Source: Romanomermis culicivorax
Lineage: Eukaryota > Nematoda > Enoplea > Mermithida > Mermithidae
NCBI GenBank assembly: GCA_963922205.1
Contig: CAWUHX010000153.1
Span: 124,001-188,000, forward strand
DNA length: 64,000 bases
Direction of reading: 5' to 3'
Positions 1-64,000 of the stretch are shown piece by piece. The notes below the pieces were generated by a model. That model was not told the origin of the DNA. It saw only the letters and a list, made by a program, of their open reading frames with translations, and ran no database searches. The translations under genes were made by a program, and so were the position numbers. How positions within the stretch are numbered: the stretch's first letter is position 1; the number at the start of each line of letters is the position of its first letter.

Positions 1-1
1 A

Positions 2-747
2 TCCAGTAGTCCATGGTCAAGTCCAGTGGTTTTGGTAGCCAAAAAGGATGGAGGCGATCGTTTTTGTGTTGACTATGGAAAAGTCAATGATGTCATGATC
101 AAGGATACTTATCCACTTCCCAGAGTGGACGACATTGTTGATACAATTGGAAATCCAAAATTTTTTTCAACACTAGACTTGGCAAGTGGTTACTGGCAAA
201 TTGAATTGGAAGAATTGGATAAACCAAAGTCAGCATTTGTTACGCAATCTGGGCTATACCAATTCAATGTGATGCCATTTGGTTTATGCAATGCACCGGC
301 AACCTTCTAGCGACTAATGGAAACCATTTTACATGGTCTACAGTGGAAAGTTTGTTTTATTTACCTCGATGACATCTTATTTATGTGTCAGTCATTTAGT
401 GACCATCTTCACAATTTAGAAATTGTTTTCAATCATTTCTCAAGTGCAGGTCCTAGTTAAAACTTAAGTTAAAACCAACAAAATGTAAATTTTTCCGAGA
501 AGAAATCCCATTTTTAGGTCACATAATTTTCAAATCTGGCATGAAGCCAGATCCAATGAAAATATCAGCTGTAAAGAATTTTCCAACCCCAAATAACATT
601 ACCGAGTTGAAATCATTTTTAGGATTGACTTCCTACTATCGTCGTTTTGTCAAAAACTTTTCCTCGATAGTTTTTCCATTGCTTAAATTGTTGAAAAAAG
701 AATATTCAATATACTTGGACAGAAGAATGTCAGTCTTCCTTCGATAA
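2..747 (+). pseudogene. pol: gypsy reverse transcriptase (broken)
   Basis: Reading from base 2 gives the reverse-transcriptase palm: VAKKDGG, a LDLASGYWQI motif, VMPFGLCNAPATF, then the catalytic YLDD box near 360-372. An in-frame TAG at 308-310 interrupts the NAPATF block. After about 440 the frame is lost and recovered in another frame at 541-747, which carries the thumb and connection sequence (ELKSFLGLTSYYRRFVKNF). In intact elements this enzyme copies the RNA into DNA. Catalytic aspartates are still present, but the frame cannot give a full enzyme. Confidence 0.85.
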
Positions 748-760
748 CCTCAAATCAGTA

Positions 761-1654
761 ATGTTAAGTACTCCGGTATTACATTTTCCTGATTTTCGAC
801 TTCCATTTATCATTCAAACAGACACGTTAAAGCAAGGTCTAGGTGTCATATTGGCACAAAATTTTGATGATGAGGAACACCTGATTGCATATGCAAGCTG
901 TAGTTTAAATAAAAGTGAGAAAAATTATGCTAGGATTGAACAAGAGGCCCTTGCCATAATTTGGGCCTTGAAAACTTTTCGTCCTTACATTTATGGACAA
1001 CCATGCACATTGTTTACTGATTATGCCCCCTTACAGTATTTAAAAAAGGCTATTTCTGAAGCTTCACCATGTTTAACAAGGTGGGGATTAATTTTGCAAC
1101 AATACAACCTCACAATCGTGTATAAAAAGGGAAAACAAAACACAAATGCAGATGCCCTATCTCAAAACCCCGTCAATTTCGCTCATTTGGAAGAAGTAAA
1201 TGCAATTATTTCTGACGTTAAAAATGATACATTGCTAGAAGCTCAGGTCAAAGACCAAATTTACAGAAGTTTTGTTCAGTTTTTGGAAAATGGAACACTT
1301 ACAGAAGATGAAAACTTGAACAAATGGATAATAGAAGAATACCCACAATTTGTTATAAAAGAGGGAATCTTGTGTAGAAAAAGTAAAAGCAGCCATGATG
1401 ATACAATTTTTCTCCCATGCACCTTAATCCCAGAAATTCTGGATGCGTTCCATGATGATCTATTAGCAGGTCATTTGGGTTATATGAAAACTGTAGGCAA
1501 GATTGCAGCACATTATTTTTGGAAAAACATGAATTCCGATATTTACAATCATTGTAAGATGTGTCTTTCTTGTGCAACCAGGAAAAATCCTCAGACCAAA
1601 GAAAGACAACCTTTGGTATCAATTCTGGTAGAAGGCGAACCTTTTCAAAAGTAG
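761..1654 (+). pseudogene. pol: gypsy RNase H and integrase zinc finger
   Basis: An open stretch of 297 codons. The first half is a Ty3-type RNase H: QTDTLKQGLGVIL at the start, EQEALAIIWALKTF in the middle, TDYAPLQYL, then NADALSQ at the end. The usual TDAS box reads TDTL, and the usual DHKPL box reads DYAPL. The second half has the integrase HHCC finger, with histidines around 1450-1475 and the CKMC cysteines around 1555-1565. The frame shifts near 1650, just where the catalytic core should begin. Confidence 0.8.
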
Positions 1655-2430
1655 CAATGAACATATTGGGCCCCCTACCACTTTCGTATTCCGGAAATAA
1701 ATACATTATAGTTTTTGCGGATTATCTATCCCGCTTGCCAGAAGCTTATGCTTTAGTCAACCAGAAAGCAGACACTGTTGCACGAGCTTTCGTAGAAAAA
1801 ATAGTTTGTCGTTACGGTGCACCAAACTATTTGTTGTCTGACCAAGGGTCGAATTTCACATCCGAAATAATGAAAGAAATCTCACTATTATGTAATACAA
1901 GAAAAATCTTTACTACAAGTTACCACCCTCAGACAGATGGTTTGGTAGAAAGGTTCAATAAAACACTAAGTGATATGATTTCTATGTACGTAGCCACCAA
2001 CCAAAAAGATTGAGACAGCTTTTTGCCATATGTCCTGTTTGCCTATTGTACCAGTAAGCAAGCATCTACAAAATTGTCAACAGATTTCCAAAGGAAAATG
2101 ACAGAAGCATGGTCTTTGGTCAAGTCAAACATGAACAAAGCTCAAGAGAGTCAAAAACGTTATCATGATAAAAAGTTGCATGTGCATGACTTTAAGGAGA
2201 ACGACTCGGTTTTATTGAGTGCACCCACTTCTAAGCCAGGTTTAGCATCAAAATTATTGCACATATGGCACGGACCATTTAAAATTGTTAAATTATGCAC
2301 CCCGAGCATAATTATTTCTAATCCTACTAATGAACGTCATACTCAAAAGGTCCATATTAATCAATTGAAAGTTTTTCATCCGGAAAAACCTTTCATTCCA
2401 GATCCAAACTTGGAATCTGAAGACGATTAA
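1645..2430 (+). pseudogene. pol: gypsy integrase core and C-terminal tail (broken)
   Basis: The core has the second and third catalytic acidic residues (SDQGSNF and VERFNKTL), but the first reads Asn (MNILGPLP) where the family has Asp. The first catalytic carboxylate is therefore missing. A TGA at 2011-2013 breaks the core. Just after it a block normally found between the core and the tail is missing. The C-terminal tail follows (SVLLSAP, WHGPFKIVK, HINQLKVFHP) and ends at 2430. This would be the strand-transfer enzyme in an intact copy; this copy cannot be active. Confidence 0.82.
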
Positions 2431-2812
2431 CTATTTTCTTTAATTTTCCCAGATTTTGGACTAAAATTCAACTTTAGTTACCACACCACCAATTTTCTCA
2501 TAATATATCCATATGCCAACATTTGCTTCTTTTAGTTTTAAGATTTTGCAAAATTTCTATATTCTTGCAAGTTTTTATCAGTATTTGCTCATTTATATCA
2601 CAAATGTTTAATTTTTGATGTATTTCATTCTATTTTATTTTCTTTGTTTCATTTTTACTTTTGGGAGAATTCATCAAATAGTTTCATTATTCATTTCTTC
2701 TTATACCAATAGTTGTTTCATCAGAAAGAAATTTTTATTTCGTATTGAATATTTTTTTTTGAAATTGTTTTTGTTTATTTTTTTGATTGATTCGTTTATT
2801 GTAGAATTTTTT

Positions 2813-2827
2813 TAAAGGGGATAGGAA
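2813..2827 (+). other. candidate polypurine tract
   Basis: A purine-rich run (AAAGGGGATAGGAA) lies directly before the candidate 3' LTR, the position of the plus-strand primer in LTR retrotransposons. Confidence 0.5.
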
Positions 2828-3009
2828 TGTAGTGTTCATTAAAACTTCTTTATATTTTAGCTATATCCATAATAAGGATAAATAACTAGTAACATGTGTT
2901 TTATTACAATGGTTTCTCTTGAAATGTATTCTATAGTTGAAAAGTAGATTTTAAGGATTATAGTTAGAGTTTTGAAAATAAAAGTTGAACTTTGGTTGCT
3001 TCCACTACA
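2828..3009 (+). repeat. candidate 3' LTR of the first gypsy element
   Basis: A 182 bp segment begins TGTAGTG and ends CACTACA, a perfect 7 bp inverted terminus of the TG...CA type, directly after a polypurine tract. The partner 5' LTR is outside the window, so neither identity between LTRs nor target duplication can be tested. The length is short for a gypsy LTR but within the known range. Confidence 0.5.
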
Positions 3010-4703
3010 AAATCCATTTTCAGAAAAATGGCAAAAGTTATTCAGATACTCTTTGCTTTGTTGGAAGGGCACTGCGATCTAATCCTTTGCTCTATTTTTG
3101 TTTGGCGAACATCACGTGGTGTGAAACGAGATGCCTTCAACTAAAGAGCACTTTCGCACAGCTTATAACATAGGTCATAGTCACAGTCGACATTTATTTT
3201 GTAACATTAAACTCTTAGCTTCAATTTCTTTTCTGGTCAAATTACTGAAAAGATAAATTTTTGATGCATCTCTTCTGAGGCATCCTGTTGTGCAACCATT
3301 GTAAATTAATCGATGAAATTTTTCGAGTGATTCAACTCACATCTTTTATTTTTACTCATCTAATCTGAACATTTTGAATTTTTCCTGCATCTCGTTGATG
3401 GCATATTAAGTGGAGTCAATCAGCATTTTTGTATCAGCTTTCAGAATGTGCAGACACCTACAGCTCCTGAAATGGTACATTTGCCGTATAGGAAAAAAAG
3501 ACGATTTATTGCGTGTTTTTAGTAAGAGATGTAGCAAACATAGAAGAGTGTGCCGAACACTGTAAATGGAACACTTGGAGTGTTTGACAAATTTCACGCA
3601 ATGATAATCGTACACAGGAGATTGAGGGGCTCATAGAGAGCGCTATGTCAATTTTTCCAAGTATCTTCGCTCAGGTCCTCAAAGGTTTTCGGGTGCCGAA
3701 ACTCGGACTGTGCTGACTTACCCAATTACAAATTGAACCCGTTTACTCAAACTATTTTCCAAATAGTTTGACTCACCCTAGACCACACGTTCAAATCACA
3801 ATTTACTAAACTAGAAATACACCGTTCCAATCCCTCAAAAATCGCCACACACTCTAGACACAACTATTCGTCTAAGGCACAGACAACCAGCAATGAAAAC
3901 ATTTTCACAATTTCTTTGATGGTGTAGCCAGGCGTCTTCTAACGTCTTGTCAAGATCTTTCTCAATTAAACTTGCGGATCTTTTCGCAAAACTGACAGGA
4001 ACTTTACAAATACGCCAAATCACTCCACAACACATTAATTTGATTGAAATTTTAACACAATATGTCAGACATTAGTGGCTACAGAAATCAAGAAAAAAAT
4101 TCTGCGGCATCCTTTGGGAAGGTGCCCAAAATAGGCCCCAAAGGACTTTTTCGGTTTATTTTGACATGGGTTTTGACACATTAAAATGAAACAGAAAGTG
4201 TAAAGTAAGAGATTAGAAAGTGTTCTTCATACTGGCATATAGAGCATGGTCTTCTGCATGCATTCAGCATTTGGCTTCAGAGTCACGACTTTTCTAAGCT
4301 GTGATATTTCGAAACACATGTACAGACTGAAAAATGCCCAAAAATGTAAAAATTCCAAACTTTGGAGTACTGCAGCGATGGCAATTTTGACTTTTGCGCA
4401 GAATAAATGCTGTCACAATACTCAGCATGTAAAACTACTCAGAATATCTCTTTTTCAGATATTATTAATTTTCAAATTATCATAAGTCAAGGGAGCAGAG
4501 AGTAGAATCTCTCAGAAATCGTGTCTTAAAAAGTCTAGTAAAGAAACTTATAAATTCATTCAAATTTAACATTGAATTGCACATGTAATTTGCTTTTTTC
4601 CTATAATAATTATCATTATGTTGTAACAGGCACTGTTTTTTCCCCAAATCGTGCTTTTTGGGGGAAAAAATTTGGAAAAGAGAAAAAAATTTTAAGGATC
4701 AAT
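3010..4703. other. non-coding stretch between gypsy and Polinton
   Basis: About 1.7 kb of AT-rich DNA with no supported gene. The short open frames (for example 3835-4035 minus and 4246-4485 plus) have no recognisable motif. A 15-base string near 4632-4646 (CACTGTTTTTTCCCC) recurs inverted to the right of the Polinton near 35,785-35,800. Confidence 0.5.
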
Positions 4704-5335
4704 AGTAAGGCCGGCCCATATAGGTTGTATGGTTAAGCATATACCTATTTTTTGTGTATGACCTATAATTTGTCATTTTTGGCAGATTTATAGGTTGCAT
4801 GGTAAGCATATAAGCTCAATTTTTTGTCCATTTATAAGTTGTATGGTTAAGCATGCAGGTTCTAGGGTTACCATAAACATAGAATTACAGCAATATTTGG
4901 ATTATGGTAATAGTAGAGTTAGGGTAATAGCTGTGTTACTGTAGGTGAAAAACAAAAATTGATGTCGAACAAAAAATGAAAAGAGAAAAACCAAAGTGAA
5001 CAAAAAAATGGAAAAGAAATAAAAAACAAAAAAGAAAGCATGTATAATAACGACTTCCTCTATGGGCAGAGAAAGTCTCTCAAAAATTTGTACCCATGGA
5101 CTTCCTTTGTCAAAAGAGCAAACCTGCAGGTGTAAATATGATCTGAGGTCCCATTCCTGAATGATCAGTCCAGTCAGTAGTTGTCAGATTGGTCAGATTG
5201 ATCAGTAATGGTCTGTTCTATAAGTAAAATCTCGAAAAAGTTTATACTCGATGAAACATCATTCCTACAGGTGCATACATATAGAGTCGATTGCCCTTGG
5301 AAAAATGACCGAGAAGGTCTGTTATAGAAAAAATG
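4704..5335 (+). repeat. left terminal inverted repeat of the Polinton
   Basis: Matches the reverse complement of 34,258-34,879 over about 0.63 kb with scattered substitutions and small indels. The outer part has three imperfect copies of a 22-23 base block (ATAGGTTGTATGGTTAAGCAT and variants) near 4719, 4790 and 4840. The inner 90 bases overlap the end of the capsid-like reading frame, so a piece of coding sequence is part of the repeat. Confidence 0.92.
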
Positions 5336-5697
5336 TCAGATATTATATTTCCATTTAAATAAATTTTGATGTGTTTAAAAAATGTTTTGCCAATCAAATT
5401 AATTGGTCCTACAACGTTACTGGTGGGATTGTTGCTGGCATCCAATGTTAAATTGCAGGCACCACCATTAGCTTTCGTAATTCGAATAGTAAAATATATA
5501 AAAATTTTTGATAAATCTAGCATATATGAATCAGGTGAAATATTAAATTCATATGGTCCCTCATTAGTACAAAGATTTTTGAGTTGAATTTTCCACCAAA
5601 AACTTACATGAATAGCAACCTGTGTCTGAGGTACAGTAAATAAATCTAATTCAGTTTTACTACTACGAGATGATTCAACATCAATAAATTTACTCAT
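5242..5697 (-). pseudogene. Polinton major capsid protein, N-terminal part
   Basis: A 151-codon frame starting with an ATG at 5697. The opening (FIDVESSRSSKTELDLFTVP) and a later EFNISPDS...YMLDLS segment match the start of the Polinton double-jelly-roll capsid protein, known in animal genomes as F54H12.2-like proteins. Usual length is several hundred residues; here the frame ends at a TAA inside the left terminal repeat, about 0.5 kb from the element end. The right terminal repeat carries an inverted copy of the last 30 or so codons without that TAA, running eight residues further to its own stop. The C-terminal two-thirds of the capsid gene is absent from this copy. Confidence 0.75.
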
Positions 5698-5743
5698 TTA
5701 TAATAGATATCCTTGAAACTGACTACTCTACGTGAAGTCTTTT

Positions 5744-6058
5744 TTATGAATGAGGAATTTCGTGATGTTGATGATGATGATCATTATTCAACTTTTTATT
5801 GCTTTTTATATGGACCATAGAATTTATATGTTTATGCTTCCCTAGACCTTTTTTTCTGAATGCCATCACCCGTTTTGTGTAATAAGCTGCTTGCTGCACT
5901 TTGTCCATGCTCAGCAGCACTTTCTTTAAAGGAATGTTAAAAGAATGTCCTTCTACTACATCACCTGAAATTTTAGACCCTGCAGCAAGTGCATGCTTTC
6001 CTGCAGACTTTAACAAAGGCATAACTAGATGCCAAAAACTCTTGAAAAAATTACCCAA
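5744..6058 (-). CDS. small basic Polinton protein, putative minor capsid/core protein
   Basis: A 104-residue intact frame between the penton and capsid fragments, same strand. The N-terminus (MGNFFKSFWHLVMPLLKSAGKHALAAGSK) is a hydrophobic, glycine- and alanine-rich amphipathic helix followed by a lysine-rich middle and a histidine-rich end (HHHQHH). Polintons commonly carry a small protein of this make-up next to the capsid genes, proposed to resemble adenovirus minor capsid or core proteins. That role is inferred from position and composition only. Confidence 0.5.
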   Translation of the reverse strand: MGNFFKSFWHLVMPLLKSAGKHALAAGSKISGDVVEGHSFNIPLKKVLLSMDKVQQAAYYTKRVMAFRKKGLGKHKHINSMVHIKSNKKLNNDHHHQHHEIPHS

Positions 6059-6301
6059 TCCTGCTACCAGGTGTCTATAATAATAAGGAACTAATTATCT
6101 CGAATGCTATGTTGATAAATATTGACCCAGTAATCAACAGTTTCGGAGATATATACTGTATGCATATCTTGCTTCAAATCAAAATTAACGAATGAATGAA
6201 TTAATTAATAAATTGAGAGCATTTGCTAAAATTCAATATGATGACAATGTGTCCAAATGCAAATGAATGAATAAATGCTAGTGAAAATTTGATACTATTT
6301 A

Positions 6302-6818
6302 TCATAGGAATGAAGGAGTACATTGCTGGAAATTTAATTTAACTATAACATTCCCAAATTGGAATGGTATAAATTCATTCACACTGTTTTTTATATTAAA
6401 TTCAAGTACTGTAATTTCTTTTAATTGAATGGGTATATAGTGAGGTATTTCATATAATCGACTTACAAAATCTTTGTATTTTCCCTGCACATTCACAATA
6501 CGTAAAAGTGATGCTAAAGTATTTCCAACAATTTGATTTTCAATAATATCACAGTAAACATAAAAACTTTATAAATCGTTTAAATTTGGTGGTTGAATCC
6601 CTAACATATGTAAATGTTTATTTCCTGGGTCGGCAAGAAAAACAGACTTGGATAGTAGAATATGAGCATTATAAATTTGTGGTTTGTCTGCAACAGTATA
6701 TAGGTTGATATTGACCCTTCTATTTAGAAAATCTTCAGCAGTTGCATCAGAAGCAGTAATAGTAGCACTAAAACCTAGAATCTCCATCAAACAGTTGCTT
6801 AGATCAATTCTACGTTAA
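6302..6818 (-). pseudogene. Polinton penton (minor capsid) protein, C-terminal part
   Basis: The frame holds the conserved penton end: FYVYCDIIENQIVG, LLRIVNVQGKY, IPHYIPI and FQFGNVIVKLNF. An in-frame TAA at 6569-6571 lies just before FYVYCD. Its upstream end stops at the gypsy insertion at 6819-6822; the N-terminal half lies at 20,840-21,242 beyond the insertion, in the same frame once the insertion and one target-site copy are subtracted. The junction also carries a TAA. In intact Polintons the protein forms the capsid vertices. Confidence 0.8.
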
Positions 6819-6822
6819 CTTG
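6819..6822. repeat. target-site duplication CTTG, left copy
   Basis: The four bases directly before the left LTR are repeated directly after the right LTR at 20,836-20,839. A 4 bp duplication fits Ty3/gypsy integrase. Confidence 0.85.
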
Positions 6823-7299
6823 TGTTAGGCTGCTGTGGGGTCAAGATGATGCAACAGTTCTGACCACAGGCTAACAACAACAACAAACTAAAAACTCTCC
6901 CAGACGTTTCACCAGATACTCGCCAGAACTTTCACCAAACCTCAGGCAGAACACCTTGGCACGTACCTCAGGAGATCCTACCCAAGTCTCCACTCCTAAC
7001 CTTATAAACTCCAACCCCTACGCTCATAAAACAATACACTTACAGGTCCAAAATGTATTGGGTGAGGATGGGCGACGCCAAACAAATATTAATAAACAAA
7101 AATATTATATAAAGGTGATGGCAGCGTCGCTCCATAAACTAAATCTTTTTAACACTGACAAACAAACATAAAAATCGTGAAACAGTGGCAGCATAAATCT
7201 ATGCAAATATTTTCTTTCTTTTCGCCACTTTTCGCCACGTCCAACCGCCTGCGCACCGACGCGGGAAGCTGAACACGTGCACCTGGAGCCACCCCAACA
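6823..7299 (-). repeat. 3' LTR of the 14 kb gypsy element
   Basis: 477 bp, same length as the partner at 20,359-20,835 and about 97.5% identical by eye. Terminal TG...CA rule is satisfied. A TATA-like string (TTTATATAA on the minus strand) lies near 7105-7113 and also in the partner, a plausible promoter position for the copy that acts as 5' LTR. Confidence 0.95.
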
Positions 7300-7316
7300 T
7301 CTCTCGGCCCTCAAAA
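7300..7316 (-). other. candidate polypurine tract of the 14 kb element
   Basis: On the minus strand the bases just before the 3' LTR are purine-rich (GAGGG..GAGAGA), the expected site of plus-strand priming. Two pyrimidines interrupt it. Confidence 0.4.
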
Positions 7317-8037
7317 CCGACCAATGGGAGGTGAAAACCTTTCTGCAGCCTGAGTCTCATACTGAGGCCCCGACTGCATAACAGTTTTCCACTCGGAAAA
7401 CAAATTTTTGGGGCTACCCCCTCCAAAATGTGATCCAGCCCCTACGAGGTCCTTCAGGTGACGGCAATTTTGACCAATCCATTCGGCAGGGCACTCCTTT
7501 TCAGGCTACCGGAAACGATCATGAAGGTAGTTCGGCCTGGACTTTGACATTGATCTGTGCCTAGATCCGGGGCGTCACTGTTCCTCTTCTCCCGTGTACT
7601 GGTTTTTACAACGTCGGTGATGAGGTACCCCAGGTGTGCTTCCTCTATGGTCGGCCACTCGCCACATCGCTCCGTCCAATACAAATCTACTCAGTAAAAA
7701 GATTTTCTATAAAATACTTCAATTTTACAAAATAATTTTATAAATGCAATTAAAATTTTCACGTCTTCATCTTTTTCAGGCCCTGAAATTAAACGAGAAA
7801 AAATACGAGGGCTATGTACATGCCCGAAATAAGATGGACGGAAATAACGAATTTCGCCGGGCAACTTTTGGGCACCGGAAACCAGAAAAATTTAAAATTT
7901 AAGACAACAATAAAACAAGATAATATATTTTTTTTGTATTTTGTATTTTATTTGTATTTTTGTATTTTTGTGTTTTTTGAAATAAAATTTGTACGAAATA
8001 ACGAATTTTGGTCCGAAAATTGAGCGGCTATATGAAA
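7317..8037 (-). other. untranslated 3' region of the 14 kb element
   Basis: About 0.7 kb between the end of the third coding region and the 3' LTR. I see no coding motif. A T-rich patch at 7927-7980 is low-complexity. Confidence 0.5.
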
Positions 8038-8525
8038 TTATTGTTGCCCGCCGCCACCATAAGCGCCGTATTGGAAGCTACCACAGCGAGGGTAGGGAAA
8101 TCCCCAAGCTCCACGACCCCTGAGGAATCCTCCAAAAACTCCTCGAGGTTGGGCCGCACAAGGGGGTCCCCCCATCGCCTGACCTCTATACAGTTGCGGA
8201 TTAACCATTTTGAAGGGTCTTCCTTGACCCTGTCCCTGACCTCGGCCTCGGCCATATCCCCCTCCAGTTCCCCTCTGGTACGGGCCCTGAGTGGAACTTA
8301 CAGAAGATACTCCAGAAGCTGAGGTACTGGACCTACCTTGACTTTGCTGATTTGCATATGGTAATTTGAATACTCCAGGCTGGTGCCGACCCTGCGAATG
8401 AGATGATTGTCGCGAGTGCTGGCGCCTAGACCTGGATGTATCCCTAGGTTGCCTTTCCATTAAAATGGGAATCTTGAAGGGTTGCCCCTCCTCATCCTCG
8501 GCTCTGGAACTTTCCAGAAAACTTC
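8038..8525 (-). pseudogene. RG-rich C-terminal tail of the third gypsy ORF
   Basis: In the frame next to the main third-ORF frame, a serine/arginine-rich segment (RSRRQHSRQSSHSQGRHQ) leads into a glycine-arginine region (GGGYGRGRGQGQGQGR) and a GYG-rich end. The upstream frame ends at 8492-8494 and this one overlaps it, so a one-base shift near 8490-8525 joins them, either a mutation or a programmed shift. RG-rich tails commonly bind RNA or single-stranded nucleic acid, which would suit a retroelement particle protein. Function is inferred from composition only. Confidence 0.55.
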
Positions 8526-10048
8526 TGAACCATATCAGACAACCTTCTTTTTGCTGCCATATCCACTGCAGTTTGCTGGTGTTCCTGCATTCGGTTGGCA
8601 TATGCTTCCCTGAATGCAGTACTACCCTCTCCCCGCAAGTAGATAGAATAATATCTCTCCGTCACAAATGATTTGGCCCGTGCATCCACTGCACCAATAT
8701 GTCTTGGGCCCAATTGCTGCTGTTCCAACTTTAGCAACACCATGGTACATAAGTATCTCACGGCTGCCATTACTATTTCCGCATCAAAATGATGAAACCA
8801 ATTTGGCATGAACTTGAGCCAAATATACTCCCAAATGTGCTCAGGAATGTTTATGTGATCATACAGGAAACCACCTTGAAGCTCAAAGTGATCCCCATAG
8901 TTCTCATAAAGCTCCTCTACTCCATTATTCACCAATGCCCAGATGATTTGATTTCTACTATCATCTGGCATATCCTGAGCAAAAAATTTGATCACCTCTG
9001 GTGTCGAAAAATCTATCCTTCCTTTCACCACTGGAAACTTCATATGGACATCCCAGTAGTCTCTCAAAACAGAACTCAGGTACTCCAAAGTTACTTCCTT
9101 ATCTCTACTTCTCTTGACCGATTTAGTCGGTTCCGAGGTAGAGGGTTTAGAAACAACTTTTTTCCCAGAGGAACTGCTTTGGTTCTGCTGAGAAGTCCTA
9201 TCCACTTTAGACACGGGCTTAGCCAAAGTACTTTTCGTCATTGCACTTACCTGAGATGCAGCCGATTTACTAGGTACTTTAGCCGAAGCAACCGTCGACT
9301 GCACTTGACTCGTAGAACTTGTGGTTCCAGGCGTCAGGCTCATTGGCGTAGTTCTAGTCTTGGACTTGGTTGAATCCATCAATAAATTAGTAGATCCAGC
9401 AAACTTCAAGTCCACAGACGTAGAACTCCCTGTCTTTTCTCCTTCATCATCAGTAATTTCAACGACATCTTCATCATCTCTCCTTTTAGCCCTATTGGCC
9501 CTTCGGGCTAACTTCTTCCTTCCTAATCTTTTAATCTGGTCGTCCGTACGACCTTCTGCTCTAAATTTCCTAACCTCCTCGGCGGTATACGTACCTGGTA
9601 TACCACCATCTATTCCTGGATCTCTGGGCGCTACTTGAACTGTCGGCGTAACCTTGCTGATGGCAGGTTGGATGGCCTGCGTACTAGCAGGCTGCGCCGG
9701 CAATTTCGGGATATGATAAGCAGTAGGCGGCTTGGCCGGAGCTTGCAGGACTGTAGGCGCTGCCAGAGGCGTCGGCTGCGCCGTAAAACCAGCCAATACC
9801 TGCTCCAGCTGCTTATGCTGCTGATCTAATCTCGCTTTCTGCTCCGCAAGCTGTTTAACAAAAATCTCTTTCTGCTTTTCGATTTCCCTCTCAGCTTGCT
9901 CCCTGAGTCTTGCTTCAATTTCCTCTATAGTTGGACTTGCAGCAATCATTATCAGATTGCTTTCATCCAACATTTGCTCCGCCCTAACATCCATTCCAGA
10001 AAGTAAACTTTCTGTCTGATCTACCAAAGAGGTTACCTGTGTCTCTTC
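8492..10048 (-). pseudogene. third gypsy ORF, coiled-coil and helical domain
   Basis: Same frame as the exonuclease segment, after a TAG at 10,049-10,051. It opens with a long charged heptad-like helix (IEEIEARLREQAEREIEKQKE, then AEQKARLDQQHKQLEQVLAG), continues through a proline/alanine- and serine/threonine-rich linker with a basic patch (RRANRAKRR), and ends in a compact, probably helical domain of about 170 residues rich in aromatic residues. I do not recognise this last domain. The order coiled coil, basic linker, helical domain, RG tail suggests a self-associating nucleic-acid binding protein. Confidence 0.55.
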
Positions 10049-10051
10049 CTA

Positions 10052-10738
10052 AGGTTGTGTCAATGATTCAACAGTGACCTCCTTGTCCACTTCTAAATCA
10101 TCTCCTACCTGATTCAGATCTATGGGGGTGTTGAGGTCTGCAGGTATGGCTTGTTGCTGTGCTTTCGCCGCAACAGGCTCAGCCTGCATCCCCTGCACCT
10201 GATCAACTCCAGATTGCTGACTCACCGTTGTGCTTACCTCAGTGCCTGTAACCGGCACTGTTGGCTGCTTACCTATCGGCGTCACCACAACCTTGTCGCC
10301 AATATGCATAATTGTAAAACCTGGAGCATTGGACGGCAATATCGGCTCAAAAAATGGCGGTTCATAACCTGGAACATATTCTGGTTGATATGCTAACACC
10401 CTCTTTTTCTGATTCTCCTTTGTAGCATCCTCGCTCATATCTATTGGGTATCGCAAACCTGGCACCCGGACAGCTATTTGACGGAAGTAAAATCTTTGAT
10501 AGCAGTACGGGTTATCTTTGTACTGCGAACATTCCACCAAATGCTTCCTCTTGTCTGCCAGTCTTTGCTCCCACGATTTCGTTTTAGGCCAAAATCGGAT
10601 TGGCAAAAATCCGAAACGATTTCCCCAACATGTAATCGCATCGCCCTTGGTTGGCATATGCACCTCTGTCACTGGAAGACTATTCAAAAACAATAAATAC
10701 TGACCGTACCTATCTCCCCTCCACAACATCTTCAAGAT
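10052..10738 (-). pseudogene. third gypsy ORF, middle segment
   Basis: About 228 codons between two in-frame stops (TAA at 10,739-10,741 and TAG at 10,049-10,051), same frame as its neighbours on both sides. The first 90 residues look globular (WGNRFGFLPIRFWPKT, with several Tyr/Phe and two Cys), the rest is glutamine/valine/proline-rich and probably disordered. No family recognised. Because all three segments share one frame, I read them as one protein of more than 1200 residues interrupted by point mutations, or by readthrough codons. Confidence 0.5.
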
Positions 10739-12283
10739 TTATTCCTTTCCCTCGGGGCTAAAGGATCTCAAATAGTTGTGGTCAAGGAGAGAGGTAAGGT
10801 ACTCTTCTGCTTCCTCTCTACAAGCTGGCCAAAACAAATGAAACGTAAGGGGAAGTTTGTTACATACTGCCTCCAAATTCTTAAAATTGTCCTCAATCAA
10901 TATTTCAGAATAAGGAGCGATATCCATACTCCAGTGTTGTCTTACATACGAGTCTTTATCATTCGATACTCTGACTGGTTCATACTCGTGGTAATCAACT
11001 TCCAGAGATGTTATCTCCAACAACTGCTTAGTTTCTTTCCTATACCTTAGGAAATTCTCATACAAAACCATAGATACTGGTTCATCAAGTCTACTGAAAC
11101 TCTTCCCTCGATTAACCATATCTATCACCTTCTTCATAATTTGAGTTCTAATCTGCTTTTCCAACAAAGCTTCTTCAAACTCTTCATCCTCACTTACCGT
11201 ATCCTTACCGTCCACATTCTTACTTTTCTCCTTGACGATATAATCGGGATGAATACCTTTAGGGATACTTACGTCTCTCCCTCTATTCGAATTTGCCTCG
11301 TAATGAGGGAAGCTGTACTCCGTATAGCCTCCAAATGAGGTGTCCATTTGGGCAGCCATACAGGCATACGCTTCTTGTCTCATTACGTGATAAATAGATG
11401 CTGACTGCATCTCTTCTACTTCTGGACTTCCACAAAAGGTCTGTGGAAAGTTTTCACCATGAACCATATTAAAAAACCTGTACAGCCTGTAAGCCATTAT
11501 CTGAATTTGATCCGCTTTCATCAAATCATGCGGAAAATACTGGAATCTGACCTCGACTTCCATAGCTAACTCATAGTGGAAAAACGCTAGGAAAACCAAC
11601 AATGAGTAGTAGGCGTCCAGTGCTGAATACCTAATTTCAAACTGCCTTAACCTGTGCCTACAGAATCGTTCACGTTGTGCTCTCTGACGGAAATCAATTT
11701 GATAATAACCAATATCCGCCAGATACAGCTCCGTGAACAACCCTTTCAGCTTAAAGGTCTCTGGGCAAAGTCCCAACTTCCTGGACATTGCCAAAAATTT
11801 CCCGTTCAACTGGTCTCCTACCTTGGCTACATCATAATAACGGCCATACGAAGACGCAATTCTATACTTGATCTCCGCTGTCAGATCAACATCTTGGTGA
11901 TTTCTGCCTGCGCCATTAACATTCCAGATGGCAACCAGATCTGTAACCAAGTTGTATCCAACGAGAAGCATGTCCCAATCTAAGAGCTCATGAATGAGCG
12001 TCCATTCCTTCAGCATGATTGTCGTAGTATCTACAACAAAGGTGTCTCCAGTCACCTTCGAGAAGCTAATGACTCTCGCGAACTCCTTCCCTTTTGGGTT
12101 ATCGACCCCAGAAGTCGCGAAAACCTTACTCACATACTCTTGAGTAACTTTCTCCGTATCAAAACGGATAATTGGCTGTCCTCAAAACCTGCTTTCCTTC
12201 AAGGTTTCGATCATCTCAGCCACCTTACCTATTTCGACCATTTTCGGTTCCGTCAATTCCAACGGAAATCTCCCGAAATTCAT
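10739..12283 (-). pseudogene. third gypsy ORF, DEDDy 3'-5' exonuclease domain
   Basis: From an ATG at 12,283 the frame crosses a TGA at 12,182-12,184 and then is open for about 480 codons to the TAA at 10,739. Directly after the TGA comes exonuclease motif I (IIRFDTE, Asp-x-Glu), then VVDTTTI, motif II (GYNLVTDL, with Asp) near 11,940, and motif III (YSALDAY, Tyr-x3-Asp) near 11,617. All four acidic residues and the tyrosine of the DEDDy class (RNase D, WRN, Mut-7 type) are present. About 250 further residues follow with no recognised domain and an acidic patch (SEDEEFEEA). The ORF lies after integrase, where some gypsy elements carry env, but has no signal peptide or membrane anchor. Confidence 0.7.
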
Positions 12284-13620
12284 TGCGAACCATCGTTCTA
12301 ATTCGCCGACTCTGACAATGCGTTTAACATTGTAGTCTAAAAAATTCAGGCGAAATGTTTACAACTTTTTAATGAAAATTTTTTCGAAGCGGACACACAT
12401 CGGTTAATTTCTACCTTCACCACAGATAGTAAGCACAGAAAGGAAAAAAAAATTTGCAAGCAGGGGACAATAAGGTACCAAACATATATTGGGTTAGTGT
12501 TGGCAGATAGTTAAACACAAGTGCGGCCCCGACTTCTACCTTATACGGGAGTACACGCACAGACCACCTGCGTCTTCCATCATTCGACTGCATGCCGTCT
12601 CAATCCAACACCCAAAACTGCCTATCCAACCAATAAATTAAGAATTTCCAAGAAGAAATTTAAAAATATATTTAATAATTTTACCCAAAATGAGGAAATT
12701 CGTTGAAAATTAGATAAAGATGGAATATTTTAAAATTTAAATAAATTTGAAATTATCTACCCCTAGTCGACTAGTTGCTACACTCCACTTCTTCCCCATC
12801 ACATAGACGAATTTATTCAACTCGCTATGTGTGTAGAGGAATAATGTAGTTTCGCAAAAAGTTCAAATCTCGCGCTACGGGCAGCTTTGCCACACTTTTT
12901 CAAGTTTGACAGAACAAATTTGTTCCCACTAAATTTTTACAATTGTCTAGGCCTTCATCTAGACACCCGTGGGCTATAACATCCTGCTTTGCTCAATAAA
13001 TTTTTAGATTAACTAAGTTTAAAAACTTAGGTCGCTTACCATCGACTAAAAAATACAGATTATTTTGCCGCACCTGCGGCTGACCGTAGGTCACGTGGGG
13101 GTCCGTGACCAAATACTGCTTTGTCCGGCGTCCATTGGGGGGCCAGGACATTCCTTCCGCTTCTTTTTCGAATTCTTGTAATTCAGCGCTATCAATTTTC
13201 GAAAGAATTTTTTAATAATTTTTGAGAGCTGAAAAATCGACAAAGTTTCCGCTTTCGCTACTTTTTGTCTATTTTCACTCTAAAACCCAGCGGTTTTCCA
13301 ATTCTTCCAATATTCACAGAATTGGTGGGCAATAACTACTATTTCCTCCGAAAAAATTAATCGGACTCGGGGAAATTTAAAATTTAGGGCTGCGAAAAAA
13401 TTTTAAAAATTTAGGTTTTTTGCGAAGAATGGGTCTTTACCAAAAATTTTTGAAAATTTTACGATTTACGCAGGAAAAATTTAAAAATACACAATAAATA
13501 CGCGATAAATACATAAATAAATACAATTAATTACAATTTGTACTTAATTACAAAATTTGGGACAAAAAATATGGGGGGGGTAATCACACGCACACACACA
13601 CAAAAAAACAGCGCTACGCG
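12284..13620 (-). other. spacer between pol and the third ORF of the 14 kb element
   Basis: About 1.3 kb without a supported gene. It holds a G run and a CA repeat at about 13,572-13,600. A spacer this long suggests that the third ORF is expressed from its own spliced or subgenomic RNA. I could not pick a convincing splice site. Confidence 0.5.
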
Positions 13621-16600
13621 CTACAGCAGTTTATAATTACTGATTTTCGAATCTACAGTAAACTGCGCGTCCTTAGATGACACATCGTTAGACTGCAGCC
13701 ATCTGCTGGTCTCGTAGCGAAAGTGCTTTAACCTGCTCACGGATACCACCTGCTTTTTCAGCCGCTCTCTCCAGTGCGCAATTTCAAGCATGTTTTCTGA
13801 TAATCTGCTATTATCAGTAACAACAAACGGTCCTTGCCACAGCAGACCCAGTTTTTTCTGTTTATCGACTTTCAGCAAAACCCAATCATTGACGGAATAA
13901 TCATGAGCTTTTGCTTTATGGTCAAAAAACTTTTTACTGGTCTCTGCAGCTTTCCTGATATTCTCAGAAATGACTTCATAAGTTTCTACTAAACTTTCGG
14001 TTAGTATATGCTTATAAGCCTCATAGTTCATTGGCAGAACTATATTTCTTGCAACACCAATACTTATGCCAAAATTAGCCTCAGGACCTCTCAACAAGGC
14101 AAATGGAGAACATCTCGTTGAGGTATGAGGTGTGGCATTGTTAGCAAAAACGACAGATTGCAAATATCTGTCCCACTTATCTGAATCTTCTATAGCAACC
14201 TTTCGCAACTGCTTGATCAAGGTTTGGTTAAACCTTTCAACCATTCCATTTCCTTGTGGATGGTAGGCAGTTGTGAGAATCTTTTGACACTCCAATAATT
14301 TACAAACTGACATCATGAGATCAGCTGTAGAGCATGAACCATTATCACTCAACAATTTCACTGGAGTTCCATGCCTGAACACAATATTTCGAAGAAAACT
14401 GTCCACAATGGTTACAGCTGATTGATCTGGAATCATTTCTGCTTCCACCCATTTTGTAAAGTAATCTTGAAATACTATCACATACGGTCTTTTCTCACTC
14501 ATGGCAGAGATTCCCACAATATCCACAGAGACTATGTCAAATGGTCTTCTAGGAATAATAGGATTTAATGGCGGTATAGTAGCCTTTCCTGGAGTTGCAA
14601 TTTGACATATCAGACAAAAGCTGATCCAGCTCCGAGCATCCTTTTCGATGCTCGGCCACCAGAACCGCTTTTTAATAATAGCAAGGGTTCTCTCAAACCC
14701 TTGATGCCTCATCATCACTGCTCCATGATACTGATGTAGGACAACTTTTTTGAGAACAGAGGGGACAACAACTTGATCCTCTGCCTCGCCAAAAGTCTCT
14801 CTATATAGTATCCCTTGATCAATATAAAAGTTACTTTGAGACTTGGTGCCACTATTAGCACCTAGTTTCTCGAAGATCGCTTTTAAATCTTTATCCTTTC
14901 CTTGCAACTGTGACATCAAGGCGTTTGAGGTAAGCCCTTTCCGTCTACCATCTTCAATCTGAGGGGCTTCTTCAAACTCCTTCTCCTTCGGTTCAAAAAT
15001 TCTCTTCACTTCCTCTTTAGGTTTAGTTTGCCCAGGAGGATGTCTTTTATCCTCCTGCTGCAAGTTTTTTGCCGTTTGTCTAGTGACCACCCCCTCAATT
15101 TCATATTTCTCAGGCGTTTGACAATTATCAAATTCTGGAGAAATATTAAGTCGAGTTTCATCACTAACAGCATACTTTGAAGCCACTGAAGCTGTGGCCA
15201 TCTTCACCGAAGTGAAGACTCCTACAGCCTCATCCACTTCATCTCCTCTGAGTTTCCGAAGTTGATTCACTAAAACTTTATTGTTTTGGTTAATGACTTC
15301 GTCTTCAGCAAGAGATTTCACATCTCCCTTCTGAAAGATAAGCTCCCATTTTGGTGGCAACTTCTCTTTCTGTTCATCTGGTTCCTCCTTCCTGGAGAGG
15401 AAATCAGCCATGGCATTCTGTCTGCCAGGCACGTACTCCAACTTGTGATTAAACTGGCAATTGTCATTAGTCTGTGTGTTGACCCTCATTGATAATAAAG
15501 GTTTGTGGTCAGTTTGAATCCTGATCTTTTGACCCAAAAGATAATGTTTATAAATTTTTAGGCCGTATACCACAGCTAAGCATTCCCTTTCGGTGGCGCA
15601 CCATTTCCTTTCTTCCGCCCGCAATATCCGACTATTGTAGGCTATCAGCCAACATTCGGAGTCAGTCTCTTGACATAACACTGCTCCCAATGCAATTCCA
15701 CTGGCATCCGTTTGAAGAATGAATCGCGCAGATCCATCTAAAATTGGATGTCGTAAGAAAGGTACTGAGGTCAATGCTACTTTGAGCTTCTCAAAAGTTG
15801 TGTAATGCAACTCTGTCACATTCCATGTTCCCTTCTTGCCTGTTAATTTGTACAAAGGTTCAGCTAGTGCTGCTAGGTCCGGTATAAATTTCTTACACCA
15901 TTGTAGCATTCCTAGGAATCTTTGCATTTTCTTAACAGAATCCGGGAATGGAAATTCCATTATCGCCTTGACCTTCTTTGGATCCGGAGAAATTCCGTTC
16001 GCATCCAAGATGTGCCCTAAAAAGTGCACCTTCTTGGGAAGAAATTCACATTTCTCTGGCTTAAGAGTCAACTTCGCTTTCCTCAACGCTTCCAGTACCA
16101 ATTTCAAATTCTCTAAGTGTTCCTCGAACGTATTCGAGAAGATGATAATATCATCTATGTACACTAGGCAAATTTTCCATACCAAATCCCCAAGGATTCT
16201 CTCCATCATCCTTTGGAATTCAGCTGGTGCATTCTTTAATCCAAACGGCATCACTTTAAACTGAAACAAGCCTTCCTGGCATATAAAAGCCGTTTTCTCC
16301 TTGCTCTCCTCCTCCATCGGGACCTGCCAATATCCCGACTTCAAATCTAGAGTCCTATAAAACTTAGCTCTTCCAAGGCAATCTAAATAGTCATCCATTC
16401 TCGGGATGGGATATTTATCATCCTTGGTCACTTCGTTTATACCTCTAAAATCAACTACGGGTCTAGTAGTTCCATCTTTCTTTCCAACCAGGAACAGAGG
16501 TGCAGCCCAGGGTGACTTTGAGGGCTCTATCACTCCCTGATCCAACATCTCCTTTATATGTCGCCTCACTCCAGGCCGACTATTAATTGAAGCTCTGTAA

Positions 16601-16740
16601 TATCTCTTTGCTACAGGTCTTGCATCTCCTGTATCTATCTTGCACATCAGAGCTGGGGTTGTAGTAGCCGGATCACCAGGCAAGCTAAAGACATCTCTGT
16701 ACTTCAACAAAGACTCTATAGCTTCCTTTTTCTGAAATTT
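13621..16740 (-). CDS. pol: gypsy Pol: reverse transcriptase, RNase H, integrase
   Basis: An open frame of at least 1029 codons. Order: primer-binding and finger region (PWAAPLFLVGKKDG), palm with VMPFGLKNAPAEFQ and the catalytic YIDD at about residues 184-187, thumb (FLGMLQWCKKFIPDL), RNase H with TDASG, ERECLAVVYGL and TDHKPLL (the stretch between TDHKPLL and LEYVPGRQ looks shorter than usual), HHCC finger, integrase core with all three acidic residues (VSVDIVG, LLSDNGS, MVERFNQTL) and a C-terminal tail (LLWQGPFVV). The gag-protease frame overlaps its start (stop at 16,685); pol lies +1 relative to it, so a frameshift near 16,685-16,745 is needed to make Gag-Pol. Catalytic residues are complete, and this is the best-preserved frame in the element. 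Confidence 0.93.
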   Translation of the reverse strand, partial: KFQKKEAIESLLKYRDVFSLPGDPATTTPALMCKIDTGDARPVAKRYYRASINSRPGVRRHIKEMLDQGVIEPSKSPWAAPLFLVGKKDGTTRPVVDFRGINEVTKDDKYPIPRMDDYLDCLGRAKFYRTLDLKSGYWQVPMEEESKEKTAFICQEGLFQFKVMPFGLKNAPAEFQRMMERILGDLVWKICLVYIDDIIIFSNTFEEHLENLKLVLEALRKAKLTLKPEKCEFLPKKVHFLGHILDANGISPDPKKVKAIMEFPFPDSVKKMQRFLGMLQWCKKFIPDLAALAEPLYKLTGKKGTWNVTELHYTTFEKLKVALTSVPFLRHPILDGSARFILQTDASGIALGAVLCQETDSECWLIAYNSRILRAEERKWCATERECLAVVYGLKIYKHYLLGQKIRIQTDHKPLLSMRVNTQTNDNCQFNHKLEYVPGRQNAMADFLSRKEEPDEQKEKLPPKWELIFQKGDVKSLAEDEVINQNNKVLVNQLRKLRGDEVDEAVGVFTSVKMATASVASKYAVSDETRLNISPEFDNCQTPEKYEIEGVVTRQTAKNLQQEDKRHPPGQTKPKEEVKRIFEPKEKEFEEAPQIEDGRRKGLTSNALMSQLQGKDKDLKAIFEKLGANSGTKSQSNFYIDQGILYRETFGEAEDQVVVPSVLKKVVLHQYHGAVMMRHQGFERTLAIIKKRFWWPSIEKDARSWISFCLICQIATPGKATIPPLNPIIPRRPFDIVSVDIVGISAMSEKRPYVIVFQDYFTKWVEAEMIPDQSAVTIVDSFLRNIVFRHGTPVKLLSDNGSCSTADLMMSVCKLLECQKILTTAYHPQGNGMVERFNQTLIKQLRKVAIEDSDKWDRYLQSVVFANNATPHTSTRCSPFALLRGPEANFGISIGVARNIVLPMNYEAYKHILTESLVETYEVISENIRKAAETSKKFFDHKAKAHDYSVNDWVLLKVDKQKKLGLLWQGPFVVTDNSRLSENMLEIAHWRERLKKQVVSVSRLKHFRYETSRWLQSNDVSSKDAQFTVDSKISNYKLL

Positions 16741-18885
16741 TTGCCTTTGATATCATCTTGCATAGTGAAGTATAAAACTCTACAGAATCAGATTTTGATA
16801 ATGCAGGCATTCCTTCCTTTACCATGCAGGTCTGATATTCCTTTTCCTCCTTTATCTTTTTCAATTCTTTCACCTTCTTGTAAGTATCATCATCTTCAAT
16901 TAACATAGATTCTGTATAGCCAATGATTTGATCTCTCTCAAACCGACAACCAGAACCTGTGATATTGGAGATTAGTACTACAAACTCCTCTTGTGATCCG
17001 TCTACAACCGCTTTCTCCATTCTGAACTTCATTTCAGAATCTTTTGATTCGACAATAATTCCGTTCAACGTGGCATCTCCATGTTGATCCCAAAGTTTTG
17101 CCTTCATCAAAACATCTGTTCCATATGGAATGTAGGTTTTCCCACATGCAACAATTGCAACAGTTGTCTTTAGCAGACAAACTTTTGGATAAACAATTTG
17201 ATTTATGCAATCAGTCGACGACACACTGACTTTAGTCACTTCTTCCATTACCGTTTGCACAGTAGTTACAGAAGGAACTTGAACTGCGTCAATCTTTTTC
17301 TCAATGCCTTGTATGGTCACGGCATTTCTTTTAAAATCAATCACCACACCTAAATCTGGGTGTGCTAAAAAATCTGTGCCCAAGATCAGGTACTCACCTG
17401 CATCTGGCAACACTATAGCATTGACTGGAAATTGTCCGAATTCAGTCTTCATACAAAATGGTACATACCCATAGGCATGCACAATTTTTCCATCAGCTAC
17501 AGTCACTTTGAGGATACGAGGGTACACTGTATAATCAACGTCTAATGCCCTTTTCAAGAGCTTAGAAGACATGACCGTACACTGAGCTCCTGTATCAATT
17601 AAAGCTCTGGTAGCCGTTTCTTTAATAACTACATTTATGTAGAATGGAACTGTCTTCGGATAATTTTCCAACAACCTTTTCTCTATGTCCGTCACTTTCG
17701 TCCCATAATTTACATGAGCCAAATCTCTTTCCTTTACCTTCTCTAGAGGTGTCACCTTATCCAGGTGAATAATACTTCCGAGAACCAAACTTGAAGATTT
17801 GTTTCTACTCTGATCGCTTTCATCATCCACATCCGTACGGCTTGTCACCATTACGTTATGCGAACTAGGTTGCGACTGGTTCGAAACAGATGATCCAGAT
17901 TGATCCTGGACGGTACTAGCCTGAATAGCCGGTTGACTAGTTGATGCAGGTAGCATCAACTGAGGCTGCCTCTGCAACTGGATGCCTTGTTCCCTAAGTC
18001 TGCAGAATTCCCTGTATCTCTCAAATTCTGGGTCATACCTGTACATTTGATCTTCTTCGGGGAATTCTACATAATAGGCACCTCTTCCTCTTCCTCTAAA
18101 TCCAAACTGAGGTCCACCTCTACCTCTAAAACTTCCTCTAAATGAAGCATTCCTATCACCACCATAATACTGATTAGACATGCCACGGTTAAATCCACCG
18201 CGTTGCTGTTGCTGACGCCGGTAAGCTAATGTTTTACACTCCTCTGTAGCATGAGTATTATTCTTATGATATATGCAGTAGGGTCTCTGCTGCTTCAACT
18301 GCTTCTGCTTTTCAGCAGATGCAGTCTTCACAGTAGTCAACTCCTTTAAAGCTTCATTCTGAGTAACTTGTAATTTATCCACTTTCTGAACCAATTGTAG
18401 CCATTCCTTTGAGAGAATAGCTAGAAAAGACTCCTTGGCCTGCTCCTCATTAGACTTTTTGACATCACGAGGTGATGGGCCAGGTTGCATCTCTTCAGCA
18501 TTCTCCTCCCTTCTCTCCTCTTCTACTGCCTTTTGCAACTGATTTTGTGGTCTTGACTTCGTCTGGTTATACTTTTTAGTACTTCCATATGGAGCATTCC
18601 CTACAAAAGCAATATCCTGGCACATCTCCTCCATAGCTACAACTTGATTCACCACAATTGGTTTATCCTTGGCTCCAAAAGTAGTAAACACATTCTTATA
18701 CTTCTTATCAATCTGAGTTAGGGCCTATGCAAGGTCTTGCCAAGTTTTCATCGATGGCAATACGTCCTGCAACTCCGTCTGATATAACGGACTACTTTCA
18801 TAAATAAAGGCATTAATAATATTCTTTTGCCTTACTTGATCAGTCTGATCTGCATAGACCAGATCCACATGATTACTCAACCTTT
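16685..18885 (-). pseudogene. gag-pro: gypsy Gag C-terminus, zinc knuckle and aspartic protease
   Basis: After a frame change near 18,886 the Gag continues here, crosses a TAG at 18,725-18,727 and is then open for 668 codons. Seen in order: a glutamine/lysine-rich helix, a knuckle of the form C-x2-H-x4-H-x4-C (CIYHKNNTHATEEC), an RG-rich segment (SFRGRGGPQFGFRGRGRGAY), and a retropepsin-type protease with the catalytic ALIDTGAQCTV box and the ILGTDFL flap-side motif. The knuckle spacing departs from the usual CCHC. These parts package the RNA and mature the particle. Confidence 0.82.
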
Positions 18886-20331
18886 TTAAAGGTTCCAGAG
18901 CTCTAAGGCTGACTCGTCTTCCTCCTGTTTCATATTGAATAGCTCTCTTTTGAGCATCGTCAAATCATAAGTCGGCGCGAGATACTTTAAAATATTTCTT
19001 CGCGCTTCTGTATAACTTGAGGATGTTCTCGCTATCCTCCTAGCTGTGTTCTGAGACAACCTTCTCAAACACTCCTTTTTGACCTTATCAGCAGTATTCT
19101 CCAGAAATTCACTTTCCAGATCAGTGAAAAATTTCAGCGCCTCCGTCGGCTTTATACTATCATGTAAAGGTCTATGTTTCAAGGCCTTTACCACATCTCT
19201 CACATCCACTTCTACACTTGAGCTAGAGTTCGATGTAGATGAACTGTTATTATCACTATCTGAGTAATGTCTACTCCTAGCTCTTGATCTGTGAGATCTC
19301 TTTCTACTCTTTGACTTCCTCTTTTTCCTCCTCTCAGGGCTAAGGTCAGCTCTATTGGCGGTATCTCTCCAAGGAATGGGACGAGAAAATCTGTCCTCTC
19401 CCTGGGACGATTTGTCGCGGATAGTCACTTTCCTTTCCCTAGACCTCCTATTCTCTGAGTAACCGTAGGCATTCCATTGTGCTTGTTCAGCATTCCTCGA
19501 ACTCTGGGGCTCCTCAGTCCAACCTCTATCTCTACTTGAATATTTGTCTCTATCCTCTTGAGACCTTACATAAACCTCTGAATGAACCTCTCTCTTAGGT
19601 TCACTTACTCTTTCAACTCTATTCACAATGTAAGAAGACTCACCTATCTTCTTCCATTCACCTTCTTCCATTTCCTTTTCTCGAATTTGCGCGCTTTGGA
19701 TAACTTTGATCGATAATTCGACTTTCTTCTCCAGCGCGTTAATTCGTAAATCCTTGGGATCGACTCGATCCCTTTGCTCCTCTCATCGGATAAAATTCGC
19801 CATTTCGGGGTCATATCGCCTCGAATATTTATCCTCGTATAAATCGGCGGGCGGGTCCTCGTAATATTCGTCGTAATTCATGTCCACCATATTTGACCTC
19901 CACCCCGGTTTCGACTTCCGTCTAATCTCCTCCAGCGTTTTGGCCATCGGATGGACCAACTTTGGGGGCGACGTTGGTCTCTCTCTCTCAAAGGTCTGCT
20001 GACCTTTGACACTACCACTTACAGTAGTTTCAATCTCGGCTTGCCTAGCCATCTCAAAACTACTTCTCCTCAACTCTTCTTCTGTTCTTGCCACTCCAGC
20101 AATTCTACTCTCTCTCCTTCCTTCAGTCTCAGGCGCCTGTGCTTGAATCTGTTCTACCACTGCGTGTTCTTCAGCAGAGTGGAGATTCGAAACACTAGGT
20201 TCATGTGACCTAGGAGGAGTTCTCAACGTTTTTCCTACTGGAATACTCATTTTCTTAATTTTTCCGGTATGTGCCTGCAAATAAAATCCAGGAGGTTTAG
20301 TTATTTTTCTGGTGGTTCTCCGTTTATCCAT
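18886..20331 (-). pseudogene. gag: gypsy Gag, N-terminal and capsid-like part
   Basis: Starts with ATG at 20,331, 28 bases inside the 5' LTR, and runs 182 codons to a TGA at 19,783-19,785; the same frame then continues to 18,886. The N-terminal part is proline- and charge-rich; an arginine/serine stretch (RKKRKSKSRKRSHRSRARSR) precedes a helical region (ALKFFTDLESEFLENTADKV) that resembles retrotransposon Gag capsid domains. A frame break near 18,886 leads into the zinc-knuckle frame. Gag would form the particle in an active copy. Confidence 0.75.
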
Positions 20332-20340
20332 CGTGAGAGG

Positions 20341-20358
20341 CGTTAAGAGTCCACCACT
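20341..20358 (-). other. candidate tRNA primer-binding site
   Basis: The first bases inside the 5' LTR on the minus strand contain TGGTGGACTCTTAACG, which begins TGG as expected for a site complementary to a tRNA 3' CCA end. I could not assign the tRNA. Confidence 0.5.
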
Positions 20359-20835
20359 TGTTAGGCTGCTGTGGGGTCAAGACGATGCAACAGTTCTGAC
20401 CACAGGCTAACAACAACAACAAACTAAAAACTCTCCCAGACGTTTCACCAGATACTCGCCAGAACTTTCACCAAACCTCAGGCAGAACACCTTGGCACGT
20501 ACCTCAGGAGATCCTACCCAAGTCTCCACTCCTAACCTTATAAACTCCAACCCATACGCTCACAAAACAATACACTTACAGGTCTAAAATGTATTGGGTG
20601 ACGATGGGCGACGCCAAACAAATATTAATAAACAAAAATATTATATAAAGGCGATGGTGGCGTCGCTCCATAAACTAAATCTTTTTAACACTGACAAACA
20701 AACATAAAAATCGTGAAACAGTGGCAGCATAAATCTATGCAAATATTTTCTTTCTTTTCACCACTTTTCGCCGCGTCCAACCGCCTGTGCACCGACGCCG
20801 GAAGCTGAACACGTGCACCTGGAGCCACCCCAACA
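20359..20835 (-). repeat. 5' LTR of the 14 kb gypsy element
   Basis: 477 bp, TG...CA ends, about 97.5% identical to 6823-7299. In the minus-strand reading this is the upstream LTR and would hold promoter and transcription start. Confidence 0.95.
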
Positions 20836-20839
20836 CTTG
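20836..20839. repeat. target-site duplication CTTG, right copy
   Basis: Exact match to 6819-6822, defining the insertion boundaries. Confidence 0.85.
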
Positions 20840-21242
20840 TACCACTTTGTTTTTTCAAATTAACCAATCCTCATCTGTGTTCATTATATGAAAACATGAT
20901 TTCAATGTCTGTTCCTGCAATTGCTGCTCCAATTTTTGCATTCAATTCATTAATTAAATCAGCTACATTAAGGTAATGTTTTTCAAAGACTATAACTTTA
21001 ATTTCTTCAACAGGTTCATCTTCATTTCCAACACCACTCATAATTAAAGTTATTACATTTTGACCACCATAGTTGGAAAATGTAGCATAGCTATAGGGGT
21101 ATATTATTTGACTTAACCCCAATTCCCAAATGCCATCTAGCTTCAAATGGTAGTGTAGATGGGCTGAAAAATCTGGGGGTATGTTTCCATATTCACAATT
21201 ACTAGGTAAAGTGATATAAAATTGATTGTCAAAGGTTGTCAT
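20840..21242 (-). pseudogene. Polinton penton (minor capsid) protein, N-terminal part
   Basis: ATG at 21,242. The opening (FDNQFYITLPSNCEYG) and the GIWELGLSQIIYPYSYA block match the start of Polinton penton proteins. A TGA at 20,871-20,873 ends the open frame; the same frame runs 10 more codons to the gypsy insertion. Its start overlaps the end of the upstream membrane-protein gene by about 14 bases, a typical tight Polinton spacing. Confidence 0.78.
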
Positions 21243-21531
21243 TATTTATAATATTAGCTGTTGTGGGTATTGTCTTCAATGAGTTAGGTGAGGGTAACAG
21301 TCCTGGTATGGGACTAGGTAATAAATATCCTATACAAGCGCACAATAAGCCAACCCACAATTGTGTATTATTATTGTAGACAGATAAGTTTATTATAGCT
21401 GTAATGACTACAATGTATATTAGTATGATCTGACTAAAGAACACCACTTCGTTTCGTGGTAGATCATATCCAAAAAACTCCCAAACACTGAGGGGAGATG
21501 TTTCCGAAGTTGTGCTAATACTACTATCCAT
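21229..21531 (-). CDS. Polinton two-span membrane protein
   Basis: ATG chosen at 21,531 (MDSSISTTSE), giving 100 residues. It has the conserved FGYDLPRNEVVFFSQIILIY block, with a first hydrophobic span (IILIYIVVITAIINL) and a second (LWVGLLCACIGYLLP). Small proteins with this FGY...YLLP arrangement sit beside the penton gene in many animal Polintons; their function is unknown. The frame is intact, unusual in this copy. Confidence 0.6.
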   Translation of the reverse strand: MDSSISTTSETSPLSVWEFFGYDLPRNEVVFFSQIILIYIVVITAIINLSVYNNNTQLWVGLLCACIGYLLPSPIPGLLPSPNSLKTIPTTANIINNDNL

Positions 21532-21684
21532 TTCAAAATAAAAATTTTTATTTAACAATAAGCTAAATAATTATAAATTTTATAAAAAAAGCAGAGCTAA
21601 TAAAAGTTACCAATAAAATTACACAAAGATACATGAAGAAGGTGATATAAACTTTTACAAGCACATACATAACTTTTTTTGCAA

Positions 21685-22125
21685 TCAACTGTTTACAGAA
21701 AATTTACAATGAAAAAACTTACAAACTAATTTATCATTATAAGCAAAACTTGTATTATTAAAACTTTTAAACATTTTATACCTAGGAACCTGTCGCGCTT
21801 TATAATACAAAAAATACAAAGTATATATACTGCAAACTCTAATATAGAAGTTATGTAGGTGTTTCTTATTTATGTGTCTTACTGTAGCATTCTTGTTAAT
21901 ATAGTTTATAAAAGCAGGAATATTTGGTGGTAAACCATATGAATCAAAATACAATACAGAGTTATCATCATCAAAATACATGGCCATCCTATGCCTTCCT
22001 TTTTGAAAAGATGTACCAATGTTTGCAATTAATGCTGCAGGTCTTCTAACTATCTCTGGTAATGTATAGCAAGTAAAAATCCCAAGAAAAATTCTTGATA
22101 AAATTGCATCTTGTTGAACCTAGTA
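21685..22125 (-). pseudogene. PRO: Polinton adenain-like cysteine protease
   Basis: Reading back from about 22,125, the frame gives FLGIF...LP, ALIANIGTS, then RHRMAMYF with the catalytic-type His, FDSYGLPP with the Asp, and a Cys in RVCSIYTLYFLYY. This is the order His, Asp, Cys of the adenovirus/ULP1-type protease that matures Polinton capsid proteins. The usual Trp after His is Arg, and the usual Cys-Gly after the last strand is Cys-Ser. A TAG near 22,120 interrupts the N-terminus. Probably inactive. Confidence 0.72.
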
Positions 22126-22132
22126 TGCCAAT

Positions 22133-23190
22133 TCAAAGTTGTTCATTGTAGTCATCATTTTGTATCTCCTTTTCTAAAATCCAGCTGTTGAATTTTTCAG
22201 GATAACCCCACCACTTCACAACTACTCCATTTTGACGGCATGGTAAACGTTTAGTTTTTAAAATCTTTTCAATTCTGATTACTTTGATATCGGAGTTGAA
22301 AACAATTTTCTGTAACTCTTTTTCATAAAAATGTCCTTCTATATCCTCACCTTCCAAATCCTGAATTCCATCAAGTATTTGATTTCTAATCTTCACAATT
22401 TGTTTTACCCTAAAAGCTTCTCCACTCCATTGACATAAATAACCTTTGTCGAACAGGCCTCTATGCTTACTAATTAATACATAATCCCCTATATCAATCT
22501 TAGATTTTCTAGTGTATGAGCTTTTGGGGTAATAATTTTTTCATTAGAATAATCCACATTAACAGGTTTTTCACTAATTGATCTATGAATAGAATGATTA
22601 TAATTCGAAACAACTGCTGATGAAATATTAATCCCTTTATAAGTGGTAAATTCAGTAAAATGTTTAAACAATTTAGTTTCCATGGTTCTATTAAAACCAT
22701 TTTACTACTGAACATTTTATGTCTTCCTTCTGGGAAGTGAAAAAATGTATATCATTAGCTTTTAATAATTTTTGGAAATCTTTGTTGACAAATTCTTTTC
22801 CTTTATTGCTGCACACTCTCCAAGGGATTCGACCTCTTTTTAAAATATTTTGAAAAGCATCACATACATTCTTTGCATGTTTTGACTTTAATGGTTCAAC
22901 CCATGCATGTTTACTTAACACATCTATACATGTAAACATAAATTTATATCAATCCTTAAAATCTACTAGAGAAGACATATCAGCCAAATCAATTTCCCAT
23001 TGTTGATCCATAGCTGTAACATAAATACAGTTACGTGAAAACTTTTTGTTGACTTGCTTATGTAGGGTGTAACTATGTTGTTTTGAGAGCCAATCTATAA
23101 CATTTTTACCTGTAATTGTTTTATAGTGTTTTCTAGCCTCAACATATAATTTTTCTATACTAGAAAAGGCTGTAGGATTTCCATGTTAAT
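22133..23190 (-). pseudogene. INT: Polinton retroviral-like integrase with chromodomain
   Basis: N-terminal part at about 23,190-22,960 (KLYVEARKHYKTI, WLSKQHSYTLHK, DLADMSSL), then the catalytic core at 22,939-22,691 (FTCIDVLSKHAWVEPLKSK), a linker, and a chromodomain at 22,396-22,133 (VVVKWWGYPEKFNSWI). The family is known in databases as F54H12.3-like. The first catalytic Asp is present; the second position reads Asn (SNKGKEF), and the third, normally VVERF, reads VVKWF with Glu lost. Stops and a frame change break the gene. It cannot catalyse integration. Confidence 0.85.
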
Positions 23191-23239
23191 TTTTGTACAA
23201 TTTCAAAAGTAAGCTATTAATTGTTCTAGTACAAAGGAG

Positions 23240-24065
23240 TATACCATCTGAGTGTTCTAACTTTTCTCTGTATTTTCTTTTCTGTCGAGTTTCCTTTATC
23301 CAAAAATGAATCGTCTTTGATATCTTTTTCGCCACTTGAAAATAAACCAATATCTTTTATGAAAGATTTATCCAACTGTTTTGGATTACCGCTTGCTTGA
23401 TTATCTTATTCTTCTGCAGCTGTTTTGTATGAGAGCTTCCCAGGTAGGGTGAATAACAATTTAGGTAAAGGATTTCCTATAGTCTCTGAAGAAACATTAT
23501 GTTTTCTCAAAGCAGTAGCAAACTCATTTACTCCTAATGGTTGTGTAATTTTTGAACTTTTACATGACAACTAATGTAATAAATCAATAATATGTTATCC
23601 TTCAATTAATTTTCCATCAATCAATGCTTCTCCTTGCTGATTAACATTTATACTAGGGTTATGTCCCACATGTTCCAATAATAATGATGCTGAATGTTTA
23701 AATTGTTTACGAATTCCACTAAGTAATTTTCATCATCATCAGACCAATGATTTTCTCTAACTTTCAAATTAATGCTATCATTTTCATTATTATCAATAGT
23801 CGTTTGTTTTAAAATTATGGTAGCAGGTTAGAGTGTTTTCATGTTGAAAAGTTAAATATTGTGAAAATAATTGTGAGTACATTTTGTTATGTTCTTCAGG
23901 TGTTAATGTATTATCTTTTAAAATGTGCTCTAATGCATTATGATACATGTCAACTTGTTTAGCTATACCCATCTTTTTATTTGCAGTCAAAAAAGAAGTA
24001 TGAAACTTATTCAGCTTATTCAGAACCTTGTAAAGAACAAGAGCAAATTTTCTCATGAATTTCAT
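23240..24065 (-). pseudogene. conserved Polinton protein of unknown function (broken)
   Basis: ATG at 24,065 gives a basic helical N-terminus (MKFMRKFALVLYKVLNKLNK...) open to 23,793, then after a frame change a segment with ALIDGKLIEG.HIIDLLH and GVNEFATALRKHNVSSETIGNPLPKL. The pattern 'hydrophobic-DGK-I-G-I-DLL ... FA.ALR..NV....IGN' is one I associate with a structural gene conserved beside integrase in Polintons; I recall it from the family, not from a search. At least two stops follow the first block. Confidence 0.5.
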
Positions 24066-24066
24066 T

Positions 24067-24290
24067 TTATAAATATTTATCTGTAACAAAAATTGCCAGT
24101 TTAGATAATAAAGCTGATAATACTAGAGGTAAAAAGGCTCCAGCACTTTGAACAATTCTCGCACATTTATTTCCTAAATCCTTTTTCTTGTTTTTTTCAT
24201 GTCTTGCAGCTATAAGTCTGAGTGATATTTTATGTTTTGCCAATTTCTTTTTTTACTTAAAATTAATAGGAATATTACCATTCAATATGT
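24067..24290 (-). CDS. small basic Polinton protein with hydrophobic C-terminus
   Basis: A lysine/arginine-rich stretch (KLAKHKISLRLIAARHEKNKKK) leads to AGAFLPLVLSALLSKLAIF and a stop at 24,067-24,069. Only one base separates its stop from the ATG of the next gene (TAAAATG). Polintons often have such a small basic protein ending in a leucine-rich hydrophobic segment. The start is uncertain because an in-frame TAA lies near 24,255. Confidence 0.45.
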
Positions 24291-24612
24291 TTAAACAGGT
24301 TTCACATACAACAGATCAGTTTGGGGAAATATGTTGAAGAAAAACATGTCTTTGAATACAATTTGAAATTTTCAACACATTGAGCTGATGAATATGTTTC
24401 TTTAATATAGGAGCAATACAAAACAGACTGTACAGTAAAGAAAAATATTACAATAATGACCAAACACTAAATGAAAATTGAAACAATTAATGTATTACAT
24501 TAAAACAATGATAAAGCTTCATTTTGTATAATAACATTCAACTCTTCACATCTAGAAAAAGCACACAAATTATTTATATTCATAAAAAACAATTTATGAT
24601 TTGTATCTAACT

Positions 24613-24850
24613 TTAAAAAATCTCTTCTACAAAAATAGAGTGAGGTTCGATTATATCCATTTCCAGTAGTAATAGTTTAGCAAAACACCAAAACTGTGTA
24701 ACTCTTTTACATCCCATACGTAAGCTAACTTCATGACGTAAATGATTGCAAGCCTTAGCTATGTCTTTGTAAAAAGTCTTGGCTTCGGGTGAGAAGCGAG
24801 TCCAAAGCAAATCAGTTATCTCTTTTTTCTGTTTGTTGGTTAGTATTTTA
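24613..24850 (-). CDS. Polinton-located ORF of unknown function
   Basis: About 65-78 codons ending at 24,613 (TRFSPEAKTFYKDIAKACNH, then RVTQFWCFAKLLLLEMDII). No family recognised. Spaced between the capsid-integrase block and the ATPase, same strand. It may be the 3' exon of a gene that begins near 25,420; the gap of about 180 bases between them has no clear splice sites that I can defend. Confidence 0.3.
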
Positions 24851-25026
24851 CCTCAAATAAAAATAAAATTATAATGTAATAAGTAGGTAGAATAGATATA
24901 AAATTTTTATCTTTTACTTTATTTTGTACCATTCTGACAAAAACTTCAAATGCTGCCAAGCTGATATTGTAATTAATCCTAAACAACCAAATTATAGAAA
25001 ACAACCAACCTCTTTGAAAATTTCGA

Positions 25027-25430
25027 CTAAACTGATGTATTGTAAAATATTTTTTTCTGACTAAGTAATAAATTTACAGTATCAATGTATTGTAACCTAG
25101 TACTTGTGATGTTTAAGTTTTGAAATTTATTGGTATGGCTACAACAAGAAAATACAGTAGGATTGAAAATATATATTTTAAAACATACTGGTAACTGCAT
25201 AAATTGACCATCATTCTGAGGACATTGTGAAATTTTTTCTACAAAATGTAGTAAGGGTGTTACTTGCAATTTATAATTTTCCCAAAAATATTTTGGAGCT
25301 GTAAAATTATTTGTATTTAGTATCATAAAATCTGTATCATTTACAGTTTCTCCATTTTCATGAAGTTCAAAAGGATATTGTAGCCATACAATAAAAACAG
25401 ATATGAAAAGAATGACGGAAAGACTATTAA
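25027..25430 (-). CDS. Polinton-located ORF of unknown function
   Basis: Open for about 130 codons: WLQYPFELHENGE, NFTAPKYFWENYKL, then a Cys/Phe-rich part (FNPTVFSCCSHTNKF). It lies directly downstream of the packaging ATPase on the same strand. I do not recognise it; it is not one of the core Polinton genes I know. Confidence 0.35.
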
Positions 25431-25539
25431 AAAAGTGTGTTTACTGCATAACATATTTATAAACAATAATAAGATCCAACTAACTTGTAAAAAGTTTTTT
25501 GTAAAAATGATAAATTATTCAGCTGTATACAAAATCATA

Positions 25540-26150
25540 TGATTATTGTCAGGAAATATATTAGATCTAAGTCAATATTTTTCAGGACATGTCTGTGTAA
25601 GATCTATTAATAAATAACCATACACTATACCAGTAGCATCCTCATACACTTCTATGAAATAATTTGAACTAGTTGGGAAAATCTGTCAAGCCAGAGTGAG
25701 AACTTCTAATCTATCACTTTTTAAAAGAATTAAATATTGAGTGTTTATTCTCTTATGCATTCCATCAAAAAATGAATTCTAAACTATATGTATAATTGAT
25801 AGGTTCCAGTAATGTGAACCTTTAGTAAAAATTTGAGTTGAATGTTGATCATTCTTCATCTCTTGCATCATATCCATAATTAAAAATTCAGGTGTGTCCT
25901 TACTTTTCTGAAGTTTGTCCAAGTTAGGGGAACCTTGAATAAATTTCACATAAGAAGATTTTTGAACTAATTCATGGTAAGCTTTTTGCCATCCCAAACA
26001 ACACCAATAAAATTTCATAGGAGCAGGGTGAATCATTTTTTTTGCAAAAATTACAAATTTTTCAACAAAATGAGTTTTTCCTGATTTTGTTGGAGCAGAA
26101 ACAATGCAATTAAATGGGTGTTTTCATATATAAAACTCTTCAACATCTGA
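25540..26150 (-). pseudogene. ATP: Polinton genome-packaging ATPase
   Basis: The Walker A loop (SAPTKSGKT) lies near 26,075-26,105, followed by FVIFAKKMIHP, a SPNLDKL segment, the Walker B strand (FLIMD) near 25,890 and FTKGSHYWNLSIIHIV. After a frame break the C-terminus resumes (LLKSDRLEVLTLA, YEDATGIVYGYLLIDL). This is the FtsK/HerA, poxvirus-A32-like ATPase that pumps DNA into the capsid. At least two stops and one frame change separate the parts. Confidence 0.85.
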
Positions 26151-26153
26151 CAT

Positions 26154-26180
26154 TTCTCTCTTTCTCTCTCTCTCTCTCTT
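26154..26180. repeat. (CT)n simple repeat
   Basis: A short CT/CTTT run just upstream of the ATPase gene. Confidence 0.8.
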
Positions 26181-26475
26181 AACAAAAACCAGCTACTTTT
26201 TACTTGAACAATTTTTAAAAATTATTTTATTTGAGCAAATTGTGATTTATAATGACCAGAATTACAATAGAATAAAACATTAATAGTTACATAAAAAACG
26301 ATACAGGCGTAAAACATAAAACTAAATGATTGAATAAAACAGAATAGTATTATGGTAACACCTGATATGGTAACACAAAAAATAAGATATGTGCAAAGGA
26401 TATATGAAAATATATGAAACAAACATTAATTAATTAACCAGGCATACAAAAACTATAATGTGTCTAAAGGAAACG

Positions 26476-27356
26476 TTACAATTTACAATTAATAAACTCA
26501 CTCAGTTTTTCCATAACAACATCATCATAAAAATCATAATGATAGCCTTCATCAATCAAATGAGCTACAGTATCCTTAACAATCTTAGGACCAGTACTTG
26601 TAAGTGGAATACAGCAAAATATATCAATCATCTGTTTAAAAGCCCGAAGACAATAATTACCTTGAACCTCACCTATAACATACTTAAAACAGTCAATAAT
26701 AACCCTCATTTTTTCATATAAACCATTGACTGTTGGTATAATTGCATTATTATATGTGGAATGACGCCCTAGACACTGATGATCCTCAATAATTCCTACA
26801 TCTTTTGCACAATAACAATCAAAAATACACCCCAAAAAATGTTTTGTATAGCTAATTCAGCACATATAATTATAAACAATTTTTCACCTTTTACTACTAG
26901 CTCATCAAAAAACCACGGAATATCTAAACCTGGAACAGGTAATTCACAAATATGTTTGGTTTCGGCATCCAGCAAATGCATATATGACCCTGAATTGTAG
27001 TCTGGATTATTCAAGTAGTTGATGAAGAGCTCATTAACAAACATCATTTGAGTGCTAACTGTCTTTTTATTTACAGTAGCATCGCCACCTTCACAAGCAA
27101 TTTTTGTACCATCAGCACCTTCTCCAATGATTTTTGTAGCATCGCCGCCTTCACCAAAGATTTTTGTAGCATCACTGCCTTCCCCAACAATTTTCCTACC
27201 ATCCCCGCCTTCTCCAACGATTTTCATAGCATTGCTGCCTTCTCGAACAATTTTTGTATCTGCACCACATTTTCCAGTGATTTTTATTGAATCATCATTA
27301 TTGTCCCAATAATCATTGATTGTTTTGCATTTCATTGTTGTTATTGTTTTTGTCAT
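26476..27356 (-). pseudogene. Polinton cargo gene with decapeptide repeats
   Basis: An N-terminal frame of 186 codons (27,356-26,796) and a second of about 110 codons (to 26,476) overlap in different frames around 26,800-26,835, so one frameshift splits the gene. Residues from about 22 on form about seven imperfect copies of a ten-residue unit of the form K-I-V-G-E-G-G-D-A-T, encoded by a 30 bp DNA repeat. After the repeats come a mixed alpha/beta region (MFVNELFINYL, HICELPVPGLDIPWFFDELV) and a helical C-terminus. No family recognised and not a core Polinton gene. It is read toward the ATPase. Confidence 0.45.
27082..27290. repeat. 30 bp tandem repeat inside the cargo gene
   Basis: About seven copies of a unit like TTCTCCAACGATTTTTGTAG plus ten bases; the length is a multiple of three, so the frame is kept. 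Confidence 0.8.
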
Positions 27357-27469
27357 TTGATGTTCTATTGCTAATGCATTGTACTCATTTGAAATAGCTG
27401 GAGCTATTTCATGTATTGAGTTGGTCCAATGCCAAAATTGCTAAAGAAAAAAACATTATAATCTTTGAG

Positions 27470-27870
<401 letters not shown>

Positions 27871-27919
27871 GAAAGAAAAAATATTTTAGTCCTCAAAATT
27901 GTTAAAAGAGAAATTCATA

Positions 27920-28216
27920 TCAACTCACTTCTTCAGATAAACTCCATATCGTTCCATTAAACAGGTTGGTAAATCGTACTGTAACCCCGTCGCTCTCGAC
28001 CAACATCTTATATCCAAGGTTGATGAAGCATTGATTTCCATGAGAAAATGTCTTTTCAATAATGTTGACATTAGGACCTAATATACCATGTTGCAGTAGA
28101 ATGAGTTTGAACCCACGACCATACACCTCCTTTGTTTTGGTGTCAATGTTATGAAAATAAATTGGCAGGTATTTACCCTCAACCACTACGAATAAAGCCA
28201 TGTTTATGTCCAACAT
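27920..28216 (-). CDS. Polinton cargo ORF of unknown function
   Basis: ATG at 28,216, 98 residues, intact: MALFVVVEGKYLPIYFHNID, then FKLILLQHGILG and VRFTNLFNGTIWSL. The strand-rich pattern suggests a small beta fold. No family recognised. It is the first gene of the minus-strand arm, nearest the divergent spacer, so it would be transcribed from there. Confidence 0.4.
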   Translation of the reverse strand: MLDINMALFVVVEGKYLPIYFHNIDTKTKEVYGRGFKLILLQHGILGPNVNIIEKTFSHGNQCFINLGYKMLVESDGVTVRFTNLFNGTIWSLSEEVS

Positions 28217-29062
28217 AAATTGTTGTTCTATTTTTAAAATAAGTATTCAGCAGTTGAATAGAGGGAATATGCTAAAGAGAGAAAGAAAAACAACAAACAA
28301 GTAGCTTTTGTACCAGCAGAAAAGAGAAATGTATAAATTGGTTAAAATTTTAGAGAGTGATAGGCGGGGTTATAAGCATAATGAATATTCCCATCATATA
28401 TCCTACAGTAGTCTGTTAATTTGACATCTATGTAAGAAGTGGACTTATAAGCATAATGAATATTCTGGTCATATATCCTACAATAGTCTCATATTTTGAC
28501 ATCTATTTAAGAGGGGTAGTTATATGCAAAATAAATATTCCAGTTATATGTCCTACAGTAGCCATTTGTTTTGTCGTCTACATGTAGAAGCTAGAGAAAA
28601 TAATTGTTTGTGCATTATAGTAATCTTCAAGGTCAAAGCTAGAAAAATGGTATAGCCATGTGTGCATCAGTTATAATGGTCTTTAAAGCTTTTTCTATAA
28701 AAAGAAAAGATGGGCAACAGGGTTTTAAACAGCTATTACAGTTCTTTTATAGTATTAAGAATCAAAACAAAAATACTAGAGTTATACTGTAAAACAGGTA
28801 TTTCAACTGGTTTTAACTGGTTATATGCTAGTAAAATAAGCTAAAGAAATTATAAAGCCATGTGTTCATGAGTTATAGAGGTCTTTAAAGCTTTTCGATT
28901 CTAAAAAAGTTACTGCTACAAGGTCATAAACAATAATTAAAACTCTACTGTAGATTTAATAGTTTTTGCTATTTATAAAATATTTTTCATTATTACTGTA
29001 TAAGTTATGGTAAATAGTTGCATTTTGTAGTTTTTTCCAGTTTTGTTTCAATAATCTTTATA
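28217..29062. other. divergent spacer between the two Polinton arms
   Basis: AT-rich DNA between the minus-strand arm and the plus-strand polymerase, so probably holds promoters for both. It contains tandem repeats (separate entry) and a second duplicated block (AAGCCATGTGTTCATGAGTT and relatives) near 28,655 and 28,855. Confidence 0.5.
28367..28590. repeat. three tandem copies of a ~75 bp unit
   Basis: Each copy has TTATAAGCATAATGAATATTC or a variant, then ATATATCCTACAGTAGTC, then TTTTGACATCTAT. Copies start near 28,370, 28,444 and 28,520. Confidence 0.75.
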
Positions 29063-30651
29063 ATGAAACCTGTATACGAGGGTATCACTTTGGAGGAGGA
29101 TGACATACATATGGAAATTTGGGAGGATATTACTTCTGATGAAGAGCAACTGGTTGCGGATGAGGATTCGGAGAATATTACTTTTGAGGAAGAAGAAAAA
29201 ACACTTGATAATGATATTTCAGAGGAAGAAAGAACTATTTTAGATTATGATGATGATGAAAATAATCAGTACAAAAGTCATACACTGCACAGTTCTGATG
29301 AAGAAGAAATTTACGAACCAGTTTAGAATGGCATTGGGGGTATAATAAACACATCTTTTGTTGTGGATGATTTTTTCGAGTTAGGTCAACCAAATAGAGT
29401 ATATATTAGACATTTTAATACCAGAAGTGGCGAGTACTCTTTGAACTTTCATAATACTGAATGTATGGATGATTTAAATGCTCAACTTGCACCAACATTT
29501 CAATGCATAGTTGAACAAATTTCAGAGAATGTGGATGATAATGCGCTTATGGGGTTTTCCTTTGATGATCCAGATTAGACAAAAGGCTGCATTTTGATAC
29601 CTTTTAGACCAAAACACACTCTTAATTCTGTTCTTCAATGAAATGAACAAATTCAAATTGATAGTCAAGAAGCTACAATTTTTACTATTGTTGTAACACC
29701 ATCTACTGGTCGTGGTAAGCTAATTAAACTACTTACTTACTTGCTTGGTTGCATTTTGATGTTTTTAAAAACTTTTGCTTTCATTTTTCTTTGGTTATTT
29801 TCTTTTTATTCACAATGTTATTCACAATGCTCATCAATATTCAAAACATAATGATTTCCTGAAAGACAAGCATTGCATCATTCAAATCCATAATGACGAT
29901 AATTTGTGTTTTGCTAGAGCTCTTGTAGTTGCTAGAGCTTACATTCATAAAAAAGATCCAAACACAGTGTATAAGTAGGAAAGTACATGAAAGTCTGACA
30001 AGACACATGTACTGCAAACAAACGTTGCTAAAGAATTGATGACCCAGGCAGGTCTAGCTAATTATCAAAAGTCTTACACATTTTATCAATGAGAAAAACT
30101 GCAAACTGTTCTATTACCCAATTATCAAACCAAAGATTTTTGCAAAGAATGGTTTAAGGATTTAATATTAAGGGGTTGGCATATTTTTACTTTTCTGTTA
30201 TTGTGTACTCATTTAGAGTTTTCAGGACCTGAAGCAATGCTTGTTTTGAATATTTATCAACACAACAATCATTACTCAGTCATTACAAAAATGCCTGTTT
30301 TTTACCACAGTTACTTTTGTCCTTGTTGTGATTCAGCCTGCAACAACAAAGTGGAACATAGATGCAAAAACTTTTGCCCTTTGGTTTACAATACACCCCC
30401 ATGTAATCAATTTAATGCTCAAAAATGCAAAGATTGTCACCAATAATTTAAAAACAATGAGTGCTTTACTGGACACAAAGTTGTTTTTACTCAAAAAGGA
30501 CAATCAAAACATCAAAAAATTGGGGTATCTACTTGTGACCATTTGAAAGTGTGCGAGCTATGTGATACACTGGTTCAACAAGCACATTCTAAGACTCATA
30601 ATTGCAGGTATTTCAAATGCAAAACATGCAATAAGAATGTACTGAAAAAAG

Positions 30652-30705
30652 GTATTAGATAAGCTATTATTATTTTTTATTCTTGTTTAAATTTTTAAAC
30701 CTTAG
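30652..30705 (+). other. short intron in the Polinton polymerase
   Basis: GTATTAG...CCTTAG, 54 bp; the conserved coding sequence continues in frame across it. Good local evidence for very short introns in this genome. Confidence 0.65.
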
Positions 30706-31924
30706 GACACTTAGCTTTTATGCAACCTGTTGGTAGCGAACAAGTTGAGGAGGAAGATGTATTTGAAACAAATGATGAGGGTCTTAATGATGACATTATT
30801 TGCCTAGTTGATGATGAAACAAGAATTACCAATAAGTGTCCCATTAATCAAAAATTTGTTTTTTATGATTTTGAGACTACCCAAGAAAAATATTTATGAC
30901 TAATGGAATTAAATGACATATTTGAAGATGAACCAAATTTATGCGTTGTTCATACTGTATGCAATCAGTGTCATCGAAGTGAAGAAGATTTTTGTTGCAA
31001 TACGTGTGGTCAACCTGAGTGCATATTCAAAGGATCTATATGTCTAAATGATTTCTGGAAGTACCTTTTTGGAAAAGATATGAAAAACGTTACAGCCATA
31101 ACACTTAATTCTCGAGGATTTGATGAACAGTTTATAATGCAATTTTTGTACCATAATGGTCATCATAAACTAAACATCATTAATAAGGCTAAACTATTCA
31201 CTTGTTTTACAGTTTTTCATGTTCATTTATTTATTTTATTTATCCAGGGTTAGAATTGATTTATCCAGGGTTAGAAGTAGGATCAATAAAAATTATTGAT
31301 TCTTTGAACTTTCTGCCAATGCCAGCAGCTCTATCCAAAACATTTGGGATAAGTGAAATATGTAAAATATATTTTCCACATTTCTTTTAATAGGAAGGAA
31401 AATTATGGATATATTGGACCGTATCCTTCGCCAGACATGTATGGTTACAATGCCATGAAACCTGCAACTCATACCACATTTTTGGAATAGTATAATGGAA
31501 AGATTGAAGCAGTAAGTTTGTAAAAAGGTATAAAAGTTTTGCATCTAGAAGTGTATCCTTGTTTAGGGTTGTCAATATAACTTTGACAAGGAATTACTGG
31601 ATTACTGTCATAGCAATATGCAGGTTTTAGGACAGTGTTGTATGAAATTTAGGGAGTTTTTAATGGAGTAAATAGATGTTGATCCTTTTGAAAAATTCAT
31701 AACTATCACCAGCACTTGTAATCTTGTTTTCTGACCTTTATTTTTGAAACCAAATAGTATTGGAGTAATACCATACAAAGGTTACGGTAAAGAGGAAAGG
31801 CAGTCTGTTATCGCATTAAAATGGTTAAAATGGTTAACCTATAAAAATGAAAAACTGCATATACGACATAAACTTAATGGTGGTGAAATTTAAATTGGAA
31901 AATACAAGGTTGATGGTTTATCAG

Positions 31925-31982
31925 GTAGTTTTGTTAAAATTTTAAAAATTTCAACATCTATTTGTCTGTTTGTTTGTTAAAG
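31925..31982 (+). other. short intron in the Polinton polymerase
   Basis: GTAGTTT...GTTAAAG, 58 bp, T-rich before the acceptor; the block GTTVYQFYGCHW starts right after. Confidence 0.65.
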
Positions 31983-33107
31983 GAACAACTGTTTATCAAT
32001 TTTATGGTTGTCATTGGCACAGTTGTCCAAAATGTATGAAAAATAGACATCAATTAACAGCTGATAATGATAAAAACGCAAGTGATGCATGTGAGTGCAC
32101 ATTCAATCATGCTACCGAACTTCAATTGGTCAGTTATAACATAGTTGAAATGTTGGAATGTATACTGTTACAACAAATTCATTCAAATCCTGAAATGAAA
32201 ATGTTTTTTGATACAGTTGAAATACCTGAACCTATAAACCTTTGAGAAAATAAAATTTCAAAATATGTTCTGTTTCATTTGTCAAAAGTTTTGTTGTTGT
32301 TTTTAGCTTTCTTTGGTGGTCGTACTAATGCTGCATAAATATATCACAAAATTAAGTAGAATGAAGATGGAACACCTCTAGAAAATATCAATTATGTGGA
32401 TGTGTGCAGCTTATACGTATTCATCAACAAATATGGGAAATATCCCACAGGTCATCCAAAAATCCTTACTGAAGGTTTTGAAGAGGTTAGCTGAAATTCC
32501 TAACCTTATGAAGGTTTGATCAAATGTACACTTTTACCACCTTACAAACTCTTACATCCTGTTTTATCTTATCAACATGGCCGTAAATTGCTTTTTCCTT
32601 TGTGCAAAACTTGTACAGATGCCTCAGAAAAGAGTACATGCAAACATAATGAAGAAGACTGTGCATTAAATGGTGCATGGGTTACAGTAGAATTATACAA
32701 AGCCTTAGAAAAGGGATATAAAGTATATTGTTACTGTAATAATAATAATAATTTGCCTTTTGTATACAGACATTTTCATTTTTGTTTTTGATCCTCAAGA
32801 TTTTTGAAGTTTGGCATTACAATAATGTTGAACAATATCATCCAACCAGGAACCCTAATGGTGGATTGTTCACTCAATATGTTAACACTTTTATGAAAAT
32901 GAAACTACTAAGTTCAATAATTTTTAAAATGTAGTCAATTTTGATTACTGGCTTTTATAGGAATGTGAGGGTAACCCTGCTAGAGTTCATACAGATGAAC
33001 AAAAATGGGAAAACGAAATGGAAGTCTACAACTGAGAGAATATTTCACTGGATGCTTCAAAAATTTCGAAAAATCCTGGAAAAAAAGCTTTGGCAAAACT
33101 GATGCTA

Positions 33108-33352
33108 TAGTCTGTTTTTCTCGAAATGTTTCTAAATAATGAAAGTGGAAAGCAAGTAGTATTTCAGATTTTCACGATTTTAGGGTAAACAATACATCAT
33201 ATAGGACTTTTAAATTTGTGAGCATACTTACCTAACCTTTAACAATTTTTTGAGTGAAATATATTATGGTAAGCGAACTATGTGAAGGATTTGACAACAT
33301 AACTGATTTGCGTCACTTTTTTATTTGAAAGCATTTTATAAAAGACAGACTA
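33108..33352. mobile_element. TA-duplicating MITE inside the polymerase exon (copy M1)
   Basis: 245 bp, starts TAGTCTGTTTTTC and ends GACAGACTA, with imperfect inverted ends of about 35 bp. It is flanked by TA on both sides (33,106-33,107 and 33,353-33,354). The codons left and right belong to one conserved polymerase motif (KALAKLML to the left, degenerate F-x-GK to the right), which fixes the ends exactly. The TA duplication is of Tc1/mariner type. Relatives lie at 47.8, 48.0 and 48.7 kb. Confidence 0.85.
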
Positions 33353-34257
33353 TAAATATATTTAGGGGGAAGGTAGTTTTGCATAATTTTTGTATTTATT
33401 TTGCATACTTATTTCATATTTTTTAGTTTGGTCAATGAAACAATACGGATAAGACTATTATCCACAATGCACCTAAAGAATATTTTGAACTCATGATGAA
33501 CATTGTGAACATTATTGAAAATGTTAAATTAATCAACGAGCAACTGGTGTCAACAACCTACTGTCAACATTATGATTTTGCTGAGGTTATGGGTAATACA
33601 AATGCTGTTATAGCATCTTATACTACTGCCCAAGCTAGACTGAAGTTATATTCTTAAATCAAATGATTAATAAGTCGAGTATTGTATTTTGATATGGACA
33701 GCAACACTTGACAAACAACAATATCAAGTACTCACAAGATGGTGTTTGGGTGAAATAACTGACGAGCTATGTGAATATGGCCATGGCTCTTACATTACAG
33801 AGTTTGTTAATGGAGGGGGGCCTAAAAATTACCCTTACAAACTGTACACCCCATCTACCAAGCAATATCATCACATGATCAAGGTTTGTGGGATCACTCT
33901 ATCATCAGATGCTATGAAAAAAGTCAATTCTTATTCATTACGACGAATGGTTTTTGCTTTTGTAAAAAACAAAGGACAAGAAGAAGTAAACATGCACAGT
34001 CTTTGCATTGAGCCCCAGCAAGATCGTAAAATTGTTACCCCTAAAACTTTGAAAAAGTTTTGGGTAGTATATGATAAATGTATTTTGAAACATAATTTTT
34101 GTACATTTCCTCATAGTTGGACTAAATAATTATTTCACAATAAAACAAAATTGGTACATTGATTTAAAAGATTTTTCTTTTGTTACGTGAAGATTTTTTG
34201 AATGCTCCAAGATCTCCAGATTTTCTACGCGTTTTTCAATACCAGGCTCATTCTAGT

Positions 34258-34879
34258 CATTTTTTCTATAACAGACCTTTTTGGTCATTTTTCGATGGGC
34301 AATCGACTTTATATGTATGCACCCATAGGAATGATGTTTCATCGTGTATCAACTTTTTCGAGATTTTACTTATAGAACAGACCCTTACTGACCAATCTGA
34401 CAACTACTGACCAGAATGATTGTTCAGGAATGGGACCTCTGATCATATTTAGGCCTGCAGGTAACGCCCTTTTATCAAAGGGGGTCCAAGGGCGCAAATT
34501 TTTGAGAGACGTCCTCTGCCCATAGAGGAAGTCCTTTTTATGCATGCTTTCTTTTTTGTTTTTTATTTCTTTTCCATTTTTTGGTTCACTTTAGTTTTCT
34601 TTTTCCCTTTTTTGTTCAACATCAATTTTCGTTTTTCACCTTCAGTAACACAGATATTACCCTAACTCTACTATTACCATAATCCAAATAACCATAATTC
34701 TACTATTACGGTAACTCCAGAACCTGCATGCTTATCCATTCGACCTATTAATCGACAAAAAAATCGAGCTTAGATGCTTACCATATGACCTATAAATCGG
34801 TCAGAAATGACAAATTATAGGTCGTACACAAAATATAGGGATATGCTTAACCATAGGACCTTTAGGGGCGGGCCTTACT
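34258..34879 (-). repeat. right terminal inverted repeat of the Polinton
   Basis: Reverse complement of 4704-5335. It carries the same three-block structure near its outer end and, near its inner end, an inverted copy of part of the capsid-protein reading frame (about 34,260-34,370). Confidence 0.92.
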
Positions 34880-36155
34880 ACTGGGATACAGAAAAAGAAA
34901 TACCGATCCAGAAAAGATGCATTTTCGTGCATTTTAGAAGGTCATAATCTCAAAATTTTCCTTGTGTCTGTTATAATTTTAATAGTCAGGATTTTGTATT
35001 ACCTAGCTCAAGCGAGGCTTCAGCATGTCCACCTTTACTTATCACTTGATTTATGATAATTTTCATCATCTTAAACGTATTATCTCATGTTTTAACTGGT
35101 GAGCTTCAATATTTTATCTTAATATTTAATGAAGTTTTTTTTCACACATTTTTTGAGAAAGATCAACTCGTCAAATCTCTAACCATTTTGAAGGCTCTTT
35201 TCTTAACATAAAACTTATTCAGTAGCTTCATGGAAGTAGTTTTCTGAAATTTCTACTCTTCTTATTCATATCTTTTCAGCCAAGTTCGTCAGAATTTACA
35301 AATAAATTAATGGTTTTAAAATTTTTCAAATAATAAAATTCTAGAAATTACGACTTCTGAACACAAAATTCGAATCTAATTCTTGAAATAAATGTTCGGA
35401 AAATTGATTGTCCAGCGCCGCAGAATATACCAAAAAACTTTTCAAGCCGCTTTGCGCTGGAAAGATTAATATCTTTTTTGAGCTCTCACTTGTCAGCATG
35501 GAGGACTTAACCGTCAATTTCTCATATATAATTCAAAGTCATTATGCTCTTGGATAGTTTGCTGGAAAATTTGTTCTGCAATGCTTCTAGATTAGACTTC
35601 GATTAAACTCAAAATTTTCAATTGTTTCCTCAATTTCAATGAATTAACGGCTCTAAAAACAGCAAAATATTTGAAAAAGCTCAAAAACATAAATCGTCTA
35701 TGTGCATTTTAAGCGAAAGAAACGAATTTGAGAAAATGGGGAAAAAATTTTGGCCTCTTCCTCTATTTGGGGAAAAGGCCCAGGGGAAAAAACAGTGGTA
35801 ACAGGAGAATACCACAGTGCAAAAACTTTTTTGGCTTTTCTGCACTGTTCAGAAAGTCGGGCGCAGAAAAAAACTGTTTATAGCTTATAGTTCTCACTTT
35901 CAGTCGACCTTGCGAAGTATATTCTTACATAAATCATGTTATATGAAAAGTCTGAATTGATAATTGTCCCACGGGAATCCCGCGGGACGGAAATACCAGG
36001 TCAGTGGCGGGAGCGGGATTGGTTCAAGGTAATGCGGGCGGGAGGCAGACAAGGTTTGCAATCCTGCGCACACCCCTAATCTGACAACACTGAAAATTTA
36101 TTAATAGTCATTTACAATACCTTAGTTTTTATGTTAAGGCTTTCTTTGTGTTATT
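34880..36155. other. non-coding flank right of the Polinton
   Basis: No gene seen. A GC-rich patch at 35,965-36,060 (CCACGGGAATCCCGCGGGAC) may be the decayed end of another inverted-repeat element. Confidence 0.5.
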
Positions 36156-36169
36156 GAGCCCGGTTCATA

Positions 36170-36390
36170 CTTCTGCTCGTTGCTCGGCGAGCATGCTTGG
36201 CGAGCATGCTCGACGCTGTGCTCGGAGATGTTTGGCGAGCACAGCGTCGAGCAAGCTGCTCGTCGAGCATGCTCGGCGCGTAAATATTTGCTGGGCGAGC
36301 AGAACCCCAAGCACAAAAAATTTGCTCGTCGAGCATGCTTGGGGTAGTAGAAAAATGTTCTACTCCTCCGAGCATGCTCATCAAGCAACA
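36170..36390. repeat. subterminal array of GAGCATGCTCG words, left
   Basis: At least eight imperfect copies of the palindromic word, some CTTGG variants; mirror of the array at 37,706-37,845. Confidence 0.85.
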
Positions 36391-36535
36391 TACGTTATAA
36401 GTATAGACAATGAAAAACAGCCTATAGGCATGGCAAAACTATGTAAAACTGTGACTCGGTTTGCATTGTATATAGTTTGAAATAAGCCGCGTGCGTTCTG
36501 CGTGTAGATTTTTTTGTTGTGAAAATTTTTTTGTC

Positions 36536-36712
36536 ATGTCTATTCGAAAACAATTATCAGAAGATGAAAAATTTAAACTTATTGAACTTGTTCGTGAAAA
36601 AGAATTTCTGTGGAACGTTCAATCACTCGATAACAAGGACGTCAGGAAAAAACGAATTTTAGAATGTAATCGTCGAAGTAAATCATCAAATCGTGGTCCC
36701 GACATGCAGTAA
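36536..36712 (+). pseudogene. MADF-domain DNA-binding protein, N-terminal fragment
   Basis: ATG at 36,536. The segment KLIELVREKEFLWNVQSLDNKD matches the start of the MADF (Myb/SANT-like) domain, found in the accessory protein of animal Harbinger elements. The frame is cut after about 45 domain residues, where it runs into antisense transposase sequence. A fragment only. Confidence 0.65.
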
Positions 36713-36793
36713 ATTTGAAAAAATCGCTCTGCATCATTATTTTTCAAGTCCAAAAAAAGTGTGGCATGTTGAACAAACTGCGACCTCGCCCTG
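36619..36793 (-). pseudogene. Harbinger transposase N-terminal fragment
   Basis: Reads SQFVQHATLFLDLKNNDAER, then FFQIYCMSGPRFDDLLRRL, the N-terminal helical part of PIF/Harbinger transposase (pattern F-x-x-Y-x-R-M-S-x-x-F-D-x-L-L). The preceding RRR-x-x-VRP block is on the other side of the hAT-like insertion at 37,565-37,600, with a TGA where Trp is normal. The catalytic DDE part is deleted. Confidence 0.65.
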
Positions 36794-36801
36794 TTCATAG
36801 G
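36794..36801. repeat. 8 bp target duplication TTCATAGG, left copy
   Basis: Exact match to 37,557-37,564 across the nested element; 8 bp is the hAT-type duplication. Confidence 0.85.
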
Positions 36802-37556
36802 CATACATGCACATGGATGGGGTTTGGGGGGGGTTTGACCCCCAGCAGATTCTTGCTGACCCCCAGCAGATTTGAATTTTCCAGCAATTATTGAGAAGAT
36901 GACGAAGGAAAATGAGCAAGAGAGAAGAGAAAGTCGAGATAAAAATGGAAATGATGCTGTAGTTTGACAATTTTTCTAAACAAATCATACTTGATTAAAA
37001 AAAAGTAGCATGAAAACTTGAAATAGTGCTGTCTAAAGGCCCTGTCATACTTCACCGTGCGGTAGCGCGTGGCGCCGCGCGGCGCCGGTTGTTCTATTCA
37101 TACTAAAAAGCGGCGCCGGGCGGCGCCCCGCGGCGCCGCGCGGTACCGCCTTTGAAGTATGAAAAGGTTTTTGTAATTTTTGCGGCGCCGCGCGGCGCCC
37201 CATCAGGTTTCAACTAAACCAATACTCATTTTTAGAGAAGAGCAAATGTTACTTCGCGCGGCGGAGTATGACAAGCCACCGCGCGGTACCGTGTGGCGCC
37301 GCCTGTTAGTATGAATAGGACAACCGGCACCGCGCGGCGCCGCGCTGTGCCACGCGGTACCGCGCGGTGAAGTATGACAGGGCCTTAAGCAAGTAATTCA
37401 ACATATGTGACTAATATACATTGAAAAATATGCCGCTTGGATGTTAGAAGACTTTCATAGACCTTTCTTTTCGTTATCAAGAACGAAAAAAAATTTTTGT
37501 ATACCACCCCCTGTCCTGGCTGACCCCCAGCAGAATTTCTGTGCTGTGCATGTATG
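36802..37556. mobile_element. hAT-like MITE, copy 1
   Basis: Ends CATACATGCACA...TGTGCATGTATG, flanked by a perfect 8 bp duplication. Internal sequence matches 42,696-43,349 (for example GAGAAGAGAAAGTCG, and CCTGTCCTGGCTGA near the right end). It contains a further MITE at 37,037-37,385. No coding capacity. Confidence 0.8.
37037..37385. mobile_element. palindromic MITE B, TAA target duplication
   Basis: 349 bp flanked by TAA. Ends AGGCCCTGTCATACTTC...GAAGTATGACAGGGCCT, then GC-rich arrays of GGCGCC/CGCGCGG words. Near-perfect long arms. The 3 bp TAA duplication points to PIF/Harbinger mobilisation. Confidence 0.88.
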
Positions 37557-37860
37557 TTCATAGGACGCACTGATCATCGTCTTCGATTTCTTTTGATCAA
37601 GCAATTATTGACGTGCAAAAAATGGGTAAGAATGTGAATTTTCAAGGTTTTGGAAAAATACATTTCAAAACGCGCGAAAAATTGGCTCACAAAGTATGAA
37701 CCAACTCCGAGCATGCTCGCCGAGCAAGATGCTGGCCGAGCATCCCCGAGCATGCTCGCCGAACATGCTCGGAGCTGTGCTTGGAGATGCTCGGCGAGCA
37801 TGCTCCACGAACATGCTCAGGGTAAATTTGCTCGCCAAGCAGAAGTATGAAGCGGGCTTT

Positions 37861-38703
37861 AGTGACCTTAACGTACGTGGGTGTAGTCTTTCTGTTAATC
37901 CCACATTATTCAAGCGTGGATTAGATCAGAATGTCCAGCTTTGTGGTCGTGGACCAATAAATAAGGATCGAACCTTTGGAAATAGTATTTCAGCTTATAT
38001 TGTGATGGTACTCGAACGAAGGATCATATAAATAATCTGATTACTGGGGTTTTCGCTGTCGCCTTTGCTATAGTCTGGGCAGTGAGTAGCTGTATATTGT
38101 GGCTCAAGTCTGATCTGAGCAGCCGACTGTTTTTGTTTCAGGAACTGTGCCTTGCTGTTTCTTAGTTCTGTGTAGTACTCGACCTCGTGGCTGATATTTG
38201 TCGTATTTGGACTGGCGTGGAGTAGTTCTACCGTTGACCGAATATAGAATCTGATTAGACCTGACTTTTTTTCGAATCTAGAGTGTACACGTTGTGCCGG
38301 ATGACCGTTCACTGTAATATTTCCCAATTTTGTACAAAACCCTTTCTTTTTTGACCATAGTCAACTATTTCTATCTAGGCCACATATGTTTTCATCTGGG
38401 ATGGGAACCCTATTGAAATCTATTGTATTTCTCAAGTTGCAGTGACCTATGACATTTTGTTTATTTTTTCTGCTATGGTGAAACTTCACAACTTTTTTAT
38501 GCCAAAAATTTATTATGTGGAAAATTTATATGATCAAGACTTTTTGTTCTCCAAGCAATGGAAACTTTTTTTTTATTTTTATGACTACCCAGAATTCTGG
38601 TTGACATCAAGGATGGTAATTTCTTGTTCACTAATTCAAATGGATTTTCATGAGAAAAAATTCAGTTTTTGAGGTGCATGATTTTTTCAAATGCAGCTCA
38701 CCT
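37861..38703. other. non-coding stretch
   Basis: No supported gene. A 110-codon open frame at 37,995-38,327 (minus) has no recognisable motif. Confidence 0.4.
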
Positions 38704-38959
38704 GGGGCCGGTTTAATCAAAGAGACTTAAGCTCCAGCTGAGCTGCAGCAAAAGCTGTAGCTTAACTCTATATGTTATAACATTGCCGTTAAGCTGTAGC
38801 TCAGCTGCAGCTTAACTCAAGCACACAAAACATATCGAGAAAGTTAAGCTGCAGTTGAGCTGTAGCTTAACTTAGTATGTTATAACATTGCCGTTAAGGT
38901 GCAGCTCAGCTGAGCTGCAGCTCAGCTGGAGCTCAAGTCTCTTTGATGAAACCGGCCCC
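38704..38959. mobile_element. palindromic MITE F (GAGCTGCAGCTC words)
   Basis: 256 bp with arms GGGGCCGGTTT(A/C)ATCAAA then GAGACTTRAGCTCCAGC, followed by repeated GAGCTGCAGCTC/CAGCTTAAC words in both directions. A related fragment lies at 62,243-62,292. I see no clear target duplication. Confidence 0.8.
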
Positions 38960-41815
38960 TGATGATTGTGCGATCATAACAGCCGACGGAGTTCACTCTC
39001 ATTATTCACACTGACGGACTTCAACTCTAAATTCTCACTTTCTCCTAATCCTTTCTTTAAGCTATAACAGTTACCAGCAGAGCACTCCAAGGGGGGTATG
39101 GGGGTATTGCCCCGGTCTTACGTTTGGAAATCAATTTTTTATTTTATTTTCAGGTTTTTAAATCCATTTAAGAATGACTTACTGGTCGAGTGAAATGAGA
39201 CAAAAAAGACTTACGGGTACATAAAATTTTGGAAAATGTCATAATTAGAGATCAGGGAATCACTTTCGATAATCTTGAAATGGTTGAAAAGATTGATCAT
39301 CAAGTAGTCTATATAAAAGAAAAAGTTATTGAATAGAGTCAACGAGCTCTCCATAATTTTGAATAAAACTTTGACTGCGGTTTCGCTGCATTGATCATTT
39401 CAAAATGAATGATTCTCGTTCTTTTCTGAAAAACCAAACATAGTGTGAAACTGAACCTTTGCGAATTCCACTGATTTCACCCCCCCCCCCCGTCACTAGT
39501 AAAAAAATCTGTAGTAAAAACCATTCTAAGGGTTTTAGACATAGAAGACAAGTTGTTTTTTCGAACACTGAGGAATGCTATTTTTCAAATCTTTCTAAAA
39601 GGTGGGATTCCACAAAGTTCTCTCCTTCATTTCTGCTGCTCCTCCAACATATATCGTTGGAGTTAGAATCAGATTCGCGTACTCTTTGAGAAGCTACAGG
39701 GGTTTTCATCTATACCGTAGTTTAACGCAGATCAGTGCCCAGGTGATGACAATGAGCGAGGGACAACAACAGTAGTCCAGTGGGTGCGTGTGATTCGGAA
39801 CACCGTTAAAATTTCATTAATCTAGCTTAAATGGATTCTGATTAGGGTTTTCCCGATGAAATTCCTAGAAATTTTTTCTCTAATTATAAAAACACGAAAC
39901 TGGAGCTAGGAGTGTTGCAATTATCAACTCGCCGCTTGGATGCCTCCTATCCTACAAGCTGCGAAACAGTGAAGTAAGATTGAAGGAATCCTGTTTCGGT
40001 TTCTTATTAATCAGATTATGTTAGAAGAAAATCTAGGAAAACCGACTGTTGAGTGCTGTCGAAACAGAAAAACACTTAACAGTTCATTTTTCGGGGCGTC
40101 AAATAATCGTCGTTTTTGATATATAGAATTCGAATTCCGAGATTTTGATAAATGATCATTTAAGGCACACCGCAGGAGATTTAATGGCGCTTATCAATAT
40201 TTTAGTATGAAATTACACTATGCTCAAATCATAATAGCTCCCTAATGGACAAAAATCTTATCAAAACTACAACATAATACGTTGGACTGAAATAGATGGG
40301 CTATCAATCTCGTGCACAGAGCAAAAACGCTGAGAAGTTGAGAAATTTTATGTTTCGAGTTCCATCGAGTTTATTTGAAGCCTTTTTCTAGGTAACGATT
40401 TCAAAATTTTTTCAGGCCACGATACAAATCCCGAAGGCTTTCCTAAATCTCTACGAAGATGGGTTTTTTCTAAGAAGCTTGAACAAAATTTTTAATCTCG
40501 AAAAATATACAGCGCTCCGAATTTACCGATTCTTTCATTTGTTTACATTGCTATAATTTTCTTTCCCTAGATACATGCTTGATCACGTGACAAAAATCAA
40601 TGTTTACTTTATTCGTATATTTCGATATTCTATTATATCTATTGTTGACAAATCTTGCAGTTAATATTTACCTCTCCTTGATCAAGGATCATCATCCGAA
40701 AAACAACCGATTTATTGTTGCTATTCCTTTCCGTAGAATATACAAAAGCAATGCAAATAGACCAGTTTCATACTTTATTTAGCTATATTGCCATTTTTGA
40801 AAAAATTGTCATAAATATAATATGTACTAAAATAACACAATGTATGCACAGGCGAAAGGCTTGTTTGTGTCTATAGGCGCTCGCATAGCGACGAAAATTA
40901 CAGTAAACTTTTCAATACAGTACACGGCTTCTGGCGAGTTGATATACTGTAGACGGAAAGGCAGCTGAAATGTGGGAATTCTATTATTTTAAAGTGAAGA
41001 ACGTTCAACGTTTTTTGAGAAGAACCTTGTTCGAAAATTTTTTCTGAAAGGTGATTTTTAACCGATCTGTACAAAACTATTTGTATTTTTGTTACTCATT
41101 CCACAGCAGATTCTAGAAATTAGCAAAAATGAGAATGAATTTTGGAAATCGAAAAACATCAAGTACCAATATGATGATATAAACAATTCACTGCTGCAAG
41201 GATGCGTACTTTTTACGTTGAGCTTCATGGTCATGGCCATGCGTGTAATTGTAAAGAAATGCTATAAGAACCCGCCACAGAAATCGTCGGTCATATGGCA
41301 AGCCGTATGGTGACCCTTTCAAGATTTGTCAATCGTGTGGCTAGCCATATTCATAGGGACCGCCATACTTTTGGTCGGAAAAAATGAAAAATATTTTTTG
41401 AAAGAAAATAGTCATTTTTGAACAAAAAATCCAAAATGTCAATTCCTTCGACGCTTCGCGCCATAAAACATTTAAAAAAACTTGGGCAATCGATGACCGT
41501 CTGGCGCAAAAAAGTAACTCAAACCACTCAAACCTCCGAGCTCCGTTACACGAATGGTCATGCCACCGCAGCTTCATCCGAACAGTTTTAACAGAGTATG
41601 CTCTGAAATTGCTTATTGTATGTGTTTGGATCAGTTTTGTGTATGAAGAAACACAGGTAATTAGTATAAGACGTATAAAAAGTTTGGACAAAGTACTTAT
41701 TTCATATCTTTGTGATTTCCTGCTAAATTTTACGACACATTAATGATAATTTGAGAGCATATTCAACAAATGACCTGAAAAGTTTTCCGAGTCATGAAAA
41801 TCGCCTGAAGAGTAA
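38960..41815. other. non-coding stretch
   Basis: About 2.9 kb with no gene or repeat I can support, apart from a C run at 39,480-39,491. The short open frames lack motifs. Confidence 0.45.
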
Positions 41816-42047
41816 AGGGTCATTTATACTTGCCTTTTTTCGACGGAACGGAACGGATCGCCGACAGCTTGAAACGTTCAGCCTGATAATCCACTTTAGG
41901 TCGAAAAAGATAACTGCATTTTTTGGAAAACAACCGACGGTAACCTCCAACCAAACCGAACGAAACGAAAATTTCCCTTTCGTTCGGTTCGTGTCGTCGA
42001 TTGCATTCCGTTCCGTTCCGTCGGGAAAGGCAAGTATAAATGACCCT
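41816..42047. mobile_element. palindromic MITE E (GGAACGGAACG words)
   Basis: 232 bp. Ends AGGGTCATTTATACTTGCC...GGCAAGTATAAATGACCCT, then CGACGGAACGGAACGGA inverted on the other side. Flanks are TAA (left) and TCA (right), a degenerate 3 bp duplication. The open frames reported here on both strands are by-products of the palindrome. Confidence 0.85.
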
Positions 42048-42695
42048 TCACCCATATCAACGCGCGCGGATTTTCTGCCAAAAATTGATGTTATTACGAT
42101 ATTTCCATGCGGTGATTCAATCATGGAACATAAAATTGTTTCTGTCAAGGTTAAATAAATGATATCATCATGAGCTTTGAAAAGATGTTATCAGGACAAT
42201 AATGTATGAAATCACCGTCTGATGAAATCATATTACGATGCGCGTAAATATAACAAACATACTCAAAGTTACTACGACATGTCTGCTGCCTGTGCAAAGT
42301 CGTCGGAAACGATTTAGTGCATACATTAACGTCGGACAGGTTTGGTGAGTTGATCCCAGCAGCAATGAGCAAGATTTAAACCTTTCAATTCTTGACAATA
42401 GGCAAAGTGAATATTTTAGAAGAAAAAAACGATTACATGCAAGCTGTAAATAAGGAAGGCCAACTTAATACGCACTTCGTGAGGTGAAAAAGTCGACTTT
42501 CCGCAATAGAAGTCAGCAAATAGCACACGATACCATAAAAATAACGATTGTGTCCTTATCCCTCGAACATCCCTCTTCCCCGACTGTCCCGATTCCTCGA
42601 AAGTCCCTATTCCCCGAAAGTCCATCCCCGAATAATTAATAAAATTCCCATTTCCCCGAACAATGCATTAGTCCCTATTTCCCGAACGTACCGAC

Positions 42696-43349
42696 CATAC
42701 AGGCACGTGGGGGGGGGGGTTTGACCCCCAGCAGATTTGAGCCCCCCAGCAATGATTGAGAAGTTGACGAAAGAAAATGAGCAGGAGAGAAGAGAAAGTC
42801 GTCATAAAAATGGAAATGATGATGTAGCTTAACAATTTTTCTTAGCAAAGCATACTTCAATCCAAAGAAGTAACATTATAACTTTCAAAATTGTTGTCTA
42901 AACAAATTATTTCGCAAATCAGACTGATATAGGTGTAAAGCCCCTGCTATACTTCGCCGGCCGGCGCCGGTTGTCAATTTCGATTGAATCGAAATTTCTG
43001 AACCGGCGCTAGCCGGCGCATATGTTATAACATATGAATTATGGTGCGAAAAATGCCTCTTGGTGTTTTATCATTTTTTTCGTAGGTTTGCAGTAGGTAT
43101 CTCACGGCCGGCACCGGATGAAGTATAGCAGCAAAAAATATGTAGCCGGCGCCGGTTGTAAAATATTTGAGTCCGGCGACAACCGGCGCCGGCCGGTGCC
43201 GGCCGGCGAAGTATAGCAGGGGCTTAAGAATATGCTGTTTGAATGTTAATATTTTTCTAATACCGTTCTTTACGTTACCATTAACGAAAAAAAATTTTTA
43301 TTCCACCTCCTGTCCTGGCTGAGCAGAATTAATATGCCGTGCATATATG
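42696..43349. mobile_element. hAT-like MITE, copy 2
   Basis: Same family as 36,802-37,556. Flanked by GTACCGAC (42,688-42,695) and GTCCCGAC (43,350-43,357), a 7-of-8 match to an 8 bp duplication. Contains MITE C at a different internal point from MITE B in copy 1. Confidence 0.78.
42939..43224. mobile_element. palindromic MITE C, TAA target duplication
   Basis: 286 bp between two TAA. Ends AGCCCCTGCTATACTTCGCC...GGCGAAGTATAGCAGGGGCT, then arrays of CCGGCGCCGG words. Confidence 0.88.
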
Positions 43350-43804
43350 GTCCCGACTAACCGAATGGTGAGTATAATAACATTCTCGATTCACACAATT
43401 CCTGTATGGGAAATAGATTTACATCACTGGCACTGAAATTATAGACACGAATTTACTTAATTTGCTAAAATAGGATAATTAGGTTCCTTTACCGATACAA
43501 AGCTGACCGAACTGATTTAAATCTTGGGACGGTCAGTTCAACCTAGCTTGCAAACTCGGATTCAACATTAGGGCACAACGTTCAGTATGCGCAGCATCTG
43601 GGTTCCTGGATTCTTGATAACTCGCTCATTTTTGACTATTGTCCTTCCACGTTCGCGTTCCAATTTATCACAATTTCGACATTCGTATCTGTAACTGCTC
43701 CGTCTGCTGACCTAGAGGACTTATTTTCCTGAAAAAGATAAAAAAAGTGGGATTCACACTTTCATATTTCAGTAATTGCGATTGCCGATGCTTCATGAGA
43801 ATAA

Positions 43805-43868
43805 AGGCCCTGCTATACTTCGTTGGATAATGCCGGCCGGCACTATCCGACGAAGTATAGCAGGGCTT
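43805..43868. mobile_element. minimal palindromic MITE D, TAA target duplication
   Basis: Only 64 bp: AGGCCCTGCTATACTTCG arm, a short GC-rich centre (GCCGGCCGGC), and the inverted arm, flanked by TAA. Ends are nearly those of B and C. Confidence 0.88.
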
Positions 43869-44170
43869 TAAATGTCGCTTGACCCATAGTCATCTATCGA
43901 GTAACAAACTTGACAAAAAGATCTAATATATTTTTTGACAGTAATTCAAGCTTCAATGGCATTTTAATACACTAATCTCAATTACGGTGCGAATTTTGTG
44001 TCGAGTTTAGTGGGGATATTTTTTTGAACCGTGGAAACTTCCAATTTACCTCGGAAAAATTGACTATTTAAAAAATGCAATCTAAAAATAGTCTCCTATT
44101 TTCGCGGAAATGGGATTTTATAATTTCGGAAAATTGGGACTTTCGGGTAAAATGACATTCGGGGAATAGA

Positions 44171-44934
44171 GAGCCCACAAAGATCTATCCATGAATTCTA
44201 CGTAATTTTTGACGTTAAGAATTGTAGCGGCATTGTTTTGTCTAAAAATCGAAATTACGAGAAATATAACACGATGAAATTTTGTAACTTTACTCTAGAG
44301 ACAATGGCTTTTTAAGTGGCGTACACTGTCTTTTTCAACCCTGTAATCGTAATGCTTAATTGAATTTTATTTGGACAATTTCAAGAAATTGGTACGCTAA
44401 TATTTGCAGCTTTTTCTATAATTAGCTGGCAAGCGGAAGTCATACTTTTTGTGCGTATGTCTACACCACTTATAAAAGTAAATGAAAAAACAAAAAAAAT
44501 GAACCAAAAGATGCCATAATGTGAACTATAGTCTATATATTTTCAAACAGGCCTCGGAAACAAGTTAATCCATAGAAATCGGCGAGTAGATAATTGACCT
44601 GTATCGTAGGCTGAAATCTTTTTTGTTCAATTTGTTGGCCTTACTTCTACAGTCTACTCAGATAAAAGGTGTCCGTATACGCAGGTTGTTTTTTATTTGC
44701 GTGAACATCTTTCTGTGCGCCGAGGTTCATTCGAAAAGATAGCCCACAACGAGCTATCACTGAAGGTAGACCATCTTATCGCGACTTACGCTAGTAATAC
44801 GACAAGCACTGAATTTATTAGAAAAGATTATCACACTCCGGTCTTTCTGGAATCATAAGAAAAGGAATATTGCGAGTTCTGTTGTCAATAAAGTTTCATC
44901 AATATAGCAATGAATATATCCCTCAAAAAGGTAC
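44171..44934. other. non-coding stretch
   Basis: No supported gene or repeat. Confidence 0.4.
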
Positions 44935-45165
44935 AGTCTCACTTTGGCGCCCATCTCACTTTGGCGCCCGCCTCACTTTTGGCGTCCAACGTTGTAGCGC
45001 CAAAGTGAGACTGCTGTCTTACTTCGTCGCCCGTCTCACTTTGGCGCCCATCTCACATTGGCGCCCATTGTTTAATAATGACTTTTCTTGGATGTCCTAA
45101 CTTGGCACCCGTCTCACATTGGCGCCCGTCTCACTTTGGCGCCTGCCTCACTTTGGCAGACACAA
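44935..45165. repeat. array of TCTCACTTTGGCGCCC words
   Basis: About nine imperfect copies of a 16-base word in direct orientation and one inverted copy (GCGCCAAAGTGAGACT at about 44,994-45,010). The first 75 bp form a small palindrome. The short open frame at 44,870-45,100 is a by-product. Confidence 0.8.
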
Positions 45166-45183
45166 TCTCAAATAACACTCTAA

Positions 45184-45352
45184 AGCCCAATTCAGAAGTG
45201 CAGTCGCCAACTGTCGCCGATTGTCGGCGACAAAAATCCTAGAATTTTTTCACTTCTGAGAATCGGGCTTTCTGAAAATTGTCTATTCATTCCTTAGGGT
45301 CGCCGACTGTCGCCGAAAAGAATCCTAGGATTTTTCACTTCTGAATATGGCT
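45184..45352. mobile_element. palindromic MITE G, TAA target duplication
   Basis: 169 bp between two TAA (45,181-45,183 and 45,353-45,355). Begins AGCCCAATTCAGAAGTG, has GTCGCCGACTGTCGCCG words and two AATCCTAGAA/AATCCTAGGA blocks, and ends CACTTCTGAATATGGCT. An internal inverted end (CACTTCTGAGAATCGGGCTTT) at about 45,240-45,262 suggests a doubled structure. Confidence 0.82.
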
Positions 45353-46879
45353 TAATTCCTCCATAACTGTCAAAAAATATGATCAAAATTTGCAATTGTT
45401 TTCTCACGTTTCTCAATGAGACGCATCGACTGATGTTATTTTTTGAGTTTTGTTGCAACAAAATCTTGGCCTGAAACAGGGTATCTCAAATAATTTTTTG
45501 AATATTTTTGAGTGATAAAACCAAACAAACTTTACGTTAATCGATAAATCTCGTTGAGATCTATCCAAAAAACCAGAAAAGTTTGATTCTTAATTTTCGA
45601 GAGATTCTAGTAAATCATACGAAAAAGGGTGATCATTTGCACTCAGAAATTCGGAAGATAAATCATGATAAGAGAGCTGGTGTTCAGGTTTTCTGTAAAA
45701 ACAAATTTCACTGCTGTTTTCGTACCTACCAGAATGGTACTTCCTTCTTGATTCAGTTTTAGAGGTTGCATGAATTGGTAGTGTAGGTGCATGCAGTTGC
45801 TTGAAGCAATGAACTTGAGGAATTATGATAAGATAAAATAAAACGTTTTTTCCACAAAATGGCCATCGCTGATGTATACTTTGCTACCAGAATGTTTGTT
45901 CAGAATCCCGTTGTGGTTGTGTATGCGGGGTGTACGCTCATGCACAAAAATTACGATTGCTGACCCGAAGGTGCTTACCACCAAATGATGAAGAATCCTG
46001 ATGTAAATCTCTGCTTTTCATTTAATTGAAATATCTGCCATAAAATGCCACGAAACATGATGATCACGGGTTCATACAACATCGTGTCTATCATTAGGAA
46101 GGCCTTTTTTAGTGTAAAGTTAAAATCTTCATCAAGTCATTTTTCGATTGCCTTTTCTCATTCTTTCGAGCATACGATTTTTCGGTAAATAACAAAAATC
46201 GTGAGTTTCAGGCCGCCTGGAGTTTCCATTGATTTTAAGCTGAAATGAATGTATTTTTTTGCTTCTCAGCGCCAGAAACTAAGCATAAAATATAAAATTT
46301 TGAAGAGTTATTTGGTCGATGATTGATGCTATCAGTTGTAATTTAATAAAGTTAATAGCATTGTACTTCCTAGAAAATAATGTGAAATCTTCGTTAAGAT
46401 CACTAAAAAAATAAACCTTTTAATGTCCGATAAATTTTTAATGTTTATCAAAAATAGATAGAAAAAGACAAGTTCTTAGTTAAATTTTCAGTCGAAGCTA
46501 CTCAATCGCAGTCTATTTTGCTGCTTACACATATGACTCGAAAATTGTGGTGACTCGACTAACCTCCAATTATTTTTTTAGTAAAAAAATCTTTGGTTCG
46601 CCTTGAAGATTTTTACCACAGTACTAACTGTTGTCATGTTTCAATTTACAAACAATTTCACGGAAATTGATAGCACGAAATTCACTCCTGTCGTTCAACA
46701 CGTCCTTCGCAAATATACTTATAAGAATTGAGTAAGTGACTTCAATCAGATGTTCACTAAAGGACGTTATAATATACTCACGACCTGCTCTCTGGTATTT
46801 CATACGTGCTAAAATAAATAAAGCAGGGCATCCCGTATCGTAGTATTCAGTCATACGGTATCATAATCCCCCTGTCAAT
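45353..46879. other. non-coding stretch
   Basis: No supported gene or repeat. Confidence 0.4.
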
Positions 46880-47250
46880 CTGATTTCCTTGCTTAGGGAA
46901 GCGTGGAAACATGATGCTCCGGATCATCAGCACGTATCACTCAACGTCCCCGAGCATTAATTAAAGCCCCGGGACGACAGTGCCGGCGTGGATGGGTGAC
47001 AAGTCACGTGCCACGTCGCGATTACAATGTGCTAATTAGTTGCTGGCAGTTGAAAGAGCTGCACTAGTAACCATGTACCTGCAGATCACATATAAGTCAC
47101 CATATCTTCCGCTCCATTGGACATCCGGACCGGATTACTCCAGGAAAGGGTTCCATGGAAAGGGAAGCCACAGCTACTGGCCCAGTAGCTAATTTGCATA
47201 TGCTGTAGGCTCCCGATCCAGTGTCATTTTGGACAATAGGCAATTAACGT
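46880..47250. promoter_or_regulatory. candidate SoxB1 enhancer with POU octamer
   Basis: A block with clearly higher GC and low repetitiveness inside AT-rich DNA, about 8 kb from the end of the Sox gene. It contains an exact octamer ATTTGCAT (47,192-47,199), Sox-like ACAAT cores (near 47,024 and 47,233) and TAATTA/TAATTAG homeodomain cores. Non-coding, with no long open frame. Enhancer function is inference; conservation in a related species would test it. Confidence 0.35.
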
Positions 47251-47807
47251 GTTGCTTTCTCATTTCTCAAAACTAGCCTTAGAACATATGGCATGTAGTT
47301 ACAGTAAGACATAACAAGAACTACAGTAACTTTATATACTAAGCTTCGCAATCAAGAAAACGGACGAGGTTGGTTGGAGAAACACCAGTTTTTGATGAAA
47401 AATAAGGCTTTTAGAAGGAGTCTAAAAAGTAATTGCTTCATATTTTATCGTGTAAGATACAGTATAAGAGAATAAAATTCATTAAGTGACACATTATCTG
47501 CTCGCTCTAGCATTCGATCGATTGTGCACACACCATCTCTCAAAGACGATAGTAGTAGGGTTATAAATTTAAGGAAAGATGGGAAAGCTTTTTACGACAA
47601 GAAAGACTACAATAGAAAAATGTGCGTCGACTAAAATGACCGCTGAACTGTAGACCGGAAGAACATTGACGAATATTACTGTAAGGTGCGAAATTTACGT
47701 AGGGCTCCGTAAGTCGTGAACTGAGCAAAATTTTTCGATCACCAGCAAATTTGGCCATTATACCAACAGAATTGCCAGGGATATCTTTCTAAGTCAATAT
47801 ATAGCTA
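47251..47807. other. non-coding stretch
   Basis: No supported gene. Four TACTGTA/TACAGTA heptamers occur here. Confidence 0.4.
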
Positions 47808-47967
47808 TAGTTTATTTTCTCTAAAATTCTTGTGAAAGATAAGCTCCGCCATTAAAATTTTCAGCCCAATGTGACACAATAATGGTATAGCAAAAAACCA
47901 TGAAAACACGACATAGTACTTGATTTCCACAGTTATTATGTACAAGCATTTCAAGAAAAACAGACTA
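47808..47967 (-). mobile_element. TA-type MITE, copy M2 (inverted, diverged)
   Basis: On the minus strand starts TAGTCTGTTTTTC and carries the family block GTGGAAATCAAGTACTAT; the far end is decayed. About 160 bp. Confidence 0.6.
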
Positions 47968-48047
47968 TAAAAACCATATTTAAATCAGTAAGAGAAGATT
48001 TTGACTTTTTCAGCTGATCCCCTGAACATAATTGCGATTCTCTTCTA

Positions 48048-48239
48048 TAATCTGTTTTTCCCAAAATGCTTCTAAATAATGAAAGTGGAAAGCAAGTAGT
48101 ATTTCAAATTTTCACGGTTTTCTGATAAAGAAAACATTATATAGAGCTGCAAATTTATTAGCATAATTTCCTTATCTTTAACAATTATTTGGATTTGTGT
48201 CACTTTTCTATTTGGAAGCATTTCACAAAAAACAGACTA
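48048..48239 (+). mobile_element. TA-type MITE, copy M3
   Basis: About 192 bp, highly similar to M1 at 33,108-33,352: AATGAAAGTGGAAAGCAAGT, ATTTTCACG, and the end CACAAAAAACAGACTA. It confirms M1 as a dispersed repeat. Confidence 0.8.
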
Positions 48240-48669
48240 CAATTATTAAGTTTTTACATTAGTAAGATTCATTACTCAAAACATGAGTTTGTCCCGCTTC
48301 CTAAAAGTTTTAGCCAATCCAACAAGTTATTTCTGTAGTAATATTCAAAGCAATTCATATCAAACTTCATCAAGGCGACAATTGGATATTACGTACAAGC
48401 ACAATCCAAATGACAATTAGCTTTTCGAAATTTTCACTATGCCCAGCAATTCTCAATGTCCTCTTGATTTTCCCAACAAAGTTGATGTGGATGCGCATAT
48501 TTATCTCTTTTGTGGAATGTGGACAAATCTTAGTTGGCGAAGCTTACTAACAGCGGTATCGAGATTCTTCTGTACGATAAAAATAAAATATTTTCCATCT
48601 CTACTGAAAACTGAAACTTTCCTCCCCACGTTAATGTACCGATAATTGTTTATCTCATCTAACTTGCCA

Positions 48670-48854
48670 TAGTCTGTTTTCCTTTAAATACTTCCTAAAA
48701 ATCAAGCCAGAAAGTGAATACCATTTCAGCAATTTTCTACTAAACTATTAAAAATTTTTTATAAAAATTTATACAGTAAAAATGTCAACAATTTTAAAAA
48801 CAATATTCATTTTGTGTCATTTTTTAAATTTCAGATCATTCTGTAAAAAACGTA
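48670..48854 (+). mobile_element. TA-type MITE, copy M4 (diverged)
   Basis: Starts TAGTCTGTTTTCC, includes a degenerate internal block (CAAGCCAGAAAGTG), and ends near TGTAAAAAACGTA. Confidence 0.55.
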
Positions 48855-48974
48855 TCTTTGCATATGTATATGCAAAATGTAAAAAACTGAAATTATTTCT
48901 GTCATACGTAAGGCACAGTTTAGAAATTTACTTATGTGTGCACGGAGTGAAGCAGAGGAATCCTAAAATCCGTT

Positions 48975-50051
48975 GTAGACCGGGTGGCCGACTGTGCCAT
49001 CTGGCCGGCTGTAGCACATAGCCGACTGAACCGGTGGCCGAATTCAATTTGGAATAGTTTATATGTATAAGTCGAACCTTATGTAAAATGTTTTTTTATG
49101 AAATTTGAATCAAATGTTGCCAAATACAGATTCAATGTACAAGATATCATCAAAAAATGCAAGAGCAACGCAAAAATATACTAATTAAGTAAAAGCACAC
49201 AAGGATATCAATTTGAATTCAAAAGTTTTTCATTTTGTAAGAAATTTTTCCCCTCGAATTCTTTCACTTTGCTGAGTATATTTGTTATAAAAATGAATGA
49301 AAAGGATTTTGCGGCTGCAGAATATCTGTTGACAGTTCATGGAAATTCGAAAATGATGAAGTGCGAAAGTCGCACAAAAGCATCTCTTTCTTGAACTTAA
49401 AACGTTTTATAGAAACTATTTTCATTTAGGGTCGTACCTGACATTTATATACAAGAAAATCTTAATTTCGGAGTATTTATTTTCAGTTTTCATGACCAGA
49501 AAATGCAAAAAAATCACCAATATTCTTTTCAAATAAAAGCACCATGCTAATATTCCACAAATGTGAAGGCCCCATGGATTTTACCACAGCTAAACCCGTA
49601 TATCGAAAAAAGTAACGAGCCAGAGACATTCCAGAGTACGACCCTTAAATAATTTACTCAAGTAAAGGCAAAATTCCGTTGTTGTTGTTCTACCTTTCTT
49701 GAAAATACTATTTTTTGCCAAGGTCCAACATATTTGATTCATAGTTTTTTGCTGGAAAAATAGTAGAAAAAGTCAATAGAATCTATCAATCTAAGCTCTT
49801 ATAATGAATTAGAAAATTATGAAGGGCATGTTTCTGCACTTAATTAGCATATTTTTGCGTCGCTCTTGCATTTTTTATGATATCTTGTGCATTGAAACAT
49901 TATTTAACAACATTTTATTCACATTTCATGCGAAAACGTTTTACGTAAGGTTCGACTTACATATAAACTATTTCAGATTGAATTCGGCTACCCAGTACAG
50001 TAGGCCATGTACCACAGTCGGCCACCCGATACAGTCGGCCACCCGCTACAC
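48975..50051. mobile_element. inverted-repeat element I with ~230 bp arms
   Basis: Left arm 48,975-49,200 and right arm about 49,825-50,051 match inverted: GTAG..CGGGTGGCCGACTGT at the ends, several GGCCGACTGT words, then GAATTCAAT...ATAGTTTATATGT.AAGTCGAACCTTA and AATGCAAGAGC.ACGCAAAAATAT. About 1.08 kb total, no coding region. It contains MITE H. Confidence 0.85.
49429..49644. mobile_element. MITE H, TTA target duplication, nested in element I
   Basis: 216 bp flanked by TTA (49,426-49,428 and 49,645-49,647). Ends GGGTCGTACCTGACATT and, inverted, GGGTCGTACTCTGGAATG. Confidence 0.78.
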
Positions 50052-51737
50052 AATCCAAAAATCTGCTATAGATCAAGGGGAATCTGCGGTTACACTAAGA
50101 ACAACAGGACTTCTCTAGGCGTTAAGTGGCTCAATTGTCTGATTCTGAAAGGTTCAAGCAACTCACGCTACTGAACTACTAATCGTAACATGTTCTAGTA
50201 AACTCCTGCAGCAGTTATGAAATTTCCACCAAAAAGCATTGGTACATCAAAAATTTAATTTAGGTGAAAATAAACTTTTAATGGAGTTCAAGTTTCTTAC
50301 TAGAAAATTTTTAAATTTTATCCAAAAATGCCAGGCTATGCGCACAAACGAAGTTTTCGAAACGAAAATGTTAAGAGGTCATCTTTTTTGAAAATGAAAA
50401 ACGGTTACAATTTTGTAGAAATGAGATTCCACGAAAATGCTAGGAAAGACGGAAGAATTACTGATTACTCATCAGAAACGCTTATCGAACAATATATGAC
50501 GGGACATAAATTCAATCGATGTTCTGTGTTTTTTCAAATATTGAAAATTTAGTTTTTCGGTGAATAATTCACTCCGATATCCTCTGAAGTTCTTAAAATT
50601 CTTATTCTTTGTTATAGCAAATTTTTGTCCGTCTTCGCCTTAGCAAAATGCAACTTTTTTTCAGCCAGAACTTATTTAGATAAAAATGCATAAGGCAGCC
50701 TTGGCAAAAAATTTTTTTTCTGGAAATTACTCAGACACACACATTTCGACAAGTAATCTGAATCGACAATCTTTCACTGAAAAATACCAGCATCAAAAGA
50801 TCCGCCTAATTATCTCACTTGCTCTTGAATATAATAAGATAACTTTTGCTGCTCTCTAAAGTTTAGCCTTGCGTGGCACAAAAAAAGAAGTGAGAAAATG
50901 TGAAAAAAAACATCGAACAACCAACTGGCCGTGAAATAGCGCAAGCAGCCTTTGGGAAACCAAAACTAATATGCAAATGAGGGACTGGGGACAGAAGGAG
51001 AAAGAATAGAAAAAATCTTACCCTCGGACTCCCACCGAGTTTGAATCAATCGTGGGCGTTCGGAGAGACGCCAAACCGTCTCCGTCTCATTGCAGAAAGG
51101 TCGGCTGAGCAAACACTCTTTTTTTCGCCGTACTTAATCCTAAAAAATACAAAAGAAAAATATGCAATGCGTATCCATTTTCCAGACATGAAGTCTGATC
51201 CCCAATTTCCTTTCTCACCTGTAACGTACGAATGTCGATGAAAACCCTATTTTATAAGATTGTTTGAGGAGGAAACTCGAAAGATGGTCAAAACTTAGGA
51301 AAAACAAATTTTTTCAAAACGTTCTAGAATATTGCTCAATTCGCAAGGAGTTAAGGAATGAGCTAATGGATACAATGCAAAACCGCACTGCGGGAAGTTT
51401 CGCGCGTTGATCTGTGATTACCGTACACCACGTTAAAGTGTTTTCATCCTAATGACAGCAGGATGAATTCTGGACATCAACAGTTTTACTTCAGTTGCGA
51501 GGTTTTGTGTTCCGTTTTTTGAGTGAAATGACTCACACGAAGAATTTTGCTAATCAAGTCGAGACAAGTCTGAGACGAAAAGTTCGATTCGAGTTCAATA
51601 ACAGCTTCGAAATTTAACTGAGATTTGAATTAATTTGACCAGCAGGACTAATACCGTCAAGAGAAAGATCATGCATGAAGTCATTTGTTAAGGGTTTTTG
51701 AACTTACTTCGGTCAATTTTACTTGTTTCACGATTCG
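50052..51737. other. non-coding stretch with one octamer
   Basis: No supported gene. An exact POU octamer (ATGCAAAT, 50,971-50,978) sits in a slightly more complex patch (50,935-51,000). Confidence 0.4.
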
Positions 51738-51824
51738 GAAAATTTGAAGTCACGTGACAAAACGACGCAAAGAAGAGAATCGTTCCCATCTTTGCGTCGT
51801 TCCGTCAAGTGACTTCAAATTTTC
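51738..51824. repeat. near-perfect 87 bp hairpin
   Basis: Arms GAAAATTTGAAGTCAC and onward, 34-36 bp each with about three mismatches, around a 15 bp loop. Likely a minimal MITE or a foldback. Target duplication is not clear. Confidence 0.85.
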
Positions 51825-54800
51825 GTCACTATTTTTATTACAGGAATGACAAGAAAATTTGGAAGACATGAGCTTGCAGCCATTTCTACTCCAAGTGACG
51901 AACACAAAATAATCTAAAGCATTTTCTGAACTCGACAATTGACATATCTTTGAGAAATATCCAATGAAAATGTCTGTAGTAGTAAGATTCAGATTGCAAA
52001 CACCCTAACTTCAATGTGAAGGTAAAATTGAACCAGAAGTTATCGCTTTTCAGAGTAGAGATGATTTTTGACAAGGATAGTTTAGAGTCATATGTGGAGA
52101 AAGTAGATCCAAAATTGACAACTGTGGATCAAAATCAACTGTAAAACTTCGTTAGTTTGATCTTAACGCAGATGATATACTTGGTTACATGTGAAAAATC
52201 TTATGTCAGATAACTCCACAACATGAGGATTTATACTGGATATCATCATTTTTTGAATCAAAAAGCTTTAAATCAGAAGTAGTAGATCACCGAGTCTTAA
52301 ATTGCCTAAACTTTTACTCTCATAAGTGAGCGACGAATCTTTGTAAGTGCAAACACAATCTTTCTGTTTCTGACCCAAAGATTTCGTTTCCTACTAGTTG
52401 TTTTGGAACTGGTTATGCCCAGCAGATTCAAAATATCAGACCATTCTTTGACACCATTTCCTGAACATTGAACCAGGCTCCTAAGTATCCAAGTGTCCAG
52501 AATTTTTAATCGTTTCAACATGCTAACACATAACACGACAGTCAGATGTGCTTAAAAACCGTTGGCAATAATTTATGGTTCCTCCAAGGCACCAAGTAGT
52601 GTAAAGATGATTTTTATCAAATTGAATAGCGTGAGAACTTCAATCCGAAAACGTTTCTGAACTTGGAGAATTGAATAACACTAACCCATGCTTAACATTT
52701 TCACATGAAACTATATTTCACTGGAAGCTGAACAATGTTCCAAATTTTGAGGTTCACGGTGACACGAATCGAATTATCAACCTTGGCTCAAGCGTCACAA
52801 AGTGAACGATGACTTGCTTCACTTTATACAACCCCTAAACCAGAAAAAAACAATCCAACGCGGCACGTTTTCATGTTAATTTCACGAGAAACGGAAAAAT
52901 AGACGGAGATGCTTTTATAAAAATCGGAATTGCATATAAGGCGAAATGTATCATTTTTTATCTCCATACTTAACTTTGGCAACTTTTTTTCTACAGAGAG
53001 GTCGCTTTCTACGTAAGTGAAAAGTGTGCCTCGAGGCGTGTCACATTTCCTCATTGAAACATGCATAAATTTTGATGACGCTGTCAGTTTCGACAACTTT
53101 TTCTTTGTTTTCGTTTGCGAAATTTGTTTACTTTAACACCCCAAAACTTCTAATGTTGCAGCATGGGGTTATGTGCGACGTGAGCAAAGGCTATGGCTTA
53201 CAGTACTAGTTTATGTACGCTTGGGTGTGTAGAAATTTTCAGCTTTAACCTGTTCTCGAAAAGCGGGATTTTTAAGGCGCAGGGAGAAAACTTGTTTCTT
53301 CTAGCACACGTGCGAAGTTCCATTTCTCACTCTCTCAGCTGGTATATTTGCTTTTCTCTTCAAAGTATTGGGTAGGAGAAAAAGTTAGAGAAAAAGCAGA
53401 GAAAAATCGTACCGATCGCGCATACAGAAAATGGTGAAAAAATTGTACTTGTCGATCAGAATTAATTGGCCTACTGTAACTTTGTCCTCACATAAGTTTT
53501 AAGAAAATGTATGGTGTACCCAATCGCACAAAGGAACGAAATTACTCCTAATTAACTCCTTAAGCTTTTGTAGATTTTTCACTGTAATTAGTCACCCCCA
53601 GAGCCCTATTCTGCAAAAATTGTAGCAGTCATTATCGTACGAGACACTTGTCATTGTGTAAAAAGGGTAAGAAAAGTTTCGACATGCTTGTTACTGTAAT
53701 TTTCTGTATTTGCAAAAAAAGCACAAAAAATTATAGTCGGAAAATAAAACGCGAGAAACAAGCTACAGTATGCATATAAATGTGTATTGATTTATCTCTC
53801 TGTATCTCTCTCTTACAGTATATCACCATAAAGCTCCGATACCAAAGCGTTACCGAAAAATTTGTATAAAAAGTAATCAATTAACGATATCTCGAATTAT
53901 CACGATTATCTTAAGAGTCGTCTCATATGGCCGAACACGAACGAACAAAGAACAGGAGAAAAAGGAAAAAATTAAAGTTGTATACATCGTATATTGCTAA
54001 TGTACATCGTAATCGTCAAATAGTAAAAATATGAATTTTGAGGCAAATAAAACGAAAAATCTCTTATTGTAGTAGAAAAGATTTAAATATTGAATCGAAA
54101 TTCGAGGTAAAAACTCGGAAAATCAAAATGTCAAACCTAAGACCAACTCAAACTTTAAAAATTCTGAAGAAACAAATACGCTAGCAACGTCAAAAATTCG
54201 AATCTGTTTTGAGATCAATATGGGAGTAATTCAATTGGCAATAAAAGTACTTGAAAGTAATCGCAATAATTCTCGCAGTATGAGGAACCCAATAAAACGA
54301 TAAGCAGAACTACAAAAATACAGTTATTCAGCTTATAATCGTTTACTTATCATTACAATTATTTAGAATAGAATAGATCATGAATTGTTTTTAGAACCAG
54401 AAGAAATAAAATTGAAAATCACGATCATTTTACGATAGTTATTGCCATTTCTCATCTTAAATCCTCCTTATCGGATAAATTATATTGATCCGCGGATGAG
54501 CTTCGATTCAATGTTTAGTTTTCATGATTTTTGATTCTATACACATTTATTGGAATTATCAAATTCTCCTATGTCTTTTGGAACGATCTATCAGTTCTAC
54601 TCACATAACAGAAACTTTGCGGAAATCTGTTAAGGTTAGCATTAGATCAGGAGCATCTCACGAGCTAAATTTTCTGATTTTCCTGAACTCTTTTCCCAGT
54701 AAATGTGATGATAGAGAAGTTGGATTGCCGGAAAGTGGCAAATATGTATAAGAGAAAACGATCGAAAATGGAAGTGTTGTCTTCTTGCCCAAAAAACAGA

Positions 54801-55390
54801 ATATCGTAGAAAATTTCATAGGATCATTGTTTGACGTACCGTCAAAATCTCAGAGAAAAATTTTTTGAAATTAAATTATCAAACAGATTTAGATTATGAA
54901 AATAATTCCGATTATCTATTCCTCTACGATCATTCGATCAAAAAAATCAGTTGATCGAGAAATTTTTCGTTCTTGTTGTCACAGCTTTTCCTAACTTCAG
55001 CCGATATCAAGAGAAAAGAAACGGATACACATTTTGATTTTTAAACAGTTTCACATAAACTTTTTTCTTTCGAATACATAGGTTAAAATGATTACACTAA
55101 AAATTTTTAGTAGTTGACTAGAACATTCTCCAGACTATGACGAACAGATCCAAACTGATGGCACACTTCGAAAAATCTCGAGAGATTAAAATCGAAACTT
55201 ACAGGATTTGATCAGAAAACATTAAAATTCTGTTTTCCAACTTTTTCACTCAGATAAAAAATTTAACTTTATGTTTCTAGAAAAGTTTGTTTATGTTCAG
55301 TTTTTTCATCTCCAATTTGCATAACTTTTACCTCTACCGCGAATCTCGATTCTCCGAACATATAATAAGTGTAAGAAAAATGATTCTCCT
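51825..55390. other. non-coding stretch 3' of SoxB1
   Basis: No coding motif. The part nearest the Sox gene probably holds its 3' UTR; a possible poly(A) signal on the minus strand (AATAAA) lies near 54,546-54,551. An exact octamer lies at 55,315-55,322. Confidence 0.4.
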
Positions 55391-56548
55391 CTATATGTGA
55401 CTTAGCGGCATGGCGTTATTTTGCTGTTGTTGCTGCATAACGTACTGTCTCTCATGCGGATGTAAATACAAGTTCACCATGTCCTTGATATCGCCTCCTC
55501 CCGCCGTCGCCGTGGCGCCGGGCGATGCTCCATAAACCGCCGGGTTATGTCCCATCATATTAGTAGTGTTCGACGATCGCTGGCCGGCGCCGCCGCCCAC
55601 CATAACCGATGGTTGGGGCGAAGTGGCGTCGTCGTTTGGCGACTCGGTTTTGATGCTTGCTCCGCCGTTGATCAAATTGTATGGGGCCGACGCGCCGACG
55701 GTGTAGGCCTGGTGGTGGTGGTTGGCCGCCGTCATGTGATAAGCGGCGGCGTAATTGGCGTGTTGCTGCATGGCCGCCAATTGGTGGGGGTCGTAACGGG
55801 CGACGTAGGCGGCCGCTTGTTGGACGGCGTAGCTCGGGTCGGGCGAGAAGTAGGCGGCGGCTTGGGACGCAGTTTGGGGCGCCATGATGGGGTATCCGGT
55901 CATTTGGTACATCGGGGGTGGGGCCGGTCCGTTGGACCCAGCGCCGCCCATCATTTTTTCTTGGGGCGGCGCCCCGACGTAGGCGTTGACCGTCACCGAA
56001 TTGACGTTGGTTTGGTGATGATGGTGAAATTTATCTTTCTTGAGCATGGTTTTTTGTTTACGTCGTGGCCTATATTTATAGTCCGGGTGGTCCTTCATGT
56101 GCAAAGCCCGCAAACGTTTGGCTTCGTCAATGAAGGGCCGTTTGTCCGAATCGTGCAAATTTTTCCACTCGGCGCCCAAACGTTTGCTAATTTCGCTGTT
56201 GTGCATTTTCGGATTGTCCTGAGCCATTTTGCGGCGTTGGCCTCTCGACCAAACCATAAAAGCGTTCATGGGCCGTTTGACCCGCTCCTCTTTCTTCTGT
56301 TGCGGCGCCTGGCACATTTGACCTTGAACTCCCGACGACGAGGATCGGGAGTTGACGACCGCCGCCGCTTCCTCGTTGGGCATCAAACCGACGGCCGATA
56401 GACCCATATTTTGATGGTGCATGGCCGCCAAACTGAACAAGTCGGTGTTTTGGTGGTGATGTTGCTGTTGGTGAACCGGGAGTTGTAGGCCCGAGCCCTT
56501 TATTTGTTGTTGTTGAAATCGTTGCTGTAAATCACTATTATTTTCCAT
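55391..56548 (-). CDS. SoxB1-type HMG-box transcription factor
   Basis: A single 385-residue frame. ATG at 56,548 sits in a good context (ACCATGG). Residues 1-80 are glutamine/histidine-rich. The HMG box is at about residues 89-167 (56,048-56,284), beginning [20 protein letters not shown] with the SoxB signatures [26 protein letters not shown] and DYKYRPRRK, followed by the group-B tail MLKKDKF. The middle is Ala/His/Tyr-rich. The C-terminus has a DMVNLYL block and ends MPLSHI, as in Sox1/2/3 and their invertebrate orthologues (DMISMYL, LPLSHM). SoxB1 proteins bind ACAAT-type sites and act in neural and early embryonic fate, often with POU factors. The gene is intronless in its coding part, as is common for SoxB1, and far more GC-rich than its surroundings. 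An acceptor-like TTTTCAATAG right before the ATG may mark an intron in the 5' UTR. Confidence 0.95.
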
Positions 56549-59500
56549 GGTCTATTGAAAATAGTAGGCAAGCGATCGACCGTAAATTAATCCGACGTCA
56601 TGGCGACAGGGTATCCTGAAAGAGAAAAGTGAAAAGCGTTTCCTTTCGACTACTGTAACTCGCGTCTTACACAATAATAATAATATGAATTTTTGCCGAT
56701 CGATATTGACACCTGAATATCCACTCTCGCTTTTCTTTTTTCTTTTTTCGCCACCGATTATCCCTATTCACAAAAGTGTAGTGAACAGAAATAAAAAAAT
56801 AGTTCACAAACAATAGTATAAGTAAAGCTATTTATCCCCCAATGGATCTTGTTCCCAATGTGTGTGTGGAGAGAACAAGAAAAAGAATACAATACCGAAC
56901 GCACAAGCTTTTTGACAGTGAATGCTCTCACAAAACTATTGTATCCTGAGCATCAGCACAGGCAGCAGCCGATCCGTCTCTTTCTCTATCCATACACATT
57001 CAGGGTGGAAAAAGGGGGCTCCGGATGATGATGGGTGGGGTATGAAATATACGAACGAATGAACAAATAGAATAGGATACGTGTTGAAATACCAGTCTAA
57101 GAAAACGTGAGCATAGATGGAGAGAGAAATCTACCATATACACACACGCATGCAGGTAAATGGAGAGTTACAGTAGGCGTAACTAGCGCTACAGTAATCC
57201 AGACTAATACGATAAATCGATAAAACGTCATCATTGAGACGCACTGTAATTTTTTATCTCGGTTTTTCGAACTCACGGTAGGCCTGGAGATTAAACGGCT
57301 TTTTTGATATGCTAAATACGCCATTGGGTAAGAGATTTTGTAAAAAGTCAGTTGCACATCTGAAATGCCAATTAGAAGAAACGGGAGTTACTTCAGGGAT
57401 AACATCCACAAAATAGGATTAATGGTGACTGAACGAATTTTTTCATTCTGAAGGTTTTGATCCATAAGTTGAAGGGGCAGTAACGTGCATATGAATGAGT
57501 AATGAACTAGGTTGTGGATTCTCATATAAGCCGAAATCATTCATTCTGGGAGGCGTGATGGGCAGATTTCTTGTGAGTCTTCAACCTGAACTTCTACTAA
57601 TTACTCAATACTTTGGAAGATCCGGGTCTATTTTGTACCCTATAACCAATGCTTAGTTTTCATTTTAGGACTTTATACTATACAGTGCGCAATGCATTCA
57701 ACTTTGAATTGCAAGAGTCATACAAAATTCATTGTTCTTCCAAACATCATTCTAGCGTTTTAAAAGGAAGAAATCAGATTGATACCAATTGTTCTGCACA
57801 AGGAAGTGAGTGGAGACACTAACCTCCTCCAACTTTCAGAATAAACCAAAAAATTGTTTCTCTTTTGCGTCAAATTTTGCAATTCTGGGCGATTCCTGGA
57901 ATTTTGTGTTTTTTCAATAAAAATGTTGTCGAAGTAGCACTTTGGCTGGTTGGATGAATTGCCCCCTAGACTGCTGAAAATTTCTCGAAAAACTGTTTCT
58001 CCATCAAAGAAATAATATTTGTTATCAAAAAAGTAATGTTGCAAGTGAAAATATCTCCATGACTATGAAGCCTTCGAGAACGGTATGCAGTCCTGGAAGA
58101 GCACCCAACTTTGGCTCTGCAAATGTTATTCCCACGGGGCCCTGTATAGCCCTGCGCAAATCTTTTTTTCCAGACAGCGAAAGATGCGACGCATATTTTT
58201 CTATCCCCTTATAATTTTCGCCTATTGTTCCCTCCTTTGGTTTTCGAACGAAACGTAATTATTATTTACAGTAATCTACTGGAAAATAAGGTGCCATCAT
58301 CATTTACAAGAATGTTCCCCGTTCCCGCCGCCCCAAGAAACGACCGAGCACTCTTTCTTGAGATTTTCAATTTCGATCAGCAGGTGTCCACTTCATTGCA
58401 CCTTGTCTCTCTCCTTGACCACTGATGCACTAATTTGTCATGTCCAAGATTTAAGGCGTCAAAATTTTTTTTATTGTGGACGAACAATGCATGTCTACGT
58501 CCACCTCACGCTCACCGGATTACTGTAGTACTGTGGTCCAAAAAATTGAGGCCACAGAAAATTCGCCCTCTTTTTTCGGTGGAACTTTTTCACTCACTCA
58601 TGGAAAATCTGGTTTCCACTAATCTGGTCGTAAAAATTACATAAAAATATTGTTATGTATGTTTCCGGGGTGCGCACACGCTGTCTTTATCATTATAATC
58701 AAAATTTACGTGCTTTTTTATTTTTCCTTGAAACTACACTGTGACCTCCAAATAGAGGAAATTACCCCGTCTTGGAAACCTATTCATTATTATTCTACAA
58801 CTTTTTTTACTTGAACAATTTTCGGAAACTACTTGCGTTTCCTGTCAAAAAGGGGACTCAAGGTCATGCTTGTCCACAAACAATTGTTATCTTTGGTGGA
58901 CACAATACATGAAGGCACTGGCAGACAGTGTATACGTTGTCATTGAAAACTCTTCACCAATCCACGTCCATGCATATTTCGCTTGTATAAACATCAAAAT
59001 TGGAAAAAATTAATGGATCAGGAGCTCTGGGCGAGCGGGTTGAGAGGATACGGGTGAGTAAACAATGCCATTTTTGGAGAGAGAGATAGATGGTTATCGT
59101 CGAGGTTAGAGAAATTATACTAAAAATTATGGTAATTTTCGTTAAAGAAAATGTAAGTTGCACTTCAAAATCAGACAACAAAGAAAAGGCCACGCTTTGG
59201 AGGAGACCCTGATGAATATTCGTAGTAGATTGCAAATTTTCCAAACAAAAAATCCCCAGGAAGTGCTTGGATGACGTCTTCAAGATTTCACAATGCAATC
59301 ATATAAGTTTGAAGGAAAGTCAAAAATCAAAAGCTTAACAAATGTTCAATTTGCTGTGAGGTCTCTGCCAATTTGAATTTCTCCGATTTCATCGGAATAC
59401 CGGGAAACTAACTTATGCAAGAAAAGCTACATGCAGTGTATTTCACGGATTATCAGATTAGTCAAATTAACCAGTCGGGATTCAATGAACAAATGCACTT

Positions 59501-61568
59501 TGAACGACCTTTCAAGTCCTAGTTCGCACATTTCCAATCCAGTGTTTCACACGTGGAAATCGGACCAACTTTACCCCATACGTTTTTCAGCTCAGCTAAA
59601 TTTCCGGACTTCAAAATCGTTCCACCTTTTCATGAAACAGAAGTGAAAATTTGACGAGAAAGAGGGAATTCGAGATATTTATCGAAAGATTTATTCCAAA
59701 AACATCATATGTATTGTTTGTGTATCCTGAGGCTTCTAAATAATGGAAGGGAAAGCAAGTTTTAGCTAAAACCAACTCATTTTCGTTTCTACACTTTCAC
59801 TACAGAAATTTGTTTACTGCTTGAATCGTGAAAAATATTGAACCTGCCTCGGTCACAGATTCGTCACCAGTAAGCATATTTCTTACAAAACTTCTCGTTG
59901 TTTCAATTACGTCAAACCAAAAGGAATATTCTTACTCTTCACAGGATCGTATGACACCATTCACCTGATCACGTTATATGGCATGGAAGTAGTAGAGCTC
60001 AGCTTATCGTGAATGTGATTTTCGAAATATCCATGGCCATCAAGTCACGTGACCACAAATCAGCTGTAATATTGTCCGTGCTGTATCGTCCTCTATTGTC
60101 ACACGATCATGGCAGAAAATAGGCATATTTTCGATAGGACAACGAATCGTACCAAATCTAAAGTAAAAACTGAGCTAGTGCTCATGACTATGTTGCAAAA
60201 AACTGGGTTCAATGATGTTCGGTTGACTTGGCGGATAAATAGACCCGAAATTTATCGTTCCAAATGAATGAACCTTTGGTATATAGCATAACACAAGGAA
60301 AGGTTGCTTAATTATTTTTTTTCATTAGGGCATAATTTTTATTGGAGGAAAAATCTAGAATGCTTGGATAAGACAGTACGTAGAACAATCTGCACACACA
60401 CTCGATTCCAAAAGAAGTAGAATGTAGCGAGGAGGGAAAAGTGCTGCACAAACATGACACAAATGAAACGAAAATGAATTGAACTGAAAAACGATTGAGT
60501 GAATAATTATTGAATATTTGAATGCTTATTGTTCGCTTCGGCTTTTATGTATCGTATTGTATTTTTGTATTATTGTGTTTTCGGTATTATGTATGTTACG
60601 TCGCTCGTACAATTGGGTAAAATGCGAAATGTATTGTGAGTGAACATGTATAGTATACGTGCTATGGGCAGGCCATTGTTTGTGGTTACAAAAGTCTACC
60701 GTATTCTCTTTGGCATTTTTAGACCTTGTCGCCTATGACGCCCCTATTCATTTCCTTGTGAATAAGCAGCATCACAATAAAAGAGCCCCAGCTTCTGTAA
60801 GCTTGTGTGTGTGCGTATAGCAGTTTGAGATGAAAAGCGCCAAAGTGTGTAGGTGCATGTCAGTGCCACCTGGAAATATCGTGGAGCGAGAGGATGAAAA
60901 AAATCAATTTTCATTCTATATTTATTTTGTACTACTTATACATTTGCATATTAATTATTCGTTCGGATTACCATCGTCGTTTGTCGTTCTGCTTCCACTA
61001 CTTTTGTGCATTTGTACGTAGAAAAAATGCCGACAAAGTGAACCGGTTTGCATCATCAAAAACGGAAAGGAAATCATTTGTCAACATTGAATCGAAACGA
61101 TATTATCGGGACCAGCAACTATGTTTAAGAAAAATTCACCTACATAAGATAGAACTAATTATGATTCCGTCATTGACTGTTTTAAGTAATGTAATATGAC
61201 AACAATAGACAGATTCCTGTCGATACTGAGGCTATTACGATTTTGGTATCTATACGTGATTTCAACCAAATCATCTAGCCAGGGTGCCGAAGTTATTATA
61301 AGTACTGGGCAATATTAGATCGAGATTTCAGCCTATATGTGGCAAAAGCTTTCAGAAAAGGGTAACAAAAAGTTTTTTAAGGTTTATACAATTATTGATG
61401 ATTCATCAGTGTGCGAAAGTGATTTTTCTCCGAAAAATCAGCCGGTATAGGTTCTTTTGAGGTTACTACTTCCGTGTTTTGCGGAGCTATTTGACGTTAT
61501 GTAATATAGTACAAGCTCAAGTTTGATAACGCATGTAAATGATAATTTAATCTCGCATGAATCTATGT

Positions 61569-61600
61569 ATTTGCATATTTCAAAGAACAGCAAAGCAACA
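61569..61600. promoter_or_regulatory. octamer with adjacent Sox-like CAAAG cores
   Basis: ATTTGCAT is followed within 25 bases by CAAAGAACAGCAAAG, giving POU and Sox-type cores next to each other, about 5 kb upstream of SoxB1. A candidate only; 8-mers of this kind also occur by chance. Confidence 0.3.
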
Positions 61601-62242
61601 CTTGAGTACAGCATTGTGGATCATATAATTTGAACACTGAGGTTTTTTTCAAATATTATCACGTTGACGTTGATGTCAGTCCTGGGATGGCCGCAAGAAC
61701 TTGATCGGGTTGAAAAAATATCAGAGCGAGATAGTAATCGTCACTTGAGATGTAAAGAGTAAGAAATAAATTATCAGTACGTCTGGTAGCGCTGATCCGT
61801 TGTTGAAGTCTATGCTTAAGATAAAGTATCAGCCAGTTCAGTTCGTAATGATTCTTCAAAGATTATGTAATCTCCAGTAATCAGAATATCGACGAAGAAA
61901 ATGACGTTCTACATTCATTTCTGAACTCAGCATAAGTGGAAAAGAATTTTCAGGGACTTCAACCGTATAACGATAAGTGATCTATGTTGACAATCATCCC
62001 AATTTGAGAACAAAGAAGGGAATTGTTTCTGACACATATGCATGAATCGAATTTCAGACAGGATCCATAGCAGGACTAATCGTCATTCAGATAAGATAGG
62101 TTACGATATACTACAATTTTGTGAAAATATGGGTATATCCCAAAAATTCTATAAAATTCAATTTCAAAACATATTGATTTCACAGCAAAACAATCGGTAG
62201 AAACCCAAAACATCGAGAAAGTTGGTATAACATACATCATTA

Positions 62243-62292
62243 AGCTTCAGCGCAGCAGGAGCTTAAATCTCTTTGACGAAACTTGGCCCTGG
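62243..62292. repeat. fragment of MITE F family
   Basis: TAAGCTTCAGCGCAGC, then CTTTGACGAAACTTGGCCC, matches one arm of 38,704-38,959 in inverted form. Confidence 0.6.
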
Positions 62293-62906
62293 ACAAAGCA
62301 TAATGCACCCGGTCATAGTTCAGCTGAAGATGAACAATAGAAACAGTGCTCTTTTGTTACTCAAGATTTGATAGCATATACAGAACAAAACGTGAAAATA
62401 GGGATAAGCAAGTCACTGAAGCACATTCCTCATTCGCCGGCCGAGTACAAAAGGCCGTAGCCTCAAGCATGCGAAAATTGAAAAGAAAATTTATTTTCTT
62501 CTCTTTTCTTCTGCTCTTCTTTTATTCTTCTTCTATTCTTTCTTTCTTTTCTTCTCTGTCCCCTTTTCATAGAAATCTATTCAGAATGAAAATCTTTTGT
62601 TGTGATGTGTGTTCGTCGAGCCCTTGTGTATAATATTGTCACCCAGAATTTTCTTTTCTTACTTTCTTCCTATTAGTATTCCGATGAGTGAGCGTGCAAA
62701 TAAAAACTCTGAGGAAAGCACTGGACGACAGTGTGTCTCTTAAACCTTTTTTCATTTTAGTAGTCTATTCCACCGACGATCCAATTTGAGCTTTACGGAT
62801 ATGTATTTCATATTATATTTGATTTCCGTGCGGTTACAGTAACCGACATACTGTATGCAGACCTGGTTATATTAAAAAATTTTCTTGGTAGCGGCCACGA
62901 GATATT

Positions 62907-62914
62907 ATGCAAAT
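62907..62914. promoter_or_regulatory. POU octamer next to homeodomain cores
   Basis: ATGCAAAT followed by GAATTATTAATCGG within 20 bases, in a locally less AT-rich patch about 6 kb upstream of SoxB1. Confidence 0.3.
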
Positions 62915-64000
62915 TTCGTTGATGAATTATTAATCGGTCGAACGGTTTTAGCCGACAAAAATGCTAATAATAATGATGATGATGATGATGATCACGTGTA
63001 ATTTCCGACTGATCTCGTCATCCAATTTTTTAATACTGTAAATAATTAAAGGGAAATAACATACGTGTACGAACTCATGGTTCATTTGAATACTATCGGT
63101 TGAATTATCCGCAAGAGTCGCTGATACCTTATAAAAAGAGTATGATTACTTTTCTAAATGATTACTTTTCTAGACGTGGATTTTCGCGCGGATTTTGCTT
63201 TCCACATCATCACGAGCAATGCTTGAGACCAAAAATAGATGGTAGAAAGAGAAATACATAGCAACAATCAAAGTGCTGCATTTTATGATCAGGAAAAAAG
63301 TAATGTACTTTGATCTATTGCATTTGTGCCACTTCCTGATCAATCAAACGTGTCAGGATGACCGGTATAAACGAATCTCACAACAACTTTTTATTCAACG
63401 TGGTGGAACAAATTAAAAATATACGAATAAAAAATGAATTATTTCTTCTTTTTCTTCTTAAAGTTCATCAGGCCAAATTCACTGCTTATTGTATCAGTGA
63501 CATTTTATGAAAGCTGATTTATTGGAAAATTTTCTGCGATCGAGGTGATTCAACGTCAACGAAGTACACGATAAATCGCTAAAAAATGAATGTTAGGTTC
63601 TCAGTTTTCGATTTGTTGTACATGTCGCTGACATCAGACATATATTATCTCCACTTGGAAAATCGATTTCTAGGTCTGTATTTCAGGATTGGGTTCTATA
63701 AGCAAGCACTCGGTCTCCAAAATTATTGATATTGATTGCAGAATTGTGAGTAGATAGCTGTTAACAATGACTATCTTAATGAAGCTACAAAAGATGAAAG
63801 ATGTGGCACTTCCGTTTGTCAAAATAATCTTCGCTTTTAGCTAAGTTCATTCAGCTTCATGATTAGCTTCCAGGACAGTAACTATATTGATCAACGATTT
63901 CTAATGATCCTGAATTCAAATGATTTCCGTCGAGTGTAGTACGTATGTCTGTAAAATTGATTTTCCTAGAACTACGCACCCAAAAGTTTGCGAAATGCGC

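Follow-up and report, generated by a model that had tools for sequence, protein, structure and literature searches.

A Ty3/gypsy-type LTR retrotransposon of Romanomermis culicivorax with a third coding region that probably specifies a DEDDy exonuclease domain

Does the LTR retrotransposon in this stretch of DNA, from a nematode that parasitises mosquitoes, encode a DEDDy 3'-5' exonuclease of its own, and is the coding region in question part of the element or a private acquisition of one copy? An earlier note had described a gypsy element of about 14 kb with an exonuclease-like third coding region, referred to here as ORF3. The window, meaning the whole 64,000-nucleotide stretch that was analysed, does hold such an element: a Ty3/gypsy-type LTR retrotransposon of 14,013 bp on the minus strand (6823-20835), with an LTR pair, a CTTG target-site duplication and gag, protease and pol frames (Table 1). 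The LTRs agree at 465 of 477 positions (97.5%), with nine transitions, three transversions and no gaps between them, and their TG...CA ends together with the short target duplication are those of Ty3/gypsy LTRs. Pfam domains follow the Ty3/gypsy order as well, running from protease through reverse transcriptase and RNase H to integrase, and the integrase ends in WQGPF, by eye a GPY/F-like motif; rotifer elements, too, have a GPY/F motif according to the accessible part of PMC5408684. The Pfam scan returned no family at the cut-off for the gag frame, and no dUTPase family up to an E-value of 1 for the protease and pol frames.

Table 1. Coordinates of the LTR element and of ORF3 within the window
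Feature	Position	Strand	Remarks
5' LTR	20359..20835	-	477 bp, TG...CA ends
3' LTR	6823..7299	-	477 bp
Target-site duplication CTTG, left copy	6819..6822	.	
Target-site duplication CTTG, right copy	20836..20839	.	
gag (by position)	18886..20376	-	single frame, in-frame stop 19785-19783
Frame with zinc-knuckle-like and RG-rich stretches (both by eye) and aspartic protease	16685..18724	-	PF13975 E 2.5e-9
pol: reverse transcriptase, RNase H, integrase	13621..16752	-	PF00078 E 7.7e-39, PF17917 1.2e-26, PF17921 1.6e-16, PF00665 5e-11
Stretch without long frame, pol to ORF3	12337..13620	-	ends in T-rich tract and AG at 12338-12337
ORF3	8495..12358	-	single frame, 1,288 codons, 3 in-frame stops
Probable DEDDy exonuclease-like domain (207 aa)	11560..12181	-	motifs; PF01612 E 0.034, 14.4 bits, cut-off 23.6
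ExoI motif FDTE	12152..12163	-	
ExoII motif YNLVTD	11939..11956	-	
ExoIII motif YSALDAY	11609..11629	-	inside PF01612 match
RG-rich frame	8038..8661	-	probable ORF3 end in another frame

Among the best 120 of 3,221 matches to pol, the closest is P0008, which is 64% identical over 88% and lies on a contig of 10,055 bp. Neither pol nor P0008 had relatives in the viral-contig collection, and P0008 had none in the genome-contig collection. By eye, the zinc-knuckle-like stretch ahead of the protease reads C-x2-H-x4-H-x4-C, not C-x2-C-x4-H-x4-C, and the second position is likewise a histidine in P0003, a relative from R. culicivorax.

By its coordinates ORF3 is enclosed by the LTRs, shares the strand of pol and follows integrase, just as the earlier note had it; its place in the element is that of env. 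The extent proposed there (10739..12283) needs correction, as the frame runs from 12358 and continues past stops to 8495. Its in-frame stops (TGA at 12184-12182, TAA at 10741-10739 and TAG at 10051-10049) leave stop-to-stop pieces of 480 aa (12181-10739), 229 aa (10738-10049) and 518 aa (10048-8492), with the first stop sitting immediately ahead of FDTE. By chance, about 60 stops (3 in 64 codons) would be expected over the frame, versus the three present; given the 2.5% divergence of the LTRs, it would be unsurprising if a frame of 3.9 kb had gained a few stops. G+C at the three codon positions is coding-like in ORF3 (0.48/0.32/0.46), as opposed to 0.36/0.39/0.34 in the gap between pol and ORF3. 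ORF3 is decayed in the present copy, which cannot yield the full protein unless the stops are read through, and no second ORF3 copy was found within the window.

The start of the frame offers no in-frame ATG, and the frame opens directly after a T-rich tract and an AG, which together resemble a 3' splice site. These two features point to a spliced mRNA, and ORF3 is likely translated from such a message; rotifer ORF3s are typically expressed from spliced messages as well, according to the accessible part of PMC5408684. The 1.3 kb between integrase and ORF3 contain no frame of 100 aa or more, and this gap is longer than a splice acceptor needs. Further downstream, a heptad-like charged helix is seen by eye near position 9,900, and the RG-rich frame is probably part of the ORF3 protein. 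None of the ORF3 pieces has a 19-residue stretch with a hydropathy above 1.6 (maximum 1.58), and four pieces contain 0, 0, 1 and 1 N-glycosylation sites, the 480-aa frame having none. An env identity was considered for ORF3 and rejected, given the lack of a strong membrane span and the few glycosylation sites.

The motifs FDTE, YNLVTD and YSALDAY, which the earlier note had read in DEDDy order, could all be located on the minus strand within the one open frame of 480 aa. The five DEDDy residues follow in order (D8, E10, D81, Y185 and D189), so that ORF3 displays D-x-E, N-x3-D and Y-x3-D in this order. We wrote a strict pattern of the three motifs from the family consensus, after the motifs had been seen. 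It has one occurrence in the window (six frames, open stretches of at least 120 aa); when the 480 aa were shuffled 20,000 times it turned up in 1 case, and ten shuffled windows did not contain it. A loose pattern, limited to the acidic spacing, has two occurrences in the window but also fits 1,234 of 20,000 shuffles, and by itself is therefore weak evidence.

The earlier note had named PF01612 as the family to be expected, and Pfam matched it weakly: PF01612 is the best or sole Pfam family on four of six ORF3 pieces, with E-values of 0.068 (260 aa), 0.034 (207 aa), 0.059 (140 aa) and 0.024 (90 aa), while the whole 480-aa frame gives no match, a result that neither refutes the domain reading of the note nor settles it. 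Each of the matches lies over ExoIII; in the 207-aa piece, residues 131-197 align to profile positions 113-165 of 173. The best score, 14.9 bits for the 90-aa piece, stays below the curated Pfam cut-off of 23.6 bits. No PF01612 match was obtained on the N-terminal 117 aa, which hold ExoI and ExoII, in the relatives P0004, P0005 and P0007, which are without ExoII and ExoIII, or in any of 23 other window frames scanned (limits E 1, 0.1 and 1). Because the family had been named before any search, the E-value may be read as a single-family probability, which comes to about 1.4e-6 (0.034 divided by 24,736 models), or about 8e-6 counting six pieces, both figures being arithmetic from the HMMER E-value without a shuffle check against the PF01612 profile.

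Other searches returned little. Three ORF3 pieces had no match in a PDB sequence search and two had none in NCBIfam; in PHROGs, the 207-aa piece had a single match, to a protein group without assigned function (E 0.13), and the 90-aa piece gave none. A home-made DEDDy profile, built from five bacterial-type sequences (RNase D of E. coli plus four relatives from the PDB), scored 3.6 bits on the domain with its alignment at ExoIII, a value reached by 113 of 20,000 shuffles; controls were 143 pieces taken from the remaining window frames, of which 104 were scored, the best at 2.0 bits. By itself, this profile provides no support for the DEDDy call. Two AlphaFold models, one of the 260-aa piece alone and one of the 480-aa frame with six partial relatives, had low confidence (mean pLDDT 42.9 and 37.9) and were nearly all helical, as opposed to the alpha/beta fold expected. 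Judging from motifs and profile matches, we consider the N-terminal part of ORF3 very probably a DEDDy domain, and we are less confident that this domain is catalytically active.

Comparison with other R. culicivorax sequences bears on the ownership of ORF3. Seven database proteins match it, all of them gene predictions from R. culicivorax (P0001-P0007, E 1.2e-80 to 2.4e-3), with no rotifer protein among them; the viral-contig, genome-contig and phage collections contained no ORF3 relatives. P0003 matches, in order, the zinc-knuckle frame (18673-18605 and 18451-18152, 83% and 71% identity), pol (15048-14812, 77%) and ORF3 (11383-11108, 75%), so that ORF3 is as conserved in this relative as the zinc-knuckle frame and pol. 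P0006 displays the same order at lower identity, with 55% in the zinc-knuckle frame (18138-17998), 62% in pol (14958-14881) and 50% in ORF3 (11386-11114), the pol part comprising just 26 aa (E 1.1e-4). The combination of zinc-knuckle-frame, pol and ORF3 parts in these two relatives bears out the earlier claim that ORF3 belongs to the element, and contradicts a private capture.

The relatives also illuminate the broken frame. P0004 retains FDTE and aligns to 12322-12125, through the site of the first stop, with further alignments at 10882-10748 and 9997-9521, and ORF3 stretches are joined in the gene models P0001, P0002, P0004, P0005 and P0007. This indicates that a version open at this site exists elsewhere and that the ORF3 pieces form one gene. 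P0001, P0002, P0003 and P0006 all cover a region near 11383-11117, where they are 50-80% identical to the window; as they overlap in ORF3 and yet differ, there are at least four other ORF3 versions. None of the seven protein relatives covers ExoII or ExoIII. On the evidence of these predicted proteins, ORF3 is not private to the present copy.

The earlier note had known of no standard gypsy element with such a domain downstream of integrase, and in general this impression proves wrong: in bdelloid rotifers, the LTR elements Juno and Vesta carry an ORF3 of RNase D-like DEDDy type (Rodriguez, Kenefick and Arkhipova 2017; PMC5408684). The nematode case is a further instance of this rare but known kind. 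As far as the accessible part of that paper goes, the rotifer LTR elements acquired such ORFs at least twice, DEED replaces DEDD in them, and the ORFs display no significant departure from neutrality. Both Juno/Vesta and the nematode element are gypsy-like LTR elements of PR-RT-RH-IN order in which the env position is taken by a DEDDy ORF of the RNase D type without a membrane span, the profile match of the nematode ORF being weak. They differ in host phylum (Rotifera versus a nematode), in the dUTPase that the rotifer elements carry between PR and RT and that was not detected in the nematode element, and in the motif, which is DEDD in the nematode ORF3. Moreover, the nematode ORF3, with its 1,288 codons, has a long C-terminal part with an RG-rich end and a stretch that by eye is coiled-coil-like; for the DEDDy ORFs of rotifers, the accessible part of PMC5408684 states that coiled coils are absent.

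Related DEDDy ORFs are carried by the Athena elements of bdelloids (accessible parts of PMC5408684 and PMC6431247). The Athena/Terminon elements share with the present case a retroelement-associated DEDDy ORF, but are Penelope-like in their reverse transcriptase class and not LTR elements. Dada DNA transposons likewise have a DEDDy exonuclease domain of their own, which, in the accessible part of PMC3706591, lies within the transposase. With the cellular RNase D, Mut-7, WRN and Rrp6 proteins (PF01612), ORF3 shares the ExoI-III motifs and the catalytic residues; it differs from them in scoring below the Pfam cut-off and in having no sequence match to solved structures. In open-licence literature, among the titles and abstract beginnings of the matches listed, we found none that reports an LTR element from nematodes with a DEDDy ORF.

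ORF3 is most likely an accessory RNA-directed 3'-5' exonuclease, with both substrate and activity predicted from sequence. The lack of a strong membrane span, the RG-rich end and the heptad-like helix favor an RNA-bound accessory nuclease that acts on the RNA or cDNA ends of the element. More specifically, ORF3 may be best explained as an accessory gene owned by an element family of R. culicivorax, or of a very near relative, and placed in the env position. Its protein would be made from a spliced mRNA and have the fold of a DEDDy 3'-5' exonuclease in the N-terminal domain; through the long, RG-rich-ended C-terminal part it would stay attached to the RNA of the element, and there it would trim 3' ends of RNA or cDNA intermediates of the element. 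We give this reading as a whole a probability of roughly 45%. According to the accessible part of PMC5408684, DEDDy relatives shorten structured RNAs from the 3' end, and single-stranded DNA may be a further substrate.

ORF3 could also be no exonuclease at all, but a fast-evolving env-like or structural protein in which the motifs arose by chance. The PF01612 match is weak and absent on the whole frame, the home-made profile is not significant, the AlphaFold models are of low confidence and the loose spacing is common among shuffles. The strict pattern, however, is rare among the same number of shuffles, the match is to a family named in advance and is in register with ExoIII, and the hydropathy and glycosylation counts do not resemble those of an env protein, which leaves this explanation quite improbable. 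That ORF3 is a passenger host gene, recently captured by a few copies and without a role for the element, would agree with its broken state in the present copy. Four different sequences nevertheless share an ORF3 stretch, and P0003 and P0006 join it with other parts of the element; we regard a passenger as very improbable indeed.

Two further alternatives accept the domain and assign it another task. A catalytically silent RNA-binding domain, comparable to Maelstrom and EXD1, might serve in packaging or localisation. The RG-rich end of ORF3 is consistent with this, as are the dead DEDD derivatives of metazoan piRNA proteins and the DEED motif of the rotifer ORF3s, both taken from the accessible part of PMC5408684. 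The present copy, however, has the four acidic residues and the tyrosine intact, and FDTE is kept in P0004, and we judge a silent domain on balance unlikely. Mut-7- and Nibbler-type DEDDy proteins act in small-RNA pathways. With such relatives, an ORF3 exonuclease could act in counter-defence, degrading or trimming the small RNAs with which the host silences the element, or the precursors of these RNAs. Mut-7 is discussed in the accessible part of PMC5408684, and an arenavirus DEDDh exonuclease participates in the suppression of innate immune signalling, as stated in partly accessible literature. Against this, the accessible part of the literature reports R. culicivorax to be without PIWI, and 5'-triphosphate small RNAs to be undetected there, which narrows the possible targets to other small RNAs; counter-defence appears rather unlikely to us.

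Should the accessory exonuclease be real, at least two animal phyla would have LTR elements with a DEDDy ORF3; this would argue that the domain is useful to retroelements and not a rotifer oddity. A multi-copy family in a nematode with sequenced genomes would also allow a direct test of selection, a point left open in rotifers. A bolder scenario, which we find unlikely, is that a lineage of nematode LTR elements acquired a DEDDy exoribonuclease without any link to the rotifer cases and fused it to an RNA-binding tail, and that the protein, still catalytically active, would act on the RNA or cDNA ends of its own element or against small-RNA silencing, in a worm reported to be without piRNAs.

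The surroundings of the element display several features of their own. It is enclosed by minus-strand frames at 20871-26123 and 5242-6814, which we take to resemble a Polinton/Maverick, and the LTR element may have inserted into one; polintons reportedly make up 6.5 Mb in R. culicivorax. These flanks include, on the minus strand, a retroviral-type integrase core at 22694-22948 (PF00665, E 3.6e-9) and a chromodomain at 22136-22540 that falls just below the cut-off (PF00385, E 9e-5). The other flanking frames are capsid-, protease- and ATPase-like by eye; Pfam matched none of these, and the frame at 5245-5697 had no relative in the viral-contig collection. A second gypsy-type pol fragment lies on the plus strand at 695-2430, with RNase H and integrase, the C-terminal part of the latter recognized by eye. 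An HMG-box gene on the minus strand at 55394-56551 (PF00505, E 9.6e-28) is SOX-like (SOXp, E 0.034, below the cut-off). Repeats comprise an inverted pair of about 635 bp at 4700-5335 and 34258-34883 (about 86% identity), one end of which overlaps the frame at 5242-5697, a direct pair of about 148 bp at 33105-33252 and 48045-48191 (84% identity), and a 75-bp unit present three times in tandem at 28357-28581, with 83% and 72% identity to the first.
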